A stretch of 42,544 nt of DNA from Candidatus Gottesmanbacteria bacterium RIFCSPHIGHO2_02_FULL_39_14. GTDB taxonomy: Bacteria; Patescibacteriota; Microgenomatia; 2-02-FULL-39-11. A program made the position numbers and the translations under genes. Numbering within the stretch: position 1 is the stretch's first letter; each line of letters begins with the position of its first letter. This document shows, in pieces, positions 1 to 42,544 of this stretch. The stretch spans positions 7,294 to 49,837 of the forward strand of contig MFJM01000012.1 in assembly GCA_001779205.1 (NCBI GenBank), read 5' to 3'. Under the pieces are notes generated by a model. That model saw nothing but the letters and a program-made list of their open reading frames with translations. It was not told where the DNA came from and did no database searches.

Positions 1-1222
1 CAACATTTACCCATTTTCTTTGATTATACAGGTAATTAGAGAGTCTTTTGACCTTTATTAATTTTTTTCTGATCCTTTTTAATGACCTAATAAAATCGGC
101 GGAATTAAAATCGAATAGCAAATCTTTAGCATTCAATTTAACTTTAATCAATCCTTCCCGGAAATCTGGACTTTGGAAATATCCGGATAAATTACGCGAC
201 AGTAGAAACGGTTTTTTATACGATAAAGCAAATGATAACGGCCCCGAAGAGGAAATAAACAGCCGATAAGGCAAGATAACCAGATCAGAGGCGACAAAAT
301 AAGTACCAATATCCTTTTCAGGCAAAAAACCTGTTAATTTTATTTCCGGTGTCACGGCGACTTTTTCGAGAATTTTCTGGGTAAACTTCCTATAATACCT
401 ATCCTGATGGTGAATATTACTGACTCCTCCGGCCATAATAAGATGGATTTTTCTTTTTCTAAAAGGCAAACCGGTGATAAATTTTTGGAAAATATCTACA
501 ATCAGGTCGCTACCTTTATACCAATTGATAAATCCGAAATTCAATATGACGAAAGATTTATTATCTATTTCTAATTTTTTTCTGGCAGAAGTTTTAGATA
601 TATGAGATGTCCGGGAATCAACCCCGTGAGGAATAAAACTGGCTTTGTCTGACCGGTAATATGAATTAATAAGATCAGCGAAATATTTTTCCAAAACTAT
701 AACTTTGGTAGATAGTGAAATAATTGCCCAATAAAATAATTTGATACCGATATTAAGTAATCTGCTGGTTAAACTTTTTTTTTCTAGCCCCAGTTGGGGG
801 GAAAGCTTCATGAAATCAACGGCAATTCCATGCATTACTATGGTTATATCTTTTCTTAAAATTTTAAGGAATAAAAGATAAAAAGGCCATAAAGCCAAAA
901 TCAGAGGATTTCGTCCAAAGAAGCCCCATTCAAGTTCTATTAATATTTTTTGATATGATTTATTTATTAATACTTCACGAATGAGCGGTATATAGGTCAA
1001 GATATTGTTCCTGCTCCACACCCGAGACACCTTGACATTTTTACTTTTCCAGTCCTTCCCTTGTGGAATCCGGTCGGCTAACACCAATACTTTTAAATTT
1101 TTCTTCTTGTTAATTAAAGACTCAATTGTATTTTTAGCAAAAGAAGCCAGGGCACTATATTGATTATCATAAATACCTCTTTTCGACGGAAATGGAGAGA
1201 TGAGTAACAGTTTTTCGGGCAT
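1..1222 (-). CDS. GT4-type (GT-B) glycosyltransferase, 3' end outside window
   Basis: The minus strand is open from the ATG at 1222 to the left edge (407 codons) and is truncated only by the window. The N-terminus MPEKLLLISPFPSKRG and the later segments NFGFINWYKGSDL, LIMAGG, LTGFLPEKDIGTYFVASD and SSSGPLSFALSYKKP follow the layout of the C-terminal nucleotide-sugar-binding domain of GT4 enzymes. Such enzymes transfer a sugar from a nucleotide donor to a glycan or lipid on the cytoplasmic face of the membrane. It starts 16 nt after the GT2 gene and is probably co-transcribed with it, suggesting a surface-glycan cluster. The sugar and acceptor cannot be told from the sequence. Confidence 0.85.
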   Translation of the reverse strand, partial: MPEKLLLISPFPSKRGIYDNQYSALASFAKNTIESLINKKKNLKVLVLADRIPQGKDWKSKNVKVSRVWSRNNILTYIPLIREVLINKSYQKILIELEWGFFGRNPLILALWPFYLLFLKILRKDITIVMHGIAVDFMKLSPQLGLEKKSLTSRLLNIGIKLFYWAIISLSTKVIVLEKYFADLINSYYRSDKASFIPHGVDSRTSHISKTSARKKLEIDNKSFVILNFGFINWYKGSDLIVDIFQKFITGLPFRKRKIHLIMAGGVSNIHHQDRYYRKFTQKILEKVAVTPEIKLTGFLPEKDIGTYFVASDLVILPYRLFISSSGPLSFALSYKKPFLLSRNLSGYFQSPDFREGLIKVKLNAKDLLFDFNSADFIRSLKRIRKKLIKVKRLSNYLYNQRKWVNV

Positions 1223-1238
1223 GATTTTTAAATATTAA

Positions 1239-2027
1239 TTATAAGATAGAATAAGATACTGAAGGAATCTTAGGAACTGAGGCGGTGGAATAATTCCTGA
1301 AAGTCCAGTTATGCCTTATGGAAATCATTTCCTTGACTGATCTCATAATATCCCTTAACAGTTTGACTTTGCTCCCTAATTCCTGGTGAGACCAGACTAC
1401 CGGTATCTCGAAGTTTGTAAAACCCAATTTTTTAGCCAGAAAAATAACCTCCATGTCAAATCCCCAGCGGTCAACAGTCAATTGGGGAAAAACTTCACGA
1501 ATGAGCTTTTTGGAAAAAATTTTAAAACCCCCCTGGTAATCCCAGGCGAAAACTCCAAGAACTAAAGAGGCTATAAAACTATGACTGTAACCGACTATTT
1601 TTCTGATAAAACTTCTGGGAATAAGAGCTTGAGAACCAGGCTTTTTTTTACTGCCAAAAATAAGGTCATAATTTTCTCTTATTAATGGCAGAGCTTTATT
1701 CAGATTAGATATGGGAATCGACATGTCAGCATCCGTATATAAAACATAATCGCTTCGGGAGATAAGTGTGGCAAACCTGATAGCGTGACCCCTGCCTTTA
1801 TTTGGTTGATAGGTTATCAGCTTGACTTGGCAATTAAGATTTTTGGACAACCTTTTTTTGTGACGGATTATTTTAGCAACTGTCTTATCTGTTGAGCCAT
1901 CGTCTACAAAAATTAGAGTGTCCAGTTTTAAACCACTAAACTCAAATCCTTTCTCAAGGATTTGAAGTGTTCTATCAATTCTGCCATCCTCGTTATAAAG
2001 AGGAATGACGATAGACAGTGTTTTCAT
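1239..2027 (-). CDS. GT2 glycosyltransferase, dolichol/polyprenyl-phosphate glycosyltransferase-like
   Basis: A 262-residue GT-A enzyme. It shows the start SIVIPLYNEDGRI, the nucleotide-binding VDDGSTD, the metal-binding YTDADMSIP, and the acceptor-side GGFKIFSK and RWGFDMEVIFLAKKLGF, which are typical of the DPM1/ALG5 branch. These enzymes load a hexose onto a polyprenyl phosphate at the inner membrane face. No membrane segment follows the catalytic domain, so it is the short soluble form. It sits between a small membrane protein (3 nt upstream) and the GT4 gene, in one unit behind the promoter at 2348-2376. Family call is firm; mannose versus glucose is not decidable. Confidence 0.88.
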   Translation of the reverse strand: MKTLSIVIPLYNEDGRIDRTLQILEKGFEFSGLKLDTLIFVDDGSTDKTVAKIIRHKKRLSKNLNCQVKLITYQPNKGRGHAIRFATLISRSDYVLYTDADMSIPISNLNKALPLIRENYDLIFGSKKKPGSQALIPRSFIRKIVGYSHSFIASLVLGVFAWDYQGGFKIFSKKLIREVFPQLTVDRWGFDMEVIFLAKKLGFTNFEIPVVWSHQELGSKVKLLRDIMRSVKEMISIRHNWTFRNYSTASVPKIPSVSYSIL

Positions 2028-2030
2028 ACT

Positions 2031-2270
2031 TTACTTGGTCTCAGTGACGGTATAACCCATCTGGGCCATACAATCTTTGTAAGCAGCCATGTTGGGGGTA
2101 GTTGATTTGGTATTGTCTTCCGGATAGGAGTATTCCTCATAACCGGCTTTAATACATTCCCCCATGGCATGCTGTCTTAAAAATTTGTTAGACTGAATAA
2201 AAGCAACTACGACTAAAGCAATAGCGCTGACAGCTACAAATACTGCTGCCATATTTTTTTGAGCTTCCAT
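2031..2270 (-). CDS. small single-pass membrane protein, unknown
   Basis: 79 residues. After a short polar start (MEAQKN) there is one hydrophobic helix at about residues 7-26, followed by a polar, Tyr/Thr-rich part with two cysteines (about residues 39 and 67) that could form a disulfide if outside the cell. The ATG is preceded by a good ribosome-binding site (aaaggtggtgataattt). It is first in the operon with the two glycosyltransferases. I do not recognise the family. Its leader carries a terminator-like hairpin, so its expression may be attenuated. Confidence 0.65.
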   Translation of the reverse strand: MEAQKNMAAVFVAVSAIALVVVAFIQSNKFLRQHAMGECIKAGYEEYSYPEDNTKSTTPNMAAYKDCMAQMGYTVTETK

Positions 2271-2288
2271 AAATTATCACCACCTTTC

Positions 2289-2333
2289 AAAAAACCCTTT
2301 CCTTACTCTTAATAAATAGAGCGTCAGAAAGGG
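2289..2333 (-). terminator. leader hairpin plus T-run, possible attenuator
   Basis: On the minus strand, CCCTTTC (complement of 2327-2333) can pair with GAAAGGG (complement of 2295-2301). The inner part adds a CTCT/AGAG pairing, and six T residues follow at once (2294-2289). It lies between the promoter and the ATG at 2270, so it looks like a leader attenuator or weak terminator rather than the end of a gene. Confidence 0.5.
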
Positions 2334-2347
2334 CAGTTAAACGTTAT

Positions 2348-2376
2348 ATTTTAATAAATTAACCTATAGTTGTCAA
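2348..2376 (-). promoter_or_regulatory. sigma70-type promoter for the glycosyltransferase operon
   Basis: Read on the minus strand: TTGACA (2376-2371), a 17-nt spacer, then TAAAAT (2353-2348). This is a near-consensus promoter directed at the gene starting at 2270. Confidence 0.75.
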
Positions 2377-2433
2377 TCCTATAGTGTTGGCTGGCTATTC
2401 CTTTTCTCAAAATAAGAAAACGAACAGACATAC

Positions 2434-2478
2434 AAGTATGGTATACTTTTGACAAACTTTGACAAACTTTGCTATATT
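2434..2478 (+). promoter_or_regulatory. promoter and likely operator of the RHH/RelE-like pair
   Basis: TTGACA at 2449-2454 is spaced 18 nt from TATATT at 2473-2478, only 7 nt before the ATG at 2486, so the mRNA is probably leaderless. A perfect inverted repeat AAGTAT-GGT-ATACTT (2434-2448) and a tandem 10-nt direct repeat gacaaacttt (2451-2460, 2461-2470) overlap it. These are plausible binding sites for the RHH protein, in line with the usual autoregulation of such pairs. Confidence 0.6.
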
Positions 2479-2485
2479 TATACAT

Positions 2486-2773
2486 ATGAGTACAGTGAAT
2501 ATCTCTATCCCTCAAGAACAGCTTAATTTTATCGATAAACTTGTTAACAATTATGGTTTTGCCAACCGCAGTGAATTTATCAGAGCTCTGATCCGTTTAT
2601 TGGCGTTTAAACCTGAACTAATTAATCAAACTGCTCTTTTCCCCTTCTCCGTTCCATCTTCAAGGTCAAGGGTAAAAATTATCGCTGATTTCAGAAAATC
2701 AGGAAAATATTCCAAATCTTTTATAAAAGATTTGGAAGAAGGCTTAAAAACAAGCGACTTTTTTACGGATTAA
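2486..2773 (+). CDS. ribbon-helix-helix antitoxin/regulator (CopG/ParD-like)
   Basis: 95 residues. The N-terminal part STVNISIPQEQLNFIDKLVN followed by YGFANRSEFIRALIRLLA is a classical beta strand, helix, helix RHH unit (residues about 3-45) that binds DNA as a dimer. The C-terminal half is polar and would wrap the toxin. I chose the ATG at 2486 over an in-frame upstream codon at 2459 because the RHH strand begins right after it and the -10 box lies just upstream. The next gene follows after one nucleotide. This order is typical of type II antitoxin-toxin pairs. A stand-alone regulator is possible but less likely. Confidence 0.8.
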   Translation: MSTVNISIPQEQLNFIDKLVNNYGFANRSEFIRALIRLLAFKPELINQTALFPFSVPSSRSRVKIIADFRKSGKYSKSFIKDLEEGLKTSDFFTD

Positions 2774-2774
2774 A

Positions 2775-3029
2775 GTGATTACTATCTTGCCTCTAAATGA
2801 TCCACTCAAAAAGAAACTGCAAAAACACTCATTAAAGAAAAAATTCGATAAAAAATTAACATATTTATCCTCAAACCCGACACATCCAGGATTGCATGTT
2901 GAACTTCTCGAGCCTAAAAATTATGGTGTTTACAGTTTCCGCATTGACCGGAAATTCCAGGCATTATTTATTTTCAGACCAGATCTATCGGCAATCGAAA
3001 TTCTGAATATTACAATTCACTATCAATAA
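2775..3029 (+). CDS. RelE/ParE-superfamily toxin-like protein
   Basis: 84 residues starting with GTG, one nucleotide after the antitoxin stop. The layout fits a RelE/YafQ-like mRNA interferase fold: an N-terminal basic helix (DPLKKKLQKHSLKKKFDKKL), then HPGLHVELLEPKNYGVYSFRID and RKFQALFIF, ending in LNITIHYQ. The GVYSFRIDRKFQALF strands are the usual core. The terminal HY pair resembles the C-terminal catalytic region of many RelE proteins. It would cleave ribosome-bound mRNA unless bound by the RHH partner. The exact subfamily is not clear. Confidence 0.7.
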   Translation: MITILPLNDPLKKKLQKHSLKKKFDKKLTYLSSNPTHPGLHVELLEPKNYGVYSFRIDRKFQALFIFRPDLSAIEILNITIHYQ

Positions 3030-3033
3030 CTTT

Positions 3034-3109
3034 TCAAGGTGCGAATAGTCCTTTTAAATGTCAAAGCCTTTGGCTTTGGCACTTAAAAGGTACCAGAAAT
3101 GCAGAAAAA
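3034..3109 (+). repeat. intergenic stem-loop repeat, copy 1
   Basis: The block tcaaggtgcgaa ... ccttttaaatgtcaaa ... ttggcacttaaaagg ... taccagaaatgcagaaaaa recurs at 3684-3810. CCTTTTAA and TTAAAAGG form the ends of a hairpin with AAAGCC-TTT-GGCTTT at its centre. No T-run follows, so it is not an obvious terminator. It lies between the toxin gene and the next plus-strand gene. Confidence 0.65.
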
Positions 3110-3141
3110 TTAATTATGAGATCTTATGCTAGACTGGACTT

Positions 3142-3582
3142 ATGAGGATAGAAATCGACCAGTCGGGGAAAGTAGAAGCTACGGCAATAAAAACTGTTAT
3201 TGCCGATTCCAAAGGACACTATATTACATTTTCCGCTGTAGATAAACAATCACTGCAACATATATATAGATTAGCGAATAGACCCCGAATGTTTGTTTAT
3301 GAAGTATTTTCTGTTCTAGTAGCAATTATAATTAAACAGACATATTCTCCGGAAAATTCATACACTATTGATACTGAATATCTTCATCAAGACGATCTGA
3401 TTATTAACTTAATCCTTCAATATCTGAAGAAAATGAAAATTTATCCTGATAAAGATTACGTTTCCATTTCTCAAATCGGTAAAAAATCAGAAGCACACAA
3501 ACTGGCATATTTAAAATATAAAACGCGAGGTCACCCAAAAAAGATAAAAATAGATAAAATACTAAAAATTCTACTCCAATAA
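3142..3582 (+). CDS. hypothetical protein, possible RNase H-like fold
   Basis: 146 residues. The N-terminus MRIEIDQSGKVEATAIKTVIADSKG has an Asp on the first strand, followed by a glycine and then alternating strands and helices, ending in YVSISQIGKKSEAHKLAYLKYKTRG. This arrangement resembles small RNase H-fold proteins, but the remaining acidic residues are not clear enough to claim a nuclease. It has a -10-like TATGCT at 3125-3130, 11 nt before the ATG, so a very short leader is likely. It follows the toxin pair on the same strand after the repeat. Function unknown. Confidence 0.5.
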   Translation: MRIEIDQSGKVEATAIKTVIADSKGHYITFSAVDKQSLQHIYRLANRPRMFVYEVFSVLVAIIIKQTYSPENSYTIDTEYLHQDDLIINLILQYLKKMKIYPDKDYVSISQIGKKSEAHKLAYLKYKTRGHPKKIKIDKILKILLQ

Positions 3583-3652
3583 AAATGGATCGAGTTATGG
3601 TGAATGCTTAAGCGCCGAATGATTACGACGGTGCGGCATCCAACCCGATCCA
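3581..3652 (-). terminator. large hairpin with T-run on the minus strand
   Basis: TGGATCG (3586-3592) pairs with CGATCCA (3646-3652). An inner hairpin gcgccg/cggtgc is also possible. On the minus strand the stem is followed by TTTTT (complement of 3581-3585), so this reads as a terminator for a minus-strand transcript coming through the structured block. Confidence 0.5.
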
Positions 3653-3683
3653 CTCATTAGTGTACTTCAATCATATTCAGTTG

Positions 3684-3810
3684 TCAAGGTGCGAAACCCC
3701 TTTTAAATGTCAAACGAATCGGTTGTAAGTTGTAGGTTATAAGTTGTAAGTTACTGCCTACAAACTTCTAATAGGTTTGGCATTTAAAAGGTACCAGAAA
3801 TGCAGAAAAA
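3684..3810 (+). repeat. intergenic stem-loop repeat, copy 2 with enlarged loop
   Basis: Same ends as the copy at 3034-3109: tcaaggtgcgaa, ccttttaaatgtcaaa, ttggcatttaaaagg, taccagaaatgcagaaaaa. The hairpin loop is about 60 nt here and holds short tandem gttgtaagtt-like units. The last 13 bases of the unit (accagaaatgcag, 3793-3805) occur a third time in inverted orientation at 5875-5887, so this motif frames the GC-rich block. Confidence 0.6.
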
Positions 3811-4146
3811 ATTAGTTGAGGACTCGAAACGAGCCAGCGAATCACCGCGGAGCGGTGAAAACTGACAGGTAGAGCCTGTATACTAATTTTTTCTTTGTAC
3901 CTTTGGCAGATGTGAGCTTCCTGCTCACTTTGACTTTTGACCCCATTGGTCATAAGTCCAAGCTCTCTGCGGAGCTTTTTGCAGATGTCAACCATAAGGC
4001 TGACTTTAGAACAGAGCCAACTGCATGTGGCTATTTTTTTCCTACCCGATGGGCGAGGTCCGTCTCACGCAAAACGCGTGTATTACGGCGGACCCCGTCC
4101 AAACGAGCAGAGATTACCGCTCATAGCCACCTCCTTTTTCAGGTGG
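3807..4146. ncRNA. candidate structured RNA (chain of hairpins), strand uncertain
   Basis: Dense complementary pairs occur with no convincing coding frame. AAAAAATTAGT (about 3806-3816) and ACTAATTTTTT (about 3881-3891) enclose three hairpins (ctcg-aaa-cgag, caccgc-gga-gcggtg, acagg-tagag-cctgt). Then come GTGAGC/GCTCAC (3912-3928), TTGACT..GACC/GGTC..AGTC (3930-3958) and AAGCTC/GAGCTT (3960-3977). Finally there is a three-way junction: GTGGCTAT (4027-4034) with ATAGCCAC (4123-4130) encloses GGTCCG/CGGACC with an inner CACGC/GCGTG and a GAGC/GCTC hairpin. CCACCT/AGGTGG (4127-4146) is an alternative pairing. I know no family with this layout. The terminator at 3581-3652 favours the minus strand. 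Confidence 0.4.
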
Positions 4147-4166
4147 GGGTGGTGATTGAGAGCGGG

Positions 4167-5447
4167 TTACGGATCGACGACTTCGCAAGGCCTCAGACGA
4201 GCTGCCTCCCCTCCACCAGAAAATCCGGGGGGGAAAGAGGTCTTGGGGTCGCTCTGGCCAGGGCGCAGTTCTCCAGGTTCAGCCCGATAGCCATCCTGCC
4301 AGCAGGAAGAGGTATTCGTAATACTAAAGAACGTGCCAGCCGTGAATGGCCGGACGTCCCAACAATTCTCTTCGTCGCTACAGGGGGTAACACTGGCGTT
4401 GGACAGGTGGAAAGTCGCCACGACCTCGTCAACTGTGGTCCATCCAGACGTAAAGGTGGCTGGATCGGGAGTAGGCATTCCGTTTTGGCACGGCCTGATG
4501 ACGATCTCTTCGACCAGGATGTTTTGGCTATTGGGGGGTACGCTGATTTTAGGTGCGTCCTCTTCCTGCTCGTACCCTGGTCGAACCTCGCCTCCTATCC
4601 ACCGGTATCCGTCCATCCAGCAATTGGTCGGATTACTCGCATTGAAGGGCACACCTTTCACTTTGGAGCGAAAGATAAAACAGTGCCCCTCGCCGCAAGC
4701 CCAGAGCTCGGCATTTTCCAGGTCAACCGAGAACATCAGGGCGGCCTCCTCGCCGGAGGTGGGGAACCCTTCGATCGAAGACTCTATCTCCTGGTCCAAA
4801 GCCAGAGGGCCAGGCGTCGGCGCAGCTGCCGCAGCAGAGCAGGATCGAATCGTTACCCCACTGTCAACCAGGATTTCCTCGCTGTGGGGCGGAATTCCGC
4901 TCAGTTCAGGCCGATTGTAGTTTCCAGGCCGGAGTTCACCTGCGTTGTGGCGGAATCCCTCTAGCCAACAATCCAGCGGGTTCGAGATGGTGAAGGGAGA
5001 AATCTTTACTTCCCAACACTCGGGTTCAACCCCTCCCTGCCCATCGGGGCAAGGCTGGATATCACCTTCGCGAACTCCAACCAGTTTGAAGGCTCTGATG
5101 ACCTCACTGGCCGTTGCGGGAAAGCCTGTGTAAACGACCTGGGTTTCAGCGAGCGGCATCGGGGTTCCTTCGGCAGGAACCTCATCGGTCACGATTACGG
5201 TCTGGACGACTTCCTGGGTTTCAATCACGATCTCCTTCCCACCAGGAACCTCGACCGTCTTGATAACTTCTTGCGTTACGATCACTGTCCGCTCAGGACC
5301 TGGAACATTGACCGTCTTGGTCGGTCCCAGAATCCAGAGGGCGAAAAGCAAACCAAGGACGATCAGCCCGAGGAGAATCAATCCGCCTCTGCGAACCCAC
5401 GGTCTTTGAAAAAAATTCTGCTGTTGTGCAACAGGGGGAGTAGTCAT
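4167..5447 (-). CDS. membrane-anchored three-repeat Cys/Trp protein, probably horizontally acquired
   Basis: 426 residues, much richer in GC than its neighbours. A cytoplasmic N-terminus is followed by one membrane helix (about residues 19-41) and a Val/Thr stalk with units such as TVIVTQEVIKTVEVPG and VVQTVIVTDEV, a style common in Chloroflexota surface proteins. Three outside repeats of about 100 residues then follow. Each has a CWEV/CFIF/CWDV-like strand, a phrase like NPLDCWLEGFRHNAGELRPG, and a closing IRPCQ-like Cys. The conserved Cys pairs suggest disulfides. The ATG at 5447 has a strong RBS (ctggaggtgtgag). The function is unknown; adhesion or ligand binding outside the cell is an inference. 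A contig misjoin cannot be excluded. Confidence 0.75.
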   Translation of the reverse strand: MTTPPVAQQQNFFQRPWVRRGGLILLGLIVLGLLFALWILGPTKTVNVPGPERTVIVTQEVIKTVEVPGGKEIVIETQEVVQTVIVTDEVPAEGTPMPLAETQVVYTGFPATASEVIRAFKLVGVREGDIQPCPDGQGGVEPECWEVKISPFTISNPLDCWLEGFRHNAGELRPGNYNRPELSGIPPHSEEILVDSGVTIRSCSAAAAAPTPGPLALDQEIESSIEGFPTSGEEAALMFSVDLENAELWACGEGHCFIFRSKVKGVPFNASNPTNCWMDGYRWIGGEVRPGYEQEEDAPKISVPPNSQNILVEEIVIRPCQNGMPTPDPATFTSGWTTVDEVVATFHLSNASVTPCSDEENCWDVRPFTAGTFFSITNTSSCWQDGYRAEPGELRPGQSDPKTSFPPGFSGGGEAARLRPCEVVDP

Positions 5448-5470
5448 CTCACACCTCCAGTGGAGATTTC

Positions 5471-5716
5471 TTATCTTGATAGTTCGGATTCTCCAAAGCT
5501 CTCCAGAAGCTTTAGAACATCTTGCTTATCCAGATCCGGCTTATAGGTGAGTGCATAAAAAAGCCACTCGCCGCTGCCCGAAACCCTGCCTTTCTCAGGG
5601 CCGCCTTTTTTAAGGCTAATTGATCCAGATACCGGAGAAGCTGCGATTAAGAATTTTCCGACTACTTCACCTCGGAGGTGTATTTTTTTAATCGCAAATT
5701 TTCCGGTACCTAAAGA
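5471..5716 (-). pseudogene. start-less C-terminal gene fragment upstream of the GC-rich gene
   Basis: The minus strand is open from 5716 to the TAA at 5471-5473 (81 sense codons) and reads like real protein: AIKKIHLRGEVVGKFLIAAS, SGSISLKKGGPEKG, GSGEWLFYALTYKPDLDKQD, then VLKLLESFGESELSR. No ATG, GTG or TTG occurs in it, and a TGA lies directly upstream (5717-5719). It therefore looks like the 3' remainder of a larger gene cut at about 5716, next to a GGTACC and one arm of an inverted repeat. It ends 23 nt before the following gene and probably came with it. Family not recognised. Confidence 0.5.
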
Positions 5717-6036
5717 TCAACGCCTGTGAGAAAGGAAATTTTGTTTTAGGTACAAAAGAATATATTTGTCCTCCTACGCTCAAATTCGCCTCGTGGTTTA
5801 CATCCACGCAGTCGAATGTTCGCTTCGGAAGGACAGTTGCGAGTAATCTGATCCTTCAGATCAGAAACTCGCTACTGCATTTCTGGTTGTTAAAGAGCAA
5901 TCAATCAATAAGCATTGCAGTCGCGAATTTGACTGTTTAGCTTGTTTGATTGTGCCTGAATTTTTATATCCAGGATAAAATACTTTGACTTCACTAAGTA
6001 CTTAACTCTGAATATAAGGAATGTTATGATTAATTT
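5706..6036. other. hairpin-rich stretch without a complete gene, with boxA-like motif
   Basis: No complete gene is visible. GTACCTAAA (5706-5714) pairs with TTTAGGTAC (5745-5753). TGTCCT (5767-5772) and AGGACA (5830-5835) enclose ATTCG/CGAAT and CGTGG/CCACG (5792-5808). GCGAGT..TCTGATC and GATCAGA..ACTCGC form a long hairpin (5839-5872). On the minus strand TGCTCTTTAACA (5899-5888) matches the rRNA-leader boxA core as I recall it from gammaproteobacteria. The part after 5900 shows only the promoter of the gene at 6037. Confidence 0.45.
6002..6030 (+). promoter_or_regulatory. promoter of the 6037 toxin-like operon, leaderless
   Basis: TTAACT at 6002-6007, a 17-nt spacer, then an extended -10 (TGT-TATGAT, hexamer at 6025-6030). 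The ATG at 6037 lies where transcription would start, so translation is probably leaderless. Confidence 0.6.
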
Positions 6037-6390
6037 ATGATCCTAAAAGTAGATGATTATCAAAAAATTCCCGTAATACTTTCAAAAAATACCTGGTATA
6101 AAAAACTATTGGATCCAATTTTTGGACATCCTGAAGTTAAACCGTTCCTTCCTGAAATAAAAGAAACAATAATCAATCCTCAATATATCTTCCGAAGTAT
6201 TAGAGATCCAAGATCAAAGTTATTTATTACCGTAATTAAAACCGAAAAATTCGCTTCTTATTTCCTGGTCGTTGTGATAAAATATGTAAAAGATGATGAT
6301 TCCACTACTGGATATATTTCAACAGTGATGATCAATCGCAAATTACCAAAATATAGTACTAAATTATGGGAAAGAAAAATTTTAACCTAA
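6037..6390 (+). CDS. putative small nuclease toxin (PBECR/RelE-like)
   Basis: 117 residues. The segment HPEVKPFLPEIKETIINPQY followed by IFRSIRDPRSKLFITVIK and FLVVVIKYV resembles the phage barnase-EndoU-ColicinE5-RelE-like (PBECR) nuclease group, in which a helix with His/Glu precedes strands carrying Arg and Lys. Such proteins are usually toxins. The gene starts at the predicted transcription start. Its last 25 nt overlap the DUF2283 gene in another frame, and DUF2283 proteins are often found beside small toxins. The family call rests on pattern only; the active site cannot be assigned with certainty. Confidence 0.5.
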   Translation: MILKVDDYQKIPVILSKNTWYKKLLDPIFGHPEVKPFLPEIKETIINPQYIFRSIRDPRSKLFITVIKTEKFASYFLVVVIKYVKDDDSTTGYISTVMINRKLPKYSTKLWERKILT

Positions 6391-6587
6391 AATACGATCC
6401 AAAGACAGATATACTTCATATTGCTTTTGGTAAAGCAAAGGAATCAGTTTCAGTCGAACAAGAACCAGAAGTATTTGTCCGTCTTGATCCCAAATCCAAA
6501 GAAATCGTCGGATTGACAGTACTTGGTTTTAAAAACAGTTTTCTTTCCAAAAAACAGGATATCACACTAATTCCCTCTTTTTCTTAA
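6366..6587 (+). CDS. DUF2283 family protein, likely antitoxin
   Basis: 73 residues with the DUF2283 signature: LKYDPKTDILHIAFGKAKES near the start, then EPEVFVRLDPKSKEIVGLTV and a terminal ITLIPSFS-like strand. DUF2283 proteins are small beta-rich proteins commonly encoded next to putative toxins. The start overlaps the 3' end of the toxin-like gene by 25 nt, a coupling that would keep the two products balanced. The order here is toxin first, the reverse of the RHH/RelE pair at 2486. Confidence 0.75.
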   Translation: MGKKNFNLKYDPKTDILHIAFGKAKESVSVEQEPEVFVRLDPKSKEIVGLTVLGFKNSFLSKKQDITLIPSFS

Positions 6588-6589
6588 TT

Positions 6590-6724
6590 ATGAATTTTAA
6601 AAGAAAACGCCCTAAAGAGAGAAGAGCGGGTTGCCTTTTATGCAAACCCTGGAAATTTATGGGTAATAGAAAAAACGCAAAGAAAATCCAAGATTTAAGA
6701 ACCCTCTCTTTCGTTCTTCAGTAA
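6590..6724 (+). CDS. 44-residue basic protein with a GCLLCKPWK motif
   Basis: A very short gene beginning 2 nt after the DUF2283 stop. It encodes MNFKRKRPKERRAGCLLCKP, then WKFMGNRKNAKKIQDLRTLS and FVLQ. The CxxC-KPWK core within an Arg/Lys-rich context resembles short conserved proteins with a G-C-x-x-C-K-P-W-K motif that I recall from diverse bacteria. One CxxC could bind metal as a dimer or be redox active. Tight placement suggests it is part of the toxin-DUF2283 operon. Function unknown. Confidence 0.6.
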   Translation: MNFKRKRPKERRAGCLLCKPWKFMGNRKNAKKIQDLRTLSFVLQ

Positions 6725-6839
6725 TATTTGTATTCTGTTTTGATTGTTTTGCTAAATATTAGAAACCTCTTCGGAAAAAATTTTCTTTTAAAGAAAAAAT
6801 CTTCTAATTAATATTAAATTTTCAAAGAGCCAGTTTTCT

Positions 6840-7574
6840 TCAAACTAAGAACCAGAAATAGGATTTGTTGCTGTCAAAAGGTAAATAGGGATGCGTAACT
6901 AGGATTAACGCCTTATCTTTCAATTTAGATATGTCGTAATCTTCGCCTTCCCAGCTCATGTATGAATAGTTTTCCAGACTGTCTATTTTCCAGGATGACG
7001 GTAAATCTATCTTTCCCTTATAAATAAAATGGGAAATCAAACCCATAATTTTTAAAATACCGTATTTAGTCTTGGCAATAAGAGTATGATTTTTAACATT
7101 TTTATAACTTCTTATTTTTTTGATACCCCTTTCTCTGGCAATTTTTTCAACGATTTCAGCTATAGGAGACAGAGCATGGACATGTTCGTGAGAGTCAAGA
7201 ATCGTTACTTTTATTCCGTTATCTTCGAGATGCGTGATTTGTTTATTAATTTCTCTTTCGATATGATTTTCGTCAATCATTTTTAAAACCAGTTTTAAGA
7301 AAAATTTGGGCAAACCTAAAAGATTATTTTTCCTATCTACCAAACTAGGTATGTATTTATTGTTATAAAGACTTTTGCCTTCTATGAGATTAATATGGAG
7401 GCCTATCTTTACATTATTTGAAGAATTAACCATTTTGACCAATCTCTTTAGATTTTTACGTTCAACCATATTGGAAATTACGGAAACGCTCTTCAGATTA
7501 CCCTTAGCAATAAGCTGGATAATTTTATTATCCGTATAGTTTTTATACCCAAAATCGTCACTATGTATAATCAT
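6840..7574 (-). CDS. ChbG/HpnK (YdjC-like) carbohydrate deacetylase
   Basis: 244 residues. It shows the metal-binding HSDDFG at the start, GLHINL, LDSHEHVHALSP and the late VTHPYLPFD, the ordered motifs of the YdjC/ChbG family of zinc or magnesium-dependent deacetylases that act on N-acetylated sugars or sugar-lipids. All metal and catalytic residues I expect (DD, H, HxH) are present, so it should be active. It has no signal peptide and would act in the cytoplasm. The gene stands alone and converges with the toxin-like operon ending at 6724. The substrate may be a glycolipid; this is inference. Confidence 0.85.
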   Translation of the reverse strand: MIIHSDDFGYKNYTDNKIIQLIAKGNLKSVSVISNMVERKNLKRLVKMVNSSNNVKIGLHINLIEGKSLYNNKYIPSLVDRKNNLLGLPKFFLKLVLKMIDENHIEREINKQITHLEDNGIKVTILDSHEHVHALSPIAEIVEKIARERGIKKIRSYKNVKNHTLIAKTKYGILKIMGLISHFIYKGKIDLPSSWKIDSLENYSYMSWEGEDYDISKLKDKALILVTHPYLPFDSNKSYFWFLV

Positions 7575-7588
7575 AAAAATACCGTTTA

Positions 7589-7658
7589 TCCGCCTAAGCT
7601 TACTTTGAGCCTTTTCACTACTATTCGTAGACGGCTCAAAGAGCGCTTGAGCGGCGGA
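7589..7658. repeat. intergenic palindromic repeat, copy A
   Basis: Bounded by TCCGCC (7589-7594) and GGCGGA (7653-7658), with TTGAGCC/GGCTCAA inside. Its core, cttactttgagccttttcac followed by tattcgtagacggctcaaag and agcg, is closely related to 15475-15522, so a small palindromic repeat family is dispersed between genes. Confidence 0.55.
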
Positions 7659-7660
7659 TT

Positions 7661-7766
7661 ATGTAAGAGTAAAGCTCATAAATTCGCTAACTCTTACATA
7701 AAAAATCCCCTTTATCTCGGGCAAAAAGAGTCAAGAGGAAAAATTGTTTCCTGGCTCTTTTTGCCA
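7661..7766. terminator. two strong inverted repeats between genes
   Basis: ATGTAAGAGT (7661-7670) pairs with ACTCTTACAT (7690-7699), followed on the plus strand by an A-run. GGCAAAAAGAG (7720-7730) pairs with CTCTTTTTGCC (7756-7766), with AGGAAA/TTTCCT inside. The second hairpin lies 10 nt past the stop of the DUF11 gene on the minus strand and probably ends its transcription, although a clean T-run is missing. Confidence 0.45.
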
Positions 7767-7776
7767 GGGATTATTT

Positions 7777-8523
7777 TTAACCTTTATAAGATATGCGTCG
7801 AATTATTAGACCGCCTATTAAAGATGAAGTTATAGATAATGAAGTAATTAACCATAGACTGGGACCAGCACTGGGCACTTGTGGAATTTCAATCTTTTTT
7901 TCAATACAAAATTGACTTTCATCACGATCAGAGCGATCCGGAGCATTAGCTTCTACTACATTAACCGGACAAATAACTTCCTTGTCTTCAGGTAATATTG
8001 ACTCATGAGAGACTCTAGCTTTGATTTCAAAAAGTTCTGAATTGCCACCATCAAGGTTTTTTACTGTCCAAGAAAGTTGACGATTATCGGCATCATAGGT
8101 TCCCGGACCAGACATAAAATCAAGAAAATCAGGTAAAGAATCAACGACTGCAATATTTTCAAGAGTTTCCTCACCGGGATTTTGAACTCTGACTTGGAAG
8201 GTAATGATTTGAAGCGGTCTATAACGAGGGTCTGTTGGTCCAAGATGATCTACAAATATACCGGATGCAGGATTCTTTACCATTTTTTCCAAGAGAATAT
8301 CACCTTCTCTAGGAGAAATAACCCCACCGCCGTAAACCGGTTCTCCGCCGTAAACTGGAACTCCTCCTTTGGTTTGTTCCTCTAATTCTTCTTTGGGAGT
8401 CGGAGTCGGAGTCGGTTTTTCGTCTCCGGCAGCATAGGATTGAGATGTTAAAGATAATGATAAACTTACTGATATTAGAGTTAGGACCAAAAAAAAGACT
8501 GCCCGGTCAAGCAAATTTTTCAT
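7777..8523 (-). CDS. secreted DUF11-domain surface protein with C-terminal anchor
   Basis: 248 residues. A signal peptide (about residues 1-32, ending SYAAG) precedes a Pro/Thr linker (KPTPTPTPKEE), a Gly/Tyr patch (VPVYGGEPVYGGG) and a DUF11-like beta sandwich (about residues 95-205, with FQVRVQNPGEETLENIAVVD). The C-terminus has VPSAGP, a hydrophobic helix and a basic tail (RRISYKG), which looks like a variant of the LPxTG or archaeosortase-type sorting signal. The protein would be displayed outside the membrane. It has its own near-perfect promoter. Role probably structural or adhesive. Confidence 0.75.
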   Translation of the reverse strand: MKNLLDRAVFFLVLTLISVSLSLSLTSQSYAAGDEKPTPTPTPKEELEEQTKGGVPVYGGEPVYGGGVISPREGDILLEKMVKNPASGIFVDHLGPTDPRYRPLQIITFQVRVQNPGEETLENIAVVDSLPDFLDFMSGPGTYDADNRQLSWTVKNLDGGNSELFEIKARVSHESILPEDKEVICPVNVVEANAPDRSDRDESQFCIEKKIEIPQVPSAGPSLWLITSLSITSSLIGGLIIRRISYKG

Positions 8524-8563
8524 AATTGAATAAATTTTTGGGCAGTTATTAAGGTTGCGGTGG

Positions 8564-8592
8564 ATTATAACAGACTAAATATATGGTGTCAA
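8564..8592 (-). promoter_or_regulatory. consensus sigma70 promoter of the DUF11 gene
   Basis: Minus strand: TTGACA (8592-8587), 17-nt spacer, TATAAT (8569-8564). Both hexamers match consensus exactly. The gene start at 8523 lies about 40 nt downstream, so strong constitutive expression is expected. Confidence 0.85.
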
Positions 8593-8615
8593 GTACTATA
8601 GGTTAGGAGGCGGAT

Positions 8616-9443
8616 TTAGAGTGCTTTTAACTCGGTTAGCAATTTTTGCCGATCTTCCGGGGTGAGTTTTAACAAATCGATATACATCTGGTTATCCAAA
8701 AGATCACGGCAGAGAACGATATTATTTTCCAGCAATATTTTCTTATGATTATAGGTTAAGTTGATTAGACAGGTAACCGGAAAAAGCTTTTCGATTTCAA
8801 TTAAATCCTGGAGATTACCCTTTTCCGGATAACCCCAACTGATAATTTTCATACCCATACATTGGGCGTAGACGATAGCCTCCTGGGAGGCTTTGGTATT
8901 GGTAACCAACCAGACTTCATTAAACCTGGTAGCATTAGAACGGCCTATCCACCCGGCAGTAAGATCCTGATAACGGGCAAAAACGTAAAGAGCGACTTTG
9001 ACGTCAGTGCGGTTACCGATATTATTGTGGAATTTACATTCAATCATAATTTTCTGATTATTTTTTTGAGCAACAACATCTATTTCGTGAGCAATGCATA
9101 AACCGTAAATTACGACATCGGTATCCACTTTATAATCCTGTTTTTGAAGAATACTGGCTATGAATTTCTCAAAAGGAAAACCGGTCGGACCTAAATCAAT
9201 GATGGCTTGTTTGAGCCTATATCTGGCTTGAGAGTGGGGTGAGGGCGACTGACCAAGGTATTCAAGTATATGCTTATATATTTCCGAGGTATGAATTTCC
9301 GGATAAAGAATGTTTTTTACGTGGGAGAGAGCGGCATCATGAAGTTCGAGAGGTACACCGGCTCTTTTTATCGAATTTCTTAATTTTTCCTCGCTGAAAG
9401 CCTCTTTTTCACCGGTGGCTTTAATGACGGTAATAGTATCCAT
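8616..9443 (-). CDS. ATP-cone domain fused to an Mrr-like restriction nuclease
   Basis: 275 residues. Residues about 3-88 form an ATP-cone (TVIKATGEKEAFSEEKLRNS ... SQARYRLKQAI), the nucleotide-sensing module otherwise known from ribonucleotide reductase and NrdR. Residues about 90-215 look like a PD-(D/E)XK Mrr_cat domain (FEKFIASILQKQDYKV, HEIDVVAQ, IMIECKFH) with the Asp, Glu and Lys in place. The C-terminal 50 residues are helical, ending EDRQKLLTELKAL. The nuclease may act on foreign DNA under control of the ATP/dATP state. It follows the hydrolase gene by 3 nt. Domain calls are good; target unknown. Confidence 0.75.
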   Translation of the reverse strand: MDTITVIKATGEKEAFSEEKLRNSIKRAGVPLELHDAALSHVKNILYPEIHTSEIYKHILEYLGQSPSPHSQARYRLKQAIIDLGPTGFPFEKFIASILQKQDYKVDTDVVIYGLCIAHEIDVVAQKNNQKIMIECKFHNNIGNRTDVKVALYVFARYQDLTAGWIGRSNATRFNEVWLVTNTKASQEAIVYAQCMGMKIISWGYPEKGNLQDLIEIEKLFPVTCLINLTYNHKKILLENNIVLCRDLLDNQMYIDLLKLTPEDRQKLLTELKAL

Positions 9444-9446
9444 AAT

Positions 9447-10058
9447 TTATATTCTGGTTTTATATAACTCCAATACCAATGGAAAATTAGTAAATCCAGC
9501 TTCAATATTTAAATGTTTTCCTCCTTTTATGACTATTGTAGAACTGTCAAGCTTTTGGGCAAATTCCAGAGAATATTTCTTGTCGACATAAGGATCATTA
9601 TCCGAATAGAGAACGTAAGATAAGGGGATCTGCTTTTTTAACAAATCAAAGTCGAAATCACTTTTATAAAAAGAGGTGTTGACATGGTCAAACTGCCAGA
9701 GATCCCGCCTATTTAGAGCTGTCATAAAAGGAATAACAAAAATGGCGCAATCCAATTTAAGTTTATATTTAGCTACTAGATGAAGAATAAAAACAGGACC
9801 AAGCGAATGGCCGATAAAAACAAGCTTGTTATTATTTTTTATCTCCTGGTAAATAGGCTCAAATTTTTTCAGCCAATTTGTCAAAATCTGATTTTTAGGC
9901 GGAATTTGAGGACCATTTTTGGATATTGTTTCCCAATTATCCACCGGAAATTGCGGAGCCAGTACTTTCTGACCTAAAGATTCCAAATTTTCTTTTAACT
10001 GAGGAAACCAGTTTTCTTCGGGACTTCCGAAGGCTCCATGAAAGATAACGAAAGTCAT
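9447..10058 (-). CDS. RBBP9/YdeN-type serine hydrolase
   Basis: 203 residues with a small alpha/beta hydrolase fold. It has FHGAFGSPEENWFPQL near the start, the nucleophile elbow FIGHSLG, an acidic YSDNDPYV and the catalytic His in GGKHLN. That is the complete Ser-Asp-His set of the RBBP9/YdeN (DUF1749-like) group. Cytoplasmic, with no signal. First gene of a two-gene unit with the ATP-cone nuclease. The natural ester or peptide substrate of this family is mostly unknown. Confidence 0.8.
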   Translation of the reverse strand: MTFVIFHGAFGSPEENWFPQLKENLESLGQKVLAPQFPVDNWETISKNGPQIPPKNQILTNWLKKFEPIYQEIKNNNKLVFIGHSLGPVFILHLVAKYKLKLDCAIFVIPFMTALNRRDLWQFDHVNTSFYKSDFDFDLLKKQIPLSYVLYSDNDPYVDKKYSLEFAQKLDSSTIVIKGGKHLNIEAGFTNFPLVLELYKTRI

Positions 10059-10113
10059 AGGTCGAATAAAATGATTATGACATACAAAGATAAAATATGG
10101 TAGGATAGCCTTG

Positions 10114-10860
10114 ATGTTGGGCTATATCATAATATTTACCATCATCGGCAGTATTTTGTCTTTAATCGGAGGTGTTTTACTTCTTTTTAAAAAACATTTG
10201 TCGGAAACTCTGGTTCTTGATCTGACGAGTTTTGCCGCGGGGGTACTATTGGCAACAGCATTTATAGATCTCTTTCCTGAGGCTATAAGTGGGACGGAAA
10301 ACCATGCCAAAATATTTGTCTATGCACTATCAGGTATGATTGTTTTTTTTACCCTGGAAAGATTTTTCCTGTGGTTTCATCATCACCATGAGACCACAAA
10401 AGAAATAAGGCCTTCTGTTTTATTAATTACCATAGGTGACAGCATCCATAATTTCATAGACGGGGTGGCGATTACTTCTTCTTTTTTAGTCAGTTTCCCT
10501 CTTGGTGTGACGACAGCCCTGGCGGTAGCTGCTCACGAAATACCGCAGGAAATTGCCGACTTTTCCGTCCTGTTAAGCCAAAAAGTATCAAAGTTTAAAA
10601 CCCTGGCATTCAACGGTCTGTCTGCTCTCACTTCACTTTTGGGGGCAATTATTACCTATTACCTTGCGGAGCGGATAACTGTTCTTCTACCCTATATTAT
10701 TTCTTTTACAGCCGGTATGTTTATCTATATAGCAGCCAGCGATCTTATACCGGAACTTCACCGGTCCAGTATCAAAAAAACCAATGCCTGGCATCAGACG
10801 GCAACTCTTCTATTTGGAATTTTCCTGGTATCTATCATAAAATCTCTAATTAATGAATGA
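10114..10860 (+). CDS. ZIP-family divalent metal transporter
   Basis: 248 residues and about eight membrane helices. The two metal-binding helices are clear: GDSIHNFIDGVAI (TM4) and AAHEIPQEIADF (TM5). A His-rich loop (FHHHHE) lies before them, as expected for ZIP proteins that move Zn, Fe or Mn into the cytoplasm. I use the ATG at 10114 rather than an in-frame TTG at 10111. A -10-like TAAAAT at 10091-10096 suggests a short leader. Its last 8 nt overlap the PLP gene, so the two are co-translated. Confidence 0.88.
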   Translation: MLGYIIIFTIIGSILSLIGGVLLLFKKHLSETLVLDLTSFAAGVLLATAFIDLFPEAISGTENHAKIFVYALSGMIVFFTLERFFLWFHHHHETTKEIRPSVLLITIGDSIHNFIDGVAITSSFLVSFPLGVTTALAVAAHEIPQEIADFSVLLSQKVSKFKTLAFNGLSALTSLLGAIITYYLAERITVLLPYIISFTAGMFIYIAASDLIPELHRSSIKKTNAWHQTATLLFGIFLVSIIKSLINE

Positions 10861-12346
10861 GCAGGATATTGCACAACAGGATTTAGCAGATGATTTTGAA
10901 GAACTGATCTATCTTCTTGACAATAACTTAGGAAACCTCCATAGATTTTACTCCGATATAAAAAAAGTCAGGAAATATATTATCGGGGAAAGTTATAAAT
11001 TAATTATCAATAATCTGGAGAGGAGTATTTATAAAAATACAGCTTATAAAAATGGAATAATTAAGATAAAACGGCAAATTGGAGCTGAAAATAATGAAAA
11101 AATACGGGCGGAAAAACACCAATATCAGGATTTGGTAAGAATAATAACCAAATTGAGCGCTGCCCTGATCACGGCAACTGATTGGCAATCACCCTCTTTT
11201 GACTTTTCTCTGGCACCTGCCGCCGGAAGACAGACCGGCAAAATCAGCGGTACAGTCAATGATTATAAACGTGACGTCCACCTGGATGAAAAGTATTATG
11301 AAGAGGCTTATGTGCGCGAATATATAGATGCCAAATACAAATTTTTCCTGAAAGCGTATCTGACCAATAGCGGACAGGCGGCCTTCCAGACCATCTTAAC
11401 CTATTTATCTTCCGAAAATAAGATTGCCGGAAAAGTAATGGTCGGACGATCTTCTTATTTCCAATATAAACAAATATTAAAAGGGACATTCGGCTGGAAG
11501 ACTATTTTGATTCCGGAAATGAACAATAAAGTGATCATGGAAAGAATAAGAAAGGAAAAACCGGGAGTCATATTTATTGATTCATTAACCAACAGTGCTG
11601 AAATAGCCGTGCCTGACTTAAATTCAATATTAGACTATATTTACAGAACGGCGGAAAAAGATATTTATATTATTATCGACAATACTTGTCTGGCAGTTTC
11701 TTGCCAGCCATTTTTGCTACGCAAGACAAATAAGAAAGTGCATCTGATAACATTTGAGAGTCTTAATAAATATTACCAGTTCGGTCTTGATCTGGTGACA
11801 GCCGGAGTAATCATCTGTGATAACAGGGAGGCGGGAGGCATATTTGAATACAGGAAACATGCGGGGACAAATATCAGCGATACTTCTGTTTATGCACTGT
11901 CAAAGCCTAACAGGAAATTATTGAAAAAGAGGCTAAACAGGCATCAGAGGAATGCCCGGGAATTAGCTAAGTATTTATCGGAGACGGACAGGCAGGGTGA
12001 CAAAATTGAAAAAATAATTTATCCCGGACTTGACAACCATCCGGCCTATGATTGGAGTAAAGAGCTGGAATTTAAAGGCAGCTTTTTAAATATCAAATTT
12101 AAAGAGCAATACGACAACCCAAAATATATGAAGAAACTGATGGATTTGGTCATCAAAACCGGCCGTCAAAAAGAAGTTAACATTATCGGAGGGACGAGTT
12201 TCGGCCTGAATACCACCCGCATATACCTGACTTCTTTGTGGACAAAATTCGGCAAACCCTTTTTAAGGGTTTCTCTAGGAACGGAAGATTATCTGACACT
12301 TACGAAAATCAAGGCTGTTTTTGGGAAAGTAATTGAGAAATTCTAA
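10853..12346 (+). CDS. divergent PLP-dependent protein of the Cys/Met metabolism family
   Basis: 497 residues. The first 140 or so are a helical extension of unknown role. The rest follows cystathionine gamma-synthase-like fold type I enzymes: NSGQAAFQTIL near the cofactor-phosphate site, VIFIDSLTNSAEIAVPDL, IIIDNTC (the Asp that contacts the pyridine nitrogen), FESLNKYYQFG with the likely Schiff-base Lys at about 306, and the end GGTSFGLNTTRIYL ... FLRVSLGTED. It may cleave or join a sulfur-containing amino acid, but active-site residues are diverged and the substrate is open. Translationally coupled to the ZIP gene. Its 3' end is duplicated at 13722. Confidence 0.7.
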   Translation: MNEQDIAQQDLADDFEELIYLLDNNLGNLHRFYSDIKKVRKYIIGESYKLIINNLERSIYKNTAYKNGIIKIKRQIGAENNEKIRAEKHQYQDLVRIITKLSAALITATDWQSPSFDFSLAPAAGRQTGKISGTVNDYKRDVHLDEKYYEEAYVREYIDAKYKFFLKAYLTNSGQAAFQTILTYLSSENKIAGKVMVGRSSYFQYKQILKGTFGWKTILIPEMNNKVIMERIRKEKPGVIFIDSLTNSAEIAVPDLNSILDYIYRTAEKDIYIIIDNTCLAVSCQPFLLRKTNKKVHLITFESLNKYYQFGLDLVTAGVIICDNREAGGIFEYRKHAGTNISDTSVYALSKPNRKLLKKRLNRHQRNARELAKYLSETDRQGDKIEKIIYPGLDNHPAYDWSKELEFKGSFLNIKFKEQYDNPKYMKKLMDLVIKTGRQKEVNIIGGTSFGLNTTRIYLTSLWTKFGKPFLRVSLGTEDYLTLTKIKAVFGKVIEKF

Positions 12347-12360
12347 TAGGTATTTCATTA
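12283..12360 (+). repeat. direct repeat, left copy (3' end of PLP gene)
   Basis: Begins ggaagattatctgacactta, includes cgaaaatcaaggctgttttt and the PLP stop, and ends near ttcatta. A close copy lies at 13722-13798. The DUF4143 ATPase gene lies exactly between the two copies, its stop codon being next to the left one. Confidence 0.75.
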
Positions 12361-12363
12361 GAA

Positions 12364-13545
12364 CTAAAATACTACCGGTGATAAAAATCCTTGTTTTTCT
12401 TGAAATCTCTTTGAGACTACAGAAGATTGAGATATCCCAAGCTCAGATGATAATACTAAAAGCCTGGAGAGATCTTGTTGAGTTCCGGTTAACTTTATCT
12501 CAAACGCCGTATCCCTATCTAAAATTGCATCAACTTCGGCAGTATTACGTTTGTTATAAAAACTCACCTTACCATAACTAGATAATTGATTAATAACAGC
12601 ATTTTCAAATATTTGCGCTTCACTTACTTTTCCAATCAAATTTAAAAGCCCTGTATCGGCAAAATAAACTTTTTTCCCTCCAGCTACAGCTCGATCAATA
12701 CTTTTACTAAACCTTGGCAGAAGTCTGATAAAAAATGTTCCTTGTAAGAATTCAAGAAACCTATAGACTTTTACTCTATCTATACCAAGTTCACTTGACA
12801 GGCGCGTTACATCAAGCATTGACCCAACGCGAGGTACTAAAAGCAAAATCATATCGCGAAGTTCGCGAATATCTGAGTAGTCAGATAATATCTTAATATC
12901 TTTCTCAAAAAAAGAGGCAAAGATATTTTTTAAAACCATTATTTTAGTATCCTTATCTTCTGTAGTTATTACCTCAGGAAAACCACCATACGTTAGAAAA
13001 TCCTCATACTCAGCAATACGCGCTTTATGAGTAAAAGTATTATTTTTCTTATAGGCATCTTGAAAAGTAAAGTTCTGAACTTCTTTCAATGAAACCACAT
13101 CCTTAAAATAAAGATATTCTTGGAAACTCAAAGGAGGAAGTTCATATAAGAATTTACGACCGGATAATGATTCAGGAAATAGATTTTTGAGATAAAAATT
13201 GGAAGACCCTGTTAAATAAAATTTAACACTATGATGGTCAATAAGATATTTAATGACTTTAGTAATTTCAGGGAAATTTTGAATTTCGTCAATAAATACT
13301 GACAATCTCCCCAATTTTTTCCCCATATCGATGAGTCTTTTATAGATTACCTTGTAATCTTCATCTTCGAAGACTTTTTGATCGAGCGGATTGTCGAAAT
13401 CAAACCACAGTTTTGGCTCTTTTATTTCCTCATAAACCTGACGCATAAGTGTCGTTTTTCCAACCTGCCTCATTCCAGTAATAAGCAATGAGTTTTTGTG
13501 ATTGAGATATTTTACTAATTCGTTATACAAAAGCCTCTTTTTCAT
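12364..13545 (-). CDS. AAA_14/DUF4143 ATP-binding protein
   Basis: 393 residues. The N-terminal ATPase shows Walker A ITGMRQVGKTTLMRQ and Walker B LSVFIDEIQNFPE, then LTGSSNFYLKN and PESLSGRKFLYELPPLSF. The C-terminal DUF4143 part has RDMILLLVPRVGSMLD, a helix-turn-helix-like SELGIDRVKVYRFLEFL and YFADTGLLNLI, ending in a PD-(D/E)XK-like EVDAILD ... AFEIKLTG. This family is abundant in CPR and archaea, often as mobile or solitary genes, and its function is unclear. The gene is opposite in strand to the PLP gene and sits between direct repeats, consistent with insertion. Confidence 0.85.
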   Translation of the reverse strand: MKKRLLYNELVKYLNHKNSLLITGMRQVGKTTLMRQVYEEIKEPKLWFDFDNPLDQKVFEDEDYKVIYKRLIDMGKKLGRLSVFIDEIQNFPEITKVIKYLIDHHSVKFYLTGSSNFYLKNLFPESLSGRKFLYELPPLSFQEYLYFKDVVSLKEVQNFTFQDAYKKNNTFTHKARIAEYEDFLTYGGFPEVITTEDKDTKIMVLKNIFASFFEKDIKILSDYSDIRELRDMILLLVPRVGSMLDVTRLSSELGIDRVKVYRFLEFLQGTFFIRLLPRFSKSIDRAVAGGKKVYFADTGLLNLIGKVSEAQIFENAVINQLSSYGKVSFYNKRNTAEVDAILDRDTAFEIKLTGTQQDLSRLLVLSSELGISQSSVVSKRFQEKQGFLSPVVF

Positions 13546-13646
13546 AGTGTAAATATATTATTACAAATTTGCGTAAATTTGTAAATACTACTCTACAACT
13601 AGAAATGAACGGGTGTGAAATTGTAACACTCAATAGCCTTATTGAA

Positions 13647-13785
13647 GGAAAAGGTACCAGTTCTTCTCTAATTGATGTTGTTACAAGTATTGCGAAAAAA
13701 AATATCAGAATTTCTCAGGTAGGAAGATTATCTGACGCTTACGAAAATCAAGGCTGTTTTTGCTGAAGTGATTAAGAGATTCTAA
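13647..13785 (+). pseudogene. 3' remnant of a PLP-gene copy, frameshifted
   Basis: The end of this stretch reads LTLTKIKAVFAEVIKRF and a stop at 13783-13785, nearly identical to the end of the intact PLP gene (LTLTKIKAVFGKVIEKF). Upstream, in a frame offset by an indel, GKGTSSSLIDVVTSIAKKNI followed by RIS matches the layout of the intact GGTSFGL ... LRVS. It lacks a start and the whole catalytic part. It is a degraded partial copy, left on the far side of the DUF4143 insertion. Confidence 0.6.
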
Positions 13786-13793
13786 CAGGCGTT

Positions 13794-13816
13794 CATTACC
13801 CGTAGTCGGGGTAATG
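13794..13816. terminator. perfect 8-bp hairpin after the PLP remnant
   Basis: CATTACCC (13794-13801), loop gtagtcg, GGGTAATG (13809-13816), followed by acatttt. The right arm plus its tail, tcggggtaatgacatttt, recurs at about 15427-15444, so this may also be part of a short repeat. The rest of 13817-13901 shows nothing recognisable. Confidence 0.4.
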
Positions 13817-13901
13817 ACATTTTCTGAACTGTCATCCGAATAGGGAACCACATAAAACCAATCTTTTGTCTATTGTTATAGTTAGATATTAATTTGTAGC
13901 T

Positions 13902-15254
13902 TTATTTGAATATATTTTTTCCAATCTGGACCGGTCTCCCGCCTTTAGGAACAAATTTTATTACCTGATGCAAGGATTGAAATGGTTCAAGTATATACTT
14001 TTGATTAGCAATTTCTCCATTTGGCCAGATATGATAACCTGGCATACAATTTGCATTATCTTCATCATTCTCTTCTTTATGATTTTCTGCTGCTCTTCCA
14101 GAAAAATGACTTACCTTACCTAAACCTTCTTTTGTCCAGGCAGGCTGTCCTTCTTTTTTAAGCCATTCTTTAAGAGGGTTAATCACTTTATTTTTAAACT
14201 CATCATCAGATTGATTACCAGGATCACTTATCAGCAAAACTTCCGGTATCATTTCTTTTAAAGCTAAAATGGTTGCTTTCATATCTTCCAAATATTCATC
14301 CAGATTCCTTTCAGCCCGGCGTTCTGATTTATTCACACTAATCCTGGGGTGATAAAAATACGCTGGATTTTGTTTATATAATTCAACTATTTTCTTTGCA
14401 GCACGCTCTGCAATTTTATTTCCTCTTACCCATCCTGCAGTAGTGATGTGAATAGGTCTTATTTCTGAAGCTAAAGCACGACATACGTCTCCATAATCTG
14501 CCGGAGTGCCATCCTCATGAATCATACTAGTTGATACATAATCAAAGGAATCACTATCATAGTAATTTGTTAAATATCCTTTTTTACCTACATCACCCAC
14601 AAAAGGAGTCCGTCCATACAGGGGAATGAACGGTCCGATTGGTGCTCTATCAAAAAATAAATCCTGTCTAAGTAATCTACTTAAAGGATGTGTGGAGAAC
14701 ATTTCTCCTATATCCGATGGTATATCTTTTAACATTACTGCCGGAATATATATCACTCCCCCATCTTTCCTAAGTGGCGGATCAATATCAAGACCTTTTT
14801 GGTTTTTTACCATCTGTACCCAGGAAGCCCATTCCTTTAAAACTTCTGTTTCGTATGCTTTTTTTGTTTCTGCAATTTTTAGAACACCAGCAAACGGCAT
14901 AACTTCAACTTTATGACTTGCTGCAAGCGAGCAATAATTACAATTATGACTACAGCCTTTTGTTACTTGAACATCAGCTAGGTCCGGTCCTAATAAAGAT
15001 GGAACTTCATCTGGAGATAATTTAAGCTCTGCAAATAAATCAAGGTGTGGATTTTCTATAGTCGGGAGGGAAACTTCTAAATCTACTAAAGCAGATATGT
15101 TCTTTTCTTCGACAGCTTGTTTAACAGATTGTCTTAAGTTTTTCCCTTTTGCACTTAATGGGTATCCCTGATTTATAAAACTTCTGGCTTTTAAAGCCAA
15201 AATATCCTTTCCTCTCTCAATTACATAAGAATCACTAGTAACCTGTGTCTCCAT
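13902..15254 (-). CDS. radical SAM protein of unknown function
   Basis: 450 residues. KGCSHNCNYCSLAASH (about residues 100-115) carries the CxxxCxxC cluster motif of radical SAM enzymes. The following part has IYIPAVMLKDIPSDIGEMF, FIPLYGRTPFVGDVG and HITTAGWVRGNKIAERAAK, consistent with a partial TIM barrel. The C-terminal part includes a single Cys within ENDEDNANCMPGYHIWPNGE, which might bind a substrate. It is a cytoplasmic single gene with its own start (ATG at 15254). The reaction cannot be read from the sequence; a modified peptide, RNA or cofactor are all possible. Confidence 0.75.
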   Translation of the reverse strand: METQVTSDSYVIERGKDILALKARSFINQGYPLSAKGKNLRQSVKQAVEEKNISALVDLEVSLPTIENPHLDLFAELKLSPDEVPSLLGPDLADVQVTKGCSHNCNYCSLAASHKVEVMPFAGVLKIAETKKAYETEVLKEWASWVQMVKNQKGLDIDPPLRKDGGVIYIPAVMLKDIPSDIGEMFSTHPLSRLLRQDLFFDRAPIGPFIPLYGRTPFVGDVGKKGYLTNYYDSDSFDYVSTSMIHEDGTPADYGDVCRALASEIRPIHITTAGWVRGNKIAERAAKKIVELYKQNPAYFYHPRISVNKSERRAERNLDEYLEDMKATILALKEMIPEVLLISDPGNQSDDEFKNKVINPLKEWLKKEGQPAWTKEGLGKVSHFSGRAAENHKEENDEDNANCMPGYHIWPNGEIANQKYILEPFQSLHQVIKFVPKGGRPVQIGKNIFK

Positions 15255-15464
15255 TTTACTTATTATTAATTATAAACCATATGGTAACGGGTGGTTATTG
15301 AAGGGGCTTACAGAAATTAAATGATAAATAACAATTCCCGAAATTATCCATTTTTTGCGAGGCTGGAAAATTATAATTTTGTGGTACTGAAAATGGTGAT
15401 TTAGATCGTCAGATTACGCTGGAAGCTCGGGGTAATGACATTTTTTATATTTTTTTCCTGATCC

Positions 15465-15535
15465 GTCCTCCTATCCTTACTTTTCGCCTTTTCAATTCTA
15501 TTCGAATACGGCTCAAAGAGCGGATTTAGGAGGAC
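15465..15535. repeat. intergenic palindromic repeat, copy B
   Basis: GTCCTCCTA (15465-15473) and TAGGAGGAC (15527-15535) frame a core related to the repeat at 7589-7658 (shared ccttttca, tattcg, acggctcaaagagcg). It lies just past the secA stop on the minus strand and could act as a terminator or a REP-like element. Confidence 0.55.
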
Positions 15536-15541
15536 TCCGCT

Positions 15542-18274
15542 TTATCCTTTGTGATATGGGGCATTAATCATTCCACACTTTTTATATTTATATGGTCTTC
15601 TTGTTTCCGGATTAATCGCTCCGCACGGGCAGGGGTCGTTGCGGCCGAGTTTTTTCTTTGTTTGGGATGTGGAAGCTGCCGGGCTGACAGTTTGCTGACG
15701 CTGCCTTTCTCTTTGGGCTTCACCTGAAATTTTCGTCTGCTGCTCTCGCCTGACTGCAGAAAGCTGATCGGGAGATAATTGCACCTGAACTTTAAAAATG
15801 CGGTGGGCAATTTCGTAATCGATTGAGGAAACCAGCCTTTCAAACATGGAGAAGGCCTCGTTTTTATATTCAACCAAGGGATCCAACTGGCCGTATCCAC
15901 GAAGCCCAATACCTTCCCTTAAATCATCAATGGCATCCAAATGATCCATCCAAAAATTGTCGACAACAGAAAGACAGACCCATCTTTCTACCTGACGAAT
16001 GACAGGTTCCGACAATTGTTTTTCCCGTGCCTGATAGGTATCGCTGATTATTTTTGATAATAATTGAGTGATCTTATCCGGAGTTTTGGCAGTTATTAAA
16101 TGCTTCTGGATTTCCTGCCGGGAGGAGGGATCAAAAGGGATAATATCTGAAAATTCAGCCACTACTTTGGTCAGTTCATCTTGGGAATAACCTTCGGCGG
16201 CGTAGGTATTGGCGATATTTTCGATTTGGAACTTAATTTTTTCCACAATCATATCTTTCAAATTGTCACCCTCAACTACTTCATGTCTCAGACCATAGAT
16301 GATTTCCCTTTGTTTATTTAAAACATCGTCATATTCGACCAGGTGTTTACGGGTATCAAAATGAAATCCCTCTACCTTAACCTGGGCTTGTTCGATGGCT
16401 CTGGTGACCATGCCGTGTTCGAGGGGAACATCTTCGGGGAGCTTAAAAACCGTCATAAGTTTTGCTACCTGTTCACCGCCAAATAACCTCATAATGTCAT
16501 CGTCAAGGGCAACATAAAAACGACTGGTGCCGGGATCACCCTGACGGCCGCTCCGACCCCTTAACTGATTATCAATGCGTCTTGATTCATGCCTTTCAGT
16601 TCCTATAACAAACAATCCACTCAGTTTGACTACTTCCTTATGACTTTTTTCCCAATCGGAATGTAATTGGTTAAATTCTTTTTGGGAAATTTTATCTTCC
16701 AAAAGATATTTATTAGGAGGAGCACCGCCTAATATAATATCTACTCCGCGGCCGGCCATATTGGTGGCTACAGTAACAGCGCCTTTTTTACCGGCATCGG
16801 TTATAATGGTTGCCTCCCTTTCATGATTTTTGGCATTAAGAAGTTCATGCGGAACACCATTCCTTTGGAGCAATTCTGATAAAAGTTCGTTCTTTTCTAT
16901 TGAAGTGGTACCGACAAGTATAGGCTGCCCTGTTTTATGTATTTCTGAGATTGCCTGGGCTACCGCATTAAATTTTCCCCGTGGCGTTTTATAGACCAAA
17001 TCAGGTAAATCATGCCTTATCATCGGTTGATTGGTAGGGATGACAACCACATCAAGATTATAGATTTTATGGAGTTCCTCGGCTTCGGTAGCGGCCGTTC
17101 CGGTCATGCCGGCTAATTTCTGATACATACGGAAATAATTCTGCAGAGAGACGGTGGCCAGCGTTTTTGATTCCTGCTGGATAGTCACACCTTCTTTGGC
17201 TTCAATCGCCTGGTGCAACCCTTCTGAAAAACGGCGACCCTGAAGAAGACGGCCGGTAAACTCGTCAACAATAATAACTTGATCATCTTTAACAACGTAT
17301 TCCTTGTCACTCTTAAAGAGAGTTTTGGCTTTAAGGGCAGCTTCCAGGTGATGAACGGTTGCAAATTCCTTCTCGTAGAGATTGGGTACACCCATTATTT
17401 TTTCTATTTGGCCAATACCACTTTCAGTAAAATGAGCAGTATGGAGTTTTTCGTCAATGACAAAATCGGTTTCCGCAGACAATCTTTCAACTATTTTGGC
17501 ATAATCATAATATCTTCTAGTCGGTTCGGTATCGGGAGCAGAAATAATATGGGGTGTTCTGGCTTCGTCAATTAAAACCGAATCGACCTCATCAACTATG
17601 GCGTAATGAAAACCGCGCTGAACTAATTGGGAAACATCCGAGACCATGTTATCCCTTAAATAATCAAAACCGAATTCACTATTTATACCGTATGTGACAT
17701 CAGTCAGATAGGCCTCTTTTCTTGCTGCTGGACGCAAATTCCTCAAACGCCAATCGGTAGCACTCTTATCGATATAATCGGGATCATAGATGAAAGATTG
17801 GTCGTGGATCATGGCCGAAACCGATAAACCGAGAAGGTGGAAAATTGGACCCATCCAACCGCAATCACGTCTGGCCAGATAATCATTAACAGTGACCAAA
17901 TGCGTTCCTTTTCCGGTGAGGGCATTAAGATATAAAGCAGGAATGGCAGAAAGGGTTTTACCTTCGCCTGTTTTCTGTTCGGCAACAGCCCCGCGGTGTA
18001 AAGTTAAGGCTGCCATCATTTGGACATCATAAGGTTTTTCCCCAATAGTGCGGCTGGCCGCTTCCCTAACCAGGGCAAAAGCATAGGACAGCAGGTCATC
18101 CAATGCTTGACCTTCAGATAAGCGGCTTTTTAAGATAGCAGTTTCTTCCTTAAAATTTTCGTCTTTGAGTTTGACGACTTTTTCTTCCTCCTGATTGATT
18201 TGAGTCACTAAGACGGATAATCTGTTTATCTCCTTCTGATTGGAGTCAAAAAGTTTGCCCAGAAATTTAAGCAT
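15542..18274 (-). CDS. secA: preprotein translocase ATPase SecA
   Basis: 910 residues, full length for SecA. It has the NBD1 Walker A region (EQKTGEGKTLSAIPAL), the DEVDSVLIDEART motif, the peptide-crosslinking domain, NBD2 with ATNMAGRGVDI and RRIDNQLRGRSGRQGDPG, the helical scaffold, and a C-terminal zinc-binding SEC-C tail (RNDPCPCGAI ... KYKKCG). The tail has an insertion of about seven residues between the usual CPCG and the last Cys. It drives secretion through SecYEG, which the signal-peptide proteins of this window require. No close co-transcribed partner. Confidence 0.97.
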   Translation of the reverse strand: MLKFLGKLFDSNQKEINRLSVLVTQINQEEEKVVKLKDENFKEETAILKSRLSEGQALDDLLSYAFALVREAASRTIGEKPYDVQMMAALTLHRGAVAEQKTGEGKTLSAIPALYLNALTGKGTHLVTVNDYLARRDCGWMGPIFHLLGLSVSAMIHDQSFIYDPDYIDKSATDWRLRNLRPAARKEAYLTDVTYGINSEFGFDYLRDNMVSDVSQLVQRGFHYAIVDEVDSVLIDEARTPHIISAPDTEPTRRYYDYAKIVERLSAETDFVIDEKLHTAHFTESGIGQIEKIMGVPNLYEKEFATVHHLEAALKAKTLFKSDKEYVVKDDQVIIVDEFTGRLLQGRRFSEGLHQAIEAKEGVTIQQESKTLATVSLQNYFRMYQKLAGMTGTAATEAEELHKIYNLDVVVIPTNQPMIRHDLPDLVYKTPRGKFNAVAQAISEIHKTGQPILVGTTSIEKNELLSELLQRNGVPHELLNAKNHEREATIITDAGKKGAVTVATNMAGRGVDIILGGAPPNKYLLEDKISQKEFNQLHSDWEKSHKEVVKLSGLFVIGTERHESRRIDNQLRGRSGRQGDPGTSRFYVALDDDIMRLFGGEQVAKLMTVFKLPEDVPLEHGMVTRAIEQAQVKVEGFHFDTRKHLVEYDDVLNKQREIIYGLRHEVVEGDNLKDMIVEKIKFQIENIANTYAAEGYSQDELTKVVAEFSDIIPFDPSSRQEIQKHLITAKTPDKITQLLSKIISDTYQAREKQLSEPVIRQVERWVCLSVVDNFWMDHLDAIDDLREGIGLRGYGQLDPLVEYKNEAFSMFERLVSSIDYEIAHRIFKVQVQLSPDQLSAVRREQQTKISGEAQRERQRQQTVSPAASTSQTKKKLGRNDPCPCGAINPETRRPYKYKKCGMINAPYHKG

Positions 18275-18324
18275 AGAGGTCTTTATTGTACCATGCTTTA
18301 AGCTGAAAAATCAGGTATTTATGG

Positions 18325-18996
18325 CTATTTCAGAAGAAGTATTTTGCTGTACGGGTAATTGATAATTATCTCGACTGTGGAAAAAATCTGTGTACACAGG
18401 TTATGAAATTCTTCGAATTCATTATTAAAATCGGAATGATAATGACTGTTAAATAGAATCAATCCGTTCTTTTGACGACTTTTTTGCAGCAAGTTCAAAA
18501 ATCTTGGACTTCTGAATTTTTGCGGATTTTTATAGCCAATAAACAGATCAACCACGATAAGCGAAAATTTTTCCCTGTTTAAAAGAAGATAATATAGAGC
18601 GTCATGATTATGGATCTTTAAGTTACTTGAGTTTCTAATACCAAATAAATCACGGGCGATTTTAATCATAACCGGATCTATATCAACGGCGGTAACTTTA
18701 ATTTGCGAATCTACCCGGTGAAGAAGCCTGATAATATCACCGCCTCCCAGACCTAAAACTAGGGCGTTTTGGACATTTGACATTTGTCCCGCCGCTTGCG
18801 GGATCCCGCTGAGGCGGGAACTTTTGACATTTGACAGAGCTTTTTGCCACATGCCGGTGATGGTCCCCCCTGTCTGTTCGGCTCCATCCACATAAATCAC
18901 TTTTCGGCCTCTTTTTTGGACAACCTGAATATTTTTATTAATATCGGATTTAAAATCGGCGATAATTTTCGGAAAAAAAATTGATGAAAATTTCAT
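18325..18996 (-). CDS. spermidine synthase-like SAM-dependent transferase
   Basis: 223 residues with the SpeE-type Rossmann core: VLGLGGGDIIRLLHR (motif I), VTAVDIDPVMIKIAR (the Asp/Glu that binds the cofactor), HNHDALYYLL and FSLIVVDLF. It is shorter than polyamine synthases and lacks the usual N-terminal beta domain, so it may act on something else. Between the N-terminal strand and motif I it carries an 18-residue in-frame insert encoded by a palindromic element (18782-18835). It precedes no gene closely. Family call is good, substrate unknown. Confidence 0.75.
   Translation of the reverse strand: MKFSSIFFPKIIADFKSDINKNIQVVQKRGRKVIYVDGAEQTGGTITGMWQKALSNVKSSRLSGIPQAAGQMSNVQNALVLGLGGGDIIRLLHRVDSQIKVTAVDIDPVMIKIARDLFGIRNSSNLKIHNHDALYYLLLNREKFSLIVVDLFIGYKNPQKFRSPRFLNLLQKSRQKNGLILFNSHYHSDFNNEFEEFHNLCTQIFSTVEIIINYPYSKILLLK
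18772..18835. repeat. palindromic element inserted in frame in the SpeE-like gene
   Basis: Two adjacent hairpins, CCCGC-cgctt-GCGGG (18788-18802) and CCCGC-tgag-GCGGG (18805-18818), are flanked by a duplicated 10-mer gacatttgac (18772-18781 and 18826-18835). The offset between the copies is 54 nt, exactly 18 codons, so the reading frame is kept. GC content is far above the surrounding gene. Confidence 0.65.
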
Positions 18997-19056
18997 TTTT
19001 TTTAAAAAGCAGAATTAATTAAAATCCTTATATAAAGCTCCGGTTTAAAAATAAAC

Positions 19057-19103
19057 TTGACAAATATGGTAAAAATAATGTTATGTATAAATAACCATTA
19101 TTT
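19057..19103 (+). promoter_or_regulatory. promoter with palindromic operator upstream of the PP-loop gene
   Basis: TTGACA at 19057-19062 and a -10-like TTATGT at 19081-19086 (18-nt spacing). A perfect inverted repeat AAATAATG (19073-19080) and CATTATTT (19096-19103) surrounds the -10 box, a good position for a repressor site. Confidence 0.45.
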
Positions 19104-19150
19104 ATGACTTATTATAATAAATTAAAATACCTAATTTTTACAGATATAAC

Positions 19151-20617
19151 ATGAAATATCCTGCCGGGATAGCTTCGCCTTCGACAATTACCGATTTCCC
19201 ACAATTAGAAAAAATTTCTGAACCAAAATCGAAACTTTCGAGAATTAAAGTTAATGGGGTGGCTAAAATTTCCGCCCAGGTTAAAGATTTCGGCATTCAG
19301 GTGGTTGTCAACAATAAAATTTTCCGTTTAAGATATCCCCCTTCAATATGGAACCGTTTTCCCAAAACACACAGAAAGATACTCACTCAGAATATTGCTT
19401 TCTCTATGACTTACCACTTGCCATACCTTTTTGACTCTCTTAAGAAAATGCAGTATAACCTGCCGGTTCCATTGTCGGAAGCATTTTTTTATAAAGGCTT
19501 TTCCCAGGCATTACCCTCTACAGCGGTCATGCAGGACGGAGGAGATTTCCGGGTAACCTCCAATCTTTTAAGAAGGCTATATGATGTGGAATACGTTTAT
19601 TCCAATAAAAAAACAGACATTCCTCCTTATAACCGGACCAGTTATGAGGATTGTGCTGTCATGCCGTTTACCTTCGGCAAAGATTCACTGTTAACTTTTG
19701 CCATTGCAAGGGATTTGAATTTGACCATTCATCCGATTTTTATCGCCGAACCTTATTCACCTTATGAGGAAGTAATAAAAAAACTTTTAGCAGAAGGATT
19801 TAAAAAAGAATTCCGGACGCGAATATCTTTTTTAAGAAACAGCATAGGCGTATTACGGGAGCCGGACGACGGCTGGATAGGATGGGAAATGCAACTTACC
19901 CAGTACTCACTGATGTTGCTGCCATACGTCTACTACAGCCGGGCAGGCTATATCCTTTTTTCCAACGAACAAAGCTGTAATGATACAGTAGTTGACAGTG
20001 ACGGGTTTAGATACAATCCGGTTTTTGAGCAGTCGCATTCCTGGCTGCTGCAAAATTCCCTGATGACCTCCATCATCGGAGGCAACTCATTATCCATCGG
20101 ATCTCTATTGGAACCCATTCATGAGATTGCCATTGAACGAATACTCCACAGAAGATATCCCAGTATTGCAAAATACCAAAGTTCCTGCGACCTTCAGCAT
20201 AAGCCGGAACACACCGGCCGATGGTGTGAGTCATGTTCCAAATGTGCCAGGATATACATCTTTCTTTTAGCTAATGACATTTCTCCCAAAACGGTCGGTT
20301 TTAAAAGAAATCTGTTAAGGGACAAATATCATCCTTTATACTCAATATTTAATTCCAATAAGATTAAGGATTTCGGGTATGATCAGAGTCAGGCAGGACG
20401 CGAAGAACAAATATTGGCCATGTTTATGGCATACAGAAATAACCATAAAGGACCGGTAATGACTTCCTTTGCCCGAAAATACCTCAATTTTGCCAGAAAA
20501 AATGAAAGGAGATTAAGGCAAAAATATTTCGGCATTCACTCAACCAAAACCATACCTTCGGAATTAAAAACCCGAGTTGTCAATATTTACCGGCATGAAC
20601 TGCGGAAAGTAATCTGA
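19151..20617 (+). CDS. GKDS-motif PP-loop protein A, MurL-like candidate
   Basis: 488 residues. The central CAVMPFTFGKDSLLTFAIAR carries the S/T-x-GKDS phosphate loop of ATP pyrophosphatases (residues about 173-192). It is followed by IFIAEPYSPYEE, SRAGYILFSNEQSCNDT, LEPIHEIAIERILHRRYPSI and a four-Cys region RWCESCSKCARIYIFLL. This layout (PP-loop, NE-x-x-x-N, WCxxCxKC) reminds me of MurL, the UDP-MurNAc-L-Ala-L-Glu epimerase, though I cannot confirm it. Other options are RNA- or carbohydrate-modifying PP-loop enzymes. It overlaps its own paralogue tail to tail by 38 bp. Confidence 0.6.
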   Translation: MKYPAGIASPSTITDFPQLEKISEPKSKLSRIKVNGVAKISAQVKDFGIQVVVNNKIFRLRYPPSIWNRFPKTHRKILTQNIAFSMTYHLPYLFDSLKKMQYNLPVPLSEAFFYKGFSQALPSTAVMQDGGDFRVTSNLLRRLYDVEYVYSNKKTDIPPYNRTSYEDCAVMPFTFGKDSLLTFAIARDLNLTIHPIFIAEPYSPYEEVIKKLLAEGFKKEFRTRISFLRNSIGVLREPDDGWIGWEMQLTQYSLMLLPYVYYSRAGYILFSNEQSCNDTVVDSDGFRYNPVFEQSHSWLLQNSLMTSIIGGNSLSIGSLLEPIHEIAIERILHRRYPSIAKYQSSCDLQHKPEHTGRWCESCSKCARIYIFLLANDISPKTVGFKRNLLRDKYHPLYSIFNSNKIKDFGYDQSQAGREEQILAMFMAYRNNHKGPVMTSFARKYLNFARKNERRLRQKYFGIHSTKTIPSELKTRVVNIYRHELRKVI

Positions 20618-21968
20618 TCTCCTTTTTGAGATTTTCCAGCTCGGATTTATAGATTGGGAGCAGTCTATTTTTTAATTCCCCGGGAACGCTCTCGGTTGAA
20701 TACAGACGAAGAACTTTACCCATCAATAATTTTATGTTTTTTTCCACCCTGAATAGATACTTTTTTCTGAATATGATCATAAGCTCGCCGTTATTCCCCC
20801 GAAGATAGGCTAAATAAAAAGCCAATAATATTTCGGCATTACTATTCAGAAATTGAGGCCAATCAGAAATCCTGTTCTTCTCAAACAAGTTACCATAATA
20901 TTTACTTTTATCCTTTTTAAGTAAATTTTCATAAAATCCGACAAATTCGGGATCGATGCCGAAAGAAAGGAGAAAAAGATACATTCTGGTGCAGGCAAAA
21001 CAAACACCGCACCAACGCTTTACGGCTGATTTTTCATCATCTCCGCAGCAGGATAGATGATAGCGGGCAAAAGCGGGATAACGGTGATGGAGAATATAAA
21101 CGGCTAAAAATTCATATAAGGGTTCTATCAGGCTGGAGGCATGCGCTTTTGAGGCAAAAAGACGCAATAAATGATTGAGGTTAAGAGTCCATTGGGATGA
21201 CTGCTCGTAACGGTAGTAGGTTAAAAAACCTTCCTTATCCGTCTCGATTTCATCATTATTATGTTCATTAGAAATAAAAAAATAAGCCGCGCGGCTGTAC
21301 CTGATAAAGGGTAATAACAGCAGAAGGTATTCCATAATAATCAGATCCCAACCCCACATCTGGCCACCAAATTGGCGAAGATTCCCAACTTCCAGATTGA
21401 TAATGTTTAATTTTGTTTTAAACTGACGGCTAAATTCACCTTTAAATTTATCCCTGGCCTGTAGTTCATAAGGGCTTTGGGGTTCGTCCATAAAAAAAAG
21501 TTCCGATTTCAAGCCCAATTCTTCCGTTAAAGCCAGGGTAAGAAGACTGTCTTTACCGAAAGTAAAAAGGATAACCGCCTTTTTTTTATCCGGATCATCA
21601 ATTTTTATTTGCGGATAGCAATGGGGAACCCCGGTGAAGGATAAACTAAAACTGCTGTTAAATGATTTTTTGAGAGCAGAAACGGTAGATTTTTTATAGC
21701 AGGAAACTTCCAGAAGAGAATAGACCAATCCGTGAACGTAAAGTGAATAAGCTGCAGGCGGCGGAAAACGGTAGTCTAATTTTACTTTTTGAAAGGCAGG
21801 TAAATTATGGGTGAAAAAATAAGCTGCCGTTTCCGCCAACGGCAATTTCAATAAGTTTGGGTAATTTTGCCAGATTTTAAAAGGATAACAGTGGTTATAT
21901 TTCTGCATATTGAGAAGGATGCTAAATCCGTCATTGTTGACTTTGGCCGAAACGCTTATTTTTTTCAT
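20580..21968 (-). CDS. GKDS-motif PP-loop protein B, paralogue of A
   Basis: 462 residues, with the same landmarks in the same order as the protein at 19151: AVILFTFGKDSLLTLAL, FFMDEPQSPYEL, SRAAYFFISNEHNNDE, LIEPLYEFLAVYILHHRYPA and RWCGVCFACTRMYLFLL. The C-terminal ends also match (STESVPGELKNRLLPIY against STKTIPSELKTRVVNIY). Sequence identity looks low, so the duplication is old. It is last in the minus-strand run lysS-HD-this gene, 19 nt after the HD gene. Both 3' ends overlap, so each mRNA is antisense to the other. The same MurL-like hypothesis applies. Confidence 0.6.
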   Translation of the reverse strand: MKKISVSAKVNNDGFSILLNMQKYNHCYPFKIWQNYPNLLKLPLAETAAYFFTHNLPAFQKVKLDYRFPPPAAYSLYVHGLVYSLLEVSCYKKSTVSALKKSFNSSFSLSFTGVPHCYPQIKIDDPDKKKAVILFTFGKDSLLTLALTEELGLKSELFFMDEPQSPYELQARDKFKGEFSRQFKTKLNIINLEVGNLRQFGGQMWGWDLIIMEYLLLLLPFIRYSRAAYFFISNEHNNDEIETDKEGFLTYYRYEQSSQWTLNLNHLLRLFASKAHASSLIEPLYEFLAVYILHHRYPAFARYHLSCCGDDEKSAVKRWCGVCFACTRMYLFLLSFGIDPEFVGFYENLLKKDKSKYYGNLFEKNRISDWPQFLNSNAEILLAFYLAYLRGNNGELMIIFRKKYLFRVEKNIKLLMGKVLRLYSTESVPGELKNRLLPIYKSELENLKKEIRLLSAVHAGKY

Positions 21969-21987
21969 CCGAACTCAAAGGAACAGC

Positions 21988-22548
21988 TTATAATCCTAAT
22001 TCCGAACTTATTGACTGCATTGCTTTTAAGGCAAGATCTATAAAATCTGGCAGTTTCAGATTTAATTTTTCCTGACACATTTCTATTTGGATGCGGTTGA
22101 CTCCGGCGGCAAAGTGTTTAACCGGGAACTTATGAAGGACGGAGTCAACCGTGACATTCTTCAGTTTCCTGCCTTTAACCAGGGCAACAGCTACAATCAG
22201 ACCGGTCAATTCATCACAGCAGAAAAGTGCCCACTCAAGATTGTTATGAGGCGGGTTTTGTCCGGTATGGGAGTAATTGTGAGAAAGAATAGCGCTTAAC
22301 AATTCTTTATTTGCTTCTCCTGCCTCCTTTAACCACCCGGCCATTTTAATTGTATGAAGTTCAGGATTTTCTTTGACTTCCTCATAATCACCGTCATGAA
22401 GGAGTCCGACAATTCCCCAGAGTTCTTCATCCTCCCCAAAATGTTTGGCCAATGCTCTCATTACTGCTTCAACGGAATAACAGTGACGCCGCAGATTGGC
22501 ATTTTGCATATGCGTATGAAGCAATTCAAGAGCTTGTTGTCTGGTCAT
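21988..22548 (-). CDS. HD-domain metal-dependent phosphohydrolase
   Basis: 186 residues. RRHCYSVEAVMRALAKHFGE, then IVGLLHDGDYEE and HTIKMAGWL, SHNY and CCDELTG provide the His, His-Asp, His and Asp residues of the HD fold. The closest style is the HDIG family of nucleotide or phosphate-ester hydrolases. The gene lies 10 nt after the LysRS fusion gene and 19 nt before PP-loop gene B, so the three are likely one transcript. The substrate is unknown; a role in nucleotide clean-up is only a guess. Confidence 0.8.
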   Translation of the reverse strand: MTRQQALELLHTHMQNANLRRHCYSVEAVMRALAKHFGEDEELWGIVGLLHDGDYEEVKENPELHTIKMAGWLKEAGEANKELLSAILSHNYSHTGQNPPHNNLEWALFCCDELTGLIVAVALVKGRKLKNVTVDSVLHKFPVKHFAAGVNRIQIEMCQEKLNLKLPDFIDLALKAMQSISSELGL

Positions 22549-22558
22549 AAAGAACCTT

Positions 22559-25204
22559 TTATTTATACAGTTTCAAATCCCGAGTCAAGAATGCTAAATC
22601 CTTGGTTTTTCCCGCTAATAGCACGGCATGGTAAACAAGATCTTTTTCTTTTATCTTGGAAAGCGCTTGTGTTAAATCTTCATCGGTGCCCGTATCAAAC
22701 ATCACCTCCGGATAATCCACACAAAAAATTCCCATATTTTTTGCCTTTACGACAATATTTTTTATTTGTGCAGATGTGGCTCCCAGAATAACAAACGGGT
22801 ATTTTGATATACCTTGATGGACATTTCCATCTGCATCTTTTAAGAGAGGATCCCCCATCCATGACTGATCCAAATACCTGCCAGCAGACAGAGACATATG
22901 ACCCAGGGCATTTGATGCCCTCCCTTTATCCAAATCGCGATTTATAACTGCTACTATTTTTCTTTGCCTGTAATCATACTTTACATCCGATTTAATGAAT
23001 TTACTGATTTTTAACTTTCTCCCGTCCGCCGTAATTATACCGGCATCGGTTACTTCCCCTCCGCAATATTTTGTAATTGTGTCAATTGCTTCTTCTAGGG
23101 ATTTATTCACCATTTTTTCATCTATATCGTAAATTCCATCAACGTTAAGAATTATGTTTTTCGTTTTATCGGTTATTTTTGTTCTTTCTGCATCCCGATA
23201 ATTATAATCCAGATTATAGGGGCCTATTTGATCGCTATAAATTACTTCTCCTTTTTGTATTTGAGTAGCCCCTTCAACTCCTAAAAGATCTATAGTTTCT
23301 CCGTGCTGAGCAACTTTTACCATAACCGGCAAAACCATTTTATCCAAATCAAAAGCGCCTAAACTCACCCGGTTTTTTATGACAATTAAGTTATAGGCAT
23401 CTACACATGTATTAACCGTATACAATCCTTTCGCCTGAGCGATTCTGCGAAGCAACGCTTCCGGACTCGGACGCCGGGAATGCAAATCCACATTCATCTT
23501 TTGATACATTTGCCGGTAACTTTGAATTTCAGGAAAGGTATCGATCTTCTCCTGGGTCAGATTTTTATTTAATTTCAAGACAGTATTTTTTTCGTCTTCG
23601 AGTGAATCATCTTTTTTCCTGACAGTAATATTACGTATTACAGCATATCCAATACACGCGGACGGATATTGTGAAGTAAATTGCGGATCAAGAGAAATGA
23701 CTTCACCTGTAACAGGTGCGGCAGTTTTTCTGATAATTGCTTTTTGTTCCGGTTTAAGGGTCGGAAAAGGTATGACTTCTTTAATAGACGGAGTGTTAGT
23801 GAGAAGCATAACAACCCGATCCATACCTATACCCAAACCGCAAGCCGGGGGAAAACCGTGTTCGATAGCTTCCAAATAATCATAATCAGTCTGATGTGCT
23901 TCTTCAAAACCGGCCTCTTCTCTCTTTTTTTCTTCAATAAACCGCTGTTTAAGGTCGACGGGGTTATTAAGTTCCGTATAGTTATTTCCTATTTCTAATC
24001 CGTTGATAAACATTTCAAACCTTTGAGTAAAGCGGGGATCCTCGCATTTTTTGGCCAATGGGGAAACTTCTATCGGATAATCATATATTATTGTTGGCTG
24101 AATAAGCTGTTTTTCAACAAAAACTTCAAAGGCAAATGCCATGACTTCACCCAGACTCCGCATTTTATTCATTTCAGCGGTTAATTCGTCGGAAATTTTA
24201 TTTCCGAGAACTGCTTTTTTAGCTTCATTAACCGTTTTCCATTGCATCGGGTCCAGAGGTGTATATTTTTTCACTGCTTCTACAAGACGATAGCGTTTCC
24301 ACGGCCGGGCAAAATTCAATACCTTATCCTGGTATATTACTTTTAGTTTGCCCAGAACATTTTGGGTTACATATTCCAACAATTCTTCCACTATATCCAT
24401 ACCGTAGTGATAATCTTCATAGGCAATTTGAGCTTCAAACATTGTAAATTCCGGATTATGTTCATGGTCGACACCTTCGTTACGGAATACTTTGGTAATC
24501 TCATAGACTTTTTCAAATCCGCCTACTATCAACCGTTTCAAATACATTTCATCGGAAATACGCAGGTAAAAGTCCGCATCGAGTGCGTTATGGTGAGTTA
24601 TAAAAGGCCGGGCAAAGCCTCCGCCGTAAACCGGCTGTAATGTAGGTGTTTCAACTTCAAGATAATTTTTATTATTAAAAAAATCACGAAAAGCCTGAAC
24701 TGTTTTACTTCTCACTTCCAGTCTTTTACTGACATCAGCGTTAAGAATCATATCAAGATATCTTTTCCGGTAGCGTTCTTCAATATCTTTTAATCCATAC
24801 CATTTATCAGGCAAGGGTCTTACTGATTTGGCTATTATTTGAAAATTATAGGCAAAAACGGATATTTCACCAGAGGCTGTCTTATCAACTTTCCCCTGAA
24901 CAGCGATAAAGTCCCCGATATCAATAAGAGGTATGAGATTAATTAAATTAATATCCAGGATATCAGCTTTTAAAACTGTTTGAATTTTCCCGCTGCCGTC
25001 AATAATATCTAAAAAGGCAATTTTCCCCTGATGACGGTAAGCAATAATTCTTCCTATAACTTTAGCTTCCTTTCCGATTCTATTACGGGCATCTGCGATC
25101 TTATCTTTTCTTTCGACTGTAGACGGAAATGGATCTATTTCCAGCGATCTAAGCTTGTCCAATTTATCCAACCTGGTCTTTATTAAAATATCTAAGGTTG
25201 CCAT
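22559..25204 (-). CDS. lysS: lysyl-tRNA synthetase fused to B3/B4 and DUF2000 domains
   Basis: 881 residues, against about 500 for a normal class II LysRS. Residues about 1-490 are the synthetase: OB-fold anticodon domain, motif 2 in VFRNEGVDHEHNPEFTMFEA and motif 3 in GLGIGMDRVVMLL. Residues about 510-740 match the PheRS B3/B4 domain (YPSACIGYAVIRNITV, LLRRIAQAKGLYTVNTCVDA, SLGAFDLDKMVLPV). In PheRS and in free-standing YbaK/B3-B4 proteins this fold handles editing or tRNA binding. Residues about 745-881 (KIVAVINRDLDKGRASNALG, GDPLLKDADGN, FCVDYPEVMFDTGTDEDL) look like DUF2000, a peptidyl-tRNA-hydrolase-like fold. The fusion suggests built-in editing of mischarged tRNA, but that is inference. 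Confidence 0.88.
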   Translation of the reverse strand: MATLDILIKTRLDKLDKLRSLEIDPFPSTVERKDKIADARNRIGKEAKVIGRIIAYRHQGKIAFLDIIDGSGKIQTVLKADILDINLINLIPLIDIGDFIAVQGKVDKTASGEISVFAYNFQIIAKSVRPLPDKWYGLKDIEERYRKRYLDMILNADVSKRLEVRSKTVQAFRDFFNNKNYLEVETPTLQPVYGGGFARPFITHHNALDADFYLRISDEMYLKRLIVGGFEKVYEITKVFRNEGVDHEHNPEFTMFEAQIAYEDYHYGMDIVEELLEYVTQNVLGKLKVIYQDKVLNFARPWKRYRLVEAVKKYTPLDPMQWKTVNEAKKAVLGNKISDELTAEMNKMRSLGEVMAFAFEVFVEKQLIQPTIIYDYPIEVSPLAKKCEDPRFTQRFEMFINGLEIGNNYTELNNPVDLKQRFIEEKKREEAGFEEAHQTDYDYLEAIEHGFPPACGLGIGMDRVVMLLTNTPSIKEVIPFPTLKPEQKAIIRKTAAPVTGEVISLDPQFTSQYPSACIGYAVIRNITVRKKDDSLEDEKNTVLKLNKNLTQEKIDTFPEIQSYRQMYQKMNVDLHSRRPSPEALLRRIAQAKGLYTVNTCVDAYNLIVIKNRVSLGAFDLDKMVLPVMVKVAQHGETIDLLGVEGATQIQKGEVIYSDQIGPYNLDYNYRDAERTKITDKTKNIILNVDGIYDIDEKMVNKSLEEAIDTITKYCGGEVTDAGIITADGRKLKISKFIKSDVKYDYRQRKIVAVINRDLDKGRASNALGHMSLSAGRYLDQSWMGDPLLKDADGNVHQGISKYPFVILGATSAQIKNIVVKAKNMGIFCVDYPEVMFDTGTDEDLTQALSKIKEKDLVYHAVLLAGKTKDLAFLTRDLKLYK

Positions 25205-25267
25205 AATAAATATAAATTGAATACTCTTACATTAATATAATTTGTATAATAATTATATTCTAGTATT

Positions 25268-25289
25268 AAAAAAGCCGGCTTGCGCCGGC
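25268..25289 (-). terminator. intrinsic terminator of greA
   Basis: GCCGGC (25274-25279), loop ttgc, GCCGGC (25284-25289), followed on the minus strand by TTTTTT (25273-25268). A textbook rho-independent terminator 24 nt after the greA stop. The LysRS gene downstream must therefore have its own promoter or rely on read-through. Confidence 0.9.
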
Positions 25290-25313
25290 ATATTTATGAT
25301 TATTTTAGATCTA

Positions 25314-25778
25314 TTAGTCAATGTGGAGAATTTTATAAAAAATCTTGCCGGCTGGGGCTTCCACTTCAACTTTATCACCGGGTTTTTTACCCAATAAGGC
25401 TTTACCTAAAGGAGAACTATGGGAAATTTTTTTCTGCAAAGGATCAGCTTCCCACTCACCAACTATGGTAAATATTTCTCTTTTTCCGTTGACATGAAGA
25501 GTAACTTTGCAGCCTACATCCACTTTTTTCCTGGAGTGCGAGTTGACAATTTTAGCCTCAGAAATGATTAGTTTTAGCTCGGCTATACGGCCGTCGATGA
25601 AGGCTAAATCCTGTTTAGCAGCAGTATACTCGCTGTTTTCAGTCAGATCTCCTTCGCTTCGGGCATTACTTAAGCGTACTACAGCCTCAGGTCTCTTGCC
25701 TTCAAGCAATTGCTGATATTCTTCCTTAAGCTCTTTAAGGCCGTCCTTGGTTAACAATATTTTCTTATTAGGTATCAT
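25314..25778 (-). CDS. greA: transcription elongation factor GreA
   Basis: 154 residues, full length. The N-terminal coiled coil has the acidic tip pattern ARSEGDLTENSEY (the D/E pair that stimulates RNA polymerase cleavage of backtracked RNA), followed by AAKQDLAFIDGRI. The C-terminal FKBP-like domain has the usual SPLGKALLGKKPGDKVEVEA. It is monocistronic: promoter at 25851-25879, leader hairpin with a T-run at 25796-25830, terminator at 25268-25289. Confidence 0.95.
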   Translation of the reverse strand: MIPNKKILLTKDGLKELKEEYQQLLEGKRPEAVVRLSNARSEGDLTENSEYTAAKQDLAFIDGRIAELKLIISEAKIVNSHSRKKVDVGCKVTLHVNGKREIFTIVGEWEADPLQKKISHSSPLGKALLGKKPGDKVEVEAPAGKIFYKILHID

Positions 25779-25795
25779 AGCTTCAGGTGTAAATC

Positions 25796-25830
25796 AAAAA
25801 AATCCCCCGCAGTGATAAATAATTTGGGGA
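25796..25830 (-). terminator. terminator-like hairpin in the greA leader
   Basis: On the minus strand TCCCC (25830-25826) can pair with GGGGA (25807-25803), followed by seven T residues (25802-25796). It lies between the greA promoter and start codon. An attenuator that GreA itself could influence is plausible, as known for greA leaders in enterobacteria. Confidence 0.5.
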
Positions 25831-25850
25831 ATTAATGTTTGAATTGCTAA

Positions 25851-25879
25851 ACTATACTCCTTGCTGAGGCTATTGTCAA
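25851..25879 (-). promoter_or_regulatory. greA promoter
   Basis: Minus strand TTGACA (25879-25874), 17-nt spacer, TATAGT (25856-25851). The -35 box overlaps the -35 of the divergent tRNA-Glu promoter within the palindrome attgtcaat. Confidence 0.8.
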
Positions 25880-25902
25880 TATCTCAAAAGGGCAAGTATA
25901 AT
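25873..25902 (+). promoter_or_regulatory. tRNA-Glu promoter
   Basis: TTGTCA (25873-25878), 18-nt spacer, TATAAT (25897-25902), 15 nt before the first base of the tRNA. It shares its -35 region with the greA promoter on the other strand. Confidence 0.7.
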
Positions 25903-25917
25903 AGAAAAAACATATTT

Positions 25918-25994
25918 GCCGCCATCGTCTAGTGGCTTAGGACGTCAGGTTCTCAACCTGAAAATCGCGGGTTCGATTCCCGCTGGCGGTACCA
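25918..25994 (+). tRNA. tRNA-Glu (anticodon CTC), CCA encoded
   Basis: Acceptor GCCGCCA pairs with TGGCGGT, discriminator A, encoded CCA. The D arm gtctagtggcttaggac is typical of tRNA-Glu. Anticodon stem TCAGG/CCTGA with loop TTCTCAA gives anticodon CTC at 25952-25954. T arm CGGGTTCGATTCCCG. All stems are complete. Its 3' end forms one end of the recombinase element, and the recombinase gene ends inside it on the other strand. Confidence 0.95.
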
Positions 25995-27495
25995 AGTTCC
26001 GACTTGTCGGGGCCGCCCGCAGGGCGGCCCATGGATTTAGCGCCGCGCCACGGACTTTTTTGTTGGAAAGGTAAAGGTTCGAACCGAAGATTTTTTTAAG
26101 TAATACCTTTTTCTTTGAGAGATCATTACCCCTTGCGATATTTGCAGCATCAGCTGCTTCTATAACCCATGTTCTCATGGGTCCGAGCCAAGCATTTTGC
26201 GTTTGTTCAAATGTATTAATTTTTTCTTCGAATGTCTTTTTTTGAGATAACAATTCAGCCTTCTTATTTAAGTAAGTATTGCGGTCAATAATCTGATCAA
26301 GATATGAATCTAAAAGGCGCTGGAGCTTTAGGTTTATAGCTTCAACCTCAATTTTTTTCATTTGAACAAACGCAGCACAGGATTGGGAAGAATCTTTTTC
26401 TTCTATTTTTAGATTATTTAAAATTTTATATTTCCAATCCTGTGGTAAAGAAACTTTTTGAATTAAATCTGATAATTGGCTGTTTAAGGCTTCTTCACGG
26501 ATATAACTTTGTCTGCAATCCTGAATCTGGGACTTTTTAGAACAACGGTAATAAATGTAGGTAGCGGAATGATTGGTTTCCTTATAAAACTTTGTCTTAA
26601 TTTCAGCTGTTATCATCATTCCGCATTCGCCACAGTGAAGAAGCCTGGTAAAAGCCTTTGGAATTCTGCCGTTTTCCTTGATATGAACAGGCTTACTTCT
26701 GTCTTTTAACACCATTTGCACCTTATCAAAAAGTTTCTTTGAAATGATTGGTTTGTGGATTCCCTCATGCAATTCACCACTGAATCTAAAAAGTCCCGTA
26801 TAGATCGGATCTGAAAGAATGTATTTAATTCTGTCCCTTTTAAGTTTTTTATTACCTCTTGAGAAAATACCATTTCGAGCCAAAAAGTTTGAAATATCTT
26901 CAAGTCTTGATTCATTTTGGGAATAAATACCAAAGGCAAGAGCTAAAATTGGACCTTTTTTCTTATCAATATCGATTTTCTTGGTTAATTTATTATTTAA
27001 ATAGCCAATTGGAGCAATTCCGGGGCGCTCACCCCTTCTAACTTTTTGGCGAAGTCCTCTTTTGGTATTTTCAGAGAGGGAATCCACATAATATTTGCTT
27101 TGCCCAAACGCCAAATTAAGAATAAACTTTCCCTGGGGTGTGGGCTCAAACCAGAATGTCGGGAATTTGAGAAATCTGATTTTACCTGTATCAATTAGAT
27201 ATATTATTCTTCCTCCATCAACACTATTGCGAGCAAGTCTGTCCGGATTCCAAGCTAAAATACCGGAAGCTTGACCTTTTTCAATTTTCTCAATCATTGA
27301 ATTGAAAATAGGTCTTCCAGGTATTTTGGCTGATTGTTTTTCAATAAATTCCTCTTGAATTGAAATACCTTCTTTAGTAGCAAATTCACGAATTTCAATA
27401 AGCTGATCTTCAATAGACCGCACTTGTTTATCTTCTACGTCTGTAGACTTGCGAGCATATAAAAAGAATTTTTGAGGGATACTAATAGTTTGCAT
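25945..27495 (-). CDS. large serine recombinase (resolvase/integrase)
   Basis: 516 residues. N-terminal catalytic domain FFLYARKSTDVEDKQVRSIE (nucleophile Ser17) with LAWNPDRLARNSVDGGRII, then a Recombinase domain (GIAPIGYLNNK ... RIKYILSDPIYTGLFRF), a zinc ribbon (LLHCGECGMMITAE ... YYRCSKKSQIQDCRQ) and a C-terminal coiled coil, the order found in large serine integrases. The last residues (PPAGIEPAIFRLRT) are just the antisense reading of tRNA-Glu, and the stop lies in the anticodon stem. The native end before integration is probably the one preserved at the inverted remnant (27698-27859). It would catalyse integration at the tRNA 3' end. Confidence 0.9.
   Translation of the reverse strand: MQTISIPQKFFLYARKSTDVEDKQVRSIEDQLIEIREFATKEGISIQEEFIEKQSAKIPGRPIFNSMIEKIEKGQASGILAWNPDRLARNSVDGGRIIYLIDTGKIRFLKFPTFWFEPTPQGKFILNLAFGQSKYYVDSLSENTKRGLRQKVRRGERPGIAPIGYLNNKLTKKIDIDKKKGPILALAFGIYSQNESRLEDISNFLARNGIFSRGNKKLKRDRIKYILSDPIYTGLFRFSGELHEGIHKPIISKKLFDKVQMVLKDRSKPVHIKENGRIPKAFTRLLHCGECGMMITAEIKTKFYKETNHSATYIYYRCSKKSQIQDCRQSYIREEALNSQLSDLIQKVSLPQDWKYKILNNLKIEEKDSSQSCAAFVQMKKIEVEAINLKLQRLLDSYLDQIIDRNTYLNKKAELLSQKKTFEEKINTFEQTQNAWLGPMRTWVIEAADAANIARGNDLSKKKVLLKKIFGSNLYLSNKKVRGAALNPWAALRAAPTSRNLVPPAGIEPAIFRLRT
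25989..26044. repeat. 56-bp inverted repeat, left arm at the tRNA-Glu 3' end
   Basis: Starts within the last bases of the tRNA (gtacca) and contains two palindromes, ccgac-ttg-tcgg-like and ggccgccc-gca-gggcggcc. It is a perfect reverse complement of 27759-27814; similarity then continues at a lower level to about 26143. Confidence 0.85.
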
Positions 27496-27516
27496 AATTT
27501 AAACGGCCGCTCCGGT

Positions 27517-27580
27517 GTACTCAAACCCTTGCGGATCTGTCCGAAACGGCCGTTAAAAAACCGCAAGATTGTTTGAGTAC
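27517..27580. repeat. 64-bp nested palindrome upstream of the recombinase gene
   Basis: GTACTCAAAC (27517-27526) and GTTTGAGTAC (27571-27580) are perfect inverted arms. Inside them CTTGCGG (27528-27534) pairs with CCGCAAG (27561-27567). AAACGGCCG occurs at 27501-27509 and again at 27544-27552. It lies directly before the recombinase start and could be its operator or a recombination site. Confidence 0.55.
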
Positions 27581-27668
27581 ATCCTTAATATATAGAGTAG
27601 GAAAATATTATCAAGATGATTGTCTAAAACAAACTGTGGCAAAAATTCTTTTTCGTTTGGGCAAAGTT

Positions 27669-27695
27669 CCCTCTGCGGCCGGAGAGGGATTTTTT
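27669..27695 (+). terminator. intrinsic terminator on the plus strand
   Basis: CCCTCT (27669-27674), loop gcggccgg, AGAGGG (27683-27688), then a six-T run from 27690. No intact plus-strand gene precedes it, so it may be a leftover of the rearranged element. Confidence 0.65.
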
Positions 27696-27697
27696 AT

Positions 27698-27859
27698 ATC
27701 GCAAGGGGTCACTTAAATCTTCGGCTCTTTTTTCTTCCCAACAAAAAAGTACGTGGTGAGGCGCTAAATCCATGGGCCGCCCTGCGGGCGGCCCCGACAA
27801 GTCGGAACTTGGTACAAGTCCAAAACACGGCTCGGAATCACTTCATCAATAATGCCTAA
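27698..27859 (+). pseudogene. remnant of a second serine-recombinase 3' end, inverted
   Basis: Reads IARGHLNLRLFFLPNKKVRG then EALNPWAALRAAPTSRNLV, against IARGNDLSKKK ... LYLSNKKVRGAALNPWAAL and RAAPTSRNLV in the intact recombinase. It then continues QVQNTARNHFINNA and stops at 27859. About 24 nt are missing relative to the intact gene. It contains the right inverted-repeat arm (27759-27814) and shows what follows the att-like point when no tRNA is attached. Confidence 0.6.
27759..27814. repeat. 56-bp inverted repeat, right arm
   Basis: Exact reverse complement of 25989-26044. Together the arms bound a segment of about 1.83 kb holding the recombinase gene. Inverted rather than direct orientation is unusual for integrase attachment sites. 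Confidence 0.85.
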
Positions 27860-28139
27860 TAAATAATGTAGCAAGAAAAAGAGGTATGAGGGGAAAATGA
27901 ATTGCTACATTACAACAAATGTTGCTCACCCCGCCTGACGGCGGGGTTTCCACCAGAGGAGGACAGGCGCATTGTATTAGCTCACCCGCTTCGCGGGTTC
28001 GCTTCTTCAATCTTCTTTTGAGAAATTTTCGCCGCTTTATTTACCAAAATCATATTATTGAACAAATAAATATATATTTCATTCAAACGAACAAACTAAT
28101 TGCTCAATAGATTTTATTTATTTGTTTATGATCAACTAT
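27815..28139. other. gene-free stretch with three hairpins
   Basis: TAATGTAGCAA (27864-27874) pairs with TTGCTACATTA (27902-27912). CCCCGCC-tgac-GGCGGGG (27929-27946) is followed by ttt, and CCCGC-ttc-GCGGG lies at 27985-27997. These lie past the 3' end of the protease gene (stop at 28140), so some may end the defence operon. Apart from the end of the recombinase remnant, no gene is visible here. Confidence 0.5.
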
Positions 28140-29426
28140 CTACTCAAAAAACCAGTCCCAAGTAGGGTTTTCTACCTCTAAAATTTTACTTTTGAACATT
28201 TTATAAACTCCATCTTCTTTGATAGTTTGCCAGATTCCTTCGTAAAAGTGCATTTCTGCTTCCCCGTCCACCCAGTTTTTAGTTGAGAATTTCACAAAGG
28301 CGGTATCGTTAGTATTTTCAAATTTCTCGGACTTGATAACGTCAACATCTAATATATCGGTAAATCGATTTGTCCATTCTTCGAAGTTGGTTTTTTTAAG
28401 GTACTCTTCACTTAACAAGTTAAAGCCGTCTTCCATTCTCCTGGCTTTGAGATACGTATAAAAAGCTTTGACTGCTTCTTCCGGCGAAACAGATGGGTCA
28501 ACTTCGATTTTTGTAATATTCTGGTCGGTAAAATCAGGTATTACCGTTTTTGCCCAGTCTGCATTGATAAATAGTGACAATCCGGCAAGACTAATGGTAT
28601 TAATTCCAACTACACTACCGCATTGATCTACTAGCGGGCCACCACTCATGCCTTTAACAAGGCTAATATCGGTTTGAATGTAGCCAATGGGCATTTGCTT
28701 GGACTTTCTAAAATCAATAAACCTTCCCTTAAGAGTTGTTGCCTTGCCGGTTAAATCCGTTCCCAAAGCATAGCCAGTGGCAACAAGTGGCTCATCTGCG
28801 CGAAATGCGATTCTATCCGGTAGCGGCAACACTAGATCGTGGTGTGGTTTTTCGGTAAACAGAATCGCCAAGTCAACCTCTTTATTTCCGAGAATTTTCA
28901 CTGGTGTTACAAAATTACCATCAGGAAAAATAATCTTCGGACTAGGCTCATCGGCGATAACATGGAAGTTGGTTATCACTTGGTCGGGAGCAACAAAAAA
29001 GCCTGTCCCCTCCGAATAACCGCCAACCACGCGAACGACTGAATTTATCATTTTATCCCGCACCCCAAATGAACAAAGGAACTTACCGATATAGCCATAT
29101 TGGTTGGTCAAATAATCAGCAATCACAAAAAGCGAAGCAACTAGATAAATGAAGATTCCGAGAATAAAAATTGACTTTAAAAAGTTTTTAAGACTTTTGA
29201 AGGGAAAAATAAATGTTTCAAAAATCAGGCCGATAAAGGCAAATATAAACTTGATTAAAAACTTAACCAGATAATAAGCGGTATAGGTAACAAGTTTTAT
29301 AGGAAAAAGATACAAGGGAAAAAGAAGGCGCTTGAAATAAGCGCCTAGCCCTTTAAGAAGTGTACTCGATCTCTCTTTAATCTTCTTCGCCAACCTATCA
29401 AATTGTCTTTCAAGTATATTTATCAT
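28140..29426 (-). CDS. membrane-anchored trypsin-like (HtrA-type) serine protease
   Basis: 428 residues. The first 110 or so hold two to three hydrophobic segments (residues about 35-58, 58-75 and 88-108). A trypsin-fold domain follows with the triad His (TNFHVIA, about 152), Asp (VDLAILF, about 185) and Ser (VKGMSGGPLVD, about 260). The last 110 residues (SPEEAVKAFYTYLKARRMED ... WDWFFE) resemble an NTF2-like fold, not a PDZ domain. It starts 2 nt after the nuclease gene and ends the defence operon. It may cut a cellular or phage protein once the system senses infection; that is inference. Confidence 0.8.
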   Translation of the reverse strand: MINILERQFDRLAKKIKERSSTLLKGLGAYFKRLLFPLYLFPIKLVTYTAYYLVKFLIKFIFAFIGLIFETFIFPFKSLKNFLKSIFILGIFIYLVASLFVIADYLTNQYGYIGKFLCSFGVRDKMINSVVRVVGGYSEGTGFFVAPDQVITNFHVIADEPSPKIIFPDGNFVTPVKILGNKEVDLAILFTEKPHHDLVLPLPDRIAFRADEPLVATGYALGTDLTGKATTLKGRFIDFRKSKQMPIGYIQTDISLVKGMSGGPLVDQCGSVVGINTISLAGLSLFINADWAKTVIPDFTDQNITKIEVDPSVSPEEAVKAFYTYLKARRMEDGFNLLSEEYLKKTNFEEWTNRFTDILDVDVIKSEKFENTNDTAFVKFSTKNWVDGEAEMHFYEGIWQTIKEDGVYKMFKSKILEVENPTWDWFFE

Positions 29427-29428
29427 GC

Positions 29429-30307
29429 TTAGTCTCTAGATGGCAGCATAATTTGCAAATCTTTATGTATACTGGCTGATAAATTTTGATCAAAATTATA
29501 AATATTTCCAACAATAAAAGTTGTATGTGTCATTGGAATATCAGTCTTAAACCCAGTAAGGCAAGACAAACAATAAAGTATTAAACAGGGTTCGTCGTTA
29601 CATATTTTTCTAATCATAGCTAAGTTATTTTGATAAAATTGGCTAAGCAAAGCATTCAGAAAAGCTAGAGCTGATTGTTCATCTTTACTGTCAAGGATCA
29701 AATCGTCTCCTAATATGATTTGTTCAAGTGATAAAGCCATGGTTGGAATACCAACAGAATTTTGCGTTTTTCTCAGTTGTTTTAAGGCTTTTCTAATATT
29801 CTTTTCTAGAGACTTCATCGAATATGGTCTTTTACACTCGATGTTATAAGTAAAGTTAGTTGTTGAAAGCTGTAAATCCGGATTGGATCTTCCAAGCTTA
29901 ACTCGTAGATTCCTAGCATAGAAAAAAGAAAATAAACTAAGTTCAAAAGTTGTATCCCTAGCTTGCGTGTTATTGATATCTTCCTCTGAAAGTAGGTAGG
30001 TTCCCTTAGCCAAATGTGTTAGTTTCACTTTTAGGATGTTATTATCTATTTTGGTATTTTGAAGAGCGTCGATTATCTTGCATATCTCAAGTACATAGAA
30101 CTGGCTATAGTAATACTTCGCTTTATTTTTCTGGATTAACACATGAAACTTGTCTTTATCCAGATTTCTCGATTTTTCGATTTCTCCTAAATATTTAAAA
30201 TATTTACTTATCCTATTAGAATCATCGAAATTTAGCCCAAGATTGCTATACAAATCCTTGATTTTCTTCTTATAAAGTAATAAGTCTGAATACTTATATT
30301 TATTCAT
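29429..30307 (-). CDS. PD-(D/E)XK nuclease-like protein in the defence operon
   Basis: 292 residues from the ATG at 30307, which is preceded by aaggtgcgaaaa (AAGGTG as RBS); an in-frame GTG at 30316 is less likely. The first 120 residues are helical. Then FELSLFSFFYARNLRVKLG, SNPDLQLSTTNFTYNIECKR and PYSMKSLEKNIRKAL give the Glu, Pro-Asp, and Glu-Cys-Lys pattern of a restriction-type PD-(D/E)XK site. The gene lies between the HEPN gene and the protease, both a few nt away. I do not recognise a named family; a nuclease role is a reasonable but unproved reading. Confidence 0.55.
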   Translation of the reverse strand: MNKYKYSDLLLYKKKIKDLYSNLGLNFDDSNRISKYFKYLGEIEKSRNLDKDKFHVLIQKNKAKYYYSQFYVLEICKIIDALQNTKIDNNILKVKLTHLAKGTYLLSEEDINNTQARDTTFELSLFSFFYARNLRVKLGRSNPDLQLSTTNFTYNIECKRPYSMKSLEKNIRKALKQLRKTQNSVGIPTMALSLEQIILGDDLILDSKDEQSALAFLNALLSQFYQNNLAMIRKICNDEPCLILYCLSCLTGFKTDIPMTHTTFIVGNIYNFDQNLSASIHKDLQIMLPSRD

Positions 30308-30322
30308 TTTTCGCACCTTAAG

Positions 30323-30955
30323 CTACTTTTCGTTGTTAATCCATCCCTTTGTAAAAGCTACCTGCCAATCATCAGGCACGGGAGTTAATGATTCGTAGCC
30401 TGATTGAGTTAAAAGCAATTGATACTTTATTACTAGCTTCTCTATTTGACCAATCGCTTCTTTTATTTTCGTGTAGCTGATGTTAGAGGTAAACTTACCG
30501 CTATTGTCTTTGTGCCCAACTTGTTTATGGCGAAATTCTTTAATTTCCTTTGTGGAATCCTTTAAGCTTTGTATATCTTCACATACAAGATTGAGGTCAA
30601 GATTATCTCCCTTTCCGAATTCTTCTTCAAAAGTTGAAGACGACAACGCATTGGAGCCTTGTGAAACCCACCAGCTTTTAGTAATAACTCTATGATTAGT
30701 CAATAAATCCTTAAGTAAGTTTATTAGACTAAGTGATCGTGTATCCTCATCTATCTGATGCCAAATTTTTGAAACAATAAAGTAAGTATAGTTCAGTTTA
30801 TAATGCTCCCAAAAAGAACTAATATTTTGTTGCACAAATGGGTTTGCTCTAATTATTTTTTCTAATTCCTCGGCCTGGTACTTGCTATAAAGTAAATCTT
30901 CAACATCGCCAGTAATTACTTCAATTTCTTTTTGCCACTTTTTTACTTTGTCCAT
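30323..30955 (-). CDS. HEPN protein, AbiU2-like
   Basis: 210 residues, mostly helical. ISSFWEHYKLNYTYFIVSKI, then WHQIDEDTRSLSLINLLKDL and IKEFRHKQVGHKD match the AbiU2-type HEPN layout, with RHKQVGH fitting the R-X4-6-H RNase motif. HEPN proteins of this type are RNases used as toxins in abortive infection. It starts 2 nt after the interrupted gene before it and ends 15 nt ahead of the nuclease start, so it belongs to the same operon. Confidence 0.7.
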   Translation of the reverse strand: MDKVKKWQKEIEVITGDVEDLLYSKYQAEELEKIIRANPFVQQNISSFWEHYKLNYTYFIVSKIWHQIDEDTRSLSLINLLKDLLTNHRVITKSWWVSQGSNALSSSTFEEEFGKGDNLDLNLVCEDIQSLKDSTKEIKEFRHKQVGHKDNSGKFTSNISYTKIKEAIGQIEKLVIKYQLLLTQSGYESLTPVPDDWQVAFTKGWINNEK

Positions 30956-30957
30956 AG

Positions 30958-31524
30958 CTAGAATTTGCTTCTTAAAACCCGCATTTGTCCATAATCCAAG
31001 CTAACAATTTGATCGTATCTCTTTTTAAATATTTCCCTTAAGCTTTCGTTTCTGTCTAATTCTTCTTCGTAATCTTTGAGTGCACTTTTTGTATATTCAT
31101 AAAAATCTGGAATGTTTAAGAAAAGAATTTCTTCATTTTCAGTTTTAACCTTTTTTAGGAAGTAACTATCTTGAAAATTCATATCAATGGCCAATGCTTT
31201 GGGAGACCATTGATGAGATAAACCATGCCTAAAAACGGTATAAAATAGTTTAGAGAAGTTTCAATCCTTGAAACTATCAAAATATTTAGAAAAATACTCG
31301 GTTAAAAAGTCAGCCACAGTATCGCTATTTGTATCTTTTCCTTTGTAATAACCTGAGCACATCTCAATAACAGACAATATCGTCAGACAGGCAGTAAAGT
31401 TTAGACCGCCCTTAAAACGAGTGTCACCGGCTTGTTTAAGTTTTGATACTGACAAACAACTCTCTAAGTCGTCGCAGAAAAATTCCCATATGTGTTGTTT
31501 GAAAACATCCTTGTGTAATGTCAT
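30958..31524 (-). pseudogene. RX4H-containing protein interrupted by one in-frame UGA
   Basis: From the ATG at 31524 the frame runs 87 residues (ending KYFDSFKD) to a TGA at 31261-31263. It then continues in the same frame without another stop for 100 codons: NFSKLFYTVFRHGLSHQWSP, then KALAIDMNFQDSYFLKKV and on to 30958. The sequence after the stop is clearly protein-like and has no start codon of its own nearby except a TTG at 31194. RHGLSH fits a HEPN R-X4-H motif. TGA is a normal stop elsewhere in this window, so this is a nonsense mutation, a sequencing error, or read-through. Confidence 0.65.
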
Positions 31525-31530
31525 AAGACT

Positions 31531-32136
31531 TTATTTTGTTGGAACTTTTAGGGCTGTTATTTTAATCGTTATCTCTTGGGTCGTACTTATTTTTAGGCTA
31601 TCATCTAACACCGTTTGCTCCGGATTATCGTTTAGATTATCAAGGTTGCCTCCAATTCGCTCTAAAATTCTTTTCAATAAAAAATACTCCTCTGTCGGTA
31701 AACCATAAACATTATTAAAAATACAATGCGAAAGCCTTTCCACTAACCTATAATTACTAAAATGAACTTTATTTTCAAACCTTTGTATTGTGAATTCGGA
31801 TAACTCAGACATTACATTAGCAAATGTCTCTACTATAGCCAGACTCGCAAACATATCAGTGCTCTCGGTATACGGTTCAAAGGGTTTTTCAGGTACACCA
31901 ACCAGTCCGAATTGTTGTGCAAGCTCGGAAATAACTGCATCCAAATCTGAGGGTTTTGTTGAATTAAATCTAATACGAATATTTGTATTTTCGAATAGAT
32001 AGAACCATTTATTGATAAGCGTTTGCCTTTTCAAAGCATAAATAAGTTTTGCAATTTTTTGCAATGTCATTTTAGCGCTTCCCTCTATTTTAAAATCTAT
32101 TTGATACCAATTATTGAGTTTATTTAAAGTTGCCAT
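31531..32136 (-). CDS. lantibiotic-dehydratase C-terminal-like protein
   Basis: 201 residues. The start NNWYQIDFKIEGSAKMTLQK, then LIYALKRQTLINKWFYLFEN and TNIRIRFNSTKPSDLDAVIS looks like the stand-alone thiopeptide/lantibiotic dehydratase C-terminal fold, in which a W/F-Y-x-R and an R-x-R-F strand bind a leader peptide or tRNA-activated substrate. No dehydratase N-terminal part or precursor peptide is near. The middle part (TESTDMFASLAIVETFANVM) is helical. In this operon it may serve as a sensor or as a modification enzyme; that is guesswork. Family call is tentative. Confidence 0.4.
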   Translation of the reverse strand: MATLNKLNNWYQIDFKIEGSAKMTLQKIAKLIYALKRQTLINKWFYLFENTNIRIRFNSTKPSDLDAVISELAQQFGLVGVPEKPFEPYTESTDMFASLAIVETFANVMSELSEFTIQRFENKVHFSNYRLVERLSHCIFNNVYGLPTEEYFLLKRILERIGGNLDNLNDNPEQTVLDDSLKISTTQEITIKITALKVPTK

Positions 32137-32143
32137 ATTATCT

Positions 32144-35100
32144 TCAGTTTCGTTTTCCCTCTACAATATTAATTTCCTCCGGTGTTAGGCCGTAGAGTTT
32201 ATAAACCAACTGATCTATTTGTTGTTCATAGTCTTTAACTTTTGCCTGTTTCTCTGAACTGGCGAGATAATCACTTGTGTTTGTATTAGTAAGAATCTTG
32301 TCAACTATTTCGATAAATGGTTTCTGATTAAGAATAGAGGTTGTTTTGATCGGAATTTCAGATAATGGTTTTGCATAAAGTTCAAGACTATCACCTTTTC
32401 TTTTTCCACGATAATATAACCAACAGTAATATAATTTTGAATTTAAGAGTGCTAAGACATATTTTAAAGATATATCATTAAACTTTTTAGTTATAAAATA
32501 TACGTCCTTACTAGCAAAATATTCATCTTTACTATAAGCAAAAACATTAATAATAGATCTTTGGGGACAAATTATTTTTTCCGAAACGAAAATTTGTTTA
32601 TTTTTGGCTACAAAAACAACCCACCACTTACCTAGCTTTAATGCAGCCTGAATTTCACCTCTATCTGACGCTCTATTATTTATTAATGTATTATATTTCT
32701 TCAAATGCTGAAAGATATTTGGATACTCTTTAATGTTAAGATCTCTTGTTGCATATATTAAGAACTTATCTGTTTCTTTCGGAATGTAATATTGTTTTAT
32801 GTCTGAATTTTTAAACCACGGTTTAATAATTTGATTTTCTTTATTATTAAGCCCAATTTTACTTAACTCATCTTTATTCAATATATATACGCCGTTATTT
32901 AAATGGTTTTTCCCAATCAAACTTTTTTCAATATGTTTATTTGTAACTTTATCTATACCTGTTTGAATACCAGAATCAATATTACAAATATTACCTAATA
33001 GCCAGTTATTTATTTTTAATTTCTCAAATATCTTGTTCATATAATTATCATCTTTTCCAGCGCCTTCTAATCTTATATAACATTCATCGCCATCATAAAT
33101 ATCACTTTGCTTAACTTTATAATAATTTGTATTTGATGCTTTAGAAGTTAAAATTTGTTGTAATAAATCATGCGTAGCTAATCCTTTTTGTTGGGTCACA
33201 CAGGTATATACTGAAGTATAATCAGCAATTTTTTTAGTAAAAATAATTATCATATTATGTTGGCCCATTGCTGATTCAAATATTTTTAATTCATTAAAAT
33301 TGATCATTTTATTTAATATACTTCTTGTTTTTAAATCTCTCCTAAGTTTATCTGCATTTGTTGCAGTTATGAAATAGTTTGTAGTGATAAAAGAACTAAC
33401 TCCATTCTCATTTAATAAATCAAGTGCTAAATGAATAAAAAAATAATACATATCCATTCTTTTTTGGTAATATTTTTTATATGTTGACTTTTTAATTTCT
33501 TGAAATAACTCTTTTTTACGTTTTTCTCCAACATATGGTGGATTAGCAATAATGATATTAAATCCATCTTTTATTCCAAACATCCATTCCGGATCAAACC
33601 ATTCTGCTGATTTATGTGAGAAGGGTTCCCAGCTAGAAAGTTTATGAGTAAGTTCAGCTTTAAATAAACTCATGTACCCATGTTCTGAAACCAAGTCAAA
33701 AATTAATTGTTTTTGAGTTTCTATAAATTCCGATTTAAGTTGTTCACGCTCTATTCCAGATGCTGTGAAATATTGTTCACGAATAGCTTTCAATTCTTCA
33801 ATTTTTTCTCTATCATCGAACATTTCCGTTTGTTTTGGTTTATCCGAAGAATTATTTAGTTGAGGTAATCCAATTAAACTATTTGCAGTTACGAATTTAA
33901 AATCTAGATTCGGTAAAGGTTCGATTCCTCTATTATCAGATGAATCATCTACTTTTTGATCAACAACAAGAGTTAAGAAACATCTTAATCTTGAGATTTC
34001 TGTAGCGATTGGCTGGATATCTATACCGTAAATATTTTCTCTTATAATTCCCAATTTTCTTATATAATCAAAATTTTGATTTTCAAATTCGCGTTGTATT
34101 ATTCTTCTAATTTCAGGAGAAGTTTTTAATTGTTGTTTTTTAAACCACAATTTTCCATCCGGATCTATTTGTTGTAATATAAAAACGATCTTTTGAAGAG
34201 CACCTATTGGAAAAGCTCCTGAACCACAAGCAGGATCAAGCAATTTGAGACTCTCAAGAGAGTTTATAATTTGCTCTTTTTCTTCTAAGGAATAGGTGAA
34301 ATTTGAATCATCTACTAAATCATAAGTTATCATTGCCTTTAGTTTATTTTCTTTAACTTTAGTTTGTTGTTTTAAATACAAAAGAATACTTTCATCCACC
34401 ATATAATCTACGATCACACGAGGTGTATAATAGCTTCCGGTGCTCTTCCGAGCTGACTCGCCAGTTTCTGGGTTAATTTCAGCAAGTAAATTTTCAAAAA
34501 TTCTCCCTAACATCTCCGGATCAATGGAAAGCTCTTCATCATAGCTTGTGTTTTCATCAATAGTGAAATTGTATGTTTCAAGAATTTTAAAAAAGTCCTT
34601 AAACCAATTATCAGGAATTACTAGAGTATTGCGATATTGTGATTGATAATCTCCATTATTGCGTTTGTAGAAGTCATCATTTTGTGGATAAAATAAACCA
34701 CCATTAAGATACGGTACAGAAGAAAATGAGTTTTTGGAAAAATCATCAATTCGGGATTTAACCGGTTTATTTAGAACTTCAAAAAAGATCGGTTCCAGAA
34801 TCGTATGATAAAAATTTTCATTACTCTTAACTGCTTCTAAAGATAACAATTCTTTAGGTATTAAAGATAGTCCGACTTGGCTTTTTTTCTCTCGCAAAAA
34901 CCAACAGAATAATATTCTTCCGATAAGTCGGACAGCAAATTCTAAACACGCTTGTGACTTATCAATTATAGAAGGTAATTTTAATAATGATTTAAAATCA
35001 GTTTTCTTTTTCCCGATATTGATTGTTCCTCCAACTAACTTTATAAATAATAGTGAAATTTCTTTATAAAATTCTTTATTGACTACTTCGATTGAAAATC

Positions 35101-35572
35101 TCTTTTTGAGATCATTAAAATCCATTATTTTATCTTTACTTATGAGAAATTTGGTTGGGGTATTTACTTTTGCGTCTGGACCTAGGAAGAAAGAGAATCT
35201 TCTTGGATTAGAAAATTCTTTTTCAATTTTTGTTCCTGATTCCCATTTTGATCCAAATGTAATTAACGAAAAGCGGTAATTTAATGATTTTTTATTTTTA
35301 AAGATTATAAGAGCTCTATGCACTCCATAATCTTTAATCAATGCGAATGATTCTTTTGATAAAGTTACTCTTGGATCATGTTCATTTTCATGTTCCAACT
35401 CATAGAGGTTTAAATCTAATGCCTCGCTTTTCCCAATTTTTGTGATCTTTCTAATAAGTGAGTAAGTTCTATTTGGGATAATTTCTTCAGTTTTAATTAC
35501 TGTATCGGGGATGAACCATTTTAAGAAAGTTTCAAAATCAATTCGATCATATGGTTTCTTAAAATCAATCAT
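32144..35572 (-). CDS. Eco57I-like N6-adenine DNA methyltransferase (type IIG-like)
   Basis: 1142 residues. The N-terminal 200 contain the region RFSLITFGSKWESGTKIEKE ... RRFSFFLG seen in Eco57I-type proteins. Motif I is LLDPACGSGAFPIGAL (about residue 447) and motif IV IIANPPYVGE (about 675), typical of adenine methylation. The C-terminal third (GNICNIDSGIQTGIDKVTNK ... PWFKNSDIKQYYIPKETDKF) is a TaqI-like target recognition domain. The start overlaps the helicase stop by 4 nt (ATGA). It would mark self DNA while the helicase and nucleases act on unmarked DNA; this reading is inference. Confidence 0.85.
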   Translation of the reverse strand: MIDFKKPYDRIDFETFLKWFIPDTVIKTEEIIPNRTYSLIRKITKIGKSEALDLNLYELEHENEHDPRVTLSKESFALIKDYGVHRALIIFKNKKSLNYRFSLITFGSKWESGTKIEKEFSNPRRFSFFLGPDAKVNTPTKFLISKDKIMDFNDLKKRFSIEVVNKEFYKEISLLFIKLVGGTINIGKKKTDFKSLLKLPSIIDKSQACLEFAVRLIGRILFCWFLREKKSQVGLSLIPKELLSLEAVKSNENFYHTILEPIFFEVLNKPVKSRIDDFSKNSFSSVPYLNGGLFYPQNDDFYKRNNGDYQSQYRNTLVIPDNWFKDFFKILETYNFTIDENTSYDEELSIDPEMLGRIFENLLAEINPETGESARKSTGSYYTPRVIVDYMVDESILLYLKQQTKVKENKLKAMITYDLVDDSNFTYSLEEKEQIINSLESLKLLDPACGSGAFPIGALQKIVFILQQIDPDGKLWFKKQQLKTSPEIRRIIQREFENQNFDYIRKLGIIRENIYGIDIQPIATEISRLRCFLTLVVDQKVDDSSDNRGIEPLPNLDFKFVTANSLIGLPQLNNSSDKPKQTEMFDDREKIEELKAIREQYFTASGIEREQLKSEFIETQKQLIFDLVSEHGYMSLFKAELTHKLSSWEPFSHKSAEWFDPEWMFGIKDGFNIIIANPPYVGEKRKKELFQEIKKSTYKKYYQKRMDMYYFFIHLALDLLNENGVSSFITTNYFITATNADKLRRDLKTRSILNKMINFNELKIFESAMGQHNMIIIFTKKIADYTSVYTCVTQQKGLATHDLLQQILTSKASNTNYYKVKQSDIYDGDECYIRLEGAGKDDNYMNKIFEKLKINNWLLGNICNIDSGIQTGIDKVTNKHIEKSLIGKNHLNNGVYILNKDELSKIGLNNKENQIIKPWFKNSDIKQYYIPKETDKFLIYATRDLNIKEYPNIFQHLKKYNTLINNRASDRGEIQAALKLGKWWVVFVAKNKQIFVSEKIICPQRSIINVFAYSKDEYFASKDVYFITKKFNDISLKYVLALLNSKLYYCWLYYRGKRKGDSLELYAKPLSEIPIKTTSILNQKPFIEIVDKILTNTNTSDYLASSEKQAKVKDYEQQIDQLVYKLYGLTPEEINIVEGKRN

Positions 35573-38500
35573 AGCTCCTCAGCTAGAATCAGTGATTCTT
35601 CACCTTCTTCTATTGAATCAGCTTCCTGAATAATTTTTTGAAGGTAATCGTGTGGTACTTCGTTGATTAAAGCCTTAACCTCTTCATATAAGTTTTCTTT
35701 TCTTATAGCTCTAATAGTTTTTGCAAATTTCGCTGGTAAGTCTCCTAATTCATTTAAAACATATTCAAGATCTTCAAAATAATCTTTATGATCAGGTACG
35801 AGTTCTTTTAGTAAATGCACTTTCTCTATTGCTTCTATCAATCCTCTATCTTTAGGAATCTCTGATTTTCTAATAAACAAGTTATTTTTCGTATATTCAT
35901 ATATGCTAAAAAATGTGTCCGATATCTTTTGGGGAATTTCACTACTATCCGATTCAAAAAGTCTTAGTGCTTCAGCTGCTGTAATTGCGAGCGTTTCTTT
36001 ATCTGATATTCCAAGTTTGAAAGCATAGTCCATTCCTTTCTTTCCAAAAACCAACACACCTCGTTCTATAAATGATTTCAGTCTTTTTATTTTTGTTCTC
36101 ATTGGAATTTTATGCGCTTCTTTTAGTTCGGGGGAATCCTTTAGTGAAAGTATTAAATTTTTATATTTTGTATCCCAGGACATATCCTCTGTTCTATTCA
36201 TTTCATCATTAAATTTCTCATCATATGATTTCACTAGTTCATCAACAGAAAGATATTTAGTGTCATCTCCAAGAAGAGCTTTTATTATGTCTATTTTTAG
36301 AGTTGAGATACGGCGAATTCCAGTTTCTTCCTCGCCAGTAGGTGAAGGGAAGAAATTATATATATGCAGTTCATCATAAACCTTTTTATTTACACGATTT
36401 ATTCTTCCTACTCTTTGAATGACTCTTGTCGGATTATAGGGGATATCATAGTTGAAGATAATTCCAGCATTGTGAAGATTATACCCTTCAGAAATAGCAT
36501 CCGTAGCTATAAGAATGTCGAAGTTATTTTTCTGATTAATGTATCCTGCATCAAAATTTTCTCTAATGATATTTCTATTTTCTACAGTTGAATCTTCTGA
36601 TGAATATTTAAATATTCTAAAATAATCTTTAATTAGACTATATAGATAATTTACTGTATCTGAATATATACTAAATATTACTAATTTCCTTTTGGGATTT
36701 TCATTCAGATTGTTAGTAATTAATTCTTTTATTTTTGCAACCTTCGGATCTGTAGACGGATCAAAGTTTTTCCACATTGATTGAATCTGAATCAATATAT
36801 TCATATCGGAGTAAAGGTCATTAACATAATTAGGTTCAAGATCTGCTGTATTTACCAATTCAAATCCTTTTTCCCCTAAATCACCGTAAATCTCGCTTAT
36901 TTTTTGCCAAATTTCATCACCGTCTTCGTCAGGAAAATCGTCGATGTCAGGTAGGTCGCCCTTTTTATAAATCGGTACAAATCCTCGCTTATACCACTCT
37001 TCAATTCTTTTGTGCGACAAGATCATTTTATCTAAAGTCTTTCTGAAAGCCTCAATAGAACTTTCAAATCTGTGGACAAGAAGCCTTTTCATAAACTGAG
37101 CTAAAAACTTTTGAGAGTTTTTAATAAGTCTTGAATCTATATTTAATCTTTTAGCTACTTCTTCTAACTTTTTGTCGTCTTTGATATATCCAACAACGTT
37201 ATACCTTGCTCCTTTAAATCCATATTCTTTCTCACCTGGTACTATAAACTGAAGAGTTTTTACATATAAATCATTTAATTTACCAAAGTCATACTCAATA
37301 TGTTTTGGAGGTTTAACTACTGGAAATTCTATTCCCTGAAGTTTTAGATCATCGTTATACACTTTTATATTTTGCAGGTCTAATCTTGAACGCCTAATTA
37401 GTAACGGACTAATAAGATCTCTAATTTGAGCTGCTAATGTATTTATTTCATTTTTTATTTCTTGGCCGTCTTCGTCTACTTTTTTCAGTTTTTTAATACG
37501 ATTGTAATGTTTTACTAATTCCTTAAATCTCAAACTGAGATTGTCTATAGTTTGAATGGTAGATTTTGCCGGAATCTGAAATAGTTTTACTAAAGCAAAA
37601 ATATCTTTAGGATTATTATTAAAAGGAGTCGCAGTAAGAAGTATTACTTTATTACCTTTACATAACCTATGTAGATTGGCATAAATTGATTTTTCTTCAT
37701 TTCTAAACTTGTGAGCTTCATCAACAATAATAAGTCGTGGATGTCCGTCGTTGTTTTCATTAATTGCGTTAAGTACAGATCCAGACCCATAAACTTTTGC
37801 ATCAAACCTAAATTCAAACCTATAATCTTCCCATTGTTGTTTCAAATGAGGAGGAGTAATGATTATAGTTTGTAGATCTAGATTTTTTGCTATGCAAGAG
37901 GCGACTATACTTTTACCCAATCCTACTACATCGGCAACTATTGCCCCGCCATGTTTATTAATTATATTCAAAGCCTGGCGAATTGCATCAACCTGATAAC
38001 GTAAGTTTATCTTGTCTTTAGTAATTTTAGCCGGGGTAATAATATCTTTGTCCTCAATCAACGAAAAATATTCGTCTAATACTCTCAAATAAATATGATA
38101 TGGTTTAGGAAGCTGATTAACCCAGACTTTATTTAAAACTTCCTTTTCAAAAATTGGTAAGTTTTCCTTATCGACTAAAGGAATAGATGTTTCCCATAGT
38201 TCAAAAAACTTACTCTTATATAAATTGTAATAATCATTTTCTTTAAATATTTCATTATCTTCATTTTGACCTCTTAGACCTGATAAAGTAAGATTACTAG
38301 AACCTTTAATAACTGAACCTAAATATATTCCATTTTGATTATTATTAGCAGAATTTTCAAATACATAAACTTTGGAATGATCAGGATCAACAGTTTTCCT
38401 GATTTCTAGAGATCCATCAAGAATTTTTTGTTTAAATACTTGGTATGCTTCGACCGTTTCCTTATTGTCAACTTCATTTACATCGTTGAAAACTTTGACT

Positions 38501-38766
38501 AAAGACTCATAATACTCTTTTCGTACTATACTTTTCGGTTTATGATTAAGATTATTGTAAGAAAGTTCGTTAATTATCCCGCCTAAACCTCTCTGAATAT
38601 CTTTGCCCACAAGTATCTTTAGGTTCTTATTTTTGAGATTCTTATAAATCTCTTTATAACCTGAGAAGAAAAAGTAGCCTGTTCTGAAAAATAAATTATC
38701 GGCAAATGGAATAATGTTATTGATTACATCGGCCATTTTAATTGTTTTGTTATCGATTATTTGCAT
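35569..38766 (-). CDS. SNF2-type helicase with N-terminal PLD-like domain
   Basis: 1065 residues. Residues about 1-190 form a phospholipase D-like domain with one HxK half-site (DPDHSKVYVFEN) and GSSNLTLSGLRGQNEDNEIF. The SNF2/HepA motor follows: Walker A VADVVGLGKSIVA (about 283), IIVDEAHKFRN, LLTATPFNN, and the second lobe LIATDAISEGYNLHNAGIIF and RVIQRVGRINRVN. The last 230 residues are helical. It heads the operon. A -10-like TAAAAT lies 6 nt before the ATG, so the mRNA may be leaderless. The domain order recalls DISARM-like and other helicase-methyltransferase defence modules, but I cannot name this one. Confidence 0.85.
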   Translation of the reverse strand: MQIIDNKTIKMADVINNIIPFADNLFFRTGYFFFSGYKEIYKNLKNKNLKILVGKDIQRGLGGIINELSYNNLNHKPKSIVRKEYYESLVKVFNDVNEVDNKETVEAYQVFKQKILDGSLEIRKTVDPDHSKVYVFENSANNNQNGIYLGSVIKGSSNLTLSGLRGQNEDNEIFKENDYYNLYKSKFFELWETSIPLVDKENLPIFEKEVLNKVWVNQLPKPYHIYLRVLDEYFSLIEDKDIITPAKITKDKINLRYQVDAIRQALNIINKHGGAIVADVVGLGKSIVASCIAKNLDLQTIIITPPHLKQQWEDYRFEFRFDAKVYGSGSVLNAINENNDGHPRLIIVDEAHKFRNEEKSIYANLHRLCKGNKVILLTATPFNNNPKDIFALVKLFQIPAKSTIQTIDNLSLRFKELVKHYNRIKKLKKVDEDGQEIKNEINTLAAQIRDLISPLLIRRSRLDLQNIKVYNDDLKLQGIEFPVVKPPKHIEYDFGKLNDLYVKTLQFIVPGEKEYGFKGARYNVVGYIKDDKKLEEVAKRLNIDSRLIKNSQKFLAQFMKRLLVHRFESSIEAFRKTLDKMILSHKRIEEWYKRGFVPIYKKGDLPDIDDFPDEDGDEIWQKISEIYGDLGEKGFELVNTADLEPNYVNDLYSDMNILIQIQSMWKNFDPSTDPKVAKIKELITNNLNENPKRKLVIFSIYSDTVNYLYSLIKDYFRIFKYSSEDSTVENRNIIRENFDAGYINQKNNFDILIATDAISEGYNLHNAGIIFNYDIPYNPTRVIQRVGRINRVNKKVYDELHIYNFFPSPTGEEETGIRRISTLKIDIIKALLGDDTKYLSVDELVKSYDEKFNDEMNRTEDMSWDTKYKNLILSLKDSPELKEAHKIPMRTKIKRLKSFIERGVLVFGKKGMDYAFKLGISDKETLAITAAEALRLFESDSSEIPQKISDTFFSIYEYTKNNLFIRKSEIPKDRGLIEAIEKVHLLKELVPDHKDYFEDLEYVLNELGDLPAKFAKTIRAIRKENLYEEVKALINEVPHDYLQKIIQEADSIEEGEESLILAEEL

Positions 38767-38854
38767 AAGCTGATTTTATCACTTTAGATTGGTATAAACG
38801 AGGATAAGCTAAAAGACGACAAGTCGGAAAACAATCTTTGAAAATTAAGTGAGA

Positions 38855-39127
38855 TTACTTAATCCACTTCGCAAAACTTAATTTATACATAGACTCAAGA
38901 AAATCTGACCCTGCGTACCCTGCGAGAAAAGCCAATTTCCAACTTGTTTCGACAAGGATTCCGGAAATCATACCTAAAACTGCTGCGGTAAATACAGTAA
39001 CCCAGAAATAGAATGGTTTGTATTCCCATTTCTTTTGTTGAAATGACTGTGATTTAACAAGACCAACTAAAGCTCTTAGTAACCCACCTGCCATTCCGGA
39101 TAATAAAAAGATTGTCCACTCGGGCAT
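38855..39127 (-). CDS. small membrane protein, two to three helices
   Basis: 90 residues. Hydrophobic segments at about 4-22, 40-60 and 66-78. The charged loop KSQSFQQKKWEYKPFY lies between the first two, and the end FLAGYAGSDFLESMYKLSFA is semi-polar. Clear RBS (ttggaggtgaactt). No family recognised; the size and layout are holin-like, but nothing phage-like is near. It stands apart from the helicase gene by 88 nt. Confidence 0.55.
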   Translation of the reverse strand: MPEWTIFLLSGMAGGLLRALVGLVKSQSFQQKKWEYKPFYFWVTVFTAAVLGMISGILVETSWKLAFLAGYAGSDFLESMYKLSFAKWIK

Positions 39128-39142
39128 AAGTTCACCTCCAAA

Positions 39143-39562
39143 CTATTTAAAGGCGATAAATAATCCAATAATGACAATAATAAGGCCAATAAAGAATTTA
39201 AAAGTAAGAGTTTCGCCAAGTAAAAAATAACCAGCTATTCCTCCAAAAAGTGGAATGAGTGCCCAAAACATATTAATCTGCCAAATTGGTAAATATGTAA
39301 AAGATTTAACTAATAAATAGTAACCGACTGCATTGGTAATTCCCGCTAAAATTAATAAATATAAATTTTGTTTGTGACTTAAAATATCTTGAAAAGATTT
39401 GGAGAATATAAAAAAAGGCAATATTACTAACCAGAGAACTGCTACTTGAATAATTATTGTTGCAAAAGGATTAAATCCTGCTTTTTTAAGAATGGGATTT
39501 CCAACAGCATATGCAAGCATTGAAATTGTCATTAAAATTATTCCAATTACTGTTTTATCCAT
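39143..39562 (-). CDS. half-size EamA/DMT family transporter
   Basis: 139 residues with about five membrane helices and a single EamA unit (MDKTVIGIILMTISMLAYAV ... FLLGETLTFKFFIGLIIVII). Half-size members work as dimers, unlike the two-repeat protein encoded just upstream. It has a typical conserved glycine/proline-rich end (GETLT motif). Substrate unknown; drug or metabolite export is usual in the family. Confidence 0.8.
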   Translation of the reverse strand: MDKTVIGIILMTISMLAYAVGNPILKKAGFNPFATIIIQVAVLWLVILPFFIFSKSFQDILSHKQNLYLLILAGITNAVGYYLLVKSFTYLPIWQINMFWALIPLFGGIAGYFLLGETLTFKFFIGLIIVIIGLFIAFK

Positions 39563-39583
39563 AAAATTAGTTTCTTTTAATAT

Positions 39584-40480
39584 CTATTGTTTTCTTCTTT
39601 TAATGAATTCATAAGTAGTTGACAGGAAAACACCCAAAAATACAAGACTACCACCAAATACAAATCCGTGAGTTAAAGCTCCGCTTAATAACAATATTTC
39701 TAATATAGCTGTAAAAATTGGCTGCAAATAGGAAATAATGCTTGTAGTTAATGCACTAAGTTTACTAAGTGCATACTGATATAGATAAAAATTAATTAAG
39801 GTTCCAAAAATTCCGATGAATAGGACTGCATATAAATTAGTTGAGGTGAGAATGACTGGTTCTTTCAAAATTAAATTTCCATATATTAAAATCGGAATTG
39901 AGAAAATAGCCGAAACAATTATTGAAATACCTGTCGTATCAAATGCAGTAAAAATTTTTAGAAGTCTCTTAGTCCATAAAAGATAAGCTGTTGAACATAT
40001 AACAGCAACAAATATAACAACATTCCCGATAAATCCCCCGCTTAGAGTTGACTCTTTTTCAATTCTGGAAAGATTTATAATAATTAAAATACCAATTAAG
40101 CCTAATATTACCCCTAGTAATCTGCCGAATTTATATTTTTCAGTCTTGAAATAAACTCCATATAAAATTATTAATATAGGAGCAAGTGAATATAACAAAT
40201 GACTGGCTGAAGCACTTGTATATTTAATGCCGAATGAAAATAAGGACATATTCAACATAAAGAGAATTGAGACTTTTAAAAGTTCAGGAAAATGGGTATG
40301 CGTCCAAATTCTTTTTTTTATAAAAAATGGGAATATTATAATTGCCGGAATAATTAATCTTAAAAAAAGTAAAGTAAAGGGATTTATTTCATTTACTATT
40401 GAACGATTGAATATTACGGAAAACGACCAAAAAACAGTAGCGATGAGTAAAGCCAGAATGGCATTTAATTTTTCATTCAT
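39584..40480 (-). CDS. EamA/DMT family transporter, two-repeat form
   Basis: 298 residues with ten predicted helices in two EamA repeats (WSFSVIFNRSIVNEINPFTL in the first, ISYLQPIFTAILEILLL in the second) and a basic C-terminal tail (KRRKQ). I use the ATG at 40480; a TTG six nt upstream is also in frame. It is paired with the half-size gene 21 nt downstream. Likely exports a small metabolite through the inner membrane. Confidence 0.85.
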   Translation of the reverse strand: MNEKLNAILALLIATVFWSFSVIFNRSIVNEINPFTLLFLRLIIPAIIIFPFFIKKRIWTHTHFPELLKVSILFMLNMSLFSFGIKYTSASASHLLYSLAPILIILYGVYFKTEKYKFGRLLGVILGLIGILIIINLSRIEKESTLSGGFIGNVVIFVAVICSTAYLLWTKRLLKIFTAFDTTGISIIVSAIFSIPILIYGNLILKEPVILTSTNLYAVLFIGIFGTLINFYLYQYALSKLSALTTSIISYLQPIFTAILEILLLSGALTHGFVFGGSLVFLGVFLSTTYEFIKRRKQ

Positions 40481-40537
40481 TATCAAAAAATAGAGATGAA
40501 TTTTTCCGGTATTTTTAAGTGATTAATTAGGTTTCAT

Positions 40538-41092
40538 TTAATCATCATCTTCCAATAAGTTTATTTTATTTCTCTTTGCCTGGTTTTGAGCGCTTAATAG
40601 TTCCTGCTGGTAAATAAAGGGTTTTCTTTTTTCGTAGATTGTTACTTTTGCAAGTCCTCTTTTAACTAATTCTATAGCTAGATTTTTATCATTAATAATC
40701 ACATAAGCCAGTATTCTTCCGAATCTGTCTGATTTATAAGAGTCGTATTCAAGATTTACTTTCCTACCTTCAATAAGATTTTTAGTATATTCAGTTGCCT
40801 GTTCTTCATACTTTTCATTGTTATTTGGAGCATTTACTCCGACAAGTCGGACTATTTGGCTATTATTTAATTCAATTGTATCTCCGTCAATTACTCTTTT
40901 AACTTTGGCTTCTTTGGGAAATTCTAAAACTTGGTTATTTACTATTACTGGCTCATTTTCGATAGTATCTTTAATTTGTTTTTCATATTTAGTACCAACA
41001 AGAAAAGACGACAAAGAAAGTAAAACAGCAAGAGGAACTAAAACATATTTGTTTTTGGATGATTTTTGATTTGTTTGATTTTTCTTTTTCAT
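40538..41092 (-). CDS. membrane-anchored thermonuclease (SNase family)
   Basis: 184 residues. A basic N-terminus and one hydrophobic helix (about residues 16-32, LVPLAVLLSLSSFLVG) anchor it, with the nuclease outside. The SNase core has KVKRVIDGDTIEL, IVRLVGVNAP, a following acidic EEQATEYTK and SDRFGRILAYV, which provide the Asp, Arg, Glu and Arg of the active site. It would cut DNA or RNA in a Ca-dependent way, perhaps for uptake of nucleotides, which such reduced cells need. It overlaps the preceding gene by 4 nt (ATGA). Confidence 0.88.
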   Translation of the reverse strand: MKKKNQTNQKSSKNKYVLVPLAVLLSLSSFLVGTKYEKQIKDTIENEPVIVNNQVLEFPKEAKVKRVIDGDTIELNNSQIVRLVGVNAPNNNEKYEEQATEYTKNLIEGRKVNLEYDSYKSDRFGRILAYVIINDKNLAIELVKRGLAKVTIYEKRKPFIYQQELLSAQNQAKRNKINLLEDDD

Positions 41093-42366
41093 AATAGACT
41101 GTATTTAGTATATTTGCTTTTGCCTTCTTTTTTAAGTCTTCCGTTATTAACAAGCTGTGAAAGATAAGTTGTTGCTGTACTTTGGGAAACATGGAGTAAA
41201 TCTCGAATATCAAGATTATTAAATTTAGAATTATTTGAAGCAAACGATAAAATTTTATCAAGAGAAGCAGCTACTCTTTCAGCTTTTACTCTATTTGCAA
41301 GATTTCTTCTGTCTGTCTGTTCTCTTAATAACCTGTCTTGAATTTGTTTATCTACTTCTTCCTGATTAACAACCGGAACTTCTTTAACTACTTCCTTTAT
41401 TACTTCAACTGGCTTTTCAACTATTTTCTCAATGACCTTTTCTATAACTTGAGGTGGAGGGGGAGTTGGATTAGTTTGATTACTAGAATCTGTTTGCTGT
41501 TGAACTTGCGGTGGTGGATTAGGTTGTTGAGGTGCTAGTTGTGTTTGTTGGACAGTTTCTTGAGGATTATCTTTGATTTCAAAAAGATCTTCAGGAATAT
41601 TTGCTCTATCGTCATGAGTTTCTTTAATCAGATCACCAAAAGAAAAAGGCTTAACTGATTCAGAAGTTTGAGGCTGGATTTCAGGCTTATTCTCTTGATG
41701 AAGCAGCTCTCCAAATGATTTTTGATTATTTTCTGATAATTTTTCATCGGCCAATGGTGCTTCTTTTGGACTTTCCAGAGGCTCCGGTTTGATTTCGGCC
41801 GATGAAGTTGAGTTTTGTTCAGTATTAATATTAGAAGCATTGTCTGATGAACTGGATTGCACTTGGGAAGCTTGATTATCTGGTGGCTTGATATCTGCAT
41901 CATCCTTCGATAAAACTTCCTCCTTCACTAAAGTTTCGGCGGATAAATCGACAATCGGATCAATTTTTTCAGGAACTGTTTCAACTGGTTTTTCTTCGGC
42001 CACGACGATATTTTCTGTTTGAGCTGATGCTGTAGCTTCGCCTTGATTATCGGCCAATTCCGGAATTTCCTGCTTTTGTATTTCAGTTGAATTTGATTCT
42101 TCTAAAACTTCTTTTTTAGTTTCATTAGCCAATTTGGGAGAATCTGGCCGTTGCTCTTCTGAAGTTTGAGATTGATCTAAACTGGCTGATTCCGTTGATT
42201 CTTTTTCATCGGCCAAAATGGGCGGTTCTGGCCGATGGGCACTTGATGACGCTTCGGATTGATCGGATAAATCTGGAGTTGGAACTTGAACTGGTGGAGT
42301 TAAGGTTGATGAATCAACCGGAGGAATAGTCTGATCGGTCACTGGCTGGGACTGGTTATCGGCCAT
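41089..42366 (-). CDS. long disordered protein with C-terminal winged helix
   Basis: 425 residues from the ATG at 42366; a TTG at 42405 would extend it by 13. Residues 1 to about 260 are Ser/Glu/Gln/Pro-rich and unstructured, with repeated L-A-D-E/N units (PILADEKES, PELADNQGE, APLADEKLS). A proline tract (TPPPPQ) and a charged helix (VIEKVIEKIVEKPVEVIKEV) follow. The last 75 residues form a winged helix (LDIRDLLHVSQSTATTYLSQ, LVNNGRLKKEGKSKYTKYSL). It may be a DNA-binding regulator with a long tether. It is co-translated with the thermonuclease. Confidence 0.65.
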   Translation of the reverse strand: MADNQSQPVTDQTIPPVDSSTLTPPVQVPTPDLSDQSEASSSAHRPEPPILADEKESTESASLDQSQTSEEQRPDSPKLANETKKEVLEESNSTEIQKQEIPELADNQGEATASAQTENIVVAEEKPVETVPEKIDPIVDLSAETLVKEEVLSKDDADIKPPDNQASQVQSSSSDNASNINTEQNSTSSAEIKPEPLESPKEAPLADEKLSENNQKSFGELLHQENKPEIQPQTSESVKPFSFGDLIKETHDDRANIPEDLFEIKDNPQETVQQTQLAPQQPNPPPQVQQQTDSSNQTNPTPPPPQVIEKVIEKIVEKPVEVIKEVVKEVPVVNQEEVDKQIQDRLLREQTDRRNLANRVKAERVAASLDKILSFASNNSKFNNLDIRDLLHVSQSTATTYLSQLVNNGRLKKEGKSKYTKYSLL

Positions 42367-42438
42367 ATTTAAATCAGCATAGCATAATTTATTTTCATCG
42401 GCCAAAATGGGCGAAATTGGCCAAGTCTTAAATATGGC
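42362..42438 (-). promoter_or_regulatory. inverted repeat over the start codon of the disordered-protein gene
   Basis: GCCATATTTAA (42362-42372, which includes the start codon complement) and TTAAATATGGC (42428-42438) are perfect 11-bp arms. If the RNA begins upstream, the start codon would be buried in a stem. The 42439-42544 stretch holds no complete gene; an 8-bp inverted repeat GAGCCGCC/GGCGGCTC (42487-42494, 42533-42540) lies there. Confidence 0.4.
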
Positions 42439-42544
42439 GGCTTCCGCTATCCCTCGCCCCCTCTGGATATAACCTCCCTAAAAGGAGAGCCGCCGACAAA
42501 GAAACTATTAAACCTAAATAGCAGATTGAAGAGGCGGCTCGACT

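Follow-up and report, generated by a model that had tools for sequence, protein, structure and literature searches.

We find that the large serine recombinase (LSR) gene that abuts a tRNA-Glu gene in Candidatus Gottesmanbacteria bacterium RIFCSPHIGHO2_02_FULL_39_14 shares its arrangement with more than a hundred relatives, nearly all of them patescibacterial. On balance, we read the locus as an integrated mobile element of a patescibacterial family of LSRs that insert at tRNA 3' ends, in which integration would remove the recombinase's own C-terminal tail and a spare, inverted attP would allow the gene to be restored. The window, by which we mean the whole 42,544-nucleotide stretch of DNA that was analysed, holds the target tRNA, the recombinase, the spare site and part of the cargo (Table 1). 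Because its right edge is the contig end, the cargo must be at least 14.6 kb long.

Recombinase and repeat arms at tRNA-Glu

The recombinase encoded in the window matches PF00239 (Resolvase), PF07508 (Recombinase) and PF13408 (Zn_ribbon_recom), all above cut-off, and the N-terminal catalytic serine motif Y6 R8 K9 S10 is invariant in 32 aligned relatives, the window protein among them. By its domains and its motif, the protein is a large serine recombinase (serine integrase). Its open reading frame (25945-27495, minus strand) is intact, and the final codons lie antisense to tRNA-Glu. A first, sequence-only reading of this DNA had proposed a serine recombinase integrated at tRNA-Glu, and this is borne out by the LSR 3' end that runs antisense into tRNA-Glu(CTC).

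Table 1. Features of the integrated element in the window and of its far end on contig C55 of the same genome (G000)
Feature	Position	Strand	Remarks
tRNA-Glu(CTC), target	25918..25994	+	ARAGORN; acceptor pairing, arm boundary, T-loop GAAC motif
attB half (T-arm and acceptor 3' side of tRNA-Glu(CTC))	within 25918..25994	+	
CCA of tRNA-Glu	25992-25994		on the element side of the junction
Large serine recombinase (LSR), 516 aa, integrated form	25945..27495	-	ORF and domain matches
Arm B' (recombinase 3' end)	25989..26093	+	attP half joined to the tRNA = attL
Core GTAC at attL	25989..25992	+	sequence; further GTAC copies at 27812-27815 (spare site) and G000:C55:80-83 (far end)
Arm B (spare, inverted duplicate of the coding 3' end of the recombinase)	27715..27815	+	
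A' half of the spare attP	27812..27894	+	inverted partner A = G000:C55:1-83
Spare coding sequence, native C-terminal tail (QVQNTARNHFINNA-stop)	27816..27859	+	continues the reading frame of the recombinase end of arm B
Cargo	27895..42544	.	reaches the window end = contig end

The two arms are exact reverse complements over 56 bp (25989-26044 and 27759-27814), just as the earlier reading had stated. The similarity extends further, since the ungapped inverted repeat 25989-26075 / 27729-27815 is 93% identical, the gapped similarity reaches 26093 and 27715 at 88.6% identity, and an additional exact inverted block of 14 nt is present at 26128-26141 / 27696-27709. When we searched the region 25.4-28.6 kb for separated exact inverted repeats, the longest was the one of 56 bp, while 30 Markov-1 shuffles gave 10-14. 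The window arms are hence real and far beyond chance. The left arm, which had been described as starting in the last bases of the tRNA, does so precisely at acceptor nt 71.

Translation of the right arm gives the recombinase 3' end in the opposite orientation. The sequence-only reading had called this arm a remnant; the orientation was correctly recognized, but the arm is not simply decayed. It forms one half of a second, inverted attachment site, which runs on rightwards from the arm into 27816-27894 at least. The description of the end repeats as inverted and not direct needs a similar correction: inverted they are, but a direct core repeat, GTAC, additionally marks the tRNA junction and the far end of the element, which lies on another contig.

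Element layout and tRNA targets in the family

Relatives were collected from a scan of genome contigs (80) and from the family genomes (28 more), and of 380 patescibacterial genomes surveyed across the phylum, 249 had LSR matches at E <= 0.001, counting every LSR subtype. After removal of near-duplicates, 188 distinct recombinases were examined, nearly all of them patescibacterial. Inverted repeats flank the gene in 134 of these, with a median length of 117 bp and a median identity of 99%; the copies are 100% identical in 63 of the 134 and at least 97% identical in 104. A tRNA or tmRNA gene lies at the 3' side of the recombinase gene in 117 of the 134 and at the 5' side in a single one (L064), and 16 loci were not callable. 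The recombinase consequently points toward the tRNA in 117 of 118 callable cases, and the targets at the 3' side comprise 20 tRNA types plus tmRNA. In most of the approximately 50 loci that we measured, representing many isotypes, the arm reaches 1-2 nt into the acceptor stem (nt 71-72), which would place the crossover near nt 71-73 and leave the discriminator and the CCA on the element side. Across the assemblies surveyed, inverted repeats are a fixed feature of widespread small integrating elements in these ultrasmall bacteria (Patescibacteria).

Several observations accompany this survey. Some of the loci that lack a plain tRNA call reach the contig end, and L044, L069 and L096 run into interrupted tRNA-like sequence resembling intron-containing genes; at these three loci and at L064, the target tRNA genes are apparently interrupted by an intron near the anticodon, with insertion at their 3' ends as usual. 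Contigs frequently begin or end within the repeats (L015, L064, L082, L147, L168, L174 and G000:C55). Given these breaks inside the repeats, the elements disrupt short-read assembly, and their number is probably underestimated. Recombinase relatives also occur in MAGs labelled Opitutaceae, Sulfuricaulis, Bdellovibrio, Marinimicrobia and Omnitrophota (L059, L063, L079, L083 and L088), which points to either wrong binning of patescibacterial contigs or transfer out of the phylum. L048 contains two inverted recombinase genes, about 72% alike, within 5 kb; each has its own repeat pair, and several tRNA genes adjoin. Viral contigs scanned for circular or free copies yielded five loci only and no circle, and the recombinases in plasmid records were all distant, at <60% identity.

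About 18 relatives whose flanks are long enough, among them the one in complete genome CP055308.1 (L110), have a further inverted pair, A'/A, which lies directly against arm B (overlap 0-10 bp) and encloses the cargo. The element order shown by these loci, as they are assembled, is tRNA / B'-rec-B·A'-cargo-A / flank. Since integration split an attP of the composition A·B', the junction B·A' is an intact inverted copy of attP. For the window element, the 83-bp partner A was sought within the window and not found there; A' instead matches, in inverted orientation and with 100% identity over 83 bp, the very start of contig C55 from its own genome (C55:1-83). On C55, A is followed by a YdcF-like gene, and in G003, a genome of the same genus, GreA, tRNA-Glu and a YdcF-like gene are contiguous. 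By gene order, this arrangement in G003 is the empty site. Insertion at a tRNA 3' end, a GTAC core at each end and the empty site in G003 together characterize a tRNA-targeted integrative element, the far end of which is on a separate contig. We infer the link between the window contig (C12) and C55, and likewise the full element length. The same genome contains another A-type half at G000:C38:2492-2612 (L117, L123; 82% identical over 121 bp) on a 6.2-kb contig without a recombinase, which is probably the far end of another element. Comparison by eye of the similarity of B/B' and A/A' after integration gave a higher value for B in 10 cases, for A in 4 and equal values in 5, which is not significant.

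Complete elements carry 1-5 kb of varied cargo, including DNA methylases, an OLD-like ATPase, a response regulator and a Ham1-family protein. An XRE-type regulator often adjoins A', and the cargo ORF lists, from which ten proteins were searched against Pfam, show no evident replication gene. The window element is larger than its complete relatives. It encodes, at 28140-38766 on the minus strand, a trypsin-like protease, a HEPN/AbiU2-like protein, an Eco57I-type methylase (1142 aa) and a SNF2 helicase with a PLD-like domain (1065 aa). This is a probable defence operon; single genes match PADLOC models (IIG enzymes, DrmD, HKD+Snf2), and no complete named defence system was identified in this segment with these models. 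Elsewhere in the window (19151-21968), and unrelated to the element, two convergent ORFs of similar size and partly similar sequence overlap at their 3' ends.

The C-terminal tail and the attachment half-sites

The 14 C-terminal residues of the window recombinase in its integrated form, PPAGIEPAIFRLRT, come from the antisense strand of the tRNA gene. If the recombinase frame is instead followed through the spare copy, as it would be on the circle, it gives the native tail QVQNTARNHFINNA. Throughout the family, this frame continues across the spare copy for 12-19 further codons with the pattern (L/I/V)(Y/L)xx(A/V/I)RT(H/Y/F)Fxx(N) and then reaches a stop. Among 58 tails, the R is present in 57, the T in 55 and the F in 54; the stop follows 7-14 codons past the motif in 54. 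Variation in these tails is lowest at second codon positions, third positions are variable, and the other two frames contain no comparable pattern. After deduplication, the motif was detected in the recombinase frame of 81 out of 100 spare copies. The corresponding numbers were 3 and 2 for the two other frames and 2 for the integrated tails. The 19 copies without a clear tail are explained in part by truncated or decayed arms. The conserved tails show that attP is situated within the coding 3' end of the recombinase gene, and that in the integrated form a tRNA-antisense peptide stands in place of a conserved tail of 12-19 aa. The catalytic, DNA-binding and zinc-ribbon domains are untouched by integration, all annotated domains being contained in one ORF. 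A structure prediction of L075 with its native tail gave a low-confidence helix for the tail (pLDDT ~46-53), which is uninformative on its role. We found no prior report of an inverted spare attP or of a conserved tail in the literature covered, which was partial and excluded most subscription papers, and we regard the novelty of both as provisional.

The half-sites carry a recognizable motif. In the tRNA, the T-loop GAAC motif is positioned 16 nt from nt72 on the antisense strand, and the same motif is found in the A half of nearly all elements at 20-21 nt from the nt72 position. The A' half in the window has such a P-type motif at 21 nt from this position, and the B half has no clear symmetric GAAC-type motif. 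In known serine integrases, the distance of the zinc-domain motif from the centre is 5 bp shorter in attB than it is in attP (PMC3783163). The corresponding placement of the attP motif, about 5 bp farther from the crossover, is seen here on the A side only. Because the motif lies 4-5 bp farther out in the A half than in the tRNA, the data fit an attB that is the tRNA and an attP that is A·B'. This suggests that the T-loop may be the feature read by the recombinase, which would explain the wide range of tRNA targets.

Mechanism, alternative readings and known systems

We propose that a circle with two inverted attPs would integrate by means of the full-length recombinase. If the attP at the 3' end of the gene is used, the tail would be removed and the insertion stabilised. 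Integration via the other attP would leave the gene whole, in a state that may be unstable or short-lived, and this would explain the orientation bias; indeed, the near absence of the gene-whole orientation (1/118) suggests a state that is unstable or not formed. Once in the chromosome, a B x B' inversion would make the gene whole from the spare copy. We infer from the sequences a self-truncating integrase, whose tail would be lost upon integration and could be restored by inversion through the arms. More tentatively, the arms may provide a switch, in which the exchange of the tail for tRNA sequence would shut down excision and arm inversion would reunite the gene with its spare tail and thereby re-arm the element; we consider this possible, but would not count on it. 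The recombinase gene is joined to its native tail in L072 and L075, and the tRNA is on the 5' side in L064, and all three look like restored or flipped states. Each of these contigs breaks inside or just beyond a repeat arm, so that all three can be explained by misassembly across the repeat. The A118 integrase and CcrA/B are known to recombine attP x attP within one molecule (PMC3783163), and recombinase-driven inversion on the circle would therefore also be possible. The cargo orientation is likewise fixed in elements with an XRE-type gene, which means that repeated cycles of flipping and reintegration must be rare.

The spare attP could alternatively be chiefly an operator, at which bound recombinase controls divergent recombinase and cargo promoters, so that the spare tail code would be a by-product of the likeness of the copies. 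An attP is a strong LSR binding site, and in many elements the recombinase and the first cargo gene (often of the XRE-type HTH class) do diverge from the spare-attP region. The identity, however, spans 29-185 bp for B and up to 354 bp for A, beyond the need of a binding site of ~50 bp, and we think an operator unlikely to be the main role. It is improbable that the inverted copies pair on single-stranded DNA into a double-stranded attP, as in CTX phage integration, with strand polarity setting the orientation. Complete inverted attP copies of near-perfect identity and the strict 117 to 1 orientation would agree with such folding, but serine recombinases cleave both DNA strands, so that hairpin-capped breaks would arise on a folded one, and the cargo ORF lists (ten proteins family-searched) contain no apparent replication or ssDNA-packaging gene.

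A transposon-like unit with terminal inverted repeats, in which B'-rec-B is mobile alone and the A'-A cargo is a separate element, has very little probability in our view. Each module does possess its own inverted repeat, but the core at the far end and the A half both agree with the spare site, the G003 empty site shows that the whole A-to-B' segment was inserted between tRNA-Glu and the YdcF-like gene, and the tail coding is in frame across the B/A border. Moreover, a single inverted duplication of attP accounts for both pairs. We rejected terminal inverted repeats of a transposon, as the second repeat pair bounds the recombinase unit and the far junction comes after A in loci with both pairs. 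Finally, the sequence-only reading had envisaged a local accident, namely an inversion or two elements meeting head to head at tRNA-Glu with later decay, and although arms that are just 88.6% alike overall and a right arm without a gene body would fit, this has next to no likelihood and is rejected on the family-wide pattern, with the same layout in 117 of the 134 distinct repeat-flanked relatives and repeats that end at the same tRNA nucleotides, while its presence in the complete genome L110 speaks against an assembly artefact. Only the later decay holds in part, the window arms being less alike than the family median of 99%. The layout common to the relatives and the fixed repeat ends in the tRNA lead us therefore to a built-in design.

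Known systems offer partial parallels to the integrating element with a spare inverted attP. DsiB from the ssrA islands of Dehalococcoides, a CcrB-family serine recombinase whose 3' end overlaps attP/attL antisense to ssrA, and which its authors suggest may be fully functional only on the circle (PMC3146451), is a partial precedent: here too, an LSR 3' end overlaps an att site antisense to an RNA gene. Unlike for the window family, the sections of that report considered here mention no inverted attP copy and report no conserved native tail; according to them, ssrA is the sole target and a second small recombinase, DsiA, is present (PMC3146451). The archaeal suicidal (SSV-type) integrases have attP inside the gene, which is interrupted by tRNA integration, and how these elements escape is an open question; self-disrupting recombinases are described as exclusively archaeal (PMC8371274). 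With its conserved tail encoded across attP, the window family similarly has the attachment site within the integrase coding sequence. The SSV-type enzyme is a tyrosine recombinase that is split into two fragments, whereas the serine recombinase of the window family would lose a short tail only and, in contrast, carries a spare inverted copy.

Among the Ccr recombinases of SCC, which are likewise compact cassettes with variable cargo, CcrB is the best NCBIfam similarity of the window protein, with all scores below the respective cut-offs (CcrB 97.6/900, CcrC 70.2/900 and CcrA 54.5/700 bits). The SCC target is rlmH instead of a tRNA, and no second recombinase adjoins the window gene. The solved LSRs A118/LI integrase and SPbeta YokA are sequence homologues, for which the zinc-domain motif is shifted by 5 bp between attP and attB; they have a single attP, compared to the spare inverted attP here, and we know of no tRNA-derived tail in either. 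The circular yeast 2-micron plasmid has two inverted Flp FRT sites, each embedded in an inverted repeat of greater length, and thus resembles the window family in its paired inverted sites. Flp is a tyrosine recombinase that inverts freely, whereas the orientation in the window family is fixed; with 117 to 1 for a single orientation in the assemblies, free inversion of the 2-micron kind is unsupported.

In summary, what had appeared as an odd local repeat is part of a widespread and testable design. It suggests a way in which a single recombinase family can reach nearly every tRNA, and a reason for the odd tRNA-antisense tails of recombinases in patescibacterial genomes and for the assembly breaks at these sites. 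The design further provides a bacterial case for the puzzle of the archaeal suicidal integrases, which is how an integrase that damages its own gene persists. Should arm inversion indeed unlock the element, bacteria would have, in a serine recombinase, an answer to the question of how a self-truncating integrase escapes. If the tail controls the direction of the reaction, it may represent a built-in directionality control for serine integrases, enzymes that are used in genome engineering.
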